From: Herbiconiux solani NBRC 106740
GTDB lineage: Bacteria > Actinomycetota > Actinomycetes > Actinomycetales > Microbacteriaceae
Assembly (NCBI RefSeq): GCF_001571005.1
Contig: NZ_BCST01000005.1
Coordinates: forward strand, 248,001 to 312,000
Direction of reading: 5' to 3'
DNA length: 64,000 bases
Under the pieces are notes generated by a model, which had not been told where the DNA came from, ran no database searches, and saw only the letters and a list, made by a program, of their open reading frames with translations. Made by a program: the position numbers and the translations under genes. Positions 1-64,000 of the stretch are shown here, in pieces (the first letter of the stretch is position 1; each line of letters opens with the position of its first letter).

Positions 1-93
1 GGGAAGCGCTGTGATCCCGGCGGTGCCGAGCACGGCCCCCGGAATCAGCAGTGCGGCTACCAGTCGGCGTCGAGGCCGTCTGGAATCTGCCAT
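1..93 (-). CDS. Exported protein, N-terminal fragment only
   Basis: Only the first 31 codons are inside the window. They read as an Arg-rich n-region (ADSRRPRRRL) followed by a hydrophobic core (VAALLIPGAVLG), a Sec-type signal peptide or membrane anchor. The ATG at 93-91 has a good AAGGAG ribosome site about 7 nt upstream. The gene lies downstream of the acyl-CoA dehydrogenase on the same strand but is separated by 165 bp, so it may have its own promoter. Function cannot be judged from the fragment. Confidence 0.6.
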   Translation of the reverse strand, partial: MADSRRPRRRLVAALLIPGAVLGTAGITALP

Positions 94-258
94 GAGCAAT
101 CTCCTTCGTTTGCATTCGGGCGCGTCGTAGCGCTCGCAATCGTGAGTCTTGTCAACAGCGGTCGACATTGCAAATCGACACCTGATTGGGGGTGGGTCGG
201 GTGCGTTTATCGCGTCAAGGGGTCCCGGGAACGGCTCGTCGGGGGCATGATCAGCGAG

Positions 259-1482
259 TCAGCTGAAGGCGGGCTCCCCGGTGAGGGCGCGACCGAGGAT
301 GAGGGTGTGGATCTCGTCGGTGCCCTCGTAGGTGCGGACGGCCTCGAGGTTGGCGGCGTGGCGCATGACCGGGAACTCGCTCGTCACGCCGTCACCACCA
401 AGGATCGAGCGCGCGGCCGAGGCGATGGCGATCGCCTCGCGCACGTTGTTGAGCTTGCCGACGCTGATCTGCGCGGGGTCGAGGGCACCGCGATCCTTCA
501 GCCGCCCGAGGTGCAGGGCGAGCAGGCAGCCCTTCTCGTACTCCAGCAGCATGTCGGCGAGCTTGTCCTGGATGAGCTGGAACCGCCCGATCGGCCCGCC
601 GAACACCGAGCGGGTGCGGGCGCGCTCGAGCGCGGCTCCGAAGCAACTGCGAGCCGCCCCCATCACACCCCAGACGATGCCGTACCGCGCCTCGTTCAGG
701 CACGAGAACGGCCCGCGGAGGCCGATCGCGCCGGGCAGCCGCGACGACTCGGGCACCCGCACCCCGTCGAGCACGATGTCGCACTGGATCGAAGCCCGCA
801 TCGCGAGCTTGCCGTCGATCGGCGTGGCCGTGAAGCCCGCGGTGTCGGTCGGCACGAGGAACCCGCGGACGCCCTCCTCGGTCTGCGCCCAGACCACCGC
901 GACCCCGGCGATGCTGGCCAGACCGATCCACCGCTTGCTGCCGGAGATCACCCAGTCGTCGCCGTCGCGCACCGCCCGGGTGTCCATCGCCGCCGGGTCG
1001 CTGCCGCCGGTGGGCTCGGTGAGGGCGAAGCATCCGACGACCTCGCCGGTCGCCATCCGGGGCAGCCACTGGGTCTTCTGCTCCTCCGAGCCGAACTTCG
1101 CGATCGCGCTCATCGCGAGCGAGCCCTGCACCGAGACGAAGGTGCGCCAGCCGCTGTCGGCCGCCTCGAGTTCGAGACACGCCAGCCCGTAGCTGACCGC
1201 GCTCGCGCCCGCGCATCCGTAGCCCGAGATGTGCATGCCGAGGAACCCGGCCGCCCCGAGCTCGCGGATGAACTCGGTGCGGAAGTGCTTGTTCTCGAAG
1301 TCGTCCTCGATGGTGGGCAGGATGCGCTGCTGCGCGAAACGGCGGGCGCGCAGCTGCCAGTCGCGCTCCTCGGGCGAGAGCAGGGCGTCGAAGTCGAACA
1401 CGGCCTCGAGGGCGTCGGCGCCTACGTAGCGGGCGTCGGATGCGGGGGCGTCGGATGCGGGGGCGGTCGGGTTCTCGGTCAT
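259..1482 (-). CDS. Acyl-CoA dehydrogenase, glutaryl-CoA dehydrogenase-like
   Basis: FAD-dependent acyl-CoA dehydrogenase, 407 aa, normal length for the family. The signature CFALTEPTGGSDP (151-163) and the C-terminal YEGTDEIHTLILGR are present; Glu386 matches the catalytic base of glutaryl-CoA dehydrogenases. GYGCAGASAVSYGL (88-100) and GWRTFVSVQGSL (111-122) closely resemble GcdH, and Arg113 aligns with the Arg that binds the substrate gamma-carboxylate in human GCDH. This suggests a dicarboxylyl-CoA substrate and possible oxidative decarboxylation (glutaryl-CoA to crotonyl-CoA). It is the last gene of the catabolic operon, 52 bp after a class III CoA-transferase, a pairing known from glutarate use. 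A general short-chain acyl-CoA dehydrogenase remains possible. Confidence 0.85.
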   Translation of the reverse strand: MTENPTAPASDAPASDARYVGADALEAVFDFDALLSPEERDWQLRARRFAQQRILPTIEDDFENKHFRTEFIRELGAAGFLGMHISGYGCAGASAVSYGLACLELEAADSGWRTFVSVQGSLAMSAIAKFGSEEQKTQWLPRMATGEVVGCFALTEPTGGSDPAAMDTRAVRDGDDWVISGSKRWIGLASIAGVAVVWAQTEEGVRGFLVPTDTAGFTATPIDGKLAMRASIQCDIVLDGVRVPESSRLPGAIGLRGPFSCLNEARYGIVWGVMGAARSCFGAALERARTRSVFGGPIGRFQLIQDKLADMLLEYEKGCLLALHLGRLKDRGALDPAQISVGKLNNVREAIAIASAARSILGGDGVTSEFPVMRHAANLEAVRTYEGTDEIHTLILGRALTGEPAFS

Positions 1483-1534
1483 CGTGTTCTTCCTGTCGGA
1501 GGTCGGGGTGAAGTGGCGGCGCGCAACAGGGCGC

Positions 1535-2644
1535 TCACAGCGGGCTCGACCCGAGCCCCGGCGGCCCGGAGCGATAGGTGGCCGGCGTCGCGCTCAGGCG
1601 GATGGGGTTGGCCGACTGCGCCGAGCCGTCGACCTCCACCACCGGCGCGAGCCCGAGGCGCTCGGCGAACGCGAAGGCCTGCGCGAGGTCGTTGATGGGT
1701 CCGGCGGGTACGTCGTGCGCCACCATCCGCTCGAACCAGTCGGTGGCGGATGCGGTGGCGAGCCGCGCGGTGATGATCGTGTTCAGCTCGTCCCGGTGGG
1801 CCACCCGGGCGGTGTTCGTGGCGAACCGGGGGTCGCCGGCGGCCGAGGGTTCGCCGATCGCCTCGGCGAAGGCGCGGAACTGCCGATCGGTGCCGACCGC
1901 CACCACGAGCGGTCGATCGGCGGTGGCGAACACCTCGTAGGGGGCGATGCTCGGGTGGGCGTTGCCGATGATCCCCGGCACCACGCCCGCGCCGAGGTAC
2001 CCCGAGGCCTGGTTCACGAGCGCCGAGAGCAGGCTCGACAGCAGGTCGACCTCCACCCGCTGGCCGGCGCCGGTCCGCTCGCGGGCGAACAGGGCGGTGA
2101 GGATGCCGGTGGTCGCGTGCAACCCGGTGATCACGTCGACCACGGCGACGCCGGTCTTCGTCGGCTCGCCCGGGCGCGGACCGGTGATGCTCATCAGCCC
2201 GCCGACCGCCTGCACGAGCAGGTCGAATCCCGGCAGCGCGGCGCCCCCGGCCGACCCGAACCCGGTGATCGAGCAGTAGACCAGCCCGGGATTGCCCTCC
2301 CGAAGCGTCTCGTACCCGAGGCCGAGGCGATCCATGGTGCCGGCGCGGAAGTTCTCGACCACCACGTCGGCGTCCTCGACGAGCGAGCGGATGCGCGCAA
2401 GATCCGCCTCGTCGGTCAGATCGGCGACCACCGAGCGCTTGTTGCGGTTCACCGAGCCGAAGTAGGTGGAGCTGCCCCGCGCATCCACCGGCGGCGCCCA
2501 GGCGCGGGTCTCGTCACCGGTTCCCGGCCGCTCGATCTTCGTCACCGAGGCGCCGAAATCCGCCAGCATCATCGTGGCGTAGGGGCCGGCGAGCACGCGC
2601 GAGAAGTCGACGATCGACACCCCCTCCAGCGCCGCGCCGCTCAT
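1535..2644 (-). CDS. Class III (CaiB/BaiF) CoA-transferase
   Basis: Family III CoA-transferase, 369 aa, moving CoA between acyl-CoA and a free acid through an Asp-linked mixed anhydride. The N-terminus has the hallmark VLAGPYATMMLADFGA (17-32) and the NKRSVVADL motif (68-76). Asp141 in PGFDLLVQA aligns with the catalytic Asp of this fold. The start is the ATG at 2644, overlapping the TGA of the upstream aldehyde dehydrogenase (ATGA), so the two are probably translationally coupled. Position suggests it activates the acid made by one of the two aldehyde dehydrogenases and feeds the downstream acyl-CoA dehydrogenase. The true donor and acceptor are unknown. Confidence 0.88.
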   Translation of the reverse strand: MSGAALEGVSIVDFSRVLAGPYATMMLADFGASVTKIERPGTGDETRAWAPPVDARGSSTYFGSVNRNKRSVVADLTDEADLARIRSLVEDADVVVENFRAGTMDRLGLGYETLREGNPGLVYCSITGFGSAGGAALPGFDLLVQAVGGLMSITGPRPGEPTKTGVAVVDVITGLHATTGILTALFARERTGAGQRVEVDLLSSLLSALVNQASGYLGAGVVPGIIGNAHPSIAPYEVFATADRPLVVAVGTDRQFRAFAEAIGEPSAAGDPRFATNTARVAHRDELNTIITARLATASATDWFERMVAHDVPAGPINDLAQAFAFAERLGLAPVVEVDGSAQSANPIRLSATPATYRSGPPGLGSSPL

Positions 2645-4095
2645 GAACCGCCCCGGAGGTAAACGGTGGTGCTGCGGGTGTAGAAGTCGCGGGCGGCCGC
2701 GCCCTGCTCCTGCGGGCCGAGTCCGCTGCCCTTGGCTCCTCCGAAGGGCACGTGCGGGTCGGCGCCCGCGGTCTCGGAGTTGACGTGCAGCATCCCCACC
2801 TCGATCCGCTCGATCGCGGAGAGCGCGGTGACCAGGCTGTCGGTGAACACGGCGCCCGAGAGCCCGAACTCGCCCTCGTTCGCCAGCCGGAAGGCCTCCT
2901 CGACGCTGCCTGCCCGGCGCACCGCGAGCACGGGGCCGAAGAGCTCCTCGTTCCAGAGCGACGTGTCGACGCCCGTGCAGTCGATCACCTCCGGTCGCAC
3001 GAAGTGGCCGCGCTGCAGCCCGGCATCCAGCTCGAGGGCGCCCGAGGTGAGACGGGTGGCGCCGCCGGCCACGGCCTCGGCCACGCCGGCGTCGATCCGG
3101 GTGCGGGCGGCGGCGGAGACGACGGGCCCGAGGTCGATGCCCGGTGCGAGCGGGTCGCCGACGGCGAGCCCGTTGGCCCGGGCCGCGATCCGCGCCAGGA
3201 ACTCGTCGGCGATCTCGTCCGCGACGATCAGCCGCGAGGTCGCCGTGCACTTCTGGCCGCTCGAGGCGAACGCCCCGGCACCGACCTGTGCGACGGCGAG
3301 TTCGAGGTCGGCGTCGGCGAGCACGATCGCGGCGTTCTTGCCGCCGAGCTCGGCCTGCACCGGGATGCCGCGGGCCGCGCCCGCCGCCGCGATCGACCGC
3401 CCGACCGGTGTAGAGCCCGTGAAGCTGATGGCGTCGATCCCGGAGTGCGCCACGAGGGCCCGGCCGAGGGCGGAGTCGCCGATCACGAGGTTGAGGACAC
3501 CGGCCGGGAGGCCGGCGTCTTCGAGGGCCTCGGCCAGGCGCATGGCGAGCAGGGGTACCGGGTCGGCCGGCTTCCACACCACCGCGTTGCCGTAGACCAG
3601 CGCGGGCGCGATCTTCCAGGCCGGGATGGCGATGGGGAAGTTGAACGGCGTGATCAGGCCGACCGTGCCGAGCGGATGCCGGGTGACCAGGATGCGCTCC
3701 CCCGGTCGCGGCGACTCGAACAGCGAGCCCGCCTCGCGGTCGCCGGCGCGCCCGGCGTAGTCGAGGATCTGCGCGGCCCGGCGCACCTCGCCGATCCCCT
3801 CGGCCAGGGTCTTGCCCTCTTCGCGGGCGAGTTCGGCGCCGCGCTTCTCCGCCGCATCCCGGAGCAGCGAACCCGCCCGCTGCAGGATCGCGCCGCGTTC
3901 GTGCATCGGCGTCGCGGCCCAGGCCGGCTGGGCCCCGCGGGCCGCGGTGACGGCCCGGTCGAGGTCTGCGGCGGTGGCCCCGTCCCCCGCTGCCACGAGC
4001 ACGTCCGGGTGCGCGGGGTCCGCGCTCTGCACGAGGCCTCCCCCGCCGGGGGCCCATCGACCCGCGATGTACTGCTCGAGCTCGATGGTCGTCAT
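2641..4095 (-). CDS. NAD(P)-dependent aldehyde dehydrogenase
   Basis: Aldehyde dehydrogenase superfamily, 484 aa, full length. Catalytic residues are visible: Asn152 (PFNFP), general base Glu249 (AELGGKN) and nucleophile Cys283 in SSGQKCTATSR. The GQKCTATSR form and GSTPVGR NAD-loop are typical of the alpha-ketoglutarate-semialdehyde / succinate-semialdehyde-like branch, so a semialdehyde carrying a second carboxylate is plausible. It ends in an ATGA overlap with the CoA-transferase and starts 76 bp after a second, unrelated aldehyde dehydrogenase of the same operon. Substrate is unassigned. Confidence 0.88.
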   Translation of the reverse strand: MTTIELEQYIAGRWAPGGGGLVQSADPAHPDVLVAAGDGATAADLDRAVTAARGAQPAWAATPMHERGAILQRAGSLLRDAAEKRGAELAREEGKTLAEGIGEVRRAAQILDYAGRAGDREAGSLFESPRPGERILVTRHPLGTVGLITPFNFPIAIPAWKIAPALVYGNAVVWKPADPVPLLAMRLAEALEDAGLPAGVLNLVIGDSALGRALVAHSGIDAISFTGSTPVGRSIAAAGAARGIPVQAELGGKNAAIVLADADLELAVAQVGAGAFASSGQKCTATSRLIVADEIADEFLARIAARANGLAVGDPLAPGIDLGPVVSAAARTRIDAGVAEAVAGGATRLTSGALELDAGLQRGHFVRPEVIDCTGVDTSLWNEELFGPVLAVRRAGSVEEAFRLANEGEFGLSGAVFTDSLVTALSAIERIEVGMLHVNSETAGADPHVPFGGAKGSGLGPQEQGAAARDFYTRSTTVYLRGGS

Positions 4096-4171
4096 CGTCC
4101 ACTCCCTTGGTTCTGAATCGTAGCCGCGCCCTCAGGTGGCGGCTCAGTAGGGCCGGCCCTGTAGCGGCGGC

Positions 4172-5623
4172 TCAGTAACGCCGGCGCAAGCGGATGTGCC
4201 GTTGCTGCATGAACCCGCGCAGGCCCTCCGGCCCGAGTTCGCGCCCGAAGCCCGACATCTTCCAGCCGCCGAACGGCGCCTGCAGCTCGGTGATGTCGTT
4301 CACGTTCACGCCGACGCCGCCCGCCTCGATCCGCTCGGCCACGGCCCAGGCCCGGTCGAGGTCACCGCCGAAGACGTAGGCCGCGAGTCCGGCCTGCGAG
4401 TCGTTCGCGATCGCCGCGATCTCGTCGACCCCGGCGTCCGCGCGATAGCGGTGCACGGCGACGACCGGGCCGAAGGTCTCCTCCGTCATCGACGCGGCGC
4501 CGAGCGGCACGCCGTCGAGCACGGTGGGCTCGAAGAACGTGCCCGCGTCGTAGTCACCGCCGGTCAGCCGGCCGCCTCCCGAGGCCACCCGGGCCCCGCG
4601 CGACACCGCGTCGGCGATGTGCCGCTCGGCGGTCTCGATCACCGCGCGGGTCGTGGTCGGGCCTCCGGTCACGCCGGTCTCCACGCCGTGCCCGATCCGG
4701 ATCGCCGCTGCCTCGGCCGCGACGGCCTCGACGAACTCCGTCGCCACCGAGTCGGCGACCAGGATGCGGTTGACCGCGATGCAGATCTGTCCCGCGTTCG
4801 AGAACGAGCGCCGGGCCGCTGCCGACGCCGCCTCGGCGATGTCGGCATCCGGAAGCACCACGAAGGGGCTCTGGCCGCCGAGCTCGAGCGAGACGCGCTT
4901 CATCGTGCCGGCGGCCGAGCGCATGATGGCCTGGCCGGTGCGGGTCGAGGCGGTCGCCGTGATCATGCCGATGCCCGGATGCTCCGACAATCGCTCCCCC
5001 GCCTCGATGCCGCCCGGGAGGTCGGCGAGCACGCCCGCCGGAACCCCGGCGTCGTGCAGGCACTGCACGACGAGCGCCACGGCGAGCGGCGACTCCAGGG
5101 GCGGTTTGACGATGATCGCGTTCCCGGCGGCGAGCGCCGGGGCGACCTTCCAGGCGTAGAGGTCGACCGGGTAGTTCCACGGCACCACCGCGCCCACGAC
5201 CCCGATCGGCAGCCACTCCACGAGCGAGCGGATGTCGGCACGCTGCACGGCCCGGATGCTGCCGGTGACCCGCATCCCCTCTTCGGCGTAGTAGTGGAAC
5301 ACCTCGGCGGCGAAGGCGGTCTCCTTGACGCTGTCGGGAACGGGCTTGCCCTGTTCGCGCGTGAGCAGGAGGGCGATGTCGTCGATGCGTTCGGTGATCA
5401 GGTCGGCGGCGCGGTGCAGGATGCGGGCGCGGTCGGCCGAGGGCAGGGCCGCCCAGGCCGGCTGCGCGGCGCGCGCCGCTGCCACCGCGTCGTCGACGTC
5501 GGCGGCGAGGGCGAGGGCCGAGCGGCCCACCGGCTCGCCGGTGGCGGGGTCGCGCACGTCGATCGTGCCGGCCTCCTGCGCTCGGCGCCAGGTGCCGCCG
5601 AGGTACAGCTCGCGGTCGCTCAT
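4172..5623 (-). CDS. Aldehyde dehydrogenase, second paralogue
   Basis: Aldehyde dehydrogenase, 483 aa, with Asn150 (PWNYP), Glu247 (LELGGQ) and Cys281 (NAGQICIAV). The start ATG at 5623 overlaps the SIS gene stop (ATGA). One oddity: the cofactor loop normally reading FTGSTxxG here reads ATASTRTG (223-230), replacing the conserved glycine, so cofactor handling may differ from standard enzymes. It is clearly diverged from the downstream aldehyde dehydrogenase and unlikely to be a recent duplicate, so two successive oxidations or two substrates are suggested. A 12-bp copy of its 3' end lies 28 bp downstream (4138-4149). Confidence 0.87.
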   Translation of the reverse strand: MSDRELYLGGTWRRAQEAGTIDVRDPATGEPVGRSALALAADVDDAVAAARAAQPAWAALPSADRARILHRAADLITERIDDIALLLTREQGKPVPDSVKETAFAAEVFHYYAEEGMRVTGSIRAVQRADIRSLVEWLPIGVVGAVVPWNYPVDLYAWKVAPALAAGNAIIVKPPLESPLAVALVVQCLHDAGVPAGVLADLPGGIEAGERLSEHPGIGMITATASTRTGQAIMRSAAGTMKRVSLELGGQSPFVVLPDADIAEAASAAARRSFSNAGQICIAVNRILVADSVATEFVEAVAAEAAAIRIGHGVETGVTGGPTTTRAVIETAERHIADAVSRGARVASGGGRLTGGDYDAGTFFEPTVLDGVPLGAASMTEETFGPVVAVHRYRADAGVDEIAAIANDSQAGLAAYVFGGDLDRAWAVAERIEAGGVGVNVNDITELQAPFGGWKMSGFGRELGPEGLRGFMQQRHIRLRRRY

Positions 5624-6408
5624 TTCACCACCGGTGCCGAGAACTCGCGCGAACGCAACCGGCGCCAGAGCTCGGCGTAGTTGCGATCGTTCTGCTGGTG
5701 CGCTTCGGTCGTGCGGTTGGAGTTGGTGTTCACCATGATCATCGGCTTCACTCCGCGTGCCACGAGGTCGGCCGAGGTCGAGGCGTTGATCGCGTGCGAG
5801 ACCGCCACGGCGACCGAGGTCGAGGTGGGGCCGACCGGGTACTCGAGTCCGTCGATGAACTGCGAGGCATCCTCGAGCGGGATGCCCGTGTCGATCGTGA
5901 CGTCGGCGATCTCGAACAGGCGCTTGCCGCTGGAGTGCCGGCTCGCCACCTGCGAGGAATGCGGCACGCTCGTGACGCCGATCACCTTGAGGCCCCGCTC
6001 CTGGAACTCCACGGCCATGTCGAGGATGACGGGGTTGATGCCCGAGTGGCTGAACAGGATGAGCGCGTCGCCGTCCTTCAGCTGGTGCGAGCGCAGGATC
6101 GCCTTGCCGTAGCCCTCCTGGGTGTGCAGGAAGCGGTACTGCGCGGTTCCCTGGTCGCCCAGCACGTGGTGCATGAGGGCGATCGACGACTCGACGATCG
6201 GCCGGAAACCGGTGACCCCGCCGGTGCGGGGGAACGACTCGAGCGCGGCGAAACCGCCGTGGCCGGTGCCGAAGGTGAAGACGAGGCCGTCGCCGGCGAT
6301 CGTGTCGGCGCAGATGGCGCCGGCCGCGGCGATGTTCTCGGCCTGGGTGTCGCGCACCCAGGCCATCTTGGCGATCACGTCGTCGAGATAGGTCTGTGCG
6401 ATGGTCAT
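5620..6408 (-). CDS. SIS-domain phosphosugar-binding protein (COG4821/UPF0309-like)
   Basis: SIS-fold protein, 262 aa, resembling uncharacterised phosphosugar-binding proteins. FTFGTGHGGF near residue 45 and LFSHSGINPVILDMA near 118-132 are the typical nucleotide-fold/phosphosugar-binding loops. No membrane segment. It probably isomerises or binds a sugar phosphate released from the imported compound, for example ribose-1-phosphate from the nearby phosphorylase; that is inference from context. It begins 83 bp after the phosphorylase and overlaps the following aldehyde dehydrogenase start. Confidence 0.75.
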   Translation of the reverse strand: MTIAQTYLDDVIAKMAWVRDTQAENIAAAGAICADTIAGDGLVFTFGTGHGGFAALESFPRTGGVTGFRPIVESSIALMHHVLGDQGTAQYRFLHTQEGYGKAILRSHQLKDGDALILFSHSGINPVILDMAVEFQERGLKVIGVTSVPHSSQVASRHSSGKRLFEIADVTIDTGIPLEDASQFIDGLEYPVGPTSTSVAVAVSHAINASTSADLVARGVKPMIMVNTNSNRTTEAHQQNDRNYAELWRRLRSREFSAPVVK

Positions 6409-6491
6409 GGTGACTCCTTGCGTGGGCTTCGGATGTGTCGGGGTGGGTGCCGGTGGCAGTGCTGATGCCGGGGTCGGGCTGGATGCCGGGG

Positions 6492-7262
6492 TCAGGCCGG
6501 CGTGGCAGCGGGCTCGTCGGCGCGGGCGGAGGCGGCGAGCGCGGCGAAGCCGGCCCGCAGCAGGGCGCCCTCGGCGGCCACGCGCTCCTCGTGCGGCATC
6601 TTCTCGTTCGTGACGCCCGAGACGCTGGCGAGGCAGAGCGAGCCCGCGGCGACGCCGAGCGCCCGGGCGGCCACGAGCAGCGCGCTGGTCTCCATGTCGG
6701 CGGCCACCACTCCGGCCGCGGCGAGCGCCGCATACCGGTCCGCCACCGGTTCGGTGCCGTGACCGGTCTCGAACATCTCGGTGTAGAAACCGTCGAAGGT
6801 GGCGTAGATGCCCGAGCGCGTCGGCCGGCCCGAGTCGGCCGCTGCCTGTTCGAGGTGCCGGGTGAGAGCGAAGTCGGGCACCGCGGGGAAGGCCAGGGGA
6901 AGGTAGCTGGCCGAGGTCGACTCGCCGCGCACGGCGCCGTGCGCCACCACGAGCTCGCCGAGGGTGGTCTCGCCCACGGTCATCACGGTGCCCAGGCGCA
7001 CGAAGCGCTTCACGCCGAGGCCGGCGAGCTCGTGCAGGACGACGGTTGCGATCGGGGCGCCCATGCCGAAGGCGCTCACGGTGATGCGCTCGCCCTGGTG
7101 GTAGCCGGTCGCGGTGGTGAGACCGCGGTCCTCGTTCAGGATGACGGCGTCATCCAGCAGCTCGGCAGCCAGCAGCACGCGGCCCCGGTCGCCCACCAGC
7201 ACGGCCGACCGGCCGACGTCCTCCGGCCCGCAGCGCAGGTACCAGGCGTTGTTGCTCGACAT
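6492..7262 (-). CDS. Nucleoside phosphorylase (uridine-phosphorylase-like)
   Basis: PNP/UDP phosphorylase family member, 256 aa. The N-terminal phosphate-site motif VGDRGRVLLAAELLDD, the GMGAP loop (near 67) and the later ADMETSALL motif (base/ribose-binding Met-Glu) are characteristic. It would split a nucleoside with phosphate into base and (deoxy)ribose-1-phosphate in the cytosol. The ATG at 7262 has AAGGAG 7 nt upstream and overlaps the PfkB stop by one base (TGATG). Gene context (BMP-type nucleoside importer, PfkB kinase, SIS protein) agrees with nucleoside catabolism. Base specificity cannot be read from the sequence. Confidence 0.82.
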   Translation of the reverse strand: MSSNNAWYLRCGPEDVGRSAVLVGDRGRVLLAAELLDDAVILNEDRGLTTATGYHQGERITVSAFGMGAPIATVVLHELAGLGVKRFVRLGTVMTVGETTLGELVVAHGAVRGESTSASYLPLAFPAVPDFALTRHLEQAAADSGRPTRSGIYATFDGFYTEMFETGHGTEPVADRYAALAAAGVVAADMETSALLVAARALGVAAGSLCLASVSGVTNEKMPHEERVAAEGALLRAGFAALAASARADEPAATPA

Positions 7263-8281
7263 CAGTGTTTCTCCTTCAGGTGCGCCGGCCCTTCGGCCGG
7301 TTGAGAGGCGTCGGCCGGACGGCCGGGTGCTGTGGGGGCGGTTGCTGTGGGGTCGGCCACCGGTGGGCCGGTCGCTGTGCGGCGGCGGAGCAGTTCGCCC
7401 GCCGCGGTGGAGGCACCGGCGACCAGCCGGCCGACCTCCTCGTCGTCCAGGGACGCGAGTGCGGAATGCGGGCCGACGGCATCCGACAAGAACCCCACCA
7501 GGGCTCCCACGAACGTGTCCCCCGCCCCGGTCGTGTCCTCGGCCTCGACGGGTTCGACCGCGATGGAGCCGGGCCGGGCGGCGCCGTCGGGGCTCGCGAA
7601 CGACCAGGCCACGCCATCCGCCCCCCGCGTCTCGACGACGAGCGCTCCGGGGCGCACGAGTGATTCGGGTGGGCGGCGATCGAGGGTGACGTAGGGGCGC
7701 TCCCCGCGGCTGAAGCTCACGACGTCGGCGCGGGCCAGGATGCGGGCCACCATCTCGGGCGTGTACGCGTCGTCGTCGTGCTTGACGGCCCAGACCAGTC
7801 GTGCCGAGTCGGGCAGGGCGTCGAGGATCTGCTCGGTGATCCGCCTCGGGGCGACGGTCAGCAGCAGCCAGTCGCCCTCGGTGACGATCTCGCGCTGCTC
7901 GTCTGTCAGCGCATCCGGATGGCAGTCGCCCGGGTCGAAGAGGCAGATGGTGCCGCCGGAGCCGATCTCGATCATCGTCGCCGCCGGGCTGCGGGTGCCC
8001 GAGCGCGCCACTCCCCTGATGCCGGCGCAGCGTGCGACCGACTCGGCCCAGCGACGACCGGGCAGGTCGTCGGCGACCCAGCTGATCGCCTCCACGGCCG
8101 CCGGTGTCCCGGCGATCGCGCTCACGATGTGCGCGATGCCGCCGACCCCGGGCTCGGCCGAGACCAGGGCGCGCTCGAGGATGCTCGTGGCGTCGACCCC
8201 CCGGAACTCCGACACCGAGGTGCTCGAGTCCAGACTCGCGTACCCGACCACGGTGACCCGCACGGGCGCCGTCCCGGTCAC
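7262..8281 (-). CDS. PfkB-family carbohydrate/nucleoside kinase
   Basis: Ribokinase-fold kinase, 339 aa from the GTG at 8281, which overlaps the hydrolase stop (GTGA). The C-terminal PfkB signature DTTGAGDTFVGALVGFL contains the catalytic Asp and anion hole; an N-terminal VVGYASLD strand and GGIAHIVSAIA fit the substrate-binding half. It probably phosphorylates a sugar or nucleoside generated by its neighbours. The C-terminal tail of about 40 residues is Pro/Ala/Thr-rich and looks disordered. An open frame continues upstream of the GTG but has no PfkB-like content, so the coupled GTG is preferred. Confidence 0.82.
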   Translation of the reverse strand: MTGTAPVRVTVVGYASLDSSTSVSEFRGVDATSILERALVSAEPGVGGIAHIVSAIAGTPAAVEAISWVADDLPGRRWAESVARCAGIRGVARSGTRSPAATMIEIGSGGTICLFDPGDCHPDALTDEQREIVTEGDWLLLTVAPRRITEQILDALPDSARLVWAVKHDDDAYTPEMVARILARADVVSFSRGERPYVTLDRRPPESLVRPGALVVETRGADGVAWSFASPDGAARPGSIAVEPVEAEDTTGAGDTFVGALVGFLSDAVGPHSALASLDDEEVGRLVAGASTAAGELLRRRTATGPPVADPTATAPTAPGRPADASQPAEGPAHLKEKH

Positions 8282-8883
8282 AGGGTCGCCCGCGCTTCCT
8301 CGAAGCTCGGCACACGGCCGATGTAGCGCTCGATGTCCTCCAGGCTCGCCTCGGCGAGGTGCGGGCGGTTGGAGTTGGTGGTCTCGCGGGGCACCCACAC
8401 CTCGAAGCCGCCCGCGAAGGCATCCTGGGCCGACGCACGGATGCAGACGTTGGTCTTCACGCCCACCAGCACCACCCGGCGGATGCCCTGCTCGCGCAGG
8501 AGCAGGTCGAGGTCGGTGGCGTAGAAGGCCGAGAACCGGCGCTTGGGCACCTCGACCTCGCGGCCCGAGGCGATCGGCTCGAAGCCCGGCGCGTACGCGG
8601 CGTCGTCGGCGCCGATCTCGTGGTGCCGCGGGAGCTTCCGGAACTCGAAGTCCTCCAGGCCCGGGTAGTGCCGCTCCACCGCGTGCACCACCAGGGTGCC
8701 GTGGGCGCGGGCGGTCTCCAGCAGCTCCCGGATCGGGCCGAGCACCTCGGGGGCCGCCGGGTAGTAGTTGGGCTGGCCCTCCTCGAAGAAGGAGGCGATC
8801 ACGTCGACCAGCACGAGGGCGGTGGGCACGTCGTCGCCGTGCTCGGCGGGAACCAGGAGGCCGGGGGTCTCGTCGGCGGTCAT
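8278..8883 (-). CDS. Isochorismatase-like cysteine hydrolase
   Basis: Cysteine hydrolase, 201 aa, with the Asp-Lys-Cys triad visible: Asp27 (LVLVDVIASF), Lys114 (VPKRRFSAF) and Cys147 (KTNVCIRASAQDA). These enzymes cleave amides, ureido groups or isochorismate. The metal-binding DxH motif of nicotinamidase is absent, so a nicotinamidase role is not supported; an amide or carbamoyl compound is more likely. The ATG at 8883 is preferred because AGAGG lies at proper spacing; a second ATG six codons upstream (8901) is possible. It lies between the importer permease and the PfkB kinase in one operon. Confidence 0.82.
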   Translation of the reverse strand: MTADETPGLLVPAEHGDDVPTALVLVDVIASFFEEGQPNYYPAAPEVLGPIRELLETARAHGTLVVHAVERHYPGLEDFEFRKLPRHHEIGADDAAYAPGFEPIASGREVEVPKRRFSAFYATDLDLLLREQGIRRVVLVGVKTNVCIRASAQDAFAGGFEVWVPRETTNSNRPHLAEASLEDIERYIGRVPSFEEARATL

Positions 8884-8902
8884 GTCAGAACCTCTCGTCA
8901 TG

Positions 8903-9805
8903 TCAGCTCAGCTTCCGGGCCGAGCGGGAGTACTCGCGGATGCCGGTCAGCGCCAGCACCACCACGACGGCGATGTAGGGCAGGGTCGAGATGATGTCGG
9001 CCGAGAAGCCGCCCACCGTCTGCAGCCGGATCTGCAGGGCGTCGAAGAAGCCGAACAGCACGCAGGCGAGCGCCGTGGGCAGCGGGCGGGAGCGGCCGAA
9101 GTAGAAGGCCGCCAGGGCCACGTAGCCGCGCCCCGCCGTCATGTTCTCGTTGAACAGGCCGACGGTGCCGAGGCTGAGGGCCACACCTCCCAGGGCGGCG
9201 AGCGCGCCGGCGATGATGCCGGCACCGTCACGGATGTCCAGCGTGCGGAGCCCGAGCGAGCTGCTCGCGGTCTCCGACGCACCGGTGGCGCGCAGCCGCA
9301 CGCCCCAGCGCGAGTTCTTCAAGAGCCACGCCAGCACGGGCACGAGCACGATGCAGAGCCAGAACAGCGGGTCCTTCCCGGAGATCAGGGCGCCCAGCAC
9401 CGGCACGTCCGCCACCCCGGGGATGTCGAGCCTCGGCAGCCGCTCGAGCCCCTCGATCTGCAGCGTGCCCGAGACGCCGAAGCCGGCGCGCAGCACGTAG
9501 CCGATCACGCCGAACACCACGATGTTGAAGCCGAGCCCCACGATGATCTCGTTGCCCTTGAGCCGCGTGATCAGGAGGCTCATCAACCCGCCCGTGACGG
9601 CGCCGGCGAACAGCCCGGCGAGGGCGCCCAGGGCCCAGTTGCCCGTGGCGCCGCTCACGACGGCGCCGAACAGCGCGCCGGTAAGCATGTGCGCCTCGAG
9701 GCCGATGTTCACCACGCCGGCCCGGCGGTGGATGGCGCCGCCGAGCGCGGCCAGCACCAGCGGCACCGAGAGGGTGAGGGCGGAGGCGATGATCGCGTCG
9801 ATCAC
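8903..9805 (-). CDS. ABC transporter permease, BMP-type nucleoside importer (second)
   Basis: Polytopic BPD_transp_2 permease, 300 aa, with about eight to nine hydrophobic segments and the typical HRRAGVVNIGLEAHML entrance near residues 27-42. The family forms the smaller permease of NupNOPQ/RnsABCD-like nucleoside importers. The GTG at 9805 has GGAGAGGAG upstream and overlaps the stop of the first permease (GTGA). It should pair with the preceding 375-aa permease and the double ATPase. Confidence 0.9.
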   Translation of the reverse strand: MIDAIIASALTLSVPLVLAALGGAIHRRAGVVNIGLEAHMLTGALFGAVVSGATGNWALGALAGLFAGAVTGGLMSLLITRLKGNEIIVGLGFNIVVFGVIGYVLRAGFGVSGTLQIEGLERLPRLDIPGVADVPVLGALISGKDPLFWLCIVLVPVLAWLLKNSRWGVRLRATGASETASSSLGLRTLDIRDGAGIIAGALAALGGVALSLGTVGLFNENMTAGRGYVALAAFYFGRSRPLPTALACVLFGFFDALQIRLQTVGGFSADIISTLPYIAVVVVLALTGIREYSRSARKLS

Positions 9806-10929
9806 GGGCGTCTCCTCTCCGAGCGCGCGGCCCAGCGTTTCGAGAGTCGGGGGAAGGCGAAGACCGCGACGGCGAAGATCATCACGGTGCCCTCGAGGAT
9901 GTCGATCAGCTGCACGGGCAGGTTGATGAACAGCTGCACGGTGGCGCCGGCGGCGTTGAGCGCTCCGAAGAGGATGGCGCCGACCAGGATGCCGATGGGG
10001 TTGAACCGCGCCAGCAGGGCGATGGCGATGCCGGTGAAGCCGAAGCTGGCGGAGAAGCCCTCGGAGTAGCGGTGCACGATGCCGAGCGCGTGCGATCCGC
10101 CGCCGAGCCCGCCGATCAGGCCGGCTCCGAGGAGCGCCGTCAGCAGCACGGTGCGCACCCGGAGACCCTGAGCCGTCGAGAAGCGCGGCGCGCTGCCCAC
10201 GGCCCGGAATTCGAAGCCCAGGGTGGAGCGGCGCATCCACACCGCGTAGCCGATCAGCAGCAGCAGGCCGATGATGAGCGCCCAGCTGGTCTGGCCGGGG
10301 GGCGCCAGGGCGGGCAACTCGGCGTTCTCGGCCACGTAGGCCGTGGCGGAGTTGGCCTGGCCGCGCTCCTGGAAGAAGGATTGCACGGCCCAGCCGGCCA
10401 GGCCCGCCACGATGAAGTTGAACATCAGCGTGGTGACGACCTCGTCGACCGACCAGACGGCACGCAGCACCGCGGGCACGGCGGCCACCAGTCCGCCGGC
10501 GAGGGTGGCGCCGAGCAGCGGCAGGATGACCGCGACGACGGGCGGGAAGCCGCCCATGTTCGCGCCGATGACCGCGGCGGTGAGGCCGCCGAGCACGAAG
10601 CTGCCCTCGACGCCCACCGTGAACACCCCCGCGCGGTACGCGAAGGCGGCGGCGATGGCCGTGAAGAGGATAGGGGTGGTCGCGGCCAGGGTGGCGTTGA
10701 TGCGGCTCGGGGTGCCGAAGGCCTCGGTGGCGAGGCGGCCGTACACGGCGATCGGGTCGTTGCCGGTGGCCAGCAGCACGACGGCGCCGACCAGCAGCGC
10801 GATCACCACGGGGAGGCCGGCGTGCCGGGCCACCCGTCCGGTCGCGATCAGGATGCGCTGCAGCGGCGGGTCGCCGGCCGGCGTGGGATCGGGCTCGACG
10901 GGCGCCGACTGGGTCGGGGCGGAGGTCAT
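9802..10929 (-). CDS. ABC transporter permease, BMP-type nucleoside importer (first)
   Basis: Permease of the BPD_transp_2 family, 375 aa, with an N-terminal cytoplasmic tail of about 40 residues then multiple membrane segments. AYRAGVFTVGVEGSFVLGGL is the family hallmark and parallels the RRAGVVNIGLEAHML stretch of its partner. It overlaps both flanking genes by 4 nt, consistent with stoichiometric coupled translation. Together the two permeases should form the heteromeric channel of a nucleoside-type importer. Confidence 0.9.
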   Translation of the reverse strand: MTSAPTQSAPVEPDPTPAGDPPLQRILIATGRVARHAGLPVVIALLVGAVVLLATGNDPIAVYGRLATEAFGTPSRINATLAATTPILFTAIAAAFAYRAGVFTVGVEGSFVLGGLTAAVIGANMGGFPPVVAVILPLLGATLAGGLVAAVPAVLRAVWSVDEVVTTLMFNFIVAGLAGWAVQSFFQERGQANSATAYVAENAELPALAPPGQTSWALIIGLLLLIGYAVWMRRSTLGFEFRAVGSAPRFSTAQGLRVRTVLLTALLGAGLIGGLGGGSHALGIVHRYSEGFSASFGFTGIAIALLARFNPIGILVGAILFGALNAAGATVQLFINLPVQLIDILEGTVMIFAVAVFAFPRLSKRWAARSERRRP

Positions 10930-12560
10930 ACGGTCTCGCCTCCTCGGGGGGATCGGGGGTGTCCCGGTGTGGGGTCGTCCGGGACGTCGGCATCCGGGTT
11001 GTCGTCCTCCGGGCTGTGGTTGCCGAGCATGAGTGCGCCGATCTCGGAGCGGCTCGCCTCGCCCGGCAGCATCCCGGCCACCTGGCCGCGATGCAGCACC
11101 ACGATGCGGTCGGAGAGCTCACGCAACTCGTCGAGCTCCTCGCTGAAGAGCACGATCGCGGCCCCCTCGTCGCGCGCGCGGCGCAGTAGCTCGTGGATGT
11201 AGCCGATGCCGCGCACATCCACGCCGCGGGTGGGCTGGCTCGCCACGAGCACGCGCGGGTTGCCGATGGTCTCGCGGCCGAGCACCACGCGCTGCTGGTT
11301 GCCGCCGGAGAGGGAGGATGCCGGGTCCGACGACGATCCGTAGCGCACGGCCGCCCGGTCGAGCACCTCCTTCACCCGCTCGGCCACGCGTCGCGGGCCG
11401 AGCCAGCCGCCGCGCGCGAGGCCGTGCAGCGCCGGGGTCGCGATCGAGTTGTCGGCGAGTGAGAGGCCGAGGGCGAGGCCCTCGTGCTTGCGGTCGGCGC
11501 TCACGTAGCCGAGGCCCGCGAGCCGTCGCTTGCGGATGCTCGCCCGGCCGATCGAGGCGCCGTCGAGCCGGATGTCTCCCGAGGCCGCCCCGCGGATGCC
11601 GATGAGCACCTCGGCCAGTTCCTCCTGGCCGTTGCCGGCCACCGCCGCCACACCGAGGATCTCGCCGGAGCGCACCTCGAAGCTCACGTCGTCCAGCCGC
11701 AGCACGGCCCGGTCGTCCTTGGCGCTCACGCCCTCGACCACCAGCACCGTCTCACCCGGGTCGCCGCGCGACACCGAGCGCTCGGCGACCTCGGAGTCGC
11801 CCACGATCAGGGCGGCGAGCCCCTCGCGGTCGATCTCGCCGCGGGCGATCTCGGTGATCGTCCGGCCCGAGCGCAGCACGGTGATGTGGTCGGCCACGCC
11901 CACCACCTCGTCGAGCTTGTGGCTGATGAAGATGACGGTGCGGCCGGCGTCGCGCAACGACGACAGCAGGCGCAGGAGCTCCTCGGCCTGAGCCGGGGCC
12001 AGCACGGCCGTCGGCTCGTCGAGGATCAGCACGTCGGCACCGCGGTAGACCAGGCGCAGGATCTCGACCTGCTGCTGGATCGCGATCGAGGTCAGTGCCG
12101 CTCCGGCTTTCCAGTCGATGTCGACGCCCACCGAGGCGCTCAGCTCCTCCGCGCGCCGCAGGGCCGTGGCCCAGTCGATCCGGCCGAAGCGCACGGGCTC
12201 CTCGCCCAGCACCAGGTTCTCCAGCAGCGAGAGCTCCGGGATGATCGCGAGCTCCTGCTGCACCAGCCCGATCCGGCGGGCGATCGCAGCCCGGGGGCTG
12301 GTCAGCGCGATCTCCTCGTCGTCGATCACCACGTGACCGGAGTCGGGCTGGTCGAGGCCGTAGAGGATGCGCATGAGCGTGCTCTTGCCCGCTCCGTTCT
12401 CGCCCACGACGGCGTGCACCGTGCCGGGTCGCACGCTCAGCGTCACGTCGACGTTGGCCCGGACGGGACCGAAGGATCGGCTCACGCCCCGGGCGCCGAT
12501 CCGGCAGCGGATGGCTGCCGGACCGGAACCGGGAACGCTCGCGGTGCTCGTGCTGCTCAC
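10926..12560 (-). CDS. ABC importer ATPase with two nucleotide-binding domains
   Basis: Double-domain ATPase, 544 aa, of the RbsA/NupO kind. Domain 1 has a normal Walker A (GENGAGKST), Walker B (VLILDEPTAVL) and a switch His (ISHKLDEV). Domain 2 has the degenerate P-loop AVAGNGQEEL usual for this family and a clear LSGGNQQRVVLGRE signature. It powers the two following permeases. The GTG start at 12560 overlaps the lipoprotein stop by one base (TAGTG). Confidence 0.92.
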   Translation of the reverse strand: MSSTSTASVPGSGPAAIRCRIGARGVSRSFGPVRANVDVTLSVRPGTVHAVVGENGAGKSTLMRILYGLDQPDSGHVVIDDEEIALTSPRAAIARRIGLVQQELAIIPELSLLENLVLGEEPVRFGRIDWATALRRAEELSASVGVDIDWKAGAALTSIAIQQQVEILRLVYRGADVLILDEPTAVLAPAQAEELLRLLSSLRDAGRTVIFISHKLDEVVGVADHITVLRSGRTITEIARGEIDREGLAALIVGDSEVAERSVSRGDPGETVLVVEGVSAKDDRAVLRLDDVSFEVRSGEILGVAAVAGNGQEELAEVLIGIRGAASGDIRLDGASIGRASIRKRRLAGLGYVSADRKHEGLALGLSLADNSIATPALHGLARGGWLGPRRVAERVKEVLDRAAVRYGSSSDPASSLSGGNQQRVVLGRETIGNPRVLVASQPTRGVDVRGIGYIHELLRRARDEGAAIVLFSEELDELRELSDRIVVLHRGQVAGMLPGEASRSEIGALMLGNHSPEDDNPDADVPDDPTPGHPRSPRGGETV

Positions 12561-13636
12561 TAGTTGCCGCTGTAGTAGTCGGGGTAGCCCTGCTCGACGA
12601 CGTTCCAGACCTTGATGTCGCCGTCGATGATCTTCTGCTTCAGGGCGTCGACCTTGTCGATCGTGGCCTGGCCGATGGCATCCTTCGTGTACTGGAAGTC
12701 GCTGAGGCCGACGCCGTCCTCGGCGAGGCCGAGGTTGATCGTGGTGCCGCCGGGGAAGCTCCCGTCGGCGTACGACTTCAGCACGGTCTCCACGGCGACG
12801 TCGGTCTTCTTGAGCATGCTGGTGAGCACGGAGCCGGGGGCGACCCCGTCCTGGTTCGCGTCGACGCCGATGGCGTAGTGGCCCGCATCCTTCGCGGCCT
12901 GGATGACACCGGCGCCCGTACCGCCCGCTACCGCGTAGACGATGTCGGCGCCCTGCTCGAACATCGACTGCGCGAGCTGCTGGCCCTTGGTGGGGTCGGC
13001 GAAGTCGTTCGAGTAGGCGGTCAGCACCTTCACCGAGGGATCGGTGTCGCGGGCGCCCTGGATGAAGCCGACGAGGAACTTGTCGATGCCGGTCGACTGC
13101 GTGCCGCCGATGACGCCGATCACCTTGTCGGCGTTGATCTTCGGGTCGCTGGTGTTGACCGTCTGCAGGGCGGCGAGCGCGCCGGCGAGGTAGGAGCCCT
13201 CCTGCTCCTGGAAGAGCACCGAGGCAACGTTGTCGCCCGCGGCTTCGGCGTTCACGAGCACCCAGTCGGTGTTCGGGTAGTCGGCGGCCACGGTGGGCAG
13301 CACCTCTGCGTGCGAGTACTCGAGGTCGACGACGACGCCGAGACCTTCGTCACCGGCGCGGCGCAGGATCTGCTCGCCCTGGCCCACCACGTCGTCGGAC
13401 TCGATCGGCGTGCCCTCGAGCCCGTTGTCGGTCAGTCCCTGCTGGAAGCCCTTGTAGGCGAGGTCGTTGTACGACTCGTCGCCGAGACCGCCCTGGGCCA
13501 CCACGAGTGCGGCCGAGCCGAGCGCCGCGTCGCCGCCGGCGCTGCCTGACGGGGAGTCGCTACTCGTTCCCGAGCAGGCGCTGAGCAGCAGCAAGGCCGC
13601 CGCCGGTACGAGTGCCAGTGCGTGGCGTTTCTTCAT
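12560..13636 (-). CDS. BMP-family substrate-binding lipoprotein
   Basis: Basic membrane protein (PnrA/BmpA/NupN) family, 358 aa. The signal peptide ends in a lipobox LLSAC with lipidated Cys21, followed by a Ser/Gly-rich linker, so the protein sits on the outer face of the membrane. Core motifs include DLEYSHAEVLPTVAADYPN and GVDANQDGVAPGS near 273. Family members bind purine or pyrimidine nucleosides. The ATG at 13636 has GGAGG upstream; unusually the first 77 nt overlap the end of the preceding regulator gene in another frame. Confidence 0.9.
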   Translation of the reverse strand: MKKRHALALVPAAALLLLSACSGTSSDSPSGSAGGDAALGSAALVVAQGGLGDESYNDLAYKGFQQGLTDNGLEGTPIESDDVVGQGEQILRRAGDEGLGVVVDLEYSHAEVLPTVAADYPNTDWVLVNAEAAGDNVASVLFQEQEGSYLAGALAALQTVNTSDPKINADKVIGVIGGTQSTGIDKFLVGFIQGARDTDPSVKVLTAYSNDFADPTKGQQLAQSMFEQGADIVYAVAGGTGAGVIQAAKDAGHYAIGVDANQDGVAPGSVLTSMLKKTDVAVETVLKSYADGSFPGGTTINLGLAEDGVGLSDFQYTKDAIGQATIDKVDALKQKIIDGDIKVWNVVEQGYPDYYSGN

Positions 13637-14423
13637 GATGTCCTCCGGGTGATGTGGGTGCGAACGTGATGTGGTACAGGTATTGCGTCCCTAGGTACCG
13701 GGCTCGGACGACCTCGACGAGGCGGCCTGTGGTGTCACGCGAAGCGCGGACGATCTCGATGAGGGCGATGCCCTCCTCCACCCCGAGCAGGTCGGCGTCG
13801 ACGGCATCCGCGTTGATGGCACGCAGCGACTCCTCGCCCGAGTCCAGGTGCACGCCGTTCTCGCGAAGGGCGCCGTAGAAGGAGAAGTCGGGCCGTGCCG
13901 CGGCGGGCTCGGTGAGGCCGATCCGCTCGGCGACGTCGGCGGGCACGAAGGTGCGGTGGATGCCGACCGGGGCGTCGCCCACGGTGCGGAGCCGCTCCAC
14001 CCGCACGAGCGGCTGCAGCGCGCCCTCGGCACCGACCGGCTCGTCGTCGAAGGCGGAGGCCGGCCGCTCGGGCGAGTCGGCGCCGATCAGGTCGAAGGAG
14101 AGCAGCGTGCTCCCGGGAGCGAGCCCGAGGCCGTGGACGTGCTCGGAGAAGCTGGTGAGCTCGGGCAGCTGACGCTGCATCGGCCGGGCGTTCACGAAGG
14201 TGCCCTTGCCCTGGCGTCGGGTGACGACGCCGCGCTCGACGAGGGTGTCGAAGGCCTTGATCACCGTGGCGCGGCTGAGGTGGTTCTCGCTGGCGAGCAC
14301 CGTCTCGCTCGGCAGGATGTCGCCGGGCTTCAGCCGCTCGAGGGCGATGAAGTCCTGCACCGCGTTGGCCAGCTGCACGTACAACGGCTGCTCGCCCCGC
14401 CCGTGCTCCAGGTCTACTCGCAT
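13560..14423 (-). CDS. GntR/HutC-family transcriptional regulator
   Basis: N-terminal winged helix (ILPSETVLASENHLSRATVIKAFDTL) and C-terminal UTRA effector domain ending near ARYLGTQYLYHITFAP, 287 aa from the ATG at 14423, which has AGAGGA upstream; a GTG at 14441 would add six residues. It is the first gene of the operon and probably its local repressor, answering to a ligand derived from the imported compound. The last 26 codons run past the UTRA fold and overlap the lipoprotein gene by 77 nt without a stop. CTTGTCCGGTCAAG just upstream is a candidate operator. Confidence 0.87.
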   Translation of the reverse strand: MRVDLEHGRGEQPLYVQLANAVQDFIALERLKPGDILPSETVLASENHLSRATVIKAFDTLVERGVVTRRQGKGTFVNARPMQRQLPELTSFSEHVHGLGLAPGSTLLSFDLIGADSPERPASAFDDEPVGAEGALQPLVRVERLRTVGDAPVGIHRTFVPADVAERIGLTEPAAARPDFSFYGALRENGVHLDSGEESLRAINADAVDADLLGVEEGIALIEIVRASRDTTGRLVEVVRARYLGTQYLYHITFAPTSPGGHHEETPRTGTRTGGGLAAAQRLLGNE

Positions 14424-14449
14424 GCTGCACGTCCTCTGCACCTGGTCAT
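14414..14449 (-). other. Possible 11-codon leader ORF overlapping the gntR start
   Basis: An ATG at 14449 preceded by a strong AAGGAG (6 nt spacing) opens an 11-codon frame (MTRCRGRAACE) ending in TAG ten bases beyond the regulator ATG. Its ribosome site is better than that of the regulator. It may be a translational leader or coincidence; no homologue can be judged at this size. Confidence 0.25.
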
Positions 14450-14474
14450 GGGGGCTCCTTCAACCGCTCAACCG

Positions 14475-14488
14475 CTTGTCCGGTCAAG
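14475..14488. promoter_or_regulatory. Candidate GntR operator
   Basis: CTTGTCCGGTCAAG is palindromic except for the two A/T positions flanking CCGG (12 of 14 positions symmetric). It lies 52 bp upstream of the regulator ATG, where an autoregulating HutC-type repressor would bind. It partly overlaps a perfect tandem CAACCGCT pair (14461-14476). Confidence 0.4.
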
Positions 14489-14525
14489 TGAACAGTAAAC
14501 GACCCCGCGGCGTCAATGGGTCACG

Positions 14526-14562
14526 GAAACCTGCATTTAACGGCCCGTAACACGCTGGTTAC
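14526..14562. promoter_or_regulatory. GlnR-like box array (tentative)
   Basis: Pentamers GAAAC, TTAAC, GTAAC and GTTAC follow each other with gaps of 6, 5 and 6 nt; the last two form GTAAC-N6-GTTAC. Actinobacterial GlnR sites are built of GTnAC/GAAAC units spaced by 6 nt. The array sits between the divergent gntR operon and the GNAT gene, so its target is uncertain. Nitrogen control of nucleoside uptake would make sense, but this is pattern matching only. Confidence 0.25.
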
Positions 14563-14699
14563 ATGCGCGGCTCCTCCAGCCGACCCGTCGTGCGCTCGCG
14601 CTCATCGTCATCCGCTCGATGAGCGACCTCGGCCTTTGAGCCGATCCCGACCCCAGCCGTCGCAGCCCGACATCGCTACGGTGGGGGCGTCGGGGTGCG

Positions 14700-15242
14700 A
14701 TGCTCGTATTCATGGAGTGGCCGGTCATCGAAGTGCTGGAGTCGGAGCGGCTGACGCTCGAGCCGGTGTCCGTCGATCACGCTTCGGCGATGGTCGACGT
14801 GCTCTCCGACGCCCGCCTGTACGAGTTCACCGGCGGCGAGCCGCCATCGCTCGACGTCCTCGCCGCGCGCTACCGCCGTCAGGTGCGGGGGCCCGCCGAC
14901 GGCTCGGGCGCCTGGTTCAACTGGATGCTGCGGGAGCGCGCAGCCGGCACGCTCGTCGGCTTCGTCCAGGCCACCGTGCACACCGGCGACCGCGGCCCTC
15001 TGGCCGAGATCGCATGGCTCATCGATCCGGCCCACCAGCGGCAGGGCTTCGCAGCCGAAGCCACGGCGGCGATGGTCGCCTGGCTGCGCTCGCGTGGCGT
15101 GACCGCGTTCGCCGCCCTCATCCACCCCGACCACACCGTGTCGCAGCGCGTAGCGCACCGCCTCGACCTCCGCCCGACGCCGCAACTCGACGACGGCGAG
15201 GTCCGTTGGGAGTCGCCCCCCGGAAACGACGAAACCCCCTGA
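14700..15242 (+). CDS. GNAT-family N-acetyltransferase
   Basis: RimJ/RimL-like acetyltransferase of 180 aa. The opening IEVLESERLTLEPVSVDHA and the acetyl-CoA loop around IDPAHQRQGFAAEATAAMVAWL (residues 103-124) are characteristic. It would transfer an acetyl group to an amine of a small molecule or protein N-terminus; substrate unknown. No strong ribosome site precedes the ATG at 14700; the in-frame ATG at 14712 is equally likely. The stop lies inside the left arm of a hairpin that also serves the convergent tRNA-Ser. Confidence 0.75.
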   Translation: MLVFMEWPVIEVLESERLTLEPVSVDHASAMVDVLSDARLYEFTGGEPPSLDVLAARYRRQVRGPADGSGAWFNWMLRERAAGTLVGFVQATVHTGDRGPLAEIAWLIDPAHQRQGFAAEATAAMVAWLRSRGVTAFAALIHPDHTVSQRVAHRLDLRPTPQLDDGEVRWESPPGNDETP

Positions 15243-15274
15243 AGGCCCGGATTCACGGGGCTGCAGGGGGTTTC
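15231..15274. terminator. Bidirectional hairpin terminator
   Basis: A perfect 11-bp inverted repeat GAAACCCCCTG / CAGGGGGTTTC around a 22-nt loop. It lies between the end of the GNAT gene (+) and the 3' end of tRNA-Ser (-), with short T runs on each side. Confidence 0.7.
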
Positions 15275-15276
15275 TG

Positions 15277-15366
15277 TGGCGGTACCGGTGGGATTTGAAC
15301 CCACGGTGGAGTCTCCCCCACACAACTTTTCGAGAGTTGCACCTTCGGCCGCTCGGACACGGTACC
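15277..15366 (-). tRNA. tRNA-Ser (CGA)
   Basis: On the minus strand the acceptor stem GGTACCG pairs with CGGTACC, followed by discriminator G and an encoded CCA. The anticodon stem CAACT/AGTTG encloses loop CTCGAAA, giving anticodon CGA (reads UCG). A long variable arm (GTGGGGGAGACTCCAC) is typical of class II tRNA-Ser. The mature body is 15280-15366. Unlike the three tRNAs at the other end of the window, this one encodes CCA. Confidence 0.95.
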
Positions 15367-15373
15367 GGGGACG

Positions 15374-15403
15374 AGTGTACGCGAGCGCGCGCGGTCTCGC
15401 CAA
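15374..15403 (-). promoter_or_regulatory. Promoter of tRNA-Ser
   Basis: On the minus strand, TTGGCG (15403-15398), an 18-nt spacer and TACACT (15379-15374) match a housekeeping sigma promoter. Transcription would begin about 7 nt downstream, next to the tRNA 5' end. Confidence 0.6.
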
Positions 15404-15451
15404 TCGAGGCCGAGCGGATGCGTCGGGTGCGGTACTCGATAGCATCTCGGC

Positions 15452-16285
15452 ATGGCAATCTCGATCTCGGTCGTCATCCCGGCGCGAGACGACGCCGCGT
15501 TCCTCCGCCGTGCCCTCGACGCCCTCGCCGCCCAGGAGCGCCCGGCCGACGAGGTCATCGTCGTCGACAACGGCAGCTCGGACGACACCGCCGACGTGGC
15601 CCGCTCCTTCGGCGCTCGCGTCATCGACGAACCGGTGCAGGGCATCCTTCGGGCGACCGCCGCGGGGTTCGACGCCGCCCGGGGCGACGTGCTCGCCCGC
15701 ATCGACGCCGACTCGGTTCCGGGGCCCGACTGGCTGCGGCGCGTCGAGACCGTGTTCCTCCGGCCCGACGCTCCGACCGGGTACACGGGGCCGGGGCTGT
15801 TCTACGACATCGGGGCCGCCGGCGCGTGGGCCGGGCAGACCTTCTATCTCGGCGGCTACGTGACGTGGATGACGCTCTTCCTCGGCCACGCGCCCCTCTT
15901 CGGCTCGAACATGGCCCTGCAGGCGGCGGCCTGGCGACGCATCCGGAGCAGCATCCATCGCACGGATCGCCGGGTGCACGACGACCTCGACATCGCGTAC
16001 CACCTGCTGCCGGACATGACGGTCGAGTACGACCCGACCCTGGCGATGCCGATCTCGGGGCGGCCGTTCCACAGCGCGAGCGGGTTCTTCCGGCGGATCG
16101 GGTGGGCGTTCCGCACCATCGCGGTGAACATCCCGGGGCAGTGGCCGTGGCAGCGCTGGTCGCGACGGCGCGCGGCACGTCAGGCACGCCAGACCCCGCA
16201 GGCCCGCCAGACCCTTCAGACCCCCGGCGGAAGCGGCGGAGACGCCTTCGAGAACAGCGCCAGCAGATCGGCCGAGAGCTCGTAA
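15452..16285 (+). CDS. Family 2 glycosyltransferase
   Basis: GT-A fold glycosyltransferase, 277 aa. SVVIPARDDAAFLRRAL at the N-terminus, VDNGSSDDT near 38-46 and the DxD-like metal site RIDADSVPGPDW near 87-98 are visible. C-terminal hydrophobic patches suggest membrane association. It probably adds a sugar to a cell-envelope glycolipid or polymer. The last 40 residues are Arg/Gln/Thr-rich (RQARQTPQARQT), low complexity, and overlap the convergent hydrolase gene by 70 bp. Confidence 0.82.
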   Translation: MAISISVVIPARDDAAFLRRALDALAAQERPADEVIVVDNGSSDDTADVARSFGARVIDEPVQGILRATAAGFDAARGDVLARIDADSVPGPDWLRRVETVFLRPDAPTGYTGPGLFYDIGAAGAWAGQTFYLGGYVTWMTLFLGHAPLFGSNMALQAAAWRRIRSSIHRTDRRVHDDLDIAYHLLPDMTVEYDPTLAMPISGRPFHSASGFFRRIGWAFRTIAVNIPGQWPWQRWSRRRAARQARQTPQARQTLQTPGGSGGDAFENSASRSAESS

Positions 16286-17139
16286 GGAGCGTCCTCGCAC
16301 GGGCTGTGTCCCGTGCGGTACACGTGCATCGACGCCCCGATCGCCTCGGCGAAGCGCGCGTGACGCGCGAGCGGCCAGAGGTCGTGCTCGCCCACCGCGA
16401 CGGCCTTGGGGAACGGCTGAGCGGCCAGCTCGGCCTCGAGGTCGGGCGAATCCATCATGATCCGCATCATGTCCCGGTGTGCGTCTCGCCGGGTGAGGCG
16501 GAAGCGGTCGCGCACGAACGCGATCCGCCCGGGCTTCACCCGCAGCACGTTCGCCTGCACGCCCCAGCGCATCAGGTTCGCCGCGGCCCCGGGGGTCGCG
16601 AGGGCCGAGAAGCGGCCGATCCGGCTCACGCCCGCGAAGCTCCGGCCCGGGTCGGGCGGGGTGCCGAGCAGGGTGAGGCTCGCCACGAGCTCCGGATGCC
16701 GCGTGGCCACGACCGATGCGACCACCCCCGCGAACGAGTAGCCGAGCAGATGCACGGGTGTGGTCCCGGCCCGAACGAACGCGAGCATGTCGTCCACGAA
16801 CAGCTCGAGCGTGTACCGCGCGGCGGGCGGATCGAGGTTCCACGGCCCGGCCGCGAACGACTCGTACTGCCCGGCCAGGTCGTAACTCTCGACGAGGAAT
16901 CCGGCCGCGGCGAGCTCGGGCATCACGAAATGGAAGTCCTCCTTCGACCCCGTCGCCCCCGCGACCAGCACGACCCGGGGATCCGCCCGGTCGCCGAGCG
17001 ACACCGTCGCCAGCCCTCCACTCGGAGCGTGGAAGATCGAGGTGACCGCACCCTCCGGCGGCGTCACCCAGTCGATGTCTTGGAGTCCCTCGTCACGGCT
17101 GACCGCCAGCTCGCGGGACTCCGGCGCCCGGTCCAACAC
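16216..17139 (-). CDS. Alpha/beta hydrolase
   Basis: Alpha/beta-hydrolase fold, 307 aa. Nucleophile elbow GYSFAG (Ser about 134), acid in VGEHDLWP and catalytic His in [12 protein letters not shown] near the C-terminus. No signal peptide, so cytosolic. Start taken as the GTG at 17139 behind a GGGGG ribosome site; the next codon TTG could also serve. Stand-alone gene between a convergent glycosyltransferase and a divergent ion channel; substrate unknown (ester or lactone likely). Confidence 0.8.
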
Positions 17140-17204
17140 GCCCCCACCATATCGTCCGGCCCGGCGGCGGGCCGTGACATCCTGGTGCGGTCGGAAGGGG
17201 GACG

Positions 17205-17915
17205 GTGGAAGAGGATCCGCGCCGCGTGCGCTACGAGACCGCCACGAGCATCCCGCTCGTCACCCTGTCGATCGTGTTCATCGCCGCCTACTCCGTTCAG
17301 GTGCTCGACACGCACCTGCCGGCCGAGGCGCGCCTCGCCCTGACGATCGTGATCATCGTGATCTGGGTCGTGTTCGCCGTCGACTACCTAATCCGACTGC
17401 TGCTCTCGCCGAACCGAAGGGCCTACTTCAAGGCCACCCTCCGCGAGCTGCTCTCGGTCGTGATCCCGGTGTTCCGTCCGTTCCTCCTGCTCAGCCATCT
17501 CAAGCAGATCCCGTTCTTCCGGTCGCGGAGCGGCGCATCCGTGCGCACGACCGTCGTCATCCACGCAGCCTTGTTCGTCATCCTCTTCGTCTACTCGATC
17601 TCGCTGGCGGTGCTCGCGGTCGAACGGGATGCACCGGGTGCGACCATCACGAACTTCGGCGATGCGATCTGGTGGGCCTGCGTCACGGTCGCGACGGTGG
17701 GCTACGGCGACGTCTACCCGGTGACCGCGTTCGGCCGGCTGCTCGCCGTCATCCTGATGGCCGGGGGCGTCGCGATCGTGGGCATCGCGACGGCGACCAT
17801 CGTCTCGTACCTCGGCGAGCGCATCTCGCACCGCCGGCACGAGGACCCGTCGGCCGAGCGGCACGACCAGATGGAGGCCGAGCGGCGCGACCAGGCCGTC
17901 GCCGAGCCGGCATGA
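17205..17915 (+). CDS. Kch-type potassium channel
   Basis: Ion channel protein, 236 aa. The pore helix and selectivity filter read [17 protein letters not shown] (about 151-167), diagnostic of K+ channels. Hydrophobic segments before it resemble a voltage-sensor-like S1-S4 ([39 protein letters not shown]) but the S4 charges are sparse. The cytoplasmic tail is Glu/Arg/His-rich and short, with no RCK domain. The GTG start at 17205 has GGGGGA upstream. Confidence 0.88.
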
Positions 17916-18103
17916 CCAGGCAGTCGCCGAGCAACGCGACCGGTCCGTGGCCGAGCCGGCCGACCCGTCGCCAGAACGTCACCAGAACTGAGCGACTCGC
18001 GGGCGTAAGTTCGCCTTCCGTTCAGATTCGCGTGCTTGAGTCGTCTCAGCACCACGGACGGGCGGCGACCCCGGCGCCCGCACCTCATCCGAATGGAAGT
18101 CCT

Positions 18104-19048
18104 GTGACTATCAGAACGGCCGAGTACCCGAGGCCGAACCATTTCCTCCTGCACCTGAGCGACACGCATCTGCTCGCGGGGGGCCGCAAACTCTACGGCA
18201 GCGTTGACAGCGAGACCCACCTGCGCCAGGTCTTCGACGAGCTCGAGGCCTCGGGAGGCCGCCCGGAGGCGATCGTGTTCACCGGCGATCTCGCCGACAA
18301 GGGCGAACCGGATGCCTACGCCCGGCTCCGCGCGATCGTCGAGCCGGCCGCCGCGCGGCTCGGTGCCCAGGTGATCTGGGTGATGGGCAACCACGACGAC
18401 CGGGCCTCGTTCCGTGAGGGGTTGCTGGGCGAGATGGCCACCGACCGAGCGGTCGACCGGGTCTACGACGTCAACGGGCTGCGGGTCATCACGCTCGACT
18501 CCACCGTGCCGGGACACCACCACGGCGAGGTCACCGGCGACCAGCTCGACTGGCTGGCCGAGGAGCTCGCCTTCCCCGCCCCGCACGGCACCATCCTCGC
18601 CATGCATCACCCGCCCGTGCCGAGCGTGCTCGACCTCGCCGTCGCCGTGGAGCTCCGCGACCAGCGCGGCCTCGCCGAGGTGCTCGAGGGCTCGGACGTG
18701 CGCTCGATCATCGCCGGGCACCTGCACTACTCGACCACGGCGACCTTCGCGGGCATCCCCGTCTCGGTGGCCTCGGCCACCTGCTACACGCAGGACCTCT
18801 TCGTCGAGGCGGGCGGCACCAAGCCCCGCGCCGGGGCGCAGGCGTTCAACCTGGTGCACGTCTACGAGAACACGGTGCTGCACTCGGTGGTGCCGGTGGG
18901 CACCTACCCGACGCTCGACTACGTGTCGGCCGAGGAGACCCGCCGCCGCCTGCTCGCGCAGGGCGTCGTCATCGCCGACGCGGTCAGCTCGCGGGTATCG
19001 CCAGAGCCGCCGATGACGATGCCGATCCTTCTGCCGTCGGGGGTGTGA
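18104..19048 (+). CDS. Metallophosphoesterase, CpdA-like cyclic nucleotide phosphodiesterase family
   Basis: Calcineurin-like phosphoesterase, 314 aa. Metal-binding blocks appear in order: [29 protein letters not shown] and GHLHYS. The [14 protein letters not shown] and [13 protein letters not shown] forms resemble class III cAMP phosphodiesterases (CpdA, Rv0805). Start is the GTG at 18104 behind GGAAG; an ATG just upstream hits a stop after four codons. The 3' end overlaps the convergent Stealth gene by 65 bp. Confidence 0.82.
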
Positions 19049-20645
19049 TCGACGCCCGGCCCTCGGGTCCGGTGTCGACCCCGTCGGCCACCGTCTTCTC
19101 CCACGGGGCGGGGAACGGGAAGTAGCGTTCCAGGAACGAGATCACGGCGCTCGTGCGCGTCTCGACGCTGATCTCGGGCTTCGAGCCGTCGTTCAGGCAG
19201 AACATGTCCATCGACCGCTTCTTCAGCAGCGTGTCCATCTCCTTCAGCGAGGTGGCCAGCGTGGTCTCGATGTACTTGACCCGCGCATCCGTCTGCACCA
19301 CTGCACGCCCGGTCATCAGACCGTAGTAGTGGTACAGCGAGTTGGTGACCGAGATGTCGGTCGCCGATCGGAACGGGCTCGCCGTGGTGCGGGCGAACTC
19401 GGCCGAGAACTCGCGTTCCATCTCGAAGAGCACGCTCTTCCGGAGCGGTGCGGCGCAGTGCTCGAGGTGCCGGGTGGTGATGCGCCCGAAGCGCTGCTGC
19501 AGCAGTTCGCGGTTGACCCGGGCCGCGTTCTCGAAGCCGCTGCGGTGCACGGCGTTCTGCCCGAGCCCGATGCGGGTCTCGGCCTCGACGAACTTCGAGA
19601 TGCCGCCGGGCGAGAAGAACAGGTCCGGCCGCACGGGGCGCCCGAAGAACATGTCGTCGTTGGAGTAGAGGAAGTGCTCCGAGATGCCCGGGATGCGGTG
19701 CAGCTGCGCCTCGACGGCGTGCGAATTGTGCGTCGGCAGGTCGCTCAGGTCCTTGAAGAACTTCTCGCTCGGCATGATCGTGACCCGGGGGTCGTCGGCG
19801 AGCCACGCCGGGCGCGGGGAATCGGTCGCGATGAAGATGCGGCGCACCCAGGGCGCGAACATGTACACGCTCCGGAGCGCGTACTTCAGCTCGTCGATCT
19901 GCCGGTAGCGGGCCTCGGAGTCGTCACCGTCGCCGACGACGTAGCTCGCCATGCGCTTGGCGCGGGCGCGCTGGAACTCGATGGCGGTGCCGTCGACCCA
20001 GGAGAAGACCAGGTCGATGTCGAAGTCGACGTCGCTCGCGAGCTGGTCGAACATGCCCTCGATCGTCTTCCAGGTGCGGCCGTAGAGGTCGACGGTCGTC
20101 TCGACCACCTCGTCGACCGGGATGGTGACCCGGGTGAGCGAGTTCTCGACCGGCGTCTCGACCACGTCGCCGTTGCGGCGCCAGAACTCGAGCTGCACGG
20201 CCATGCCGGCCCCGTAGCGCAGGCGGCCGATCGGCTCGATGCGCGGCCGGTACAGGCGCATGACGCGCGCCTTCGGGTCGCGGGCGAGCTTGCCGTCGGC
20301 GACGAGCAGCGCCGGGGCGCCGGGGGCTTTGGAGTAGAAGGGCTCGCCGGCCATGCTCTCGAGCAGGGCGGCGCGGGCGCGCTTGCGGTGCTTCCAGTGC
20401 ACCGCGAGCACGGGCCGGTCGTCGTTGCCGCGCACGAGCAGGAAGGGCACGTTCGCCGCGTCGAAGGCGTCGGCGATGAAGAGGAGGTCTTCGATCATCG
20501 ACTCACGCGGTGTCGCGTGGCCGTTGAGAAGGGTCAGCTGGCCTTTGCGGAGGACGAGGTCGTTGCGATCGAGAGCGATCGGATGCGTCGTCGCCGAACG
20601 GAGGACCGTTTCGAGGTGGGGGGCTCCTGGTACGTCATTGGTCAA
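18984..20645 (-). CDS. Stealth-family capsular polysaccharide phosphotransferase
   Basis: Hexose-1-phosphoryltransferase-like protein, 553 aa. Stealth blocks are visible: CR1 [11 protein letters not shown] (209-219), CR2 from [14 protein letters not shown] to [14 protein letters not shown] (246-336), a CR3-like stretch after it, and CR4 around MFCLND. Family members join sugar phosphates in capsule or wall teichoic-type polymers and are shared with animal GlcNAc-phosphotransferase. The first 200 residues are a non-conserved N-terminal extension. Standing alone rather than in a capsule cluster, its polymer is unknown; the GT2 gene 3 kb away is the nearest glycan gene. The Ser/Ala-rich C-terminus overlaps the phosphoesterase gene. 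Confidence 0.88.
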
Positions 20646-20757
20646 AGTCGCCTCCTTGTCGATGGTGCGGGTGCGTGATGCCCTCGAGGGGCGCGTGCGG
20701 GGGATCTCCTGCCGTCGTCGCCAGTCGCCCTACTTTACGCCCTCTCCCTGGGACTCC

Positions 20758-20823
20758 GTCCGGGGTTCGTCCGGGGTTCGGAACGGGGTTCGTCCGGGGT
20801 TCGGAACGGGGTTCGGAACGGGG
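20758..20823. repeat. Minisatellite of 11-12 bp units
   Basis: Six consecutive units: GTCCGGGGTTC (A) and GGAACGGGGTTC (B) in the order A-A-B-A-B-B, the last incomplete. It lies between the divergent Stealth and dioxygenase-like genes. Copy number is likely to vary between strains. Confidence 0.8.
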
Positions 20824-20856
20824 CGGGACCTTCGTCCTGGTGGGGCCGAGAGGGTC

Positions 20857-20875
20857 CAGTGTTAGCCTTGCCTAA
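20857..20875 (+). promoter_or_regulatory. DtxR/IdeR-like iron box
   Basis: CAGTGTTAGCCTTGCCTAA matches 13 of 19 positions of the TTAGGTTAGCCTAACCTAA iron-box consensus, with the GTTAGCCT and CCTAA blocks intact. It ends 52 bp upstream of the dioxygenase-like gene, a fitting place for iron-dependent repression. Confidence 0.5.
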
Positions 20876-20927
20876 GCCGGGCATGTAACAACGCGCTTGC
20901 CCTTGTCCTGAAGGGGCCCACTTCCCG

Positions 20928-21707
20928 ATGAGCTACATCCGTTCGAAAGCCTTCGACGAGACCGGCTACGTCGTTCTCGACTCCTATGACCAGGCCGCGG
21001 ATCCCGCGGAGTGGCGGGATCTCGAGTACGTCGACTGGAAGTCCTCCGGCGACACCCGCTTCGCGCCCCTCGCGAGCGCGTTCGGCGAGATGGAGTGCAA
21101 CGGGTTCTGGAATCACACCCCGCCCCGCACCGACAAGGACGGCGTCTGGGTGCAGGCGAACGTCGAGAAGGCGCCCATCCTCAAGGCCCGCGCCGAGGAG
21201 CCCGGTGCCAACATCGGCCGCTGCCGTGTGATCGAGCTGCAGCCGAACACGTACTCCGAGGCGCTCTACAACCTCCACCAGGACGACAACAACCGCCTGA
21301 ACCCGGATGGCACGGGCTGGATCGTGCGCGGCTTCTTCAACCTCTCGGACGACCCGGAGTCGTTCCTGATCCTCCGCGAAGACCGCTTCGACCCCGACAC
21401 CGAGGTGCGCATCGCCCTCGCCGCGGGCACCCAGGTGATCGTCGACACGCAGCGCTTCTGGCACGCGGTCTGGCAGAAGGGGCCCGAGCCCCGCTACTGC
21501 CTCATCACCTCGTGGGAGTCCGGTCCCGAGCTCGACGCCTACATCGACGCCAAGCACGGCGACCCGCACTACGCGACGGTGCCGCTCGACCCCGGCTTCG
21601 TCGACCACGCGCAGGCCGAGGTGCGCCGTCGGCTCGCCGAGCGTGCCGCCATCCTCGCCGCCAAGGGCAAGGCCGGGTTCGGCGGCTCGCGCGACCCCGA
21701 GGCCTGA
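20928..21707 (+). CDS. Uncharacterised protein with 2OG/Fe(II)-dioxygenase-like motif
   Basis: Cytosolic protein of 259 aa with no family I can name firmly. NLHQDDNN (about 117-124) has the HxD iron-ligand pattern, and QRFWHAVW (about 176-183) could give the distal His, with Arg in PEPRYCLITSW as the 2-oxoglutarate anchor. The spacing of about 60 residues fits a double-stranded beta-helix dioxygenase. Together with the iron box upstream this suggests an iron-linked oxygenase or iron-responsive protein; function is inference. The C-terminal 40 residues are a charged helix. A weak ribosome site (GAAGGGG) lies about 15 nt upstream. Confidence 0.6.
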   Translation: MSYIRSKAFDETGYVVLDSYDQAADPAEWRDLEYVDWKSSGDTRFAPLASAFGEMECNGFWNHTPPRTDKDGVWVQANVEKAPILKARAEEPGANIGRCRVIELQPNTYSEALYNLHQDDNNRLNPDGTGWIVRGFFNLSDDPESFLILREDRFDPDTEVRIALAAGTQVIVDTQRFWHAVWQKGPEPRYCLITSWESGPELDAYIDAKHGDPHYATVPLDPGFVDHAQAEVRRRLAERAAILAAKGKAGFGGSRDPEA

Positions 21708-21765
21708 GCTCCTGGGCGCCGGCGCTGACGGGCGACCGGGCGTGAGGCTGGGCGCGGGTCCGGGC

Positions 21766-23277
21766 GTGAGTGCGGCGACCGGCGACTCCGCCGCTGAGCG
21801 CCAGCGCGCGCTGTTGCGGGCGACCCAGCTCGTCTCGCGCCAGATCGAGCTGCCCGTGCTGCTGCAGGGGATCGTGGATGCGGCCGTCGAGCTCGTCGAC
21901 GCCCGGTACGGCGCGATCGGCGTGATCGCGCCGCACGGCGGCCTCGAGCGGTTCATCGCGGTCGGCCTGACGCCGGAGGAACGGGCCGCGATCGGCCCAC
22001 TGCCGGAGGGCCACGGGCTGCTCGGGGCGCTGATCGAGGATCCGCGGCCGATCCGGCTCGACCGTCTCTCCGACGACCCGCGCTCCTCGGGCTTCCCGGC
22101 GGGGCATCCGGCGATGGACGGCTTCCTCGGCGTGCCGGTGCGCGTCGGCGACCAGGTCTTCGGCAACCTCTACCTCACCGAGAAGCGCCAGGGCCCGTTC
22201 ACCGAGGAGGACACCGAGCTGGTCGGGGCCCTCGCCGCGACCGCCGGTGCCGCGATCGAGAACGCGCGCCTGCTGGCGGATGCACGGATGCGGGAGGCCT
22301 GGATGACGGCGTCGGCCGAGATCGCCGAGGCCATCCTGTCGCACGCCCGCGGGGACGCGTTGCGGCTGCTCGCCGAGCGGGTGGCGCAGGTGGCGGAGGC
22401 GGAGCGGGTCGAGGTCGTCGCGGTCGCGGATGAGGTCGGCCCGGTCGAGGCTGCTCGCGAACCGGGCGCGCGCGGAGGCGCCGTGCTCGCGGTGCCGCTC
22501 ACCGCATCCGGAACCGGCCGCGACGAGCTCGTGATCACCCGGGCGCCCGGCAGCCCCGCCTTCACCGCCGAGGAGGAGGCCATCGCCCGCGACCTCGCGG
22601 CCCGCGCCGGCGTCGCCCTCGAACTGGCGCGGGCGCGCGAGGTGCAGCAGCGTGCGCTCCTGATCGAAGACCGCGGGCGCATCTCGCGCGACCTGCACGA
22701 CCACGTGGTGCAGCAGCTGTTCGGCACCGGGATGCAGCTGCAGAGCCTGGTGCGCCGGCTCGGCACGGGCGACACGGAGGACGCGGCCGACACCGTCTCG
22801 AACGCGGTGGGGCGGATCGACGAGTCGATCGCGCAGATCCGCACGGTGATCTTCGCCCTGGAGTCGTCGGGGGCGACGGAGACCGCGAGCGTGCGGCGCC
22901 GCATCCTGGACCTCGTCGAGGAGGCCTCGGCCGGGCTGGTGCGCCGGCCGGGCGTGAGCTTCGCCGGGCCGGTCGACCTGGTCGTGACCGGGCCGCTCGC
23001 CGACGACGTGGCCGCCGTGGTGCGCGAGGGGATCACGAACGTCGTGAAACACGCCTCGGCCAGCCGGGTCTCGGTCGTGCTCTCGGCCGCCGAGGGCCGG
23101 GTCACGGTGGTGGTTCGGGATGACGGCATCGGCATCCCCGAGGAAGGCAGGAGGAGCGGATTGCGGAACCTCGAACGACGGGCGCTCGACAACGGCGGAG
23201 GGTTCAGGATCGTCTCGGCACCTGGTGAGACGACCGTGACCTGGACGGCGCCCTACCCCGAGGGGCCCGTGCTGTGA
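21766..23277 (+). CDS. GAF-domain sensor histidine kinase (DevS/NarL-partner type)
   Basis: Sensor kinase, 503 aa: GAF 1 about 29-170, a second GAF-like region about 185-290, then HisKA_3 with [16 protein letters not shown] (phospho-acceptor His311) and a HATPase with [10 protein letters not shown] (N box) and DDGIGIP. No membrane segment, so it senses a cytosolic signal. Domain order resembles DevS/DosT, but no heme-binding residue can be assigned. Start is uncertain: GTG 21766 is used, GTG 21742 is equally possible. It overlaps the response regulator gene by 4 nt (GTGA). Confidence 0.87.
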
Positions 23278-23933
23278 GCGACTCCCCCGCCCCGATCCGG
23301 CTGTTCCTGGTCGACGACCACGAGATCGTGCGCCGCGGCGTCGCCGAGCTGCTCGGCGCCGAACCCGACCTCGAGGTCGTCGGCGAGGCCGGCACCGTGG
23401 CCGACGCGCTCGCCCGGATCGCGGCCACGCAGCCCGATGTGGCCCTACTCGACGTGCGGTTGCCGGACGGCAGCGGGATCGACCTCTGCCGGGACGTGCT
23501 CTCGCGCTTCCCCGGCGTGCGCTGCCTGATGCTCACGGCCTACGACGACGACGACGCGCTGTTCTCGGCGGTCGTCGCCGGTGCATCCGGGTACGTGCTG
23601 AAAGACGTCAGGGGCACGCGGCTCGCCGACGCCGTGCGGGCCGTGGCCGCGGGCCGTTCGCTGATCGACCCCGCCCTGGGGCGCCGGGTGACCGAGCGGA
23701 TGCGCGCGGGCGGCGACCCCGCGTCGGAGGATCCGCGGCTCGGGTCGCTGGGGCTGCGGGAGCGGCAGATCCTCTCGCTGATCGCCGACGGACTGACGAA
23801 CCGGCGGATCGGCGAGGAGCTCGGGCTGGCCGAGAAGACCGTGAAGAACTACGTCTCGTCGCTCTTGGCGAAGCTGGGGCTCGAGCGGCGCACGCAGGCG
23901 GCGGTGTTCGCGCTGAAGGACAAGCGGCCGTAG
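23274..23933 (+). CDS. NarL/LuxR-family response regulator
   Basis: 219 aa: receiver domain with acidic pair Asp14-Asp15, phospho-acceptor Asp60 ([12 protein letters not shown]) and YVLKD Lys near 112; C-terminal GerE helix-turn-helix with [23 protein letters not shown] and the [13 protein letters not shown] recognition helix. It is coupled by a GTGA overlap to the preceding GAF kinase, forming a DevSR-like pair. Target genes are not evident; the adjacent dioxygenase-like gene is a candidate. Confidence 0.92.
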
Positions 23934-24015
23934 GTTCGGGGCCTGTGTCGGGGCCTTTTCGCGTCGTGGGGGCAGTCCGGGGCCGGATGTCGGGGGCCGG
24001 CCCTATCGTGAGGGG

Positions 24016-25350
24016 ATGGCCACGAAATCCACGAACGCGTACCGCTGCACCGAGTGCGGCTGGCAGACGGCGAAGTGGGTGGGCCGCTGCGGCGAGTGCC
24101 AGTCGTGGGGCACCGTGGTCTCGGCGGCCGAGAACGAGGGCATCACTCGAGCGGTGCGGGCAACCGTGCTCGACTCGGCGCGGATCGCGAGGCCGATCAC
24201 CGAGATCTCCTCCGACGTCGCCGCCCACTGGGCGACCGGCATCGGCGAGTTCGACCGCGTGCTCGGCGGCGGGCTGGTGCCGGGCGCAGCCATCCTGCTC
24301 TCGGGCGAGCCCGGGGTCGGCAAGTCGACGCTCCTGCTCGAGGTCGCCGCGAAGGCCGCCGAGGAGCACCTCCGGGTGCTCTACGTCTCGGCCGAGGAGT
24401 CGGTCTCGCAGGTCAAGCTGCGCGCCGAGCGCACGCACTCGCTCTCCCCCACGCTGATGCTGGCCGCCGAGACCGATCTCGCGACCGTGCTCGGCCAGAT
24501 CGACGCCGTGCAGCCGCACCTGGTCATCGTCGACTCGGTGCAGACGGTGTCGTCGGCCTCGCTCGACTCGGCCGCGGGCTCGCCGACGCAGGTGCGCGAG
24601 GTCGCGTCCTCGCTCATCCGGGTCGCGAAGGAGCGGTCGCTGCCCGTGCTGCTCGTCGGGCACGTGACGAAGGACGGCTCGATCGCGGGGCCCCGCGTGC
24701 TCGAGCACCTGGTCGACGTCGTCTGCCAGTTCGAGGGCGACCGGCAGACCTCGCTGCGGTTCGTGCGGGCGCTCAAGAACCGGTTCGGGCCGACGGATGA
24801 GGTCGGCTGCTTCGAGATGACCTCGGACGGGATCTCGGAGGTGCCCGACCCGAGCGGCCTGTTCCTCTCCCGTGGCAGCGACGCCGTCTCGGGCACCTGC
24901 GTGACCGTGGCGCTCGAGGGTCGGCGCGCCCTCCCGGTCGAGGTGCAGGCGCTCGTGGTGTCGACGCCGTCGCCGAACCCCCGGCGGGTGACGAACGGGG
25001 TCGACTCCTCACGGGTGGCGATGATCCTGGCGGTGCTCGAGCGCCGGGCGCGCATCAAGCTCAGCGAGCAGGACGTGTACGTCTCGACGGTCGGCGGGGT
25101 TAAGCTCACCGAGCCCGGGGCCGACCTGGCGATCGCGCTCGCGCTGGCCTCGGCGGCCAACGACCGGCCGCTGCCGCACGACCTCGCGGCCTTCGGCGAG
25201 ATATCGCTGGCGGGCGAGGTGCGTCCCGTCTCCTCGTCCCGGGTGCGGGCCTCGGAGGCCCGCCGCCTCGGTTTCACGACGATCCTCGACGACGAGTCCC
25301 GCCAGCTCGTCCGGGCCCTCGGCCGCGCCTTCGCCGACCCCGCCCGCTAG
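24016..25350 (+). CDS. radA: DNA repair protein RadA
   Basis: RadA/Sms recombination ATPase that drives branch migration, 444 aa, full length. Zinc finger Cys11, Cys14, Cys25, Cys28 (CTEC...CGEC); Walker A GEPGVGKST (97-105); RadA-specific KNRFG at 254-258; Lon-like C-terminal domain. It is preceded by a non-coding gap of about 80 bp after the response regulator and followed by a long hairpin repeat. Confidence 0.97.
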   Translation: MATKSTNAYRCTECGWQTAKWVGRCGECQSWGTVVSAAENEGITRAVRATVLDSARIARPITEISSDVAAHWATGIGEFDRVLGGGLVPGAAILLSGEPGVGKSTLLLEVAAKAAEEHLRVLYVSAEESVSQVKLRAERTHSLSPTLMLAAETDLATVLGQIDAVQPHLVIVDSVQTVSSASLDSAAGSPTQVREVASSLIRVAKERSLPVLLVGHVTKDGSIAGPRVLEHLVDVVCQFEGDRQTSLRFVRALKNRFGPTDEVGCFEMTSDGISEVPDPSGLFLSRGSDAVSGTCVTVALEGRRALPVEVQALVVSTPSPNPRRVTNGVDSSRVAMILAVLERRARIKLSEQDVYVSTVGGVKLTEPGADLAIALALASAANDRPLPHDLAAFGEISLAGEVRPVSSSRVRASEARRLGFTTILDDESRQLVRALGRAFADPAR

Positions 25351-25362
25351 CGCCCCGCCCCG

Positions 25363-25435
25363 AAGGTCCTCGACCCGTCACTTGTTGTCGCTAAACGGGG
25401 TGGATAGCGACAACAACTGACGGGTCGAGGACCTT
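25363..25435. repeat. Palindromic intergenic repeat, copy 1
   Basis: Arms 25363-25393 and 25405-25435 are 31-bp inverted repeats with one mismatch around an 11-nt loop, beginning AAGGTCCTCGACCCGTCA. It lies between the convergent radA and carboxylesterase genes. A diverged second copy follows clpC (37458-37518), so this is a dispersed REP-like element as well as a probable terminator. Confidence 0.8.
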
Positions 25436-25481
25436 GGGTGAGCGGGCGGGACGGACGGCGCGCCCGGGCGGCGGGCGCGGG

Positions 25482-27047
25482 TCAGATGTGGGGGACGAAG
25501 GACTGCCAGGCGCGACGGCGGGAGGCACGCGGGTCGGACTCGACCCGGTCGGCGACGTCGATGATCAGGGTCTCGCGCGTGGCCTCGTCGTAGGCGGGCC
25601 AGAGCGAGGCGTCGACGCGGCCGTCGTGGGCGAAGGCGAGCCAGTGCGCGCGCATCCGCCGGCTGGTGCGGAGGAAGTCGCGCCGCCCGCCGAGCGAGGT
25701 CATCGTGCGGCCGAACCACCCGTCCATCCGGTCGAACACCGCGTAGAGGTCGAGCCCGTGGGTCGCGTCGAAGCCGGCCAGCCGCACGAGCCGCGGCGCG
25801 ATGTCGAACCGGTAGAAGTGCACCGGGGCGAACCGCGAGTGCCGCTCGGCGACCTTCACGGTCGGGTACCAGAACGCGTAGTCGCCGCCGAAGTCGGCCG
25901 CCGGCCGCTTCGCCGGGATCCCCGGGTACTCGGCCGTGATCGCCTTCCGAGCCCCCTTCTTGGTGCGCGCGAAGATGGCCCGGATGCGCTTCGGCGTCGT
26001 CGCGAGGATGTCGAGCCGCCCGGTGAACAGCGACCCCTCCCGGTCGTTGGTGCCGATGATCAGCGGCACCCGCGCCGCGCGCCCCTCCTTGAACGCGTCG
26101 AGCGGGCGCTCGGGCAGCAGCTCGCCGTCGATGACCGGTGAGAGTGCGATGGTGCCGGGATGCGCATCCGGGGTTCGGAGGGTCAGCGTCACGGCCGCAC
26201 TCACCAGCGCCTCGGCGTCGGCACCGGCCAGCAGCGCGCCGGCGACGTCGTCCGAGGTGGAGTCGACGCCGTCGGTGTCGATCGACTCGGAGAGCAGCTC
26301 GACGAACTCCTCGGCCCAGACCGCGGTGACGTCGGGCGGGTAGATCGCGTTCGCGGGCGAGCTCTGCGCGATCGCCCGGTCGAACAGTCCGTGGGCCGAG
26401 GGCGTCGCCATGAGCGTGGTCACCGCGTTGCCGCCCGCCGACTCGCCGAACACGGTCACGTTGCCGGGGTCTCCCCCGAACGCCTCGATGTTCTCGCGCA
26501 CCCAGCGCAACGCCGCCACCTGGTCGCGGAGCCCCAGGTTCGACTCGATCGGCCGCTCGGCCGTGCTGTACCGGGTGAAGTCGAGGTAGCCGAGGGCACC
26601 GAGCCGGTAGTTGAAGCTCACGTAGACGACGTCGCCCTCGCGCACGAAGGCTTCGCCGTTCTGCGGGTGCTCGGCCGAGGATCCGACGCTGTACGCCCCG
26701 CCGTGGATGAACACCATGACCGGCCGCAGACCGGCGGTTCCGGTGCCCGCGTTCCGCAGCACGTTGACCGTCAGGCAGTCCTCCGACATCGGCGTGCTGC
26801 GCGCCACCCCGATGAAGTTGCCGTCGCGCGACTGCATCGCGACGGGCCCGAACTCGCGCGCATCCCGAACCCCGGTCCAGGGCACGACAGGCCGCGGGGC
26901 GCGGAACCGCAGCTCCCCCACCGGCGGAGCGGCGAAGGGGATGCCCCGCCAGGCCACCATGCCGTCGCGCCCACCACCCAGGAGGATGCCACGCACGGTT
27001 CCACCGTCGACGGCGATCTCGAGAGGGTCGTCGGGCTGAGCGGTCAC
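25482..27047 (-). CDS. Type B carboxylesterase
   Basis: Carboxylesterase/lipase family, 521 aa. Oxyanion-hole HGGAYSVGS (about 115), EDCLTVNVL signature (about 89-97) and nucleophile elbow TVFGESAGGN (Ser about 200). No signal peptide, so cytosolic. It would hydrolyse carboxylic esters, possibly xenobiotic; p-nitrobenzyl-esterase-like. The GTG start at 27047 is 29 bp downstream of the DUF-like membrane protein gene on the same strand. Confidence 0.9.
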   Translation of the reverse strand: MTAQPDDPLEIAVDGGTVRGILLGGGRDGMVAWRGIPFAAPPVGELRFRAPRPVVPWTGVRDAREFGPVAMQSRDGNFIGVARSTPMSEDCLTVNVLRNAGTGTAGLRPVMVFIHGGAYSVGSSAEHPQNGEAFVREGDVVYVSFNYRLGALGYLDFTRYSTAERPIESNLGLRDQVAALRWVRENIEAFGGDPGNVTVFGESAGGNAVTTLMATPSAHGLFDRAIAQSSPANAIYPPDVTAVWAEEFVELLSESIDTDGVDSTSDDVAGALLAGADAEALVSAAVTLTLRTPDAHPGTIALSPVIDGELLPERPLDAFKEGRAARVPLIIGTNDREGSLFTGRLDILATTPKRIRAIFARTKKGARKAITAEYPGIPAKRPAADFGGDYAFWYPTVKVAERHSRFAPVHFYRFDIAPRLVRLAGFDATHGLDLYAVFDRMDGWFGRTMTSLGGRRDFLRTSRRMRAHWLAFAHDGRVDASLWPAYDEATRETLIIDVADRVESDPRASRRRAWQSFVPHI

Positions 27048-27076
27048 GTCCGAATGCTAGCCCGGACGGCTGGCGA

Positions 27077-27784
27077 TCAGGAGAGGATGAACTGCTTCGT
27101 GTCGGCCGACGGGATGCCGGCCACCGAGACCGACAGGTGGTACGAGGCTCCGGCGGCCGGAACCGCGGGGCGGGCCGAGGACATGCAGGTGTCGGCGGCG
27201 GACCGCGTGCGGTCCCAGGCGAACGGCGTCGACGACACCGCGACGCCCGGCTCGAGCACGGCCTCGGTATCGGTCGGGTCGGTCTGGCAGTCGGTCGAGA
27301 TCCAGTAGGTCTCCGAGCCGCTCGTGATCGTGTAGACCTGCTGCGAGGTGCCGGCGTTGAGCTTGCAGGCCTCGGATCCGGTGTTGGTGATCGTGAACGA
27401 GAGCTTGGGCATGACCCCGGCGGCATAGGTGTCGGCGTCGGTGACCGGAGCGATCGAGACGTTGCCCGCCGCGCACGCGGCGACCTCGCCGGGCGGGGTC
27501 TGTGACGCGCTGTCGACCGTGCCCGGTGCGGCCGACGGGTCTGCAGCGCCCGCGGCCGCATCCGCCCCACCGGCGGCGCCGCCGGCAGTGCCGTCGGCGG
27601 CGCCCGCCGACGAGGTCGGCCCGGCCACGGGAGTCTCGCCCTGGGCACCCGACCCGGGCCTCACGATGATGAGCACGACGATCGCGATGATGGCCACGAG
27701 AACGCCGAGCACGATCAGGCGCCGGCGCAGGTAGACCTTCTTCGGCTGGGGGCCCACAGGATGCCTGATGGTCGACATGCTCAC
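27077..27784 (-). CDS. Single-span membrane protein with extracellular domain
   Basis: 235 aa: short basic N-terminus, one hydrophobic helix (LIVLGVLVAIIAIVVLIIV, about 24-42), a 60-residue Ala/Gly/Pro linker, then a compact extracellular domain with four Cys (CAAG, ACKL, TDCQ, DTCM), likely disulphide-bonded. PKLSFTITNTGSEACKLNAG resembles DUF4232-like beta domains of actinobacterial surface proteins. Start may be the GTG at 27784 or the ATG two codons later. Function unknown. Confidence 0.7.
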   Translation of the reverse strand: MSMSTIRHPVGPQPKKVYLRRRLIVLGVLVAIIAIVVLIIVRPGSGAQGETPVAGPTSSAGAADGTAGGAAGGADAAAGAADPSAAPGTVDSASQTPPGEVAACAAGNVSIAPVTDADTYAAGVMPKLSFTITNTGSEACKLNAGTSQQVYTITSGSETYWISTDCQTDPTDTEAVLEPGVAVSSTPFAWDRTRSAADTCMSSARPAVPAAGASYHLSVSVAGIPSADTKQFILS

Positions 27785-27807
27785 AGGCTAGCGACCGAGC
27801 GCGCAGA

Positions 27808-28299
27808 TCAGCCGTCGCCACCGCCGTGAGTCGCGAGCCTGGGTGCCACCAGACCGGGTGTCGCGAGACCGGACCCAACAAGCCCTGCCGCACCAGACGC
27901 ACCGATCCTCGGCGCACCGAGCCCGAACGCCTCGAGCTCCGCGTCATCCAGCAACCGCGACCGGATGAGGAACCGCTTCCCCTCCGGCGCCTCGATCGAG
28001 AACCCGCTCCCCCGCCCGTCCACGATGTCGATCGTGAGGAAAGTGTGCTTCCAGTACTCGAACTGCGACCGCGACATGTACACCTCGACCGGGTCGATGC
28101 CCTCGACCTCGAGCGCGCCCAGCAGCACGTCCGAGCCGCCGGTGCGGAACATCCCGACCGGGTAGCACATGGGCGACGACCCGTCGCAGCATCCACCCGA
28201 CTGGTGGAACATCAGGGGCCCGTTGGTGGCGGCGAGGTGGCGCAGCATGTCGGCTGCGGCCTCCGTCACCGCCACCCGCGGAAGGACGGCCTCGGGCAT
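27808..28299 (-). CDS. DUF779 protein, aldehyde dehydrogenase accessory
   Basis: 163 aa; residues 1-120 match DUF779, a small family usually found beside acetaldehyde dehydrogenases. HQSGGCCDGSSPMCYPVGMF (about 32-51) carries the conserved Cys cluster, possibly for metal or thiol chemistry. The last 35 residues are Gly/Ala-rich and probably not part of the fold. The ATG at 28299 overlaps the aldehyde dehydrogenase stop by one base (TGATG). Its role beside the dehydrogenase is known only from association. Confidence 0.85.
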   Translation of the reverse strand: MPEAVLPRVAVTEAAADMLRHLAATNGPLMFHQSGGCCDGSSPMCYPVGMFRTGGSDVLLGALEVEGIDPVEVYMSRSQFEYWKHTFLTIDIVDGRGSGFSIEAPEGKRFLIRSRLLDDAELEAFGLGAPRIGASGAAGLVGSGLATPGLVAPRLATHGGGDG

Positions 28300-29885
28300 C
28301 AGAAGAAGCCCATCGGCCCGTCGGCGTACGAGACGAGGAGGTTCTTCGTCTGCTGGTAGTGATCGAGCATCATGCGGTGGTTCTCCCGCCCGATGCCCGA
28401 CTGCTTGTAGCCGCCGAAGGCCGCGTGCGCCGGGTACTGGTGGTAGGTGTTCGACCACACCCGCCCGGCCTGGATGGCACGGCCCGCCCGGTACAGCTGC
28501 GATCCGTTGCGTGACCAGACCCCGGCGCCGAGCCCGTACAGGGTGTCGTTCGCGATCGAGATGGCGTCGTCGTAGTCGTCGAAGCTCGTGAGGGCGAGCA
28601 CCGGGCCGAAGATCTCCTCCTGGAAGATCCGCATGTCGTTGCGGCCCTCGAACACGGTCGGCTGCACGTAGAAGCCGCCGCTCAGCTCGCCGCCGAGATC
28701 GGCCCGCTCGCCGCCGGTGAGCAGCTTGGCGCCCTCTTGCTTGCCGATGTCCATGTAGCTCAGGATCTTCTCGAGCTGGTCGTTGCTCGCCTGCGCGCCG
28801 ATCATCGTCGAGAGGTCGAGCGGGTTGCCCTGCTTGACCTTCGCGACCCGGTCGAGCCCGTCGGCCACGAAGCCGTCGTAGATCGACCGCTGCACGAGCG
28901 CCCGCGACGGGCAGGTGCAGACCTCGCCCTGGTTGAGGGCGAAGAAGGTGAAGCCCTCGAGCGCCTTGTCGTAGAACGAGTCCTTCTCGTCGGCGACGTC
29001 GGCGAAGAAGACGTTCGGGCTCTTGCCGCCGAGCTCGAGCGTGACCGGGATGAGGTTCTCGCTGGCGTACTGCATGATCAGGCGGCCGGTGGTGGTCTCG
29101 CCGGTGAACGCGATCTTGCGGATGTTCGGGTGGCTCGCGAGCGGCGCACCGGCCTCGATGCCGAAGCCGTTGACGATGTTGAGCACTCCCGGGGGCAGCA
29201 GGTCCTCGATCAGTTCGAGCCAGACGTGGATGGAGGCCGGCGTCTGCTCGGCCGGCTTCAACACGATGCAGTTGCCGGCGGCGAGCGCGGGAGCGAGCTT
29301 CCAGACGGCCATCAGGATGGGGAAGTTCCACGGGATGATCTGCCCGACGACCCCGAGCGGCTCGTGGAAGTGGTAGGCCACGGTGTCGTGGTCGAGCTCG
29401 GAGATCCCGCCCTCCTGGGCGCGGATGCAGCCCGCGAAGTACCGGAAGTGGTCGATCGCGAGCGGGATGTCGGCGGCGAGCGTCTCGCGCACCGGCTTGC
29501 CGTTCTCCCAGGTCTCGGCGACGGCGAGCAGCTCGAGGTTCTGCTCCATGCGGTCGGCGATCTTGTTCAGGATGACGGCGCGTTCGGCGACGCTCGTCTT
29601 ACCCCAGGCGTCGAAGGCCTTCCAACCGGCTTCGACGGCCGCGTCGACGTCGGCGGCGGTGCCGCGGGCGATCTCGGTGAAGACCTGGCCGGTGATGGGC
29701 GTGGGGTTCTGGAAGTACTGCCCGTTCGCCGGCGGCACGTAGCGGCCTCCGATGTAGTTGTCGTAGCGGGGTTTGAAGGTGACGATCGAGCCCTCGGTGC
29801 CGGGGTTCGCGTACACGGTGGGGGCAGAGGAGGCGGGCGCTGCCGGCTGGGCGGCCTCGGCCTCGGGGCGGTCGATGATGGTCAT
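28299..29885 (-). CDS. exaC: Acetaldehyde dehydrogenase (ExaC/AldB type)
   Basis: NAD-dependent aldehyde dehydrogenase, 528 aa with an N-terminal Ala/Pro extension of about 25 residues. Glu284 (LELGGKS) and Cys323 in [11 protein letters not shown], the double-Cys form typical of ExaC/Adh acetaldehyde dehydrogenases of alcohol catabolism; Asn187 in PWNFP. The FTGETTTGR loop is standard. It oxidises acetaldehyde or related aldehydes to acids. It forms an operon with DUF779, with a divergent AraC gene 106 bp away as probable regulator. Confidence 0.9.
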
Positions 29886-29991
29886 GAGTGCTCCTTGTCG
29901 ACGACGGTGTCGGTTGCTGCGACGCTACGCCGATGGGGGTTGCAGACGGTTGCGCGGGAATGCAGGGCCGCGCGGGGCGCTTGAAGGGCTC

Positions 29992-30927
29992 ATGGACGAG
30001 ACGGTGGTGAGGGATGCGGATGCGGATGCGGGCACCGCGACCGCCGATCCGCTCGGCGACCTGCTGGGCCGGCTGCGCTGGAGCGTGACCTCGACGGACG
30101 AGGCGACGCCGGGGCTCGGCGACCGCATCCGCTTCGCCGGTGACGAGGTCACCTTCCACCAGATCGTGGCCGGCTCGGCGCGGATCCAGCGCGTGGGCGA
30201 GGCCGCGATCGTCTCGGCGGGCGACTTCGTGCTGCTGCCCCGGGGCGGGCCGCACACCGTCACCGCGCTCGAACCGCTCGAACTGTTCAGCGGCACCTTG
30301 CGCGCCGAGCCCGGCCCGACCGCGCTGACCGGCCGCCTGCCCGACGTGCTCGTGGCCTGCCGCTTCGTCGTGCGCGAACCGCTCGTCGGCGCCCTGCTGG
30401 CCGGGATGCGCGAGGAGCGCCGGGCGGGCCTGGCCGGGCGGGCGGGCTCCGGTCCGGTGGTCACCGCCCTCGGCAACGCGGTCGCGGCGGCGGCCCTCCG
30501 GAGCTGGATCGAGAACGGCGGGGGTGACGGGTCGTCGTGGCGGGTGATGCTGCGCGACGAGAACATCGCGCGCGCGGTCGACGCCATCCACGCCGATCCG
30601 GGTGTGCGCTGGACCGTGGCGGGCCTGGCCCGGGTGGCCCGGTCGTCGCGCTCGAGCTTCGCCGAGCGGTTCAAGGCGGCCGTCGGCGCCCCTCCGCTGA
30701 CCTACCTCGCGCGGGTGCGGATGGAGCGGGCGATGGAGCTGCTCGGCCGCGACGGCGCGAGCGTCGGGCAGACCGCCGCGGCGCTCGGCTACTGCTCGGA
30801 CGTGGGGTTCAGCCGCGCCTTCCGCCGCTTCACCGGCTCGTCGCCGAGCGCCTGGCGGCGGGTGGCGGGAGCCGGGGCCGCCGCTACCGCCCCCGCCCCC
30901 GCGCTCAGCGGCGCCGCAGCGAGCTGA
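29992..30927 (+). CDS. AraC-family transcriptional regulator with cupin sensor
   Basis: 311 aa: N-terminal cupin_6-type sensing domain (FHQIVAGSARIQR ... GDFVLLPRGGPHTV) and C-terminal double helix-turn-helix (WTVAGLARVARSSRSSFAERFK; VGQTAAALGYCSDVGFSRAFRRFTG). Divergent from the exaC operon, so it probably controls that operon or itself. The ATG at 29992 has GAAGGG upstream. The C-terminal Ala/Pro tail ends inside a direct repeat shared with the 3' end of the MFS gene, and the frame stays open for 55 codons past the stop. Confidence 0.87.
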   Translation: MDETVVRDADADAGTATADPLGDLLGRLRWSVTSTDEATPGLGDRIRFAGDEVTFHQIVAGSARIQRVGEAAIVSAGDFVLLPRGGPHTVTALEPLELFSGTLRAEPGPTALTGRLPDVLVACRFVVREPLVGALLAGMREERRAGLAGRAGSGPVVTALGNAVAAAALRSWIENGGGDGSSWRVMLRDENIARAVDAIHADPGVRWTVAGLARVARSSRSSFAERFKAAVGAPPLTYLARVRMERAMELLGRDGASVGQTAAALGYCSDVGFSRAFRRFTGSSPSAWRRVAGAGAAATAPAPALSGAAAS

Positions 30928-31111
30928 GCAGCACGCCGCGCCCGCGGTGCCGCCGGACCCGCGGTCATCGCCGCAGGCGCCCTGGTCGACCCCGCAGCCC
31001 GCATTGCCGGTGCCGCCGCGCGCGCCCTCCGCGACGCCGCGCCCACGGCTGGGGCCACCGCCCTCGCGCTCAGCGGCGCCGCAGCGCGCTGAGCAGGATG
31101 CCGCCCGCGAG
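30901..31111. repeat. Direct repeat of the MFS/AraC gene ends
   Basis: GCGCTCAGCGGCGCCGCAGC is present at 30901 and again at 31066 (offset 165 bp = 55 codons), with similarity continuing for about 45 bp. Read on the minus strand, the first copy would encode LLSSLRRR-stop, a near copy of the real MFS C-terminus LLSALRRR-stop. The 142 bp between the genes is GC-rich and otherwise featureless. Confidence 0.65.
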
Positions 31112-32350
31112 GGCCGCCACCCCGCCCGCCGCCAGCGCCGCCGCGACCCCAACCCCATCGGTCAGCACGCCGCCGATCACCGCGCCGGCCGCGATCGCGA
31201 CCTGGAACGCCGCGACCTGCAGGCCGCCGACGCTCTCCAGGCGCTCGGGCTCGGCCCGGGCCATCCAGGTCATCAGCGTGGTCGGGATGGCGCCGAACGC
31301 GACACCCCACAGCGCCACGGCCGCGATCGCGCCGGCCGGTGAGCCGCCCGCGGTCACGAAGATCAGCATCGCTGCCCCGAGCGCGACCGGGAAGATCAGC
31401 ACGGCCGCGCCGATCCGGCGGTCGGCCAGCGGGCCGGCCACGAGGTTGCCGGCGAACGCGGCGATCCCGTAGACGAGCAGCAGCGCGGCCAATCCGCTCG
31501 GGTCGAAGCCGCCGATGGCCTCCGCGGCGGGGCGGATGTAGGTGAAGCCGGTGAAGTGGCCACCCGCGATGAGGGCGGTCGCCACGAGCCCGAGGATGAT
31601 GACCGGCGAGCGGAGCGTGGCCGCCAGCGGGCGGAAGCCCGGCGCCCCCGTCGGTGCGACCGGCGGCAGCAGGAGAGCCTGGGTGGCGAAGGCCGCGACC
31701 CCCACGAGCGCCGCGAGGCCGAACACCCAGCGCCAGCCCCAGAGCTCGCCGAGCCAGGTCCCGAGCGGGATGGCGGCGACGGTCGCGAGCGAGACGCCGG
31801 TGTTGACGACCGTCATGGCCCGGCCTAGTCGTGCAGGCGAGACGAGCTGCGCGGTCATCGAGACGGCGAGGGCCCAGAACCCGCCGATGGCGATGCCGAG
31901 GAGCACGCGCGCGACGAGGAGCACCCCGAAGCCCGGGGCGAGGGCGACCAGCAGGTCGGAGACGATCGCGAGGCCGGTGAGTCCGAGCATCACGCGCCGC
32001 CGGTCGAGCCGCGGCAGCAGCACGGGCACCGTGAGCCCGGCGACCGCGGCGACGATGGCGGTGACGCTGACCGACTGGCCGGCCAGGCCTTCGGAGACCC
32101 CGAGGTCGCCGGCGATGCGGGAGAGCAGGCTCGCGGGCAGGAACTCGCCCATCACGAGCGCGAACACGCCGAGCCCCAGCGAGACCACGCCGGCCCACGA
32201 CGGGGCGGAACGATCGGAGGAGCCGGACAGGCCCGAACCGGACGGGGCCGAGCCGGACGGGCCGGCTGAAGTCGAAGAGGTGGATGCCGCCGACCCCGCA
32301 GCGGCGGAGGCGCCGGCCGGGATCACGCGGAGGGAACTGGTGTCGGTCAT
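31070..32350 (-). CDS. MFS transporter, DHA1/arabinose-efflux-like
   Basis: Major facilitator protein, 426 aa, about 12 hydrophobic helices after a Ser/Gly-rich cytoplasmic N-terminus of about 50 residues. LGVFALVMGEFLPASLLSRIAGDLGVSEG in TM1-loop matches the multidrug/sugar efflux DHA1 group (YdhP, AraJ-like), and LLVARVLLGIAIGGFW corresponds to the motif near TM4. Likely proton-driven efflux of small molecules. Upstream GAF regulator is 31 bp away on the same strand. Confidence 0.86.
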   Translation of the reverse strand: MTDTSSLRVIPAGASAAAGSAASTSSTSAGPSGSAPSGSGLSGSSDRSAPSWAGVVSLGLGVFALVMGEFLPASLLSRIAGDLGVSEGLAGQSVSVTAIVAAVAGLTVPVLLPRLDRRRVMLGLTGLAIVSDLLVALAPGFGVLLVARVLLGIAIGGFWALAVSMTAQLVSPARLGRAMTVVNTGVSLATVAAIPLGTWLGELWGWRWVFGLAALVGVAAFATQALLLPPVAPTGAPGFRPLAATLRSPVIILGLVATALIAGGHFTGFTYIRPAAEAIGGFDPSGLAALLLVYGIAAFAGNLVAGPLADRRIGAAVLIFPVALGAAMLIFVTAGGSPAGAIAAVALWGVAFGAIPTTLMTWMARAEPERLESVGGLQVAAFQVAIAAGAVIGGVLTDGVGVAAALAAGGVAALAGGILLSALRRR

Positions 32351-32381
32351 ACGGGGGTCAACGCTCCCCCGCCCGCGTCGA

Positions 32382-33800
32382 TCAGACCGATCGTCGCCCG
32401 GGCCGTGCCGATCGTCCGGCGGCCGGCCCCGAACCGAGCTGCTCCAGGTGCAGCACGACCCCGGCGCGGCGCGGAGAGCGCTGCGGCAGGAGGCGGAGCA
32501 CCGCCATCCACACCTCCGCGTCGAGCCGCCCGTCGTCGGTCGAGGCGTAGTCGAGCAGCACGTCGACCGAGGCGTCGGTCAACATCGCCTCGCGCAGCCG
32601 CACCCGGAGCGTCGTGCGGATCTCCTCGATGCCCGGCGCCTCCGACCCGGGCAGCAGGGGCCCGGGGTACGCGGCGAGCGCCACGCGGTGCGCCCCGCGG
32701 TCCAGCAGCGAGATCACGTGGTGGGCGTCGAGCTCGACCGGGCTGGTCAGCCGATAGGGCCGCGACTCCAGGCCGAGCGCGAGCCCGAGCCCCGGTCCCA
32801 GCGCGGGTCCGGCGGTCTCCAGGATACGGCGCAGCCGCACGATCTCGGCCCGCAGCGTCACCGCGACGGAGTCGTCGCCGTAGACCAGCGCCGCCAGCCG
32901 GGCGGCCGAGAGCCCCTCGCGATGCCAGGCGAGCAGGGTCACGATCTCGGAGTGCCGCGTGCTCAGCTCGACCCCCGGCGCGAGTTCACCGGTGTCGCGA
33001 CCGAGCACGTGCATCCTGACCGGCACCGCCCCCGTCGCCACCGGTCCGCCCCGCACCGATCCCACCGCAGCCGAACCACCCGGCGCCGACCCGACTGCTG
33101 CCGCCTTCGCGTTCTGCCGGCGACCGGAGAACCCGGTCACCCGCACCGCGGCGCGCTCGGCGGCGGCCGCCTCGGTGCTCCGCCGGTCCTGCCCGGCGCG
33201 CAGCCGCTGCACCATCAGCTCGGCCTCGGCCGCCGCAGCCGTCGCCTCGATCAGCGGCAGGGTGTGCGGGTCGACCGCGCGCGCATCCCCGGTGATGTCG
33301 ATCACGCCCAGGATGCGCCGGGTCTCCGGGTCGTGCACCGGCACCGCGGTGCAGCTCCAGCCGTGCACGAGCCGGTTGAAGTGCTCGGCGTCGTGGATCT
33401 GGATGCCGTGGTCGAGCTCCAGGGCCGTGCCCGGTGCCGAGGTCCCCACCTCCCGCTCGGACCAGCCGGCACCCTCGACGAAGCGCATCTGCTCGGCGCG
33501 GCGCTTGGACTCGGGGTCGCCCTCCACCCAGAGCAGCCGCCCCATCTCGTCGCCCACGGCGACGAGCAGCCCCGAGCCCTCGGCGTCGCGCACGAGGAGC
33601 CGGCGGATCACGGGCAGCACCGAGGCGAGCGGATGCGCGAGGCGATAGTCGGCGAGCAGGTCCTCCGCGACCTCGAGGTGCGGCAGCAGGTGCTCCGGGT
33701 CGAGTTCCCGGCGGCGGGACCGCTCCCACGACTGGGCCACGAGCGGACGCGGGCGGCGCGGGCGCGGGGTGCCCGGCAGTGCGAGCCAGGGACTGCCCAT
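32382..33800 (-). CDS. GAF-domain transcriptional regulator, AcoR-like without AAA+ domain
   Basis: 472 aa. Residues 20-190 resemble the AcoR sensory half: VAQSWERSRRRELDPE and a GAF domain (LVAVGDEMGRLLWVEGD ... GTSAPGTALELDHGIQIHDAEHF ... GWSCTAVPVHDPETRRILGVIDITG). No sigma-54 AAA+ domain follows; instead a C-terminal winged-helix-like segment (STRHSEIVTLLAWHREGLSAARLAALVYGD). In actinobacteria such proteins accompany exaC/DUF779 operons, so it may control the acetaldehyde dehydrogenase 2.5 kb away. No ribosome site is obvious at the ATG. Confidence 0.75.
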   Translation of the reverse strand: MGSPWLALPGTPRPRRPRPLVAQSWERSRRRELDPEHLLPHLEVAEDLLADYRLAHPLASVLPVIRRLLVRDAEGSGLLVAVGDEMGRLLWVEGDPESKRRAEQMRFVEGAGWSEREVGTSAPGTALELDHGIQIHDAEHFNRLVHGWSCTAVPVHDPETRRILGVIDITGDARAVDPHTLPLIEATAAAAEAELMVQRLRAGQDRRSTEAAAAERAAVRVTGFSGRRQNAKAAAVGSAPGGSAAVGSVRGGPVATGAVPVRMHVLGRDTGELAPGVELSTRHSEIVTLLAWHREGLSAARLAALVYGDDSVAVTLRAEIVRLRRILETAGPALGPGLGLALGLESRPYRLTSPVELDAHHVISLLDRGAHRVALAAYPGPLLPGSEAPGIEEIRTTLRVRLREAMLTDASVDVLLDYASTDDGRLDAEVWMAVLRLLPQRSPRRAGVVLHLEQLGSGPAAGRSARPGRRSV

Positions 33801-33909
33801 CCGTTGCCGCCAATCGCCGTCGATCGAACCGTGGGCGGCCGGGCCCTCTCGGAGAAGTCCTACCGCGCCTTCAGTATCGCTCGCGACGGCCCGAGACTCC
33901 AGTGCCCGG

Positions 33910-34275
33910 TCAGTCCTCGAGGGCCGACCGCGGCTCCTCCAGCACGGCGGTCGGCGGCACGTCGGACGCGGCCAGCGACTCGGCGGCGCTCAGCGCGGCG
34001 AAACGGGTGGCGGCCTCGACGGCGGCGGAGGCCGCGGCGGGCACGTCCTCCCCCGCGGCGGCCGCGCGTCCGGCGGCGAAGCCCACCAGGTAGGCGGCGA
34101 GCGGCCCGGCCGGCGGACGCAGTGACACCGAGGTCGCTGCAGCGGCCTCCAGGAGGGCGGCGGCGTCGACCTGATAGCCCTCGAGCCGCAGATCGGCGGC
34201 GACCCGGGCCGACCAGGCGACGAGGTCGCGGTTGTGGTCTTCCTCGGTCAGGCCCACGATCGTGTCCTCATCCAT
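33910..34275 (-). CDS. DUF6457-domain protein
   Basis: Small cytosolic helical protein, 121 aa, from the ATG at 34275 (AGGAG, 8 nt spacing; a frame opens nine codons earlier). HNRDLVAWSARVAADLRLEG and AGPLAAYLVGFAAGRAAA match the DUF6457 pattern; related domains occur with molybdopterin-guanine dinucleotide synthesis proteins in actinobacteria. No molybdenum genes are nearby here, so the role is open. Confidence 0.65.
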   Translation of the reverse strand: MDEDTIVGLTEEDHNRDLVAWSARVAADLRLEGYQVDAAALLEAAAATSVSLRPPAGPLAAYLVGFAAGRAAAAGEDVPAAASAAVEAATRFAALSAAESLAASDVPPTAVLEEPRSALED

Positions 34276-34427
34276 TGCGCCCGCTCCTGTCGTCGTCGTC
34301 ACGAGCCTAGGACGTCTGGAACGGAACGGGGCCGCCTCCGGCAGTCTGCCGGGGCGGCCCGATTCGATTCCCGCGGACGCGAATCCGCCCGCGGAGCTCT
34401 CAGGAGGAGAGTGGTCTCAGGCGGAGA

Positions 34428-34850
34428 TCAGTCCTCCGAGACGGTGATCGTCACGTCGATGTTGCCGCGGGTGGCGTTGGAGTACGGGCAGACCTGGTGC
34501 GCCGCGTCGGCGAGCGCCTGGGCCACGTCGTGCTCGACGCCGGGGAGGACGACCTCGAGCAACACAGCGAGCTGGAAGCCGCCCTCGCCGTTCGAGGAGA
34601 TCTCGACGCGGCCGCCGACGGACGAGTCGGCGATGGAGACCTTCTGCTGACGGGCGACCGCCTGGAGGGCCGAGTGGAAGCAGGCCGAGTACCCGGCGGC
34701 GAAGAGCTGCTCGGGGTTCGAGCCGTTGCCTGAGCCGCCCATCGACTGCGGGATGGCGAGGTCGAGGTCGACCCGGCCGTCCGAGCTGCGCACGTGCCCG
34801 TTGCGGCCGTCGCCGGTGGAGAGGGCTTCGGCGGTGTAGAGAGCGGTCAT
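34428..34850 (-). CDS. ohr: Organic hydroperoxide resistance protein Ohr
   Basis: OsmC/Ohr peroxidase, 140 aa, which reduces organic hydroperoxides using two Cys: Cys57 (GYSACFHSAL) and Cys121 (HQVCPYSNATRGN). The opening MTALYTAEALSTGDGRNGHV and QLFAAGYSACFHSA are typical of Ohr rather than OsmC. It lies 79 bp downstream of an OhrR-like regulator on the same strand, probably co-transcribed and induced by peroxide. Confidence 0.95.
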   Translation of the reverse strand: MTALYTAEALSTGDGRNGHVRSSDGRVDLDLAIPQSMGGSGNGSNPEQLFAAGYSACFHSALQAVARQQKVSIADSSVGGRVEISSNGEGGFQLAVLLEVVLPGVEHDVAQALADAAHQVCPYSNATRGNIDVTITVSED

Positions 34851-34929
34851 GATGATGCCTTTCGATGGAGCGGTTGGAGTGAGGTGAAGAGTGGGGGCGG
34901 CGGAGCAGAGGGCAGCGGCCGGCTCGGGG

Positions 34930-35409
34930 TCAGGCGCGCGTCGCCGCGGTGAGTTCGCGCATCCCCTCGGCGATGCCGTGGAGGCTCGCCACCAGGGAGC
35001 GCAGTTCGTCGAGCGAGCCGAGGCCGTAGGCGGGCGTGAGGCAGCTGACCGCCTCGGCGAGCTCGGCGCGCACCGAGCGCCCCTCGTCGGTCAGCGAGAC
35101 GGTGACCACGCGCTCGTCGTCACGCGAACGGGCCCTGATGACCAGCCCGCGCTCCTCGAGGCGGCGCAGCATCGGCGACAGGGTTCCCGAGTCCAGGCCC
35201 AGCCGCGACCCGAGGGCACCGACCGTGAGGCCGTCGCGATCGGCGGCGAGCTCGACGAGGGCGATGTACTGGGTGTACGTGAGGTTCCAGGGCGCGAGCG
35301 CGGCCCGGTGGGCCTGCGCGACCGCGTTCGACGCCGAGTAGAGGGCGAAGCACGCCATGTCGTCGAGCGGCGAGGGCGATCCCGTCGCGGTGGTGGTCTC
35401 AGTGGCCAT
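34930..35409 (-). CDS. ohrR: OhrR-like MarR regulator
   Basis: MarR-family repressor, 159 aa from the ATG at 35409. Cys20 in PLDDMACFALYSASNAV matches the single reactive Cys of OhrR, oxidised by organic hydroperoxides to release DNA. The winged helix is seen in LTVGALGSRLGLDSGTLSPMLRRLEERGLV. It precedes ohr on the same strand and has an inverted repeat just upstream, so autoregulation with ohr is expected. Confidence 0.9.
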   Translation of the reverse strand: MATETTTATGSPSPLDDMACFALYSASNAVAQAHRAALAPWNLTYTQYIALVELAADRDGLTVGALGSRLGLDSGTLSPMLRRLEERGLVIRARSRDDERVVTVSLTDEGRSVRAELAEAVSCLTPAYGLGSLDELRSLVASLHGIAEGMRELTAATRA

Positions 35410-35418
35410 GAACCCCAC

Positions 35419-35441
35419 TGTACACAATTCGATTGCGCACA
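35419..35441. promoter_or_regulatory. Candidate OhrR operator
   Basis: TGTACACAA-N5-TTGCGCACA: 9-bp half-sites with 7 of 9 matches, 10 bp upstream of the ohrR start. OhrR sites are AT-rich inverted repeats of the TACAATT/AATTGTA type, and the AT content here stands out from its surroundings. Confidence 0.55.
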
Positions 35442-35503
35442 ACCAATCACACAGGGCGGCAACTCAGGAAGCCCGAAGCCTGACGCCCCGACCCCGAAGA
35501 AAC

Positions 35504-36010
35504 TCAGACCGCCGGCGTCACCGGGTCGTGCAACTCGTACCCCGAGACGGTCGCGCAGTCGGGCCCGAAGGTGAAGTCGCCGAGCACCCGCTCGCCTCGC
35601 AGCACCGCGGGTAGCCAGTACTTCGCGTCGTCCCACATCTGATCCAGCGGCAGCGCGTCGACCGGGTACCAGTCCGGCGAGACCTCGTCCGACTCCTGCG
35701 GCTCGGCCGAGCCGGCGGGCCCGACGAAGACCGTCGAGTCCTGGCTCCAGTTCTCCCGGAACGGGAAGGCGAACTTCACCAGCCCCCGCTCCTCGAGGTC
35801 GACCGGCAGCACGACGAGCCCCGACTCCTCCTCGATCTCGCGCACGATCGCCTCGAGCGCCGTCTCGCCCGGCTCGATCTTGCCGCCGAGGCCCACGATG
35901 TTCCCCGAGCCGAGACCGGTCTTCTTGCGGCCGAGCAGCACCTCGACACCGTCGGCGCCATCGCGCAGGAGGAAGGCGACGCAGACCTGGTAGGGAGAGA
36001 CGGGAGACAC
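35504..36010 (-). CDS. NUDIX hydrolase (MutT-like)
   Basis: 168 aa from the GTG at 36010. The NUDIX box GGKIEPGETALEAIVREIEEESG (GX5EX7REUXEEXGU) is intact, so it is probably active as a nucleoside-diphosphate-X pyrophosphatase; resemblance to 8-oxo-dGTP diphosphatases is moderate (FPFRENWSQDSTVFVG). Ribosome site is weak. Divergent from the small acidic protein gene at 36066. Confidence 0.87.
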   Translation of the reverse strand: MSPVSPYQVCVAFLLRDGADGVEVLLGRKKTGLGSGNIVGLGGKIEPGETALEAIVREIEEESGLVVLPVDLEERGLVKFAFPFRENWSQDSTVFVGPAGSAEPQESDEVSPDWYPVDALPLDQMWDDAKYWLPAVLRGERVLGDFTFGPDCATVSGYELHDPVTPAV

Positions 36011-36065
36011 CCGAGGATGATAGCCCGCCGATGTGTTCGGGATGTTTCGGGCGTAATCTCGAAGC

Positions 36066-36242
36066 ATGAGTACTTTCATCGACCCGCCCACTCCCGAGTC
36101 GTTCGAGCACAACGGCCAGCACCCCGAAGTCGACGACGAAAAGGGCGAAGAGCAGGATTCGTTCGACAAGCAGGTCGAGAACGAGTTCAAGACCCTCGTC
36201 GGCGAGGCCGAGCCCACCGACGGCCCGGCTCCCGGGGCCTGA
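36066..36242 (+). CDS. Small acidic hypothetical protein
   Basis: 58 aa, rich in Glu/Asp (VDDEKGEEQDSFDKQVENEF), no membrane segment, predicted largely disordered. The ATG at 36066 has a weak CGAAG upstream. Its TGA is immediately followed in the same frame by coding that looks like the N-terminus of the DksA-like protein, so the two are tightly linked. No function assigned. Confidence 0.5.
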   Translation: MSTFIDPPTPESFEHNGQHPEVDDEKGEEQDSFDKQVENEFKTLVGEAEPTDGPAPGA

Positions 36243-36326
36243 ACCACGCCCGACCCACGCACGGCCGAGCGGCTCACCGCGCTCCAGGATGCGGCGCTCG
36301 ACGAGATCGCCGCGCTCGACGCCGAC

Positions 36327-36587
36327 ATGCGCGCACTCCGAACAACCCGCGAGTCCTCCTCGGACGACGACGAGCACGACCCGGAGGGCCCGACCCTCTC
36401 GAGCGAGTGGTCGCGCATCCGAGGCCTGATGCTCGCGGCCGAGGTGCGGCGCGACGAAGCGGATGCGGCACTCGAGCGACTCGCCGAAGGCCGCTACGGC
36501 ACGTGCCTGAGCTGCGGGCGGCCGATCGCCGCCGGGCGGCTCGAGGCACGGCCCACCGCTGCCCTCTGCGTGGACTGCGCCGCCTGA
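36327..36587 (+). CDS. DksA/TraR-type zinc-finger protein, N-terminus uncertain
   Basis: From the first available ATG the product is 86 aa with a four-Cys zinc finger (CLSCGRPI ... CVDC) and the coiled-coil stretch EVRRDEADAALERLAEGRYG. Family members bind RNA polymerase through the secondary channel. In-frame sequence from 36243 (TTPDPRTAERLTALQDAALDE...) reads as the missing first helix, but it contains no ATG, GTG or TTG and is preceded directly by the TGA of the upstream ORF. Either translation starts unusually or the N-terminus is lost. Confidence 0.6.
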   Translation: MRALRTTRESSSDDDEHDPEGPTLSSEWSRIRGLMLAAEVRRDEADAALERLAEGRYGTCLSCGRPIAAGRLEARPTAALCVDCAA

Positions 36588-36603
36588 CGCCCGGGAACTG
36601 CGC

Positions 36604-36912
36604 CTACTTCTGAGATGCAGCCGTGCCGTCGTCGCCGCCGAGCTCCCAGGGCAACGGCCCCTCGAGCTCGATCGGCTCCTCCGGCGGGGTGTCGAACCCG
36701 CCCGGCCGCTGCACCCGGCCGAAGAACCCCATCTGGTTCGACTTCGGCAGCGACGACTCCGCCACGGCCTCCTCGGCCGGGGTCTCGCCCGCGCGGCGCC
36801 GGCCGAAGTACCGGTCGCGCAGGCGGGCGTTGAAGCTCTTGGGGCCGGACTCGTCCGGGGTGCCGTCGTCGTGCATCCGCTTCTCGTCGCCCATCGGGCT
36901 CTCCTCGCTCAT
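36604..36912 (-). CDS. Conserved hypothetical protein
   Basis: 102 aa, hydrophilic, with basic RLRDRYFGRRRAG (about 31-43) and Pro/Glu-rich C-terminus ending in PLPWELGGDDGTAASQK. No membrane segment and no recognised domain. The ATG overlaps the argA stop (ATGA), so it is translated with argA. A second ATG at codon 7 could be the start. Confidence 0.5.
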   Translation of the reverse strand: MSEESPMGDEKRMHDDGTPDESGPKSFNARLRDRYFGRRRAGETPAEEAVAESSLPKSNQMGFFGRVQRPGGFDTPPEEPIELEGPLPWELGGDDGTAASQK

Positions 36913-37427
36913 CGCAGGTGCTTCAGCATGCGCGTGTTGCCGAGGGTGTTCGGCTTGACGCGGGCCAGGTCGAGGAACTCGGCGACACCCTCGTCGGGCG
37001 AGCGCACGAGCTCGGCGTAGACCTCGGGCTCGACCAGGGCGAGCGGCGAGGCCGTGTAGCCGTTGCGCTCGAAGAACGGCACCTCGAAGGTGAGGCAGAA
37101 CAGGCGCGAGAGGCCGAGGTCGAGCGCTTCGGCCTCGAGGGCCTCGAGCAGCGCGTGCCCGATGCCGCGGCCGAGCCAGTTCTCGTGCACGGCGAGAGTG
37201 CGCACCTCACCCAGGTCTTCCCAGAAGACGTGGAGGGCGCCGCAGCCGACCGGCGTGCCGTCGGCCGTCTCGGCGATGCGGAACTCCTGCACGGCCTCGT
37301 AGAAGACCACCGCGTCCTTGCCGAGCAGGATGCGTCGCTGCACCAGCGGCTCCACGAGCGACTGGATCCACGGGACATCACTGGTGCGCGCCCGCCGCAC
37401 GGTGACGGGCGTCTCGCTCGAACTCAT
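36909..37427 (-). CDS. argA: Amino-acid N-acetyltransferase (N-acetylglutamate synthase, Rv2747 type)
   Basis: Stand-alone GNAT, 172 aa, resembling the short mycobacterial N-acetylglutamate synthase that starts arginine synthesis from glutamate and acetyl-CoA. Family-specific segments: VRRARTSDVPWIQSLV at the start, FYEAVQEFRIAE, GCGALHVFWEDLGEVRTLAV and the tail VAEFLDLARVKPNTLGNTRML. The ATG at 37427 is chosen; the open frame continues to 37481 but through a repeat and without a ribosome site. Follows clpC by 117 bp on the same strand. Confidence 0.87.
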   Translation of the reverse strand: MSSSETPVTVRRARTSDVPWIQSLVEPLVQRRILLGKDAVVFYEAVQEFRIAETADGTPVGCGALHVFWEDLGEVRTLAVHENWLGRGIGHALLEALEAEALDLGLSRLFCLTFEVPFFERNGYTASPLALVEPEVYAELVRSPDEGVAEFLDLARVKPNTLGNTRMLKHLR

Positions 37428-37457
37428 CCCTCCAGCGTACCCGCCCCGGAAAGCCGA

Positions 37458-37518
37458 CGACCCGTCAGTGCTTGTCGCCATCCCGGAGGAATAGGGGCAA
37501 GAACTGACGGGTCGAGGA
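37458..37518. repeat. Palindromic intergenic repeat, copy 2
   Basis: Left arm CGACCCGTCAGTGCTTGTCGCC and right arm beginning GGGGCAAGAACTGACGGGTCG form an imperfect inverted repeat. Both arms share the CGACCCGTCA(G/C)T(T/G)(G/C)TTGTCGC core with copy 1 after radA. It sits directly downstream of clpC, before argA. Confidence 0.7.
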
Positions 37519-37544
37519 AGGGGTGGCGCTCGGGTGCTGCGGGG

Positions 37545-40073
37545 TTAGTCGAGGTCTCCGAGGGCCGCGGCCGCGGCAGCCGCGGAGGCCTGCTGCTCGT
37601 CGCCACCGGCGCCGATCGCGCCGACCGCCACGGGCTCCCGCGAGGTCTGCACGAAGGTGAACTTGCCGTCTTCGAAGTCGACGTGCACGTGGTCACCGGC
37701 GTTCAGCTCACCCTGCAGGATGCGCTCGGACAGCTGGTCCTCGACCTCGTGCTGCATCGCGCGACGCAGCGGGCGGGCACCGAGCGAGGGGTCGAAGCCG
37801 ACCTCGATCAGGCGCTCCTTGGCGGCGAGCGTGAGCTCGATCGTCATGTCGCGGTCGAGCAGACGGTCGCGCAGGCGCTTGATGAACAGATCGACGATCT
37901 GCAGCAGCTCGACCTTGTTCAGCTGCGGGAAGACGATCGTGTCGTCGACGCGGTTGAGGAACTCCGGCTTGAAGTTCTTCTTCAGCTCCTCCGACACCTT
38001 GGCCTTCATGCGGTCGTACGAGGTCGACTCGTTGCCGGACACCTGGAAGCCGATGGGCGAACCCGTGATGTCCTTCGTGCCGAGGTTGGTCGTCATGATG
38101 ATGACCGTGTTCTTGAAGTCGACGACGCGACCCTGGCCATCCGTCAGCCGGCCCTCTTCCAGAACCTGGAGCAGGGAGTTGAAGATGTCCGGGTGGGCCT
38201 TCTCGATCTCGTCGAACAGCACCACGGAGAACGGCTTGCGGCGCACCTTCTCGGTGAGCTGGCCGCCCTCTTCGAAGCCGACGAATCCGGGAGGGGCACC
38301 GAACAGTCGCGAGACCGTGTGCTTCTCGCCGTACTCGGACATGTCGAGGGAGATCAGCGCGTTCTCGTCGTCGAACAGGAACTCGGCGAGCGCCTTGGCG
38401 AGCTCGGTCTTACCGACACCCGTGGGGCCGGCGAAGATGAACGAACCCGAGGGGCGCTTCGGGTCCTTCAGACCGGCGCGGGTGCGGCGGATCGTGCGGG
38501 ACAGCGCAGCGATGGCCTCGTTCTGGCCGATGACGCGCTGGTGCAGCGCCTTTTCCATGAACACGAGGCGAGCGGACTCCTCCTCGGTCAGCTTGAACAC
38601 CGGGATGCCCGTGGCCTGGGCCAGGACCTCGGCGATCAGGCCCTCGTCGACGATGCCGGAGGTCTGGATGTCTCCCGACTTCCACTGCTTCTCCAGGCGC
38701 AGACGCTCGCCGAGGAGGTTCTTCTCCTCGTCGCGGAGGCTCGCGGCCTTCTCGAAGTCCTGATCCTCGATCGCGGCCTCCTTCTGGCCACGGACGGCGG
38801 CGATGCGCTCGTCGAACTCGCGGAGCTCCGGCGGGGCCGACAGGATCGACAGCCGCAGGCGGGCGCCGGCCTCGTCGATCAGGTCGATTGCCTTGTCGGG
38901 GAGGAAGCGGTCCTGCACGTAGCGGTCGGCGAGGTTCGCGGCGGCGACGATCGCGCCGTCCGTGATCGACACCTTGTGGAACGCCTCGTACTTGTCGCGG
39001 AGGCCCTTCAGGATGTTGATCGCGTGGGGCAGCGACGGCTCGGCGACCTGGATCGGCTGGAACCGGCGCTCGAGCGCCGCATCCTTCTCGAAGTGCTTGC
39101 GGTACTCGTCGAGCGTGGTGGCACCGATGGTCTGGAGCTCGCCACGGGCCAGCAGAGGCTTGAGGATCGACGCCGCGTCGATCGCGCCCTCGGCCGCACC
39201 GGCGCCGACGAGGGTGTGGATCTCGTCGATGAAGGTGATGATGTCGCCGCGGGTGCGGATCTCCTTCGTGACCTTCTTCAGGCGCTCCTCGAAGTCTCCG
39301 CGGTAGCGGGAGCCGGCGATCAGCGAACCGAGGTCGAGCGTGTAGAGCTGCTTGTCCTTCAGGGTCTCGGGCACGTCGCCGCGCACGATCGCCTGGGCGA
39401 GGCCCTCGACGACGGCGGTCTTGCCGACGCCGGGCTCACCGATCAGGACGGGGTTGTTCTTGGAGCGGCGGGAGAGGATCTGCATGACCCGCTCGATCTC
39501 CTTCTCGCGCCCGATCACCGGGTCGAGCTTGTTGTCGCGCGCCGCCTGCGTGAGGTTGCGGCCGAACTGGTCGAGGATCTGCGACCCCTTGTCGGGGGCC
39601 TGGTCGTTGCCGCCGACCGCGACCTGCTCCTTGCCCTGGTAACCGGAGAGCAGCTGGATGACCTGCTGCCGGACGCGGTTCAGGTCGGCGCCCAGCTTCA
39701 CGAGCACCTGGGCGGCGACGCCCTCGCCCTCGCGGATGAGGCCGAGCAGGATGTGCTCGGTGCCGATGTAGTTGTGGCCGAGCTGCAGCGCTTCGCGCAG
39801 CGACAGCTCGAGGACCTTCTTCGCACGGGGCGTGAAGGGGATGTGCCCGGTGGGCTGCTGCTGTCCCTGACCGATGATGTCTTGAACCTGCTCGCGCACG
39901 GCGTCGAGCGAGATGTTCAGCGACTCGAGCGCCTTCGCGGCGACTCCTTCGCCCTCATGGATCAGGCCGAGCAGGATGTGCTCGGTACCGATGTAGTTGT
40001 GGTTGAGCATCTTGGCTTCTTCTTGCGCCAAGACGACGACACGACGGGCTCGGTCGGTGAATCTCTCAAACAT
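37545..40073 (-). CDS. clpC: ATP-dependent Clp protease ATP-binding subunit ClpC
   Basis: HSP100 unfoldase, 842 aa, which feeds substrates to ClpP. Two Clp_N repeats (1-145), AAA1 with Walker [10 protein letters not shown] (212-220) and FIDEIHTL, a UVR/middle domain (about 421-456), and AAA2 with GPTGVGKTE (549-557); a ClpP-docking loop is expected in AAA2. The C-terminus ends in an Ala-rich stretch. GGGAGA lies 5 nt before the ATG. Upstream 40112-40189 holds several inverted repeats that may carry ClgR-type control. Confidence 0.98.
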
Positions 40074-40111
40074 GTCTGTCTCCCTGGTCGCCAGGGCCGG
40101 AGGATGGCGAC

Positions 40112-40128
40112 CGTTAGGAAGAGACTAA
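40112..40128. promoter_or_regulatory. Inverted repeat in clpC leader
   Basis: GTTAG-N7-CTAAC, a perfect 5-bp inverted repeat 39 bp upstream of the clpC start. AT-rich against its surroundings; could be part of the promoter or a regulator site. No named family matches with confidence. Confidence 0.3.
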
Positions 40129-40154
40129 CCAGCGCGAGGGGCCCCGACAGCCCC

Positions 40155-40172
40155 TGTTCGCCCTGGGCGTGA
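40155..40172. promoter_or_regulatory. ClgR-like box
   Basis: TGTTCGCCCTGGGCGTGA contains CGCC-N3-GGCG flanked by TT on one side, close to the actinobacterial ClgR pattern CGCYNANRGCG. ClgR activates clpC and clpP genes in related bacteria, and this lies 82 bp upstream of clpC. Confidence 0.4.
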
Positions 40173-40189
40173 CTCGCATTTCGAGTCAC
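40169..40189. promoter_or_regulatory. Perfect 21-bp dyad between clpC and pirin genes
   Basis: GTGACTCG-CATTT-CGAGTCAC: 8-bp perfect arms around 5 nt, abutting the ClgR-like box. It lies 96 bp upstream of clpC and 45 bp upstream of the divergent pirin ATG, a good place for an operator acting on either gene. It is not the HspR HAIR sequence. Confidence 0.5.
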
Positions 40190-40233
40190 CTCCGCAGGCC
40201 CCGTGCCCGCGAGGCGATCGTAGGATGACGGGC

Positions 40234-41355
40234 ATGAGCAACCTGGAGGAGAAGCCCTCCGAGACCTGGATGGAATGCGACGCGGTCGCCCTCGCGCGGG
40301 AGGTGGCGCCGGCGGTGGAGCTGATCGCCGCCCGCGAGGTGCCGCTCGGCGGGCCGCGCGCGATGACCGTGCACCGCACCCTGCCGAGCCGGCAGCGCAC
40401 GATGATCGGCGCCTGGTGCTTCGCCGACCACTACGGGCCGTCGCCGGTCTCGGAGACCGGGGGCATGGTCGTTCCGCCGCATCCGCACACCGGGCTGCAG
40501 ACCGTGAGCTGGCTGTTCGAGGGCGAGATCGAGCACCGCGACAGCGTGGGCAGCCACGCCTTCGTGCGGCCGGGGGTGCTCAACCTGATGACCGCGGGGC
40601 GCGGCATCTCGCACTCGGAGGTCTCGACGGCCCGCACGACGTCGCTGCACGGGGTGCAGCTCTGGGTCGCGCTGCCCTCCGCCTCCCGCGACACCGCTCC
40701 CTTCTTCGAGAGCCACGAGGCGGTCCGGCTCCGGATCGGCGACGCCGAGATCGCCGTGTTCGTCGGCGAGCTGGGCGGGGCCTCCGTGGGCGCGACGACC
40801 TTCAGCCCGCTCGTGGCGGCCGAGATCCTGCTGCCCGCAGGCGGCCGGGCCGAACTGCCGGTGCGCCCCGGCTTCGAGTACGGGGTGCTGGTGGATGCGG
40901 GGCCCGTCGCGGTCGACGGCGTCACGGTCGCGCGCACCGAGCTCGCGTACACCGGGCTCGGCCGGCAGAGGATCGTGCTCGGCGCCGGGGACGAGCCGGT
41001 GCGGGTCGTGCTGATCGGCGGGGCTCCGCTGGACGAGCAGATCCTGATGTGGTGGAACTTCGTCGGGCGCAGCCACGAGGAGATCGTCGCCTACCGGGCC
41101 CAGTGGCAGCGCGAGTCGGGCGCGCCCGAGCCGGACGACGCACCGGCGCCGCTCGGCGGGTCAGCGGCCGCCGGCGGGTCAGCGGCCCTCGGCGCGTCCG
41201 CGGCGCTCGGCGAGACCTCGGCCGAGGCGGCCGACCCGTCGCATCCGGAGTCCGTCGTGTCCCTCCCCCGCTTCGGCGCGAGCGACCACCACTTCGAGGG
41301 CTCGCCCCTGCCCGCGCCCGCACTCCCCACGGTGCGCCTCAAGCCCCGCCCCTAG
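40234..41355 (+). CDS. Pirin family protein
   Basis: Bicupin, 373 aa. The N-terminal cupin carries the metal site PPHPHTGLQTVSWLFEGEIEHRDS (two His, a His and Glu) and the pirin hallmark LMTAGRGISHSE. Pirins act as quercetin dioxygenases or redox/iron-sensing regulators. The C-terminal 75 residues are an Ala/Gly-rich repeat (GGSAAAGGSAALGASAALG) absent from the core family. Divergent from clpC; the ATG at 40234 is preferred over 40225 by spacing only. Confidence 0.9.
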   Translation: MSNLEEKPSETWMECDAVALAREVAPAVELIAAREVPLGGPRAMTVHRTLPSRQRTMIGAWCFADHYGPSPVSETGGMVVPPHPHTGLQTVSWLFEGEIEHRDSVGSHAFVRPGVLNLMTAGRGISHSEVSTARTTSLHGVQLWVALPSASRDTAPFFESHEAVRLRIGDAEIAVFVGELGGASVGATTFSPLVAAEILLPAGGRAELPVRPGFEYGVLVDAGPVAVDGVTVARTELAYTGLGRQRIVLGAGDEPVRVVLIGGAPLDEQILMWWNFVGRSHEEIVAYRAQWQRESGAPEPDDAPAPLGGSAAAGGSAALGASAALGETSAEAADPSHPESVVSLPRFGASDHHFEGSPLPAPALPTVRLKPRP

Positions 41356-41368
41356 CTCAGGCCGCGGC

Positions 41369-41737
41369 TCACCAGAACCCGAGGTGGTCGCCGAGGATCT
41401 TCGTGCTCGATGATCGGCACCTCGACGAAGGCCAGCGAGATGCCCACCGCGAGGGCGTCGATGCTCGTGGCCACCGCCAGCAGCAATAGCTCGCGCACGC
41501 GGAGGCGCTGGTCGTCCTTGCCGTCGTCGGAGCCGGTGAAGGCGTCCCAGATCATCTTGCCACCGATCACCACCAACAGGCCGAAGGCGATCCTGTGGTC
41601 GACCGGGGCGATGAAGGAGTTGAAGCTCGTTTCGAGCAGCCAGCCGATCAGGGGCATGACCGCCTGGAAGACCCCGAAGGTGAGCGCGATGATGACGGCG
41701 TCGCGCAGCACGAAGCGACGCATGCAGCCCTTTGCCG
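41369..41737 (-). pseudogene. mntP: Degraded manganese efflux pump MntP
   Basis: An intact stretch (MRRFVLRDAVIIALTFGVFQ ... VATSIDALAVGISLAFVEVPII) matches the centre of MntP (about 190 aa), including the second conserved Asp motif SIDALAVG. The first membrane helix with the MDAFA motif is missing: coding begins at an AKG remnant right after the cardiolipin synthase stop. After VEVPII the frame breaks; another frame then reads KILGDHLGFW-stop, a typical MntP C-terminus ending at 41369. So there is an N-terminal loss and an internal deletion of roughly 60 residues. It cannot encode a working exporter. Confidence 0.75.
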
Positions 41738-41741
41738 AGGG

Positions 41742-43214
41742 CTACTGGATGGCCGAGGTGAGGCGGGCCAGGTTGTCGAGGATGGTGGAGCGGAGGGGCT
41801 GCTTGCGCCACTCCTCGAGGGTGAGCTCGCGACTGACCGCGCGGTAGCCGTCCTCGACCTGGCGCATCTGCTCGACGAACTCGTGGCCGCGCACCATCAG
41901 CGAGACCTCCATGTTGAGGCTGAACGAGCGCATGTCCATGTTCGACGACCCGATCACCGCGACGTCGTCGTCGATCGTGAAGTGCTTGGAGTGCAGGATG
42001 TACGGGGCCTGGTACATGAAGATCCGCACCCCCGCCCGCAGCAGCACCTCGTAGTACGAGCGCTGGGCGTGGTAGACGAGGGCCTGGTCGCCGATCTCGG
42101 AGACGAACAGCTGAACCTCCACGCCGCGCTCGGTCGCGGTGGTGATGGCGTACATCATCGAGTCGTCCGGCACGAAATAGGGGCTCGTGATGATGATCTT
42201 GCGCTGCGCGTTGTAGAGCAGGGCCAGGAACAGGCGCAGGTTGTTCTCACCGTCGAACCCGGGGCCGGAGGGGACCACCTGCATGTCGAGGGCATCCGGC
42301 TCGTCCTCGATCACGTCGTCGGTGATCGCGCGGGTCTCGCGCAGCAGCAGCTCACCGCTCTCGCTGAACCAGTCGGTGATGAAGATCGCGTTGATGCCCG
42401 CGACGATCGGGCCCTCGAGCCGCGTCATCAGGTCTTGCCACTTGAGGCCCCGTTTGAGGTTGCCGCGCTTGTTGTAGCTGCGGTCGACCACGTTCTGCGA
42501 GCCCATGTAGGCGACCTCGCCGTCGATCACGAGCACCTTGCGGTGGTTGCGGAGATCGGGCCGCTGCCACTTGCCCTTCAACGGCTGCACGGGGAGCATG
42601 AAGTGCCAGGAGACCCCCATCGCGTTCAGCTTCTTGACGGTCGCACGGTGGCCGGGGGCGCGCACCGAGGCGATGTGGTCGAGCAGCACCCGAACGGTGA
42701 CACCGCGTTTGACCGCGGCGTCGAGCGCCTCGAAGAACGGCTTCGTGGTCTTGTCGTACGAGAGGATGTAGAACTCGGCGTGCACGTAGCGGTGCGCCTT
42801 CTGGATGTCGGCCGTCATCTGCCGGATCGAGTCGTCGTAGTCGCCGATCAGCGTGGCCGTGTTGCCGCCGACCAGCGGCATCGCGCCGAGATTGCGGTTC
42901 AGCTCGACGACGCTGCGGAACCACGGCGGCCACGGGTGGTCGTCGCTGACCTTCTCGATGCCCTCGGTGGTCTCGATGATGAACTCGTTGATCGCGTGCT
43001 GCTTGTCGCGCCGCGACTTGGGCAGCTTGTAGCTCCCGATCAGGAGGAAGAGCAGGAACCCGACGTAGGGCAGCACGAAGATGGCCATGAGCCACGCGAT
43101 GCCGGTCGAGGGCCGGCGGTTGCGCGGCACGACGATGACCGCGATGACACGGATGACGAAGTCGATCGCGAGCAGGGCGAGCACCACGGCGACGGCCATG
43201 TCGGAACTCCCCAC
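41742..43214 (-). CDS. cls: Cardiolipin synthase (phospholipase D family)
   Basis: Two N-terminal membrane helices (VAVVLALLAIDFVIRVIAVIVV; IAWLMAIFVLPYVGFLLFLLIG), then two PLD catalytic motifs: HRKVLVIDGEVAYMGSQN and HSKHFTIDDDVAVIGSSN, 490 aa. It condenses phosphatidylglycerol molecules (or PG with CDP-DAG) at the membrane to form cardiolipin. Transcribed in the same direction as lysS with a small membrane-protein gene between. A decayed mntP follows directly. Confidence 0.93.
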   Translation of the reverse strand: MGSSDMAVAVVLALLAIDFVIRVIAVIVVPRNRRPSTGIAWLMAIFVLPYVGFLLFLLIGSYKLPKSRRDKQHAINEFIIETTEGIEKVSDDHPWPPWFRSVVELNRNLGAMPLVGGNTATLIGDYDDSIRQMTADIQKAHRYVHAEFYILSYDKTTKPFFEALDAAVKRGVTVRVLLDHIASVRAPGHRATVKKLNAMGVSWHFMLPVQPLKGKWQRPDLRNHRKVLVIDGEVAYMGSQNVVDRSYNKRGNLKRGLKWQDLMTRLEGPIVAGINAIFITDWFSESGELLLRETRAITDDVIEDEPDALDMQVVPSGPGFDGENNLRLFLALLYNAQRKIIITSPYFVPDDSMMYAITTATERGVEVQLFVSEIGDQALVYHAQRSYYEVLLRAGVRIFMYQAPYILHSKHFTIDDDVAVIGSSNMDMRSFSLNMEVSLMVRGHEFVEQMRQVEDGYRAVSRELTLEEWRKQPLRSTILDNLARLTSAIQ

Positions 43215-43272
43215 TGCGGCTCCCCTCCGACGATTCCCTCAGGGATACCGTAGCGGGTCGGAGCGGACGCGC

Positions 43273-43452
43273 TTATTCGGACGCGGTCTTGGCCGGGAGG
43301 CCCAGCCGGCGGCGCTCTTCGGCCTCGATCTTCGCCAGCGCGCGGCGCTCGGACTTGTCCGACCGCAGGAGCGCACGCATGATGAACCAGAACACCAGGC
43401 CGATCAGCACGGTCGGTGCCAGGGCGGCGATCACGGGCAGGAAGTCGTTCAT
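43273..43452 (-). CDS. Small single-span membrane protein
   Basis: 59 aa: MNDFLPVIAALAPTVLIGLV start, one helix (about 7-25), then a charged cytoplasmic tail (RSDKSERRALAKIEAEERRR). Stop TAA. It lies between lysS and cls on the same strand. Such short proteins with a hydrophobic N-terminus and Arg/Glu tail are common and unnamed in Microbacteriaceae. No function known. Confidence 0.6.
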   Translation of the reverse strand: MNDFLPVIAALAPTVLIGLVFWFIMRALLRSDKSERRALAKIEAEERRRLGLPAKTASE

Positions 43453-43537
43453 CGGAGCGATTCTACGGCACGCACCTGGGGGTCGTGCCCGGGACTCCCG
43501 TCCAGGAGCCCCGCCCTGACGGCGGCGCCCGGCAGGA

Positions 43538-45052
43538 TCACTTCACCAGGGGGAAGAGGATGGTCTCGCGGATGCCGAGGCCGGTGAGGGCCATCAGCAG
43601 TCGGTCGATGCCCATCCCCATCCCGCCCGAGGGCGGCATGCCGAACTCGAGGGCGCGCAGGAACTCCTCGTCGAGCTGCATGGCCTCGTCGTCGCCGGCC
43701 GCGGCCTGCCGCGCCTGCTCGACGAAGCGCTCGCGCTGGATGACGGGGTCGACCAGCTCGGAGTATCCCGTCGCCAGCTCGAAGCCGCGGATGTACAGGT
43801 CCCACTTCTCGACGACGCCCTCGATCGAGCGGTGCGCGCGGGTGAGCGGGCTGGTCTCGACCGGGAAGTCGAGCACGAAGGTGGGGCGCACGAGCGAGCC
43901 CTTGACGAAGTGCTCCCAGAGCTCTTCGACGAGCTTGCCGTGGTTGGGCAGGTGCACCTCGACGCCCTCGCGGTCGGCGAGCGCCTTGAGGTCGGCGACC
44001 GAGGTCTGCGGAGTGATCTCGACGCCGGCCGCCTCGGAGAGCGAGTCGTACATGCTGATGCGGTCCCACTGACCGCCGAGGTCGTACTCGGTGCCGTCGG
44101 CCCAGGTGACCACGTGCGATCCCGAGGTCGCGAGGGCGGCGTTCTGGATGAGCGTCTGCGTGAGCTCGGCGATGCTGGTGTAGTCGCCGTACGCCTCGTA
44201 GGCCTCGAGCATCGCGAACTCGGGCGAGTGCGTCGAGTCGGCGCCCTCGTTGCGGAAGTTGCGGTTGATCTCGAAGACCCGGTCGATGCCGCCGACGACG
44301 GCGCGCTTGAGGAAGAGCTCGGGCGCGATCCGGAGGAACAGCTCGGTGTCGAAGGCGTTGGAGTGCGTGACGAAGGGGCGGGCCGCGGCGCCGCCGTGCA
44401 TCGTCTGCAGCATCGGCGTCTCGACCTCGAGGTAGTGCCGGTCGGCGAAGGTGGCGCGGAGGGATGCGGTGGCCAGGGCGCGGGTGCGGACGACGTTCCG
44501 CGCCTGGTCGCGCACGATCAGGTCGAGGTAGCGGCTGCGCATCCGGGTCTCCTCCGACAGCTCGGAGTGCAGGTTGGGCAAGGGCAGCAGGGCCTTGGCC
44601 GCGATCTTCCACTCCGCGACCATCACGGAGAGCTCGCCGCGGCGGGAGGAGATGACCTCGCCCGAGACGAAGAGGTGGTCGCCGAGGTCGACGAGCTCCT
44701 TGAAGTCGGCGAGCGACTCCTCGCCGACGACGGCGAGCGAGACCATGGCCTGGATGCGGGTGCCGTCGCCGGACTGCAGCGAGACGAAGCAGAGCTTGCC
44801 GGTGTTGCGGAGGTGCACGACGCGGCCGGCGATGCCGACGGTCTCGCCCGAGACCTCGTCGGCGGCGAGGTGGCCCCACTTGGCGCGGACCGCGGGGATC
44901 GTCGTGGTGACCGGCACCGAGACCGGGTAGGCGCCCGCGCCGGACTCGTTGAGCTTGTCGCGCTTGGCCAGGCGCACGGCCTTCTGCTCGGAGACCTCGT
45001 CGTCGGTCAGCTCGGCGGGGGCGGTGGGGTTCTGCGCGGATGCGTCGGTCAT
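43538..45052 (-). CDS. lysS: Lysyl-tRNA synthetase, class II
   Basis: LysRS, 504 aa. N-terminal OB-fold anticodon-binding domain ([22 protein letters not shown]) and class II core: motif 1 near LEVETPMLQ, motif 2 [20 protein letters not shown], motif 3 [16 protein letters not shown]. It charges tRNA-Lys. The ATG at 45052 has AAGGAG 10 nt upstream. It follows panC on the same strand, with a hairpin between. Confidence 0.97.
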
Positions 45053-45206
45053 GCGGAACGGGTCTCCTTGAGGTCGCGCCCAGTTTACCGGGCGCGTCGG
45101 GCGCCCCGGGAGCAGGGACGGGGAAGGTCGACGGGCGAGCGGGGATGGGAGTGGGAGTCCCATGCGAAAGTCGCTATCGTCGTGCCCCGGGGGGCCATGG
45201 ACAGGT

Positions 45207-45237
45207 CACCGTGACGATCGTGGGGGTCGTCACGGTG
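45207..45237 (-). terminator. Hairpin downstream of panC
   Basis: CACCGTGACGA / TCGTCACGGTG form a perfect 11-bp stem with a 9-nt loop, starting 12 bp past the panC stop. There is no clear T run, so termination may be partial and lysS may be read through or use its own promoter. Confidence 0.6.
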
Positions 45238-45249
45238 GCCGCTCCGGCG

Positions 45250-46146
45250 TCAGTGGCCGAGGTAGATGGCGGCGTTGTCGATCAGGCGGGTGCTGCCGAC
45301 CTTGGCGGCGATGATGACCCGGGCCTTGCCGGTGTAGTCGTCGTCGACGGGCTGGAAGGTGTCCGGATGCACGACGGCCAGGTAGTCGAGCTCGACCAGC
45401 TGCTCACCCATCGCGGCGGCCTGGGCGGCGGCGAGCACGGCGTCGATCCCCCGGTCGGACGCGGAGCCCGCGGCCTCGAGCACGTGCGGGAGGGTGGCGG
45501 CGGCCCGGCGCTCGCGCGGGTCGAGGAAGCGGTTGCGGCTGGAGAGCGCCAGCTCGTCGTCGTCACGGACCGTCTCGACCACCTCGACCGTGGTGGGCAT
45601 GTTGAGGTCGGTGAGCATCCGCTGCACCAGGAAGACCTGCTGGGCGTCTTTCTGGCCGAAGAGCACGACGTCCGGGCCGACGGAGTTGATCAGCTTGGCG
45701 ACGACGGTGAGCACGCCGTCGAAGTGGCCCGGGCGGCTGCGGCCCTCGAACAACGAGCCGACGCGGCCGGCGGTCACGCGGGTCGAGACGTCTCCCGTGG
45801 GGTAGAGCTCGTCGACCTCGGGGGCGAAGGCGAGGTCGGCGCCGCGGCCGGTGAGCAGGGCCAGGTCGCTCTCGAGGTCGCGCGGGTAGCGCTCGAGGTC
45901 GGCCGGATCGTTGAACTGCAGCGGGTTCACGAAGATCGAGACCACGACCAGGTCGGCGATCTCGGCGGCGCGTTCGACGAGGGCGAGGTGGCCCTGGTGC
46001 AGCGCACCCATCGTGGGGACGAGGGCGACGACGGGGCGGGTGCCGGCGGTCGTGGCGGCGTTCTGGATCTCGCGGCGGACATCCGCCACCGTCGTCACGA
46101 CGACGGGGACCTGGGCTGCGAGAGCCTCCGATTCGGCTGATGCCAC
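45250..46146 (-). CDS. panC: Pantothenate synthetase
   Basis: Pantoate-beta-alanine ligase, 298 aa, last step of pantothenate synthesis. HIGH-type motif PTMGALHQGHLALV (about 46-59), VSIFVNPLQF, and KMSKS-like segment after GPDVVLFGQKDAQQVF. SSRNRFLDPRER near 197 is the conserved substrate loop. Starts at a GTG with AAGGAG; 144 bp downstream of the DUF2520 gene. Confidence 0.97.
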   Translation of the reverse strand: MASAESEALAAQVPVVVTTVADVRREIQNAATTAGTRPVVALVPTMGALHQGHLALVERAAEIADLVVVSIFVNPLQFNDPADLERYPRDLESDLALLTGRGADLAFAPEVDELYPTGDVSTRVTAGRVGSLFEGRSRPGHFDGVLTVVAKLINSVGPDVVLFGQKDAQQVFLVQRMLTDLNMPTTVEVVETVRDDDELALSSRNRFLDPRERRAAATLPHVLEAAGSASDRGIDAVLAAAQAAAMGEQLVELDYLAVVHPDTFQPVDDDYTGKARVIIAAKVGSTRLIDNAAIYLGH

Positions 46147-46290
46147 CGGGTACTCCTTGCTGTTGAGCTGTGCTCGGCGGCGCCTCGGGCGACCGCCACG
46201 ACGATGTTACCGGGTGGCGGGACGGGGTCTGCCGGTGGGGGCGGGCCGGGTTGGATGGGCGGGGCGGATGAACGGGGCTGGGCGGGCGGG

Positions 46291-46995
46291 TCAGCCCGGG
46301 ACGTCGCCGCCGGCGCGGGCCAGGGCGTTCTGCACCGCCGAGAGCATGAGCGGCGAGAGCACCCGCCCCGGGGCGTCGACGCCGATCGAGGCGAGGAGGC
46401 CGACGGCCTGGTCGACGATCGCGCTCGAGAAGGTGGTCGCGGTCTCGATGGCCTCGGCGTAGGCCGGCCGGTCGGCTTCCGCGACGACCACGGGCTCGCC
46501 GCCCATCTCGACCACGAGCGCCTGCGCGATCGGCAGCACGGGCGTCGGGGCGGTCACGCCGAACCAGGTTCCGGTGAGGCGGCCGAGGTCGATGCTGGTG
46601 CCGGTGAACGACATCGCCGGGTGCACGGCGAGCGGGATGATGCCGGCGGCGCGGGCCGGGGCGAAGACGTCGGTGCCGAACTCGGGGGCGGTGTGCAGCA
46701 CGAGCTGGCCCATCTGCCAGGTGCCGGTGCGGGCGAGGCCCGCGATCAGGCTCTCGAGCTCGGAGGAGGGTACGGCGAGCACCACGAGCTCGCTCCGCTC
46801 GACGAGCTCGGGGATGGTGAGCACGGGCGCGCCCGGCAGCATGGCCTCGGCGCGCTCCCGACTGGACTCGCTGATGGCGGAGACACCGACGATCGCGTGA
46901 CCGGCGTTCGCGAGGGCGGCGCCGATCACCGGGCCGACGCGGCCGGCGCCGACGATGCCGACGCCGAGGCGGCCGGTGCGTTCGGAGGGCTTCAT
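46291..46995 (-). CDS. Rossmann-fold/DUF2520 oxidoreductase-like protein
   Basis: 234 aa: NAD(P)-binding GVGIVGAGRVGPVIGAAL (about 11-28), then a DUF2520 helical domain containing LAVHPAMSFTGT and AYAEAIETATTFSS. The same gene neighbours panC in mycobacteria (Rv3603c), suggesting a role near pantothenate synthesis such as a reductase, but this is unproven. The ATG has AAGGAG; its start overlaps the preceding PH-protein stop (ATGA). Confidence 0.85.
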   Translation of the reverse strand: MKPSERTGRLGVGIVGAGRVGPVIGAALANAGHAIVGVSAISESSRERAEAMLPGAPVLTIPELVERSELVVLAVPSSELESLIAGLARTGTWQMGQLVLHTAPEFGTDVFAPARAAGIIPLAVHPAMSFTGTSIDLGRLTGTWFGVTAPTPVLPIAQALVVEMGGEPVVVAEADRPAYAEAIETATTFSSAIVDQAVGLLASIGVDAPGRVLSPLMLSAVQNALARAGGDVPG

Positions 46996-48728
46996 CGGGG
47001 GTCTCCTTCAGGGGTGGTGGGGGTGGTGGGAGGTGCAGCCCAGCGCTGGGTGCGGTCGGCCGCGCCCGCGGCGTCGACGCGGACTGTCCAGAGCTCGAAG
47101 GCGGCCGTGCCGCGCTCGCGGTCGACCGCGTCGACGGTCGCCCGAACCGGCCCCGAGACCGTGTGGGCGGTGAGTCCGACGAGGTCGAGCATCCGTTGCA
47201 GCGGCCCCTGCGACAGGCGCAGGCTCTGCACCCGGGCGAGCGGCACGACCATCAGGCGGCGCCAGATGAAACCGGTGCGGATGAGGATGGCGTCGTCGGT
47301 GAGCGCGGTGCCCGTCCTCCGCCACGACAGCGGCCGGATGGGCCAGGCCCGCCGCGGGGCGTCGTCGAAGCCCCCGCCCTCCCGCGCGACGAGGCCGGCG
47401 AGCACGAGGCCGCGGGTGTGCTCCCCCGCGAGACCGGGGAGCAGGAGGCCGAGCACCTTCCGCACGTCGTCGATCGTGCCGACCGGCAGCATCGTCGTGC
47501 TCGACTGCGCGCTGCCCTCGCCGGCCGCGCCCGCCCGGTTGATGCGGATCATCCACCAGCCCACCGGCCGCCAGAGCAGCGGCTGGCTGACCTCGATCGC
47601 GTGGATGCGCCCCGGCGGCAGCGTGTCGTTGCTGGTCGAGAGCAGGCCGAAACCGACCCGCACGCCGTCCGGGGTGCCCGCGATGCTGTAGCGCAGCGAC
47701 TTGGTGAACCGGCGGCCGTAGTAGCCGAACGCGGCGGCCGCACCGGGCAGCAGCAGGAAGACGACGAACAGCCGGTCGCCGAGCATCGATGTCGTGACGA
47801 GCACCGCCGCGACCACGAGGAGGCCGATGGTGAAGCCGCTCAGCACGAGCGAGGCGATCAGGCGGCCGGGCGGGATGCGGACGACCGACTCGGGGGCGGC
47901 CAGCGTCGGGTCGAGCTCGGGGGCGAGGAGTTCGCGCATCCGCTGGTTGACCAGGCGCTCGCGCTGCTGCGGCGGGACGGCGCCGGCCTGCGCGGGCACC
48001 CCGCCAGGTACTTGCTCGCCGGGCACCTGCACGCCGGGCACCTGCCCTCCGGCCTGCCCCAACGCGTCGGCGGTGCGCTCCTCGGCCTCCACCTGCTCGC
48101 GCGCCTGCAGCCCGGAGGCCAGCACGAGCACGTCACGGCGCAGGCGGTCGGCGCCGGCGCTGCCGAGGTAGGCCAGTTGCACCTTCGCGTCCTGCCCGGC
48201 GACGCTGATGTCGAGCTTGGCGGCTCCGAACAGGCGGGCGAACACCGGGCGGTCGATGCCGATGCCCTGGATGCGATCGAGCCGGGCCCGCCGATGCGTG
48301 CGGAAGAGGATGCCGCTGCGCACCTCGACGACGTCGTCGCCGACCCGGAAGCTGTGCGTGCGCCAGGAGAGGTAGAAGCCCGCGATGCCGATGACGAGGG
48401 CTCCGACGACGATGAGGCCGAGCCAGCCGATCTGGCCGCGCTCGTAGGCGGTCTGCAGCGGGTCGCCGGGAAGGTCGGGAGCGCCGAAGACCCAGTCGAC
48501 CAGCCGCTCACGGAAGTTCGCGATCACGAAGCCGAGCACCGCGATCAGCACGATGCCGCCGCGGAGCAGCGGGGTGGCGGGGTGCAGGCGGTGCCACTCG
48601 CCGTCGGTGAGGTCGGTGCCGGCCTGCCTCGGACCGCCCTGGCCGCCGTGGCCCGTGGCGCCCTGGCTCAGGCCGCCCTGGATGGGGCCGCCCTGGATCG
48701 GGCCGCCGTCGCCCGGTTGCTCGCTCAC
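46992..48728 (-). CDS. Membrane protein with bacterial PH domains (YdbT-like)
   Basis: 578 aa, with several bPH_2 (DUF304) repeats and membrane helices (LRGGIVLIAVLGFVIANF; LIVVGALVIGIAGFYLSW). Repeats are visible as FRVGDDVVEVRSGILFRTHRRARLDRIQGIGIDRP and later versions near IHAIEVSQPLL and VVPLARVQSLRLSQGP. The N-terminal tail is Gly/Gln-rich. GTG start overlaps the 160-aa PH protein (GTGA). Function unknown; the pair resembles Bacillus YdbS/YdbT. Confidence 0.85.
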   Translation of the reverse strand: MSEQPGDGGPIQGGPIQGGLSQGATGHGGQGGPRQAGTDLTDGEWHRLHPATPLLRGGIVLIAVLGFVIANFRERLVDWVFGAPDLPGDPLQTAYERGQIGWLGLIVVGALVIGIAGFYLSWRTHSFRVGDDVVEVRSGILFRTHRRARLDRIQGIGIDRPVFARLFGAAKLDISVAGQDAKVQLAYLGSAGADRLRRDVLVLASGLQAREQVEAEERTADALGQAGGQVPGVQVPGEQVPGGVPAQAGAVPPQQRERLVNQRMRELLAPELDPTLAAPESVVRIPPGRLIASLVLSGFTIGLLVVAAVLVTTSMLGDRLFVVFLLLPGAAAAFGYYGRRFTKSLRYSIAGTPDGVRVGFGLLSTSNDTLPPGRIHAIEVSQPLLWRPVGWWMIRINRAGAAGEGSAQSSTTMLPVGTIDDVRKVLGLLLPGLAGEHTRGLVLAGLVAREGGGFDDAPRRAWPIRPLSWRRTGTALTDDAILIRTGFIWRRLMVVPLARVQSLRLSQGPLQRMLDLVGLTAHTVSGPVRATVDAVDRERGTAAFELWTVRVDAAGAADRTQRWAAPPTTPTTPEGDPR

Positions 48729-49207
48729 AGCCCCACGCGACGCGACTCCGCGAGGGCGACGAGCTCGTCACGGAGCGCGGTCGCCTCGGCGTCGACGAGA
48801 CCCGGGATCGTGACGCCGGTCGCCGCCGCGGCCGTCACGAACTTGAGCTCGGCCAGACCCAGCGCCCGCGCGACCGGGCCGCGGTTGACGTCGATCAGCT
48901 GCATGCGCCCATAGGGCACCGACACCACGCGGTGGAACATGATGCCCCGCTTGAACTCGAGGTCGTCGTCGCGCAGTCGGTAGCCGATCGAGCGCACCCG
49001 CCGGGGTGCGAGGGCGAGGGTCGTCAGCCCGATCACGACCGCCACCGCGAGCGCCGGCCAGCCGAACCACGAGCCGTTGAGGATGAACGGCACGGTCACC
49101 GCCGCGAGCACCAGCCCGCCGATGATGCTGGAGACGACCTCGACGCCCAGGTACTTGGGGCTGACGCCGTGCCACTCCCCGGTCACGGTCATCCGATTCG
49201 AGGGCAC
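48725..49207 (-). CDS. Small membrane protein with bacterial PH domain (YdbS-like)
   Basis: 160 aa: two short hydrophobic helices (IIGGLVLAAVTVPFIL, WPALAVAVVIGLTTLAL) then a bPH_2 domain (IGYRLRDDDLEFKRGIMFHRVVSVPYGRMQLIDVNRGP). Start GTG at 49207 or ATG at 49192; both weak. Probably works with the following 578-aa PH protein in the membrane. Confidence 0.85.
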   Translation of the reverse strand: MPSNRMTVTGEWHGVSPKYLGVEVVSSIIGGLVLAAVTVPFILNGSWFGWPALAVAVVIGLTTLALAPRRVRSIGYRLRDDDLEFKRGIMFHRVVSVPYGRMQLIDVNRGPVARALGLAELKFVTAAAATGVTIPGLVDAEATALRDELVALAESRRVGL

Positions 49208-49214
49208 GGGATTC

Positions 49215-49667
49215 TCACTTCGCGTCGGGTTCGTCGGGCGGCAGGGTGCACAGCCGCTCGGCCACGAGACCGGCGACCAGGAGGGTGACCCCGGAGACCG
49301 CGGCGGCGATGCCCGACCAGAGGGAGCCTACATCGGCGATCACCGGCCGGGTCAGGAGGAAGGCGAGCACCCCGATGCTGAACCCGCCGATCAGGCTTCC
49401 GACGAGGCTCGAAGCCTTCGCGAGCACCACGGTGCGCATGGCGCGGAACGGGTTGACCTGCGCCGCCGAGGTGCCGCGGATGGCGCGCCGGATCGGCACC
49501 GCCAGCACCACGACGATCGCCGCCGCGGCGAGCAGCGTGATGGTGAGCGTAACCGGCGGGACAAGCACGGGCGAACCGGCCGCCGCGAGCACGATCTCGA
49601 GCACGTAGCCGGCCGCGATCCCGACGACGCCGAAGACGATCAGGGTGACCGGACGCGTGTGCCTCAC
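49215..49667 (-). CDS. DUF3180 membrane protein
   Basis: 150 aa, four predicted helices (TLIVFGVVGIAAGYVLEIVL; LTITLLAAAAIVVVLAVP; LIGGFSIGVLAFLL; AAAVSGVTLLVAGLVAE). The stretch RTVVLAKASSLVGSLIGG is the family core. GTG at 49667 has GGGGGAG and overlaps folK (GTGA). Actinobacterial, always next to folK; function unknown. Confidence 0.85.
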   Translation of the reverse strand: MRHTRPVTLIVFGVVGIAAGYVLEIVLAAAGSPVLVPPVTLTITLLAAAAIVVVLAVPIRRAIRGTSAAQVNPFRAMRTVVLAKASSLVGSLIGGFSIGVLAFLLTRPVIADVGSLWSGIAAAVSGVTLLVAGLVAERLCTLPPDEPDAK

Positions 49668-50215
49668 CGACGCTCCCCCGCGTAGGGCCGGAGGGTCGTC
49701 TGCGGGATGCGCGCCAGCAGGGCGTCCGCGCGCCCGAGCCCCGGCAGGGTCGCCTCCGGATCGACCTCGAGCCACGGCACGAGCACGAAGTCGCGCTCGG
49801 CCGCCCGGGGGTGCGGGAGGGTCAGGCGCGGGGTGTCGCGGATGACGGAGGCGAAGGTCACGATGTCGACGTCGAGCGTGCGGTCTCCCCAGCGCTCGGC
49901 CCGCACACGGCCGTGCGCGTGCTCGATCGCGTTGACGACGCCGAGCAGCTCTTCGGGATGGAGGCTGGTGCGGATCAGGGCGACCGCGTTCAGGTAGGCG
50001 GGCGCGTCGGGGTCGACGCCATCCGGTTTGACCGCCGTGGTCTCGTAGAGACGCGAGACCGCGAGCACCTCGATGCCCTCGGTCTCCTCGAGCTCCCGCA
50101 CCGCCTCGAGGATCGTCGTCTCGCGATCGCCCAGGTTGCTGCCGAGGGCGAGCACGGCGGGGAGCCGGATGATCCGGCGCTCGACGCTCGGGATCGGACG
50201 GGCGTTCGCGTTCAT
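49664..50215 (-). CDS. folK: 6-hydroxymethyl-7,8-dihydropterin pyrophosphokinase
   Basis: HPPK, 183 aa. ALGSNLGDRE near the start and the metal-binding RWGDRTLDVDIVTF are diagnostic; LPHPRAAERDFVLVPWLEVDP is the C-terminal signature. It transfers pyrophosphate from ATP to the pterin for folate synthesis. ATG overlaps folB stop (ATGA). Confidence 0.96.
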   Translation of the reverse strand: MNANARPIPSVERRIIRLPAVLALGSNLGDRETTILEAVRELEETEGIEVLAVSRLYETTAVKPDGVDPDAPAYLNAVALIRTSLHPEELLGVVNAIEHAHGRVRAERWGDRTLDVDIVTFASVIRDTPRLTLPHPRAAERDFVLVPWLEVDPEATLPGLGRADALLARIPQTTLRPYAGERR

Positions 50216-50703
50216 GAGGAGGCCAATCGTGCTCGGGGCTTCGTGCGGATGATCGTGATGCTGACGTCGGCGAAGGGCACCGTGATCGGGGCGTCGGGCT
50301 TGTGCACCACGACGCGCGTGCGCTCGACGGGCTCGTGGGCGAGCACGACGGAGGCGACGCGCTCGGCGAGCGTCTCGATCAGGTCGACCGGGTCGGCGGC
50401 CACGGCCTCGGAGATCTCGACGGCGAGTTCGCCGTAGTGCACCGTGCGGGCGAGGTCGTCGCCCGAGGCGGCGGGCGCGGTGTCGAGCCAGACGTCGACG
50501 TCGATCACGAAGCGCTGGCCGTTCTCGCGCTCGAAGTCGAAGACGCCGTGGTGGGCGAAGACCTCGAGGCCGGTGAGGGTGAGGAGGTCGAGCTCGGCGG
50601 GGGCGGCGGCGGATGCACGGGGTGCGCCATGCAGGTCGGCGTCGGGCCGGCGGGTGCCGGGTTCGCCGGTGCCGGGCCGGCGGGTGCCGGGTTCGTCGGT
50701 CAT
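50212..50703 (-). CDS. folB: Dihydroneopterin aldolase
   Basis: 163 aa; catalytic core about 40-160: LTGLEVFAHHGVFDFERENGQRF, YGELAVEISEAV and TVPFADVSITIIR. It converts dihydroneopterin to hydroxymethyl-dihydropterin. The first 38 residues are an unusual Gly/Pro/Arg repeat (GTRRPGTGEPGTRRPD) outside the fold. ATG overlaps the folP stop. Confidence 0.93.
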   Translation of the reverse strand: MTDEPGTRRPGTGEPGTRRPDADLHGAPRASAAAPAELDLLTLTGLEVFAHHGVFDFERENGQRFVIDVDVWLDTAPAASGDDLARTVHYGELAVEISEAVAADPVDLIETLAERVASVVLAHEPVERTRVVVHKPDAPITVPFADVSITIIRTKPRARLASS

Positions 50704-51542
50704 GCCTGCCCTCCCTCGTCCTCGTCGCGGCCGCGGGGGTCGTCGCCGTGCCAGGCGGCGACCACGTCGAGCGCCTGCCGGGTGAGAGCCACGTCGTGCA
50801 CCCGCACCCCCCACACGCCGTCGTGCACGGCGAGGGCCGCCACGATCGCCGAGGGGAGGTCGCGGTGGCCCGGCGCGGTGCCCTCGGGCAGCAGCCCGCC
50901 GATGAAACGCTTGCGCGACGCCCCTACGAGCACCGGGGGGCCGAGCGCCACGAGGCGGTCGAGGTGCCGCAGGAGCTGCCAGTTGTGGGCGCCGTTCTTC
51001 GCGAACCCCAGACCGGGGTCGAGGATCAGCCGGTCGGGGTCGACACCCTTGACGATCAGCTCGGCGGCCCGGAACTCCAGGTGCGAGACGACCTCGCCGA
51101 CCACGTCGCGGTAGTGGGCCGCACCCGCCATCTCGTCGCTCGGACCGCGCCAGTGCATCACGACGAACCGGGCGTCCGAGGCCACGATCAGGTCGTCCAT
51201 CTCAGGGTCGGCGAGGCCGCCCGAGACGTCGTTCACGATGCTCGCGCCGGCCTCGATCGCCGCGGCGGCCGTGGAGGCGTTGGTCGTGTCGACGCTGACC
51301 GTGATGCCCCGGGCGACCAGGTCGCGGACGACGGGCAGCACCCGCCGCTGCTCCTCCGAGACGGCGATGCGGCCGGCTCCCGGGCGGGTCGACTCCCCGC
51401 CCACGTCGATGACGTCGGCGCCCTGCGCGACCATCTCGACGGCGTGACGCACGGCGGCGTCCCGGTCGAGCCAGAGTCCGCCGTCGCTGAACGAGTCCGG
51501 CGTGACGTTGAGGATGCCGAGGATCGCGGTCGGTGCGCTCAC
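50700..51542 (-). CDS. folP: Dihydropteroate synthase
   Basis: 280 aa, TIM barrel. Signatures ILNVTPDSFSDGG (9-21), ADVIDVGGESTRPGA (about 43-57), LILDPGLGFAKN and GASRKRFIG. Joins pterin pyrophosphate to p-aminobenzoate; sulfonamide target. GTG start overlaps folE (GTGA). Confidence 0.97.
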   Translation of the reverse strand: MSAPTAILGILNVTPDSFSDGGLWLDRDAAVRHAVEMVAQGADVIDVGGESTRPGAGRIAVSEEQRRVLPVVRDLVARGITVSVDTTNASTAAAAIEAGASIVNDVSGGLADPEMDDLIVASDARFVVMHWRGPSDEMAGAAHYRDVVGEVVSHLEFRAAELIVKGVDPDRLILDPGLGFAKNGAHNWQLLRHLDRLVALGPPVLVGASRKRFIGGLLPEGTAPGHRDLPSAIVAALAVHDGVWGVRVHDVALTRQALDVVAAWHGDDPRGRDEDEGGQA

Positions 51543-52153
51543 CGGCCCTCCCCCGGTGCATCCTGGAGCCCTGCGCTCGGAACGGTGCCCGACCCGGTGC
51601 CGATCAGGGCGATCACCTCGGCCCGCGCGGCCGGGTCGGTGAAGACCCCGCGCGACGCGAGGGTGACGGTGGTGCTGCGGGTCTGCCGCGGCCCGCGCGC
51701 GCTGACGCAGCCGTGCTTCGCGTCGAGGACGACCAGCACGCCCGGGGAGTCCAGCGCCGATTCGATGGCCGCAGCGATCTCGTCGCCGAGCCGCTCCTGC
51801 AGCTGGGGGCGCGAGGAGGCCGACTCGATCACCGCGACGATGCCGCCGAGCCCCGCGATCCGCTCGCCCGGCAGGTAGGCCACGTGGGCCACCCCCTCGA
51901 ACACCATCAGGTGGTGCTCGCAGACCGAGCGGAAGGTGATGTCGCGCAGGATGACGGGCTGCGCATCCGGAGCCGTGAAGGTCGAGCCGATCGCCGACGC
52001 CGGATCGACCCCTACGCCGCCGTACAGCTCGGCGAACAGGTCGGCGACGCGACGCGGGGTCTGCGCCAGCCCCTCACGGGCCGGGTCGTCGCCGATCGCG
52101 GCCAGGATCTCACTGACCGCGGCCTCGATCCTCTCCCGGTCGACGGAGCTCAC
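51539..52153 (-). CDS. folE: GTP cyclohydrolase I
   Basis: 204 aa, first enzyme of tetrahydrofolate synthesis. Zinc site VCEHHLMVF and HGCVSARG (second Cys), with RIAGLGGIVAVIESASSRPQLQERL in between. GTG start 7 bp after ftsH. Head of a tight folE-folP-folB-folK string. Confidence 0.97.
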   Translation of the reverse strand: MSSVDRERIEAAVSEILAAIGDDPAREGLAQTPRRVADLFAELYGGVGVDPASAIGSTFTAPDAQPVILRDITFRSVCEHHLMVFEGVAHVAYLPGERIAGLGGIVAVIESASSRPQLQERLGDEIAAAIESALDSPGVLVVLDAKHGCVSARGPRQTRSTTVTLASRGVFTDPAARAEVIALIGTGSGTVPSAGLQDAPGEGR

Positions 52154-52160
52154 GCGAGCC

Positions 52161-54173
<2,013 letters not shown>

Positions 54174-54295
54174 GTCTCTTCATCGCTTGTGTGCCGGGGA
54201 TGCAGCACGGTGCCTATGTCGTGCTGCAAGGGTACCCGTCGCGGACTGGACGCCGCCTCCATGTTCCCCGTGGGCGTAACGGCCCCGGCGAGGAG

Positions 54296-54979
54296 TCACC
54301 GCACCAGGAAGGTCACCGCCACGACGTTCGAATACGCATCCTGATCCGGGCCGGTCAGCCGGTAGAGGAAACGGTCGGTTCCCGTGAAGCCGGCGTCGGG
54401 CTGGTACACGAAGGAACCGGTCACGGTGTCGAGCGCGAGACTGCCGTGCGCCGGCGGGGTCTCGCCACGCTGGATCAGCCAGCCCGCCGTGGGCACGGAG
54501 TCGTTCTGCAGCAACCCGGCATCCGCCCCCACCGCGAGCCGAGCGCCGGCCGCCACCTCGTAGGAGTCAGCCCCGGCCACCGCCTCGGGCACGACCTCGA
54601 CCGTGAACGACGCCTCCCAGATCGACGGCAGCCCGCCGACCGGCACGATCACGCGGATCACGTCGGTGCCGAGGTAGCCGTCGGCCGAGGTGTAGTCGAT
54701 CACGCCGGCGGGAGTGATCGACACCGTGCCGTGCCCGGCGACCGCGAGCAGCTGCCGGGGCACCTGGGAATGGCAGGTCGTGCGCAGCCGCGTCGGCAAC
54801 CCCGTCACGACCTGCTGCGTCGTGCCGAGCGCGTGCTCGCAGACCGGGGTGGGCATGAGCGCGTCGGCCGGCGCCGCGGAGAATCCGGCGAGGCCCACCG
54901 CGAGGAGCGCGCCGGCACCGGCGAGGGCGACGGAACGGGTGATGGTGCGCGAGATCGTGCGGGAGATGGTGGACGGCAT
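54296..54979 (-). CDS. Secreted Ig-like/cadherin-like domain protein
   Basis: 227 aa with a signal peptide (VALAGAGALLAVGLAGFSAAPADA, cleavage near 41). The mature part has two Ig-like/tandem 95-residue beta domains: SVTPAGVIDYTSADGYLGTDVIRV and GSFVYQPDAGFTGTDRFLYRL (Ig_7/cadherin-like). Two Cys (about 47 and 69) may pair. The N-terminus contains an ISRTISRTITR repeat. No anchor or sortase motif. Lies between hpt and ftsH, an unusual place. Confidence 0.7.
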   Translation of the reverse strand: MPSTISRTISRTITRSVALAGAGALLAVGLAGFSAAPADALMPTPVCEHALGTTQQVVTGLPTRLRTTCHSQVPRQLLAVAGHGTVSITPAGVIDYTSADGYLGTDVIRVIVPVGGLPSIWEASFTVEVVPEAVAGADSYEVAAGARLAVGADAGLLQNDSVPTAGWLIQRGETPPAHGSLALDTVTGSFVYQPDAGFTGTDRFLYRLTGPDQDAYSNVVAVTFLVR

Positions 54980-55045
54980 GGATCGGCCTCTCGTTCGGGC
55001 CCGACCCTCCGTCAGCCTAGCAGAACCCGAGGTATCCTCATCGAC

Positions 55046-55600
55046 TCAGGCGTAGACGTGGGGGGCGAGCACGCCGATCGACTTGAGGTTGCGGTAGCGC
55101 TCGGCGTAGTCGAGGCCGTAGCCCACGACGAAGGCGTTCGGGATGTCGTAGCCGACGTACTTCACGTCGATCTCGACCTTCACGGCCTCGGGCTTCCGCA
55201 GCAGTGCGCAGATCTCGACCGAGGCGGCGCCCCGCGACCGCAGGTTCGCCAGCAGCCACGACAGCGTGAGCCCGGAGTCGATGATGTCCTCGACGATCAG
55301 CACCTTGCGGCCGGTGATGTCGGTGTCGAGGTCTTTCAGGATGCGGACGACGCCGCTGGACTGCGTGCCCGAGCCGTAGGAGCTCACCGCCATCCAGTCC
55401 ATGTTGATCTGCAGCCGCAGCGCGCGGGCGAGATCGGCCATCACCATGACGGCGCCGCGCAGCACTCCCACGAGGAGGACGTCGTCGTCATCGGTGTAGT
55501 CGGCCTCGATGGAGCGGGCGAGCTCGGAGATCTTCTCGGCGATCTGCTCTTCGGTGAACAGCACCTCGGTGATGTCGGATTCGATGTCTGAAATGTCCAT
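55046..55600 (-). CDS. hpt: Hypoxanthine phosphoribosyltransferase
   Basis: Purine salvage enzyme, 184 aa. PRPP-binding motif [33 protein letters not shown] and [24 protein letters not shown] are diagnostic. Converts hypoxanthine/guanine to nucleotides. 12 bp downstream of tilS. Confidence 0.97.
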
Positions 55601-55612
55601 GGCTGCCGTTCC

Positions 55613-56653
55613 CTACTCGTCGATCGTGTCGTGGACCGCTCGCGAGAACACGATCCGCGCTCCCCGCCGCACCACTCTAATCCCTGGCAGATCGACGCCC
55701 TTCTGGCCGTGCCAGTCGGTGACCAGGGCCGCCGCCGCCAGGGTCTGCGCGCGCGAGAGCGAGACGCCGAACTCGCTCTCGACCACGTACCGGATGATCC
55801 GGTTGCGGAGCGCAGGCGGGTTCGCCGCGAGCGCCGGTGCCGAGATCGCGATGCCGGCCTCGGCGTGCTCGACCAGATCCTCGATCGTCTCGGTGGCCAT
55901 GTCATGCAGGGTGTCGTCGTCCTCACGGAACTGCTCGGCCGTCCGGGCCAGCGCCTCGGCGATGCCCGGGCCGAGCTCGCGTTCAAGGAGCGGCAGCACG
56001 ACCTCGCGCACCCGCACCCGGGTGAAGGAGGGATCGAGGTTGTGCGGGTCATGCCAGGGCTCGAGCCCGGAGTCGGCGCAGAAGGCGAGGGTGGCCTCAC
56101 GACGGATGCCGAGCAGCGGGCGGAGGCGGGTCCCCGAGGCGGAGACCGGCTCCATCCCGCCCAGGCTCGCGGCCCCGGCCCCGCGCGCCAGCCCGAGCAG
56201 CACCGTCTCGGCCTGGTCGTCGAGCGTGTGGCCGAGGAGGACGACGCGGGCACCGGTGTCGGTGAGCGCCCGGTCGAGCGCGGCGTAGCGGGCCGTGCGG
56301 GCGGCGGCCTCGGGGCCGCCGGTGACCGAGGCGGGACCCGCGGCGACCTCGACCCGGGTGACGAGCACGGGGTCGAGACCGAGGGCAGAGGCCTGGGCTG
56401 CGGCGCGCGCGGCGACCGCATCCGAGTCGGCCTGCAGACCGTGGTCGACCACGACCGCACCCGCCCGAAGACCGGCCCGTGGGGCCTCGAAGGCCGTGGC
56501 CGCCGCCAGCGCGAGGGAGTCGGGGCCGCCGCTGAGGGCGACGAGCACCAGCGAGCCCTGGTCGAGCCCCCGTGCCTCCAGGGCCTGTCGGACGGCCCGC
56601 CGGACATCGGCGGTGGCGGGGGTGAGGCGCGGTCGTCGATCGTCCATGTGCAT
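55613..56653 (-). CDS. tilS: tRNA(Ile)-lysidine synthetase
   Basis: 346 aa; PP-loop ALSGGPDSLAL (about 39-49) and HTLDDQAETVLLGLARGAG. Modifies C34 of tRNA-Ile(CAT). Start ATG at 56653 or two codons on. Divergent from ppa across 91 bp. Confidence 0.95.
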   Translation of the reverse strand: MHMDDRRPRLTPATADVRRAVRQALEARGLDQGSLVLVALSGGPDSLALAAATAFEAPRAGLRAGAVVVDHGLQADSDAVAARAAAQASALGLDPVLVTRVEVAAGPASVTGGPEAAARTARYAALDRALTDTGARVVLLGHTLDDQAETVLLGLARGAGAASLGGMEPVSASGTRLRPLLGIRREATLAFCADSGLEPWHDPHNLDPSFTRVRVREVVLPLLERELGPGIAEALARTAEQFREDDDTLHDMATETIEDLVEHAEAGIAISAPALAANPPALRNRIIRYVVESEFGVSLSRAQTLAAAALVTDWHGQKGVDLPGIRVVRRGARIVFSRAVHDTIDE

Positions 56654-56744
56654 CCGATAACGTTATTGCAGCGCACAGGCATCGACAGCTGTGGCATGAC
56701 CACGCCCGGCATGCGTGACCGGAATCGACATCAGGGAGCACAAC

Positions 56745-57239
56745 ATGGCCGAGTACGACGTCGTCGTCGAAATCCCCAAGGGGAGCCGCAACAAGTACGA
56801 AGTCGACCACGAGACCGGGCGGGTCTACCTCGACCGCGTGCTCTTCACGAGCTTCGTCTACCCGACCGACTACGGCTACTTCGAGAACACCCTGGGCCTG
56901 GACGGCGACCCCGTCGACGCGCTCGTGCTGCTGGAGTACCCGGTCTTCCCCGGAGTCGGTGTCAAGGTGCGCCCGGTGGGCGTGCTCAACATGAGCGACG
57001 AGGCCGGCTCCGACGCGAAGGTCGTCGTGGTTCCTCACAAGGACCCGCGCTGGGCCCACATCCAGGACATCACGGACGTGCCCGAGCAGACCCGCAAGGA
57101 GATCGAGCACTTCTTCGCCCGCTACAAGGATCTCGAGCCGAACAAGTTCGTGAACATCGAGGGCTGGGGCGACGCGGCCGAGGCCGACGCGATCGTGCAG
57201 GCCGGCTTCAAGAAGCTCGCCGACGAGGGCGGCCACTAG
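56745..57239 (+). CDS. ppa: Inorganic pyrophosphatase
   Basis: Family I soluble pyrophosphatase, 164 aa, from the ATG at 56745 (GGGAG, 7 nt). Metal-binding DGDPVDALV (about 55-63), [11 protein letters not shown] and [16 protein letters not shown] are conserved. Hydrolyses pyrophosphate in the cytosol. Confidence 0.97.
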
Positions 57240-57308
57240 GCCCTCGCGCCTGCCTTTCCGGCAGCGCGCGCTTCGATCTCGCCGACCGTCTCCCTACCCA
57301 GGCTGCCC

Positions 57309-59285
57309 GTGACCTCTTTTCCCCGCCGCGTCGCGGCCGCCTTGACGAGCCCCCGATCGGTCTGGTGGCTCGTCGTCGTGGCGATCCTGCTGTTCGCGGG
57401 CACCTGGGCGTTCACGACGCTCTCGTACTTCTTCGCCGACGACTACCTGCTCGCTGACGTGCTGATCAAGAACCCGCTGAACGTCGAGATCCTCACGCGG
57501 TCGTGGTTCGGGCACCTGCTGCCCGGCTACATCGCGGTCGACGGCGTCTTCATGAAGCTGTTGGGCCTCAACTGGGCGGCGGCGGGCGCGGTGATCGCCC
57601 TCGTGCACACCGGCGTCTATGTCGCCCTGGTGCGCTGTCTGGATGCGGCGGTCGGCCGGGTGCGGATGAACCTGCTTTTCGGGCTCGCCTTCACGCTCTC
57701 GACTGGCGTCTTCGTGACGCGGCTGTGGTGGGCCGCCACGCTCAACAACATGCTCGCGCTGGCGTTCTGCCTGGCGATGATGGGCAGCCTCACGCGGTGG
57801 GTGACGCGGAAGCGCTGGTGGTACCTCGCCGGCACCCTGATCGCCTTCGCCCTCGCGCTGTCGATGAGCGAGAAGTCGCTGCTGTTCGCGGCCTTCGCCG
57901 TGCTGTGGGTGCTGCTCGTGGTGTGGCGCGACGAGAAGATCGCGCGGCGCCTGCTGCTGCTCGTGAAGGCCTGGCCGGTGTGGCTCGGGATGGCCGTGCT
58001 CGGCGGGATCGTCGTCTGGGTGTTCGTGCACGGCGCCTACGTCGACGAGTCGGGCGAGGCCGCCTCGCTCTCGACCTCGGCGCTCTTCGTGGGCTGGGGA
58101 ATCGTGGGCGGCTTCGTACCGTCGCTGTTCGGGCTCGACCTCTGGCAGACGCGGCCGGCCTGGGAGTTCGCGGCGATCGTCGCCTCGAACGCCGTGCTGC
58201 TGGCCGCGATCGTCGTCTCGATCGTGCGGCGGCGGAGCGTGGGCGGGGTCTGGATCTTCATCGCCCTCGCCGCGCTGGCGACGACGGGGGTGCTCTCGCG
58301 CCGGGCCGACCTGCTCGGCATCGACGGGTCGCGCATCCTGCGGTACGACCTCGAGGAGACCGCGCTGTTCTGGATGGCGGCGGGGGTGATCGCATTCAGC
58401 GTGCTGGCGGGGCGGGTGCGGCGGGTGTCGGTGCCTGCGGTCGTCGGCGGGGCTGGCGTTTCGGTCGCGGGTTCGACTTCGGCTTCGGAGCCCGCGCTTG
58501 TCGGCGCGACCGCCACGTCCGGTGCCGCTTCGACCGTGGTCCCGGCTGCTCGGCACGCTCGGGCGGGCGGGCCGGTTGCGCCGGCATCCGTCCTGGAATC
58601 TGACCCGGAATCCGTGTCGGAGGACGTGGCGCCGCCGTCGCGCGCGCGTGTCGTGGGCGGCTGGATCGCGCTCGTCACCGTCGCGGTCGTCACCGCCGCA
58701 TCCATCGCCGTGTGGATCCCCACGACCCTCCAGATCGTGAAGCTGAACAACGGGGTCGACACCCGCATCTGGGTCGACCGCCTCGACGAGACCTTCCCGA
58801 CCGGTGAGGTCCCGCCGTTCCTCGACACCACGGTGCCGACCTACGTGGCGATCACCGGGATGGCGCCGTTCAACACGACGGGGATCATCCTGCCGCTCAT
58901 CCACCCCGGCACGCCCACGACCGACGAGCTCGGCGGCGCCTGGATCGTCGGCGCCGACGGGACCGCGGGCCCGGCCGTGGTTCAGCCGCTCGGCCCCGAG
59001 ATCACCGTCGGCCAGTGCACGGCGGACTCCGGGATCTCGATCCCCGGGCTCGCGGGCGCGGCCGGCGACTACGTCGTGCTCGACTTCTCGAAGACGACCC
59101 CGAACGAGGTCTCGATCCAGGTCGGCCACCTGGTGCAGCGCACGATCACGTCCACCTCGGGACAGCTCGTCGTTCAGCTCGCGCAGCCGCTCGAGGCGGG
59201 CACCTTCGCGATCACGAACAACGGCAAGCCGATCTGCGTCGATTCGGCCCAGGTCGTGAGCATCGCGCCGGGCGCGGGCCGATAA
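57309..59285 (+). CDS. Large membrane protein, GT-C glycosyltransferase-like
   Basis: 658 aa: about 10-11 membrane helices up to residue 380, a Ser/Ala/Pro-rich loop (about 385-440), one more helix (WIALVTVAVVTAASIAVWIP) and an extracytoplasmic C-terminal beta domain with two Cys. The first outer loop after TM1 reads YFFADDYLL, with paired Asp as in GT-C enzymes using lipid-linked sugars; resemblance is otherwise weak. GTG start. Could be an envelope glycan transferase; uncertain. Confidence 0.6.
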   Translation: MTSFPRRVAAALTSPRSVWWLVVVAILLFAGTWAFTTLSYFFADDYLLADVLIKNPLNVEILTRSWFGHLLPGYIAVDGVFMKLLGLNWAAAGAVIALVHTGVYVALVRCLDAAVGRVRMNLLFGLAFTLSTGVFVTRLWWAATLNNMLALAFCLAMMGSLTRWVTRKRWWYLAGTLIAFALALSMSEKSLLFAAFAVLWVLLVVWRDEKIARRLLLLVKAWPVWLGMAVLGGIVVWVFVHGAYVDESGEAASLSTSALFVGWGIVGGFVPSLFGLDLWQTRPAWEFAAIVASNAVLLAAIVVSIVRRRSVGGVWIFIALAALATTGVLSRRADLLGIDGSRILRYDLEETALFWMAAGVIAFSVLAGRVRRVSVPAVVGGAGVSVAGSTSASEPALVGATATSGAASTVVPAARHARAGGPVAPASVLESDPESVSEDVAPPSRARVVGGWIALVTVAVVTAASIAVWIPTTLQIVKLNNGVDTRIWVDRLDETFPTGEVPPFLDTTVPTYVAITGMAPFNTTGIILPLIHPGTPTTDELGGAWIVGADGTAGPAVVQPLGPEITVGQCTADSGISIPGLAGAAGDYVVLDFSKTTPNEVSIQVGHLVQRTITSTSGQLVVQLAQPLEAGTFAITNNGKPICVDSAQVVSIAPGAGR

Positions 59286-59356
59286 AGCAACTTCCGCGCA
59301 GTGCGCTTTGCGCTTTGCGCGGTGCGCTTTGCGCGGCGCGCTCGGCGCTGGGCCGG

Positions 59357-59902
59357 TCAGCGGCCGTTGCTCGTGGTGACCTTGACGATGCGGGACCCGT
59401 CGCCGTCCTCCCCCGTGACCCGGATGCTGCTGAGCGGGTCGGGCGAGGTCGGCAGGTCCGCGCCGGCCGGCATCCGTACCGTCGCGGACAGGCTGCGGTA
59501 CGCGGGATGAAGGAGGTCACCCGTACGCGTGTTCGACTCGACGAGCTCGCTGCCGGGCGGGAACTCGAAGCCCGTCTGCGTCTCGACGGCCACCAGGTTG
59601 AGGGTGTTGACGCAGTGCTCGGTGATCGGGTTGCAGTAGGGCTGGGAGGCGTCCTGCGGCGGGAGTAGGGGGCCCGCGAGCACGATGGCGCCGGTCAGCA
59701 GCGCTCCGGCCACGACCACGAGAACAGCGGATGCGGCCACGAGCTGCCCCAGCGTCCGTCGCGCCCGTCCGGGCCCGGCCTCGATCGTCTCGGGCTGCCA
59801 GCCGAGGAGGGCGGGCAGGTCATCGGCTCCCGCGCCTCGGCCGGGCTCGGCCGGTTCGCGCTCGACCGGTCCGGAATCGTGGGAGCTCTCACCCGTGGGC
59901 AC
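59357..59902 (-). CDS. Single-span membrane protein of unknown function
   Basis: 181 aa from a GTG two bases after the M23 peptidase stop. Acidic cytoplasmic N-terminus, one helix (VAASAVLVVVAGALLTGAIVL, about 57-77), extracytoplasmic part with CNPITEHC (paired Cys). Probably co-translated with the upstream endopeptidase. No domain recognised. The 71 bp to the convergent neighbour contains two GTGCGCTTTGCGC repeats. Confidence 0.55.
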   Translation of the reverse strand: MPTGESSHDSGPVEREPAEPGRGAGADDLPALLGWQPETIEAGPGRARRTLGQLVAASAVLVVVAGALLTGAIVLAGPLLPPQDASQPYCNPITEHCVNTLNLVAVETQTGFEFPPGSELVESNTRTGDLLHPAYRSLSATVRMPAGADLPTSPDPLSSIRVTGEDGDGSRIVKVTTSNGR

Positions 59903-59904
59903 GG

Positions 59905-61266
59905 TCAGAAGCCGACGCCGTACCCGCCGAGGAAGGCCCGGGGGTTCTGCGAGCCGCCGTTCACGCGGGTCTCGAAATGCAGGTGGCAGCCGGTCGAGGC
60001 GCCGGTGGTGCCGGCCCAGGCGATCGGCTCGCCCTCGGCGACCGACTGGCCGCGACCGACGTTGAGCCGAGAGTTGTGGCCGTAGACCGTCGTGACCCCA
60101 CCGCCGTGGCTGATCGTGACCGAGTTGCCGAGCCCGCCGTTGTAGCCGGCCTGGCTGATCGTGCCGGCCGCCGCCGCGTAGACCGGCGCGCCGCAGGTAC
60201 GGCCGCCGCCGTAGACCAGGTCGATGCCCGCGTGCAGCCGGTTCACCCGGTCGATCGGGTGGAAGCGCATGCCCCACTCGTCGCTCACGACCGAACCCGG
60301 GAACGGGTTCGACCAGCCCTGGCCGCCGGCTCCGACGGACCAGCCGCCTCCGCCGCCGGCACTCGCCCCGGCATTGGCCCTGGCCTCGGCCGCCGCGGCG
60401 GCTGCTGCGGCCGCAGCTGCGGCGGCAGCAGCCCGAGCGGCCTCTTCGGCACGTCGACGTTCTTCGACGCCCTTCTGGTACTCGACCTCGGTCGTGGCGG
60501 TGGCCGCCGTGAGTGCCTTCAGCTGCTCCTCGAGGACGATGCCCTGGGCCTCCTGCTCGGCGAGCGCCGCCTCGACCTGTGCCTGCGCGTCGACCGCGAC
60601 CTGGAACGCGGCTTCGGCCGCGACCTTCAGCTCCTCGAGCCCCGACTCGGCGACCTCCGCCTGGGCGGTGAGGGCGTCGGCGGTGTTGCGATCCTGCGCC
60701 GCCTGCTCGTAGACCCGGCCGGTCTGCTGAGAGAGCTGGCTCATCGCGCCGAGCTGGTAGAGCAGGTCGTCGGTGTCCTCCCCCGCCACGATGAGGCTGA
60801 GCGTGAGGTCTCCCCCGCCCGCGCGGGTGAACTGCGTGATGAGTTGGCCGGCCTGCGCGTTCGAGAGGTCGGCCTTCTCCCGCGCCTCGACGGCCTGCAG
60901 GGCGAGCTCGTCGGCACGATAGGCGGCCGAGTCGTAAGCATCCTGAGCCGCCGCGTACTCGTCGGCGCGCTGCTGGGAGAGCGACTGCGCCAGGGCCACG
61001 TCGCTCTGCAACTGGTCGATGAACCCTTGGATGCGCTCCACCTCGGCCTGCTTGGTCGCCTCGCTGCTGCGGGCGGCGAGCACGTCCTCCCAGCTGGGGT
61101 AGTCGACGGCGGTGGCCGGCTCGGCTCCGCGCAGCACGTCGACCGCGATGATGCCGGCGGCGAGCACGAGCGCCGTGGCGAACCGCGGCAGCGACCTCGG
61201 CCCGCGGCGGCTCCGCGACCGGCCGCGCAGTCGGGCATCCAGACGTGTGCTGTTCGGGCTGGTCAT
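59905..61266 (-). CDS. M23 peptidoglycan endopeptidase with coiled coil
   Basis: 453 aa: basic N-terminus and membrane anchor/signal (FATALVLAAGIIAVDVL), long coiled coil (about 60-280), a 15-Ala run (about 284), then LytM/M23 domain with HAGIDLVYGGG and HLHFE (zinc ligands), so probably active. Cell-wall hydrolase of the NlpD/EnvC-like plan. The next gene upstream is a clear paralogue. Confidence 0.88.
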   Translation of the reverse strand: MTSPNSTRLDARLRGRSRSRRGPRSLPRFATALVLAAGIIAVDVLRGAEPATAVDYPSWEDVLAARSSEATKQAEVERIQGFIDQLQSDVALAQSLSQQRADEYAAAQDAYDSAAYRADELALQAVEAREKADLSNAQAGQLITQFTRAGGGDLTLSLIVAGEDTDDLLYQLGAMSQLSQQTGRVYEQAAQDRNTADALTAQAEVAESGLEELKVAAEAAFQVAVDAQAQVEAALAEQEAQGIVLEEQLKALTAATATTEVEYQKGVEERRRAEEAARAAAAAAAAAAAAAAAEARANAGASAGGGGGWSVGAGGQGWSNPFPGSVVSDEWGMRFHPIDRVNRLHAGIDLVYGGGRTCGAPVYAAAAGTISQAGYNGGLGNSVTISHGGGVTTVYGHNSRLNVGRGQSVAEGEPIAWAGTTGASTGCHLHFETRVNGGSQNPRAFLGGYGVGF

Positions 61267-61315
61267 GCTCGCTCGTTCCTCATCCCGCGCTCCTCGCGTT
61301 CGTTGCCGAACCCGG

Positions 61316-62578
61316 TCATCCGAAGTCGACCCCCTGGTCGGCCATGAAGGGGCGCGGGTTCACCGCGGTGCCGTTCTGGCGCACCTCGAAGTGCAGGTGG
61401 CAGCCCGTCGAGTTGCCGGTCGTGCCCGCGAGGGAGATCGGCTGGCCGACCTGCACGTAGTCGCCGTTCGCGACCAGGAGCCGGCTGTTGTGGCCGTACG
61501 CCGTCGCGATGCCGCCGCCGTGGTTGATCTGGATGAAGTTGCCGTACCCGCCGTTCCAGCCCGCGAAGTTGACGATCCCCTCCGCTGCGGCGTAGACGGT
61601 CGCTCCGCAGGTGCCACCGGAGTAGACGAGGTCGATGCCCGAGTGCAGGAGGTAGGCGCCGGAGACCGGGTTCACCCGCATCCCGTACTCGTCGGAGGAG
61701 TACGCCCCGGGGAACGGGCTCGCCCAGCCGCTGGCGGCGATGTAGGGAAGCGTGGACAGGCCGGCTGCGGCAGCGGCCCTGGCAGCCTCGGCCCGGGCGT
61801 CGACGCCCTTCTGGTAGTCGGCCTCGGTGGCGACCCGATTCTCCTGCAGCACCTGCAGCTGGGCGCTGAGCTCGACCTGGTGGTCCTGCTGCTCCTGAAG
61901 AGCCGCCTCGGCCTGCTGCTGTGCCGCCACGGCCTCGTCGCGGAGCGCCTGGGCGGCATCGGCGAGCGTCTTCAGCTCGTCGCGGGCGATCGTGGCCTGG
62001 GCGGTGAGCGCCGTGGCGGTGTTGCTGTCCTGCTCAGCCTTCGCGTAGATCTGGGAGGTCTTCTCGGCGAGCTTGGACATCGCACTGAGCTGGTAGAGCA
62101 GGTCGGTCGAGACCCGTTCGCCGCCCACCAGGAGGTTGAGGGTCAGGTCATTGCCGCCGCTGCGGGAGAGCTGGGCGGCGAGCTGGCCGGCCTGCCGGTT
62201 CGATGCATCCGCCTTCGTGCTCGCCTCGGCGGCCTGGGCGTCGAGCTGACCGGCGACGAAGTTGGCCGTGTCGTACTGCTCCTGGGCCGCGTGGTACTCC
62301 TCGCCGCGCTGGAACGCGAGGTCTTGAGCCGCGACGACCTCGGCGTTCATCGACGAGATCAGGCCCTGGATGCGGGTGACCTCGTCGTTCTTCGCCGTCT
62401 CGTTCGCCTGGGCGTTCTTCACGTCGTCCCACGTGGGGTAGTCGTCGGCGTACGCGGGCGCCGGACCCGCGACGAAGGCCGTGGCGGCGACGAGGGCCAC
62501 CGTGGCCACGACCGTCGCGATCCGGTCTCTGATGCGCCGGGATCGCGTTCGAATCCGGACGTGTCTCGTGCTGCTCAT
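61316..62578 (-). CDS. M23 peptidoglycan endopeptidase, paralogue
   Basis: 420 aa: export signal (IATVVATVALVAATAFVAGP), shared motif DYPTWDDVKNAQANE (compare DYPSWEDVLAARSSE in the neighbour), coiled coil, then M23 domain with HSGIDLVYSGG and HLHFEVRQNG. The last 130 residues closely match the downstream paralogue, while the linker lacks the Ala run. Tandem duplication. Confidence 0.88.
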   Translation of the reverse strand: MSSTRHVRIRTRSRRIRDRIATVVATVALVAATAFVAGPAPAYADDYPTWDDVKNAQANETAKNDEVTRIQGLISSMNAEVVAAQDLAFQRGEEYHAAQEQYDTANFVAGQLDAQAAEASTKADASNRQAGQLAAQLSRSGGNDLTLNLLVGGERVSTDLLYQLSAMSKLAEKTSQIYAKAEQDSNTATALTAQATIARDELKTLADAAQALRDEAVAAQQQAEAALQEQQDHQVELSAQLQVLQENRVATEADYQKGVDARAEAARAAAAAGLSTLPYIAASGWASPFPGAYSSDEYGMRVNPVSGAYLLHSGIDLVYSGGTCGATVYAAAEGIVNFAGWNGGYGNFIQINHGGGIATAYGHNSRLLVANGDYVQVGQPISLAGTTGNSTGCHLHFEVRQNGTAVNPRPFMADQGVDFG

Positions 62579-62651
62579 GTCTCTGCGAATCTAATCGCTG
62601 GGCGCTTTGATCGGGTGGACATTCCCGCGCATGTGGACGAACGGCGTCGAA

Positions 62652-62681
62652 TTGGAGACTGTGCAGGAGTTGTGGCATACT
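62652..62681 (+). promoter_or_regulatory. Promoter of tRNA-Glu
   Basis: TTGGAG, 18-nt spacer, CATACT; the tRNA begins 19 nt after the -10 element. Confidence 0.6.
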
Positions 62682-62699
62682 CGATGAGTTGTCGCCGCT

Positions 62700-62772
62700 G
62701 GCCCCATCGTTTAGCGGCCTAGGACGCCGCCCTTTCACGGCGGTAGCACGGGTTCGAATCCCGTTGGGGTCA
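62700..62772 (+). tRNA. tRNA-Glu (TTC)
   Basis: Acceptor GGCCCCA pairs with TGGGGTC; anticodon loop CTTTCAC gives TTC (Glu); T arm ACGGG-TTCGAAT-CCCGT. CCA not encoded. 73 nt. Confidence 0.95.
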
Positions 62773-62827
62773 CGATCCCGACGTCACGAGCATCGGGTCG
62801 GCAACACTACAATAGGAATACCAGTAA

Positions 62828-62901
62828 GGCCCTGTAGCGCAGTTGGTTAGCGTGCCGCCCTGTCACGGCGGAGGTCGCGGGTTCAAGTCCCGTCAGGGTC
62901 G
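62828..62901 (+). tRNA. tRNA-Asp (GTC)
   Basis: Acceptor GGCCCTG pairs with CAGGGTC, discriminator G; loop CTGTCAC gives anticodon GTC. CCA not encoded. A TACAAT at 62808 is a possible -10. Confidence 0.95.
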
Positions 62902-62910
62902 CAAGGCGTG

Positions 62911-62936
62911 AAGCCCTTCCATTCGGAAGGGCTTTT
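62911..62936 (+). terminator. Terminator after tRNA-Asp
   Basis: AAGCCCTTCC-ATTC-GGAAGGGCTT followed by TT: a perfect 10-bp stem with tetraloop. Confidence 0.8.
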
Positions 62937-62960
62937 CGCTAGAGCGGCACACGCTTGCTC

Positions 62961-63033
62961 GGCTCTGTAGCTCAGTTGGTAGAGCGCACGACTGAAAATC
63001 GTGAGGTCACGGGATCGACGCCCGTCGGAGCCA
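62961..63033 (+). tRNA. tRNA-Phe (GAA)
   Basis: Acceptor GGCTCTG pairs with CGGAGCC; anticodon loop CTGAAAA gives GAA; T arm ACGGG-ATCGACG-CCCGT has unusual ATCGACG instead of TTCGAAT-type loop. CCA not encoded. Confidence 0.93.
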
Positions 63034-63035
63034 CT

Positions 63036-63073
63036 GAAACCCTCGCCTAGCTTCTACATGGCGGGGGTTTCTT
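63036..63073 (+). terminator. Terminator after tRNA-Phe
   Basis: GAAACCCTCGCC / GGCGGGGGTTTC form a stem with one mismatch and a 12-nt loop, ending in a short T run. Confidence 0.7.
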
Positions 63074-63106
63074 ACGTTCCCGCCCCGTGGCGCGCGTCTC
63101 GATGAC

Positions 63107-64000
63107 TCACACCCTCGCCCAGAGCTCGATGCCCTCCCAATCGTCAGGCGCACCGAGCGCTCCGAGATTCATCGCGTTCTGCCGAGGGAAGCTTCTCATC
63201 GCTGCGCACAGCATTCGGCCGTTCACGCCGGGAGTGTGCGCGATCAGATACTGGATCGCGGTCAGCATGGCGAAGGTCGAATTGGTCACCGGCCTGATCT
63301 CGTCCAGCGAGTGGTCAACACCGGGCGCGGGCAGCTTCACCGTCAGCGAGTAGTACCGATTGAAGAACCGCGAATGGTGGGCGCAGACGTTCCGGACGAC
63401 GTTCAGTGCACGCAACCACGACTTCAGCTGAGGTGCGGTGAGGCCGAACCTATCGGCGATCGCCTCGCGTACCGCGAGCGGCGTGAAGTTGTACAGGTAC
63501 GACAAGCCTCCCCAATCCAAGACGTCGACAGCTACCCAGATGGGAATCACACCACCCCGCGCACGGCGGTGGTGGACGATGAACTCTTCGCGGGAATCCC
63601 GAACGTTCTGCTCAAGCTTCTCCAGCCACCGTCGGTAGTCCGAACCATCGTCGATCGACAGATCCTCGGGCCGGAGGTGAACCAGAGGATCCACTTCCCC
63701 CAACCGATACCCCAGTTGCGCCCTCAAAGACATTTCGATCGGCTGAAGGGCCGCGAAGGTGGTCGCCCTCAGTCGATTGTCGAACTCCCAGAGCAGGCCC
63801 ACATCGCCGAACGTCGCGCCCTCGCGGAACCGGTCGGTTCTGCTCCCGTCCGGACGCTTGAGGCGCAGCGAGTGCCAGTAACCGCTGAGGGTGTAGTAGC
63901 CGGCCCGGGCCAGAAGGCTCAGAGCGGCAGCGTCGTCCTCAACCGCCATGCCGCGCTCTTTGACGAGAGCGAGTTGCATCTCGTACGTCTTGAACGGCTT
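63107..64000 (-). CDS. Abi_2/AbiD-family abortive infection protein, 5' end beyond window
   Basis: 297 codons visible; the frame is open to the window edge and reads KPFKTYEMQLALVKERGM, the usual Abi_2 start region, so only the first few codons are missing. HEPN-type RNase motif RNVCAHH (R-x4-H) near the centre with the conserved LSYLYNF and YYTLSGYWHSLR blocks. Family members abort phage infection, probably by RNA cleavage. Lies 34 bp from the tRNA-Phe terminator, converging with it. Confidence 0.85.
   Translation of the reverse strand, partial: KPFKTYEMQLALVKERGMAVEDDAAALSLLARAGYYTLSGYWHSLRLKRPDGSRTDRFREGATFGDVGLLWEFDNRLRATTFAALQPIEMSLRAQLGYRLGEVDPLVHLRPEDLSIDDGSDYRRWLEKLEQNVRDSREEFIVHHRRARGGVIPIWVAVDVLDWGGLSYLYNFTPLAVREAIADRFGLTAPQLKSWLRALNVVRNVCAHHSRFFNRYYSLTVKLPAPGVDHSLDEIRPVTNSTFAMLTAIQYLIAHTPGVNGRMLCAAMRSFPRQNAMNLGALGAPDDWEGIELWARV

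Follow-up and report, generated by a model that had tools for sequence, protein, structure and literature searches.

A co-inherited ten-gene cassette for putative riboside breakdown and its repeatedly recruited CoA module in Herbiconiux solani

Introduction

Thirteen minus-strand genes at positions 259-14423 of the window (the whole 64,000-nucleotide stretch of the Herbiconiux solani NBRC 106740 genome analysed here) raise the question of which compound their products import and break down, and whether they serve a single pathway. The original prediction, made from the letters of the window, saw in them one operon linking a nucleoside-type importer to a glutarate-type CoA module. Standard nucleoside salvage is well known, but assignments are poor for the pathways that handle unusual ribosides. 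No description of this gene set was found in the open-access literature, as judged from listings, and its conserved core of ten genes apparently has no name so far.

Structure of the operon

The predicted 13-gene operon is real: every open reading frame was checked at its place and is open, the genes are closely packed, and a Pfam family could be assigned to all 13 products. From the 5' end of the operon, the order is GntR, BMP, ATPase, the two permeases, amidase, PfkB, nucleoside phosphorylase (NP), SIS, aldB, aldA, CoA-transferase (coaT) and GcdH-like (gcdh):

14476..14487, no strand: candidate operator palindrome TTGWCYRGWCAA (minus strand CTTGACCGGACAAG), upstream of the GntR gene
13560..14423, minus: GntR-UTRA regulator (Pfam GntR 53.5 bits, UTRA 71.5 bits)
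12560..13636, minus: BMP/PnrA-like substrate-binding lipoprotein (Pfam Bmp 200 bits; best solved relative TmpC, 2fqw)
10926..12560, minus: ABC importer ATPase (Pfam ABC_tran in two stretches; homologue at the same place in relatives)
9802..10929, minus: ABC importer permease 1 (Pfam BPD_transp_2)
8903..9805, minus: ABC importer permease 2 (Pfam BPD_transp_2)
8278..8901, minus: isochorismatase-like cysteine amidase (Pfam Isochorismatase 112 bits)
7262..8281, minus: PfkB-family kinase (Pfam PfkB 32.9 bits)
6492..7262, minus: NP, uridine phosphorylase/PNP superfamily (Pfam PNP_UDP_1 102.7 bits)
5620..6408, minus: SIS-domain phosphosugar enzyme, UPF0309/NagS-like (NCBIfam PRK02947 258 bits, cut-off 135)
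4172..5623, minus: aldehyde dehydrogenase aldB, which closes the conserved cassette (Pfam Aldedh 497 bits)
2641..4095, minus: aldehyde dehydrogenase aldA, belonging to the added CoA module (Pfam Aldedh 492 bits)
1535..2644, minus: class III CoA-transferase, coaT (Pfam CoA_transf_3 393 bits)
259..1482, minus: GcdH-like acyl-CoA dehydrogenase, KRWIGL clade (best solved relatives GcdH 3sf6 and 3swo)

The BMP and GntR genes overlap by 77 nt, and gaps of 83, 76 and 52 nt separate NP from SIS, aldB from aldA, and coaT from gcdh, respectively. A consensus scan found no terminator-like site in positions 1-14450 (the mean in shuffled sequences was 2.3) and two promoter-like matches at ~9.2 and 9.9 kb, which are predictions that say nothing on transcription and are not located at the gaps that the original prediction had pointed out. 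The next minus-strand gene beyond gcdh encodes a glycoside hydrolase-like protein of family GH31; it was excluded from the unit because none of the nine CoA-bearing relatives carries a homologue.

Conservation of the ten-gene cassette

Nucleotide comparison of 27 loci from Actinomycetota and Alphaproteobacteria, used in place of a six-frame comparison for insertion that gave mostly noise, demonstrates that the conserved unit is not the whole 13-gene run; it is a cassette of ten genes (GntR, the four genes of the BMP importer, the isochorismatase-like amidase, PfkB, NP, SIS, and aldB) found in two distant phyla. The order amidase-PfkB-NP-SIS-aldB holds in all 27 loci, aldB included, and 25 of them have the complete set. 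Chance is excluded as the source of the arrangement because the identical gene order recurs in 26 loci besides that of H. solani, and the importer, phosphorylase and amidase are co-inherited as one unit, as had been proposed. The tree of the loci was built by a quick method and carries a long-branch warning between Thermocrispum and the Alphaproteobacteria. Among 28 loci (one contig counted twice), no extra gene beside the cassette is common to most; one ABC-ATPase cluster occurs in nine loci, and one permease cluster in three, two of which are the same contig. The fixed set of ten genes in two phyla, with a DNA element of its own, lends the substrate question to a direct test: a binding protein, a regulator and five enzymes must all suit one compound.

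Homologues of the individual enzymes outside the cassette lack this company. An amidase, PfkB or SIS gene was found at none of the 15 loci examined with NP homologues of at most 39% identity. In other genomes, 14 loci with an SIS homologue (31-41% identity) likewise have no amidase, NP or PfkB gene nearby, although 13 of them have a GntR gene. With a limit of E<=1e-30, a search across 396 genomes of the phylum yielded no NP other than that of the window. One of the 15 NP loci (L053) contains a BMP-type importer.

Regulator and importer

The palindrome TTGWCYRGWCAA stands in its strict form upstream of the GntR gene in 24 of the 26 rows examined, and the two exceptions, with one mismatch, are one contig fetched twice. 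All 12 genomes scanned have a copy at the cassette (places matched by hand), and the window contains one match against 0.01 expected. On the other side, the reversed control of the palindrome also has 0-3 copies in each genome, and shuffling gives an expectation of 4.0 rows in 26 for the loose form TTG-N(5-8)-CAA. Its conserved position just upstream of the regulator gene suggests that the palindrome is probably the operator of the cassette, through which, near the promoter, the GntR-UTRA protein would act as a repressor of the whole operon.

The Bmp-family lipoprotein, ATPase and two BPD_transp_2 permeases have the composition of a BMP-type ABC importer, as in the nucleoside importers PnrA and BmpD. 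In contrast to such systems, one relative of the cassette (L040) has a sugar-type importer instead, with an RbsB-like binding protein, an AraG/RbsA-like ATPase and an AraH/RbsC-like permease, and this replacement is consistent with a ribose-bearing ligand. The importer would bring in a ribose-bearing, nucleoside-like compound.

Residues of the cassette enzymes

In each of the 29 rows, NP keeps G24, D25, R28, R46, R89, T92 and D189-M-E191, residues that we take to be the phosphate-binding Gly/Arg/Arg/Thr set and the ribose-site M-E. At the sites that presumably correspond to the uracil-recognising Gln of uridine phosphorylase (position 163, after F-Y), the Arg of its next specificity site (165) and its C-terminal Arg (216), the rows have M (24) or L (5); G (10), E (7), A (5), D (4) or R (3); and G (17) or A (12), respectively. 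Uridine phosphorylase was rejected as an identity for NP because this Gln and both Arg are not kept, and DeoD purine nucleoside phosphorylase because position 216, aligned by eye with the motif presumed to hold its purine-protonating catalytic Asp, has Gly or Ala in every row.

In the amidase, D33/K120/C153 and E76/H78/H93, presumably the catalytic triad and the metal site, are invariant (29/29 rows), and the predicted fold matches 3hb7, 3eef, NicF, RutB and nicotinamidase. PfkB has an invariant D-x-TGAGD motif (20/20 rows) and a predicted fold matching sulfofructose kinase YihV and ribokinases; these two predicted structures confirmed the fold families and did not narrow the substrates. In an alignment with Escherichia coli GabD (3jz4), aldB has a W and an S in place of the two arginines that we take to be the carboxylate-binding pair of succinate-semialdehyde dehydrogenase, and this activity was rejected for aldB because both are replaced.

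Among solved structures, the SIS protein is closest to NagS SCO4393 (9eol), a Streptomyces GlcNAc-6-phosphate dehydratase in which E94 is essential (PMC12680351). The SIS protein keeps H53, R64, D179, N228, S119 and S121 of NagS; however, in 29 of 29 rows the S54 site is Gly and the E94 site is an invariant His (His95), in a column a few positions past a four-residue gap. The NagS activity was rejected because, of the essential H53, R64, E94 and D179, E94 is not kept. Orthologues of NagS are reported in Streptomycetaceae only, and homologues of ~30% identity are reported to have no NagS activity (PMC12680351).

A proposed route and its alternatives

The substrate is most likely a ribosyl compound with a base other than the usual purines and pyrimidines, and the operon probably serves its repressor-controlled uptake, its phosphorolysis, the separate processing of the sugar phosphate and an amide-bearing aglycone, oxidation to an acid, and a glutaryl-CoA-type exit where the module is present. 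NP would split off the sugar as the 1-phosphate. Archaeal operons offer an analogy for the next steps, in which PfkB and the SIS protein may process the phosphorylated sugar. In halophilic archaea, the non-carboxylating pentose bisphosphate pathway has a gene annotated as uridine phosphorylase and a PfkB ribose-1-phosphate kinase in operons, together with R15P isomerase, RuBP phosphatase, aldolase and glycolaldehyde reductase (PMC9700705). The phosphorylase and PfkB families and the intermediate sugar 1-phosphate are shared, and these are the two families of that set recognised among the 13 genes; the isomerase, phosphatase, aldolase and reductase were not recognised there, whereas the cassette has an amidase, which is absent from the described parts of the archaeal pathway (PMC9700705). 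For the aglycone, the cysteine amidase would remove the nitrogen of an amide or carbamoyl group, and the aldehyde so formed would be oxidised to an acid by aldB. The loss of both arginines in aldB weakens a simple semialdehyde-to-dicarboxylate step, and we infer the order of the chemical steps and the dicarboxylate. Pfam and NCBIfam profiles recognised no ring-opening enzyme, aldolase or sugar phosphatase among the 13 genes, so both the base and the sugar routes are incomplete on paper. More tentatively, the operon may encode an undescribed bacterial pathway that consumes a whole nucleoside. Phosphorolysis, a PfkB sugar-phosphate kinase and a new SIS activity would deal with the sugar, while a non-purine, non-pyrimidine base with an amide would be deamidated, oxidised to a glutarate-type acid and passed out as acyl-CoA. 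Identifying the compound would also give a function to SIS and phosphorylase subfamilies that score below the cut-offs of specific models or match a general model only.

Fructosamine operons (Frl/Fra) have a theme of PfkB kinase, SIS protein and GntR regulator, and this likeness suggests an imported amino- or amido-sugar conjugate that PfkB phosphorylates and from which the SIS protein removes the aglycone like the FrlB/FraB deglycases, with a secondary role for the NP-like protein. The closeness of the SIS protein to NagS, an enzyme for a 6-phospho amino sugar, and the sugar-type importer of one locus point the same way. However, the cassette adds NP, the amidase and an aldehyde dehydrogenase to the fructosamine theme, its SIS protein belongs to another subfamily (the UPF0309-type PRK02947 is its sole NCBIfam match, with no deglycase model), the usual importer is BMP-type, and NP keeps all of the presumed phosphate-site residues checked and its D-M-E, which makes such a route unlikely. 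A still smaller chance is given to nicotinamide riboside, or to one of its oxidised, reduced or hydrated variants, from which NP would free a pyridine carboxamide for a nicotinamidase-like deamidase. The presumed catalytic D/K/C of the amidase lines up with that of the archaeal nicotinamidase 1ilw/1im5, as does the presumed metal site, where E76/H78/H93 lie opposite D52/H54/H71 (Glu in place of the Asp of the nicotinamidase D-x-H...H), and NP is without the purine-protonating acid of PNP, which is presumably needless for a cationic base; yet the acid-x-H...H pattern is also seen in the relatives 3hb7 and 3eef, which have no assigned function, a pyridine ring-opening enzyme was not recognised among the 13 genes, and it is hard to see what aldB and the CoA module would do with nicotinate.

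Distribution and origin of the CoA module

The importer and the CoA module do occur together: of the 27 cassettes compared, 10 have a CoA-transferase gene alongside, joined in nine of these loci by a GcdH-like gene, and the adjacent module is absent from the other 17, one of which (L094) is on a contig that stops directly after aldB. The predicted link between them therefore stands as recurrent recruitment and fails as one indivisible pathway; likewise, of the expected company of phosphorylase, SIS and GcdH-like genes, NP and SIS are found in all 27 loci and the GcdH-like gene beside the cassette in nine. A single origin of the CoA pair beside the cassette is rejected (AU p 8e-103 for gcdh and 2e-4 for coaT), and the module has thus joined the cassette at least twice, in every case downstream of aldB, directly or after aldA. 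For Leifsonia, coaT supports a third origin (AU p 0.001) and gcdh does not (p 0.53), with a grouping chosen after viewing the tree. These trees were built by a quick method, with long-branch warnings for a reference row and for L199, and leave out L092 (split coaT, no gcdh) and L039 (second copy of L086).

Known glutarate oxidation uses a class III CoA-transferase and a glutaryl-CoA dehydrogenase, and the same two families adjoin here. As predicted, the GcdH-like protein retains the arginine of DSG-x-R and the glutamate of TYEGT in the alignment, which we take to be carboxylate-binding and catalytic, respectively. The module differs from the known system in the IGL in place of ITN (KRWIGL for KMWITN) of its Microbacteriaceae clade and in its joining to a riboside cassette. 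The CoA-transferase belongs to the class III family, and its best NCBIfam model, succinate--glutarate CoA-transferase NF052585, gives 343 bits against a curated cut-off of 750; the best model for aldA, alpha-ketoglutaric semialdehyde dehydrogenase, gives 444 bits against 770, and only five of nine other CoA-bearing loci have an aldA orthologue (67-70%). Where the module is present, the CoA-transferase would activate a glutarate-type acid, which the GcdH-like flavoenzyme would oxidise, probably with decarboxylation, and the repeated addition of the module is a clue to the end product.

The coaT/gcdh pair is also found without the cassette in many Microbacteriaceae (coaT lies within 1.5 kb of gcdh in 22 of 25 cassette-free loci), so the link could be opportunistic. 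It is accordingly possible, if not the favoured view, that two units are fused and that the module is an independent glutarate unit (from lysine or 5-aminovalerate) sharing only a promoter; an aminotransferase gene near the pair in L140, a succinate-semialdehyde-dehydrogenase-like gene near it in L139, and the many cassettes without an adjacent module fit such a fusion. This alternative concerns the module alone and is compatible with the uptake and phosphorolysis of a riboside by the core, so that the probabilities of the readings do not add up to one. Against it stand the independent joinings to the same cassette at the same side, and the presence of a GcdH-like gene somewhere in the genome of every cassette carrier of the family: at a limit of E<=1e-140, 68 of the 199 family genomes match the GcdH-like protein, and all six carriers are among them (p 0.0014 in a hypergeometric test that does not correct for kinship).

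Operon layout and flanks

The 13 close-packed minus-strand genes of the original prediction were borne out at positions 259-14423, from a GntR regulator and a BMP (PnrA-like) lipoprotein/ATPase/two-permease importer through an isochorismatase-like cysteine amidase (isoc), a PfkB kinase, a nucleoside phosphorylase (NP), a SIS protein and an aldehyde dehydrogenase (aldB) to a second aldehyde dehydrogenase (aldA), a class III CoA-transferase (coaT) and a glutaryl-CoA-dehydrogenase-like enzyme (gcdh). Gaps of 83, 76 and 52 nt follow NP, aldB and coaT, respectively, and the remaining junctions abut or overlap (GntR/BMP by 77 nt). Scans detected no terminator-like site within 1-14450, where shuffles would give 2.3, no promoter-like site at either of the two gaps at which the prediction had allowed for a transcript break, and no sigma-70-like promoter in 14400-14720. 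A divergent GNAT acetyltransferase gene forms the right flank, and the next minus-strand gene past gcdh is GH31 glycoside-hydrolase-like with a signal-peptide-like start; none of the nine CoA-bearing relatives has a homologue of the latter.

Features flanking the operon
L202 (adjoining contig stretch) 6630-10169, extending into window 1-168; operon's strand; GH31 glycoside-hydrolase-like gene with CBM6/35 domains
15277-15366; tRNA-Ser, with the L221/L222 matches beginning at or just before it

Nucleotide matches in two congeneric genomes (L221, L222) begin at 15276 and 15219, respectively, and continue rightward to 21.7 kb (window 15219-21707); 14000-15218 is without a match in either. The operon and the acetyltransferase gene may lie in a variable stretch next to a tRNA gene. 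Consecutive tRNA-Glu, tRNA-Asp and tRNA-Phe genes also occur at 62700-63034.

An apparently rare cassette in two phyla

The first ten genes (GntR through aldB, hereafter the cassette) recur elsewhere. Five genomes besides that of the window, among 199 from the family, carry strong NP relatives (70-82% identity; other matches ≤39%), and three congeneric genomes lack both an NP above 33% identity and any gcdh match at E≤1e-80. A wider pattern-based scan with the NP alignment, covering 84,980 species by one genome each and able to detect a relative only if it shares either of two peptides, yielded 21 named loci, to which plasmids added two more. The total is 27 loci including the window, with two duplicated contigs counted once and two loci coming from different Mesorhizobium soli strains. 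All 27 keep the order isoc-pfkB-NP-SIS-aldB, and 25 have the full ten-gene set, GntR and BMP importer included; of the other two, L095 starts within the ATPase and L101 has a different importer. The loci fall into two groups across a branch with full support: 14 are actinomycete (Naasia, Leifsonia, Leucobacter, Ruicaihuangia, Thermocrispum and further family members), and the other 13 come from Alphaproteobacteria or unclassified Proteobacteria (Mesorhizobium, Kaistia, Pseudaminobacter, Rhizobium, Agrobacterium vitis, Methylocapsa, Pseudooceanicola and others). Because only the window's own NP passed at E 1e-30 among 396 genomes drawn across the phylum, the cassette looks widespread but rare. 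In Agrobacterium vitis the entire cassette lies on the 649-kb plasmid pRvVAR031a (L106), near the plasmid's repABC genes.

Cassette enzymes

Residues were counted over 29 rows (the 27 loci, with two contigs represented twice). What we take to be the phosphate-site residues of NP, together with a D-M-E motif, are invariant, and the positions presumed to recognise uracil in uridine phosphorylase, or to protonate the purine in PNP, are replaced. In the amidase, D33, K120 and C153 (presumably catalytic) and E76, H78 and H93 are invariant, the latter three aligning, with Glu for Asp, with what we assume to be the metal site of archaeal nicotinamidase; the structure predicted for the amidase (mean pLDDT 82.9) matches the fold of 3hb7, 3eef, NicF, RutB and nicotinamidase. 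Conservation among the five enzymes is lowest in PfkB (32-41% between the window and the Alphaproteobacteria compared), which has weak Pfam similarity (32.9 bits); its predicted fold (mean pLDDT 88.1) comes closest to sulfofructose kinase and ribokinases. The best-scoring model for aldB is succinate-semialdehyde dehydrogenase (407 bits; cut-off 646), and both arginines that we assume to be expected for a succinate-type semialdehyde are missing. NagS is the nearest solved relative of SIS, which retains H53, R64, D179, N228, S119 and S121 but has His for E94 and Gly for S54 in all 29 rows (residue roles from PMC12680351).

Importer, ligand and proposed route

One relative (L040/L101) has a sugar-type ABC system in place of the BMP importer. 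Its ATPase scores highest with AraG, then YtfR, XylG, AlsA and RbsA, its permease with AraH, then D-allose, GguB and ribose permeases, and its binding protein with RbsB, then the rhizopine-binding protein, all below curated cut-offs. Since two unlike importers serve the same five enzymes, the gene content points to a ligand that contains a sugar; the two importer types and the phosphorylase taken together point to a riboside. Four more BMP-type binding-protein genes occur on contigs C1, C6 and C8 of the window's genome (L002-L005).

On the best reading, a riboside would be taken up by the importer and split by phosphorolysis, the sugar side being handled by the kinase and SIS and the aglycone side by the amidase and aldB; where the CoA module (coaT and gcdh, with aldA in some loci) is present, CoA activation and then flavin oxidation would follow. 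The closest published logic for the riboside, phosphorolysis and kinase part is a halophile pathway whose operons combine a PfkB ribose-1-phosphate kinase with a gene annotated as uridine phosphorylase (PMC9700705). Membership of that pathway was rejected because its isomerase, phosphatase and aldolase, as described there, were not recognised among the 13 genes, and the analogy is kept. The operon is a variant within nucleoside/sugar uptake-and-catabolism operons, and there is a realistic chance that it encodes a new pathway.

Candidate operator

The palindrome TTGWCYRGWCAA lies close upstream of the GntR gene in 24 of the 26 cassette rows having one (window 14476..14487); the other two rows are one contig represented twice, with one mismatch. 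The loose form TTG-N(5-8)-CAA is found in 26/26 rows, where shuffles would give 4.0; CTTG-N(5-7)-CAAG is found in eight (seven at the candidate operator site), where they would give 0.27. The window has one strict copy against 0.01 expected. All 12 cassette genomes scanned have a copy at the cassette, the sole one in ten (positions matched by hand); a reversed control also turns up 0-3 times in each genome, so it is position and conservation, rather than rarity, that give the palindrome its weight. It is probably the operator of the cassette. In Ruicaihuangia (G152) a strict copy immediately before isoc suggests a second promoter there; none was found at the unlinked coaT-gcdh pair of that genome or of Leucobacter G595. 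At a distance from its cassette, Kaistia terrae (G590, contig C12, 38903-55246) has five copies of TTGTCCGGACAA in about 16 kb, which may mark the regulon of a related regulator.

Recurrent joining of the CoA module

The original prediction linked the importer to the CoA module. This holds in part: the module was joined to the cassette at least twice, but coaT adjoins the cassette in only 10/27 loci, downstream of aldB either directly or after aldA, with gcdh also present in nine. A single clade was rejected for all nine cassette gcdh rows (p = 8e-103) and for the cassette coaT rows (p = 2e-4), which supports at least two independent joinings. With Thermocrispum removed, a grouping picked after the tree had been inspected, one clade was still rejected for coaT (p = 0.001) and not for gcdh (p = 0.53); a third joining, in Leifsonia, is possible from these trees. 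An aldA orthologue (67-70%) occurs in five of the nine CoA-bearing relatives, and in Leifsonia L087 gcdh is followed by a different aldehyde dehydrogenase (35%), a layout shared by standalone modules of several genomes. In Thermocrispum agreste (L092, 13063-14105) coaT is broken across two frames and there is no gcdh, a state that resembles decay of the module.

The operon gcdh is the sole match at E≤1e-80 in the window's genome. At E≤1e-140, 68 of the 199 family genomes match (hand count), including all six cassette genomes (hypergeometric p = 0.0014, kinship ignored). In the gcdh clade of Microbacteriaceae cassettes, KRWIGL replaces the KMWITN of standard enzymes. KMWITN is also the motif of Thermocrispum municipale L091 gcdh, which falls in a separate clade. 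The KRWIGL clade is common in Microbacteriaceae without the cassette, with coaT within 1.5 kb in 22/25 such loci. KRWIGL GcdH-like proteins were seen in many cassette-free contexts (loci L113-L138, L139-L158 and L184-L199), usually with a class III CoA-transferase adjoining.
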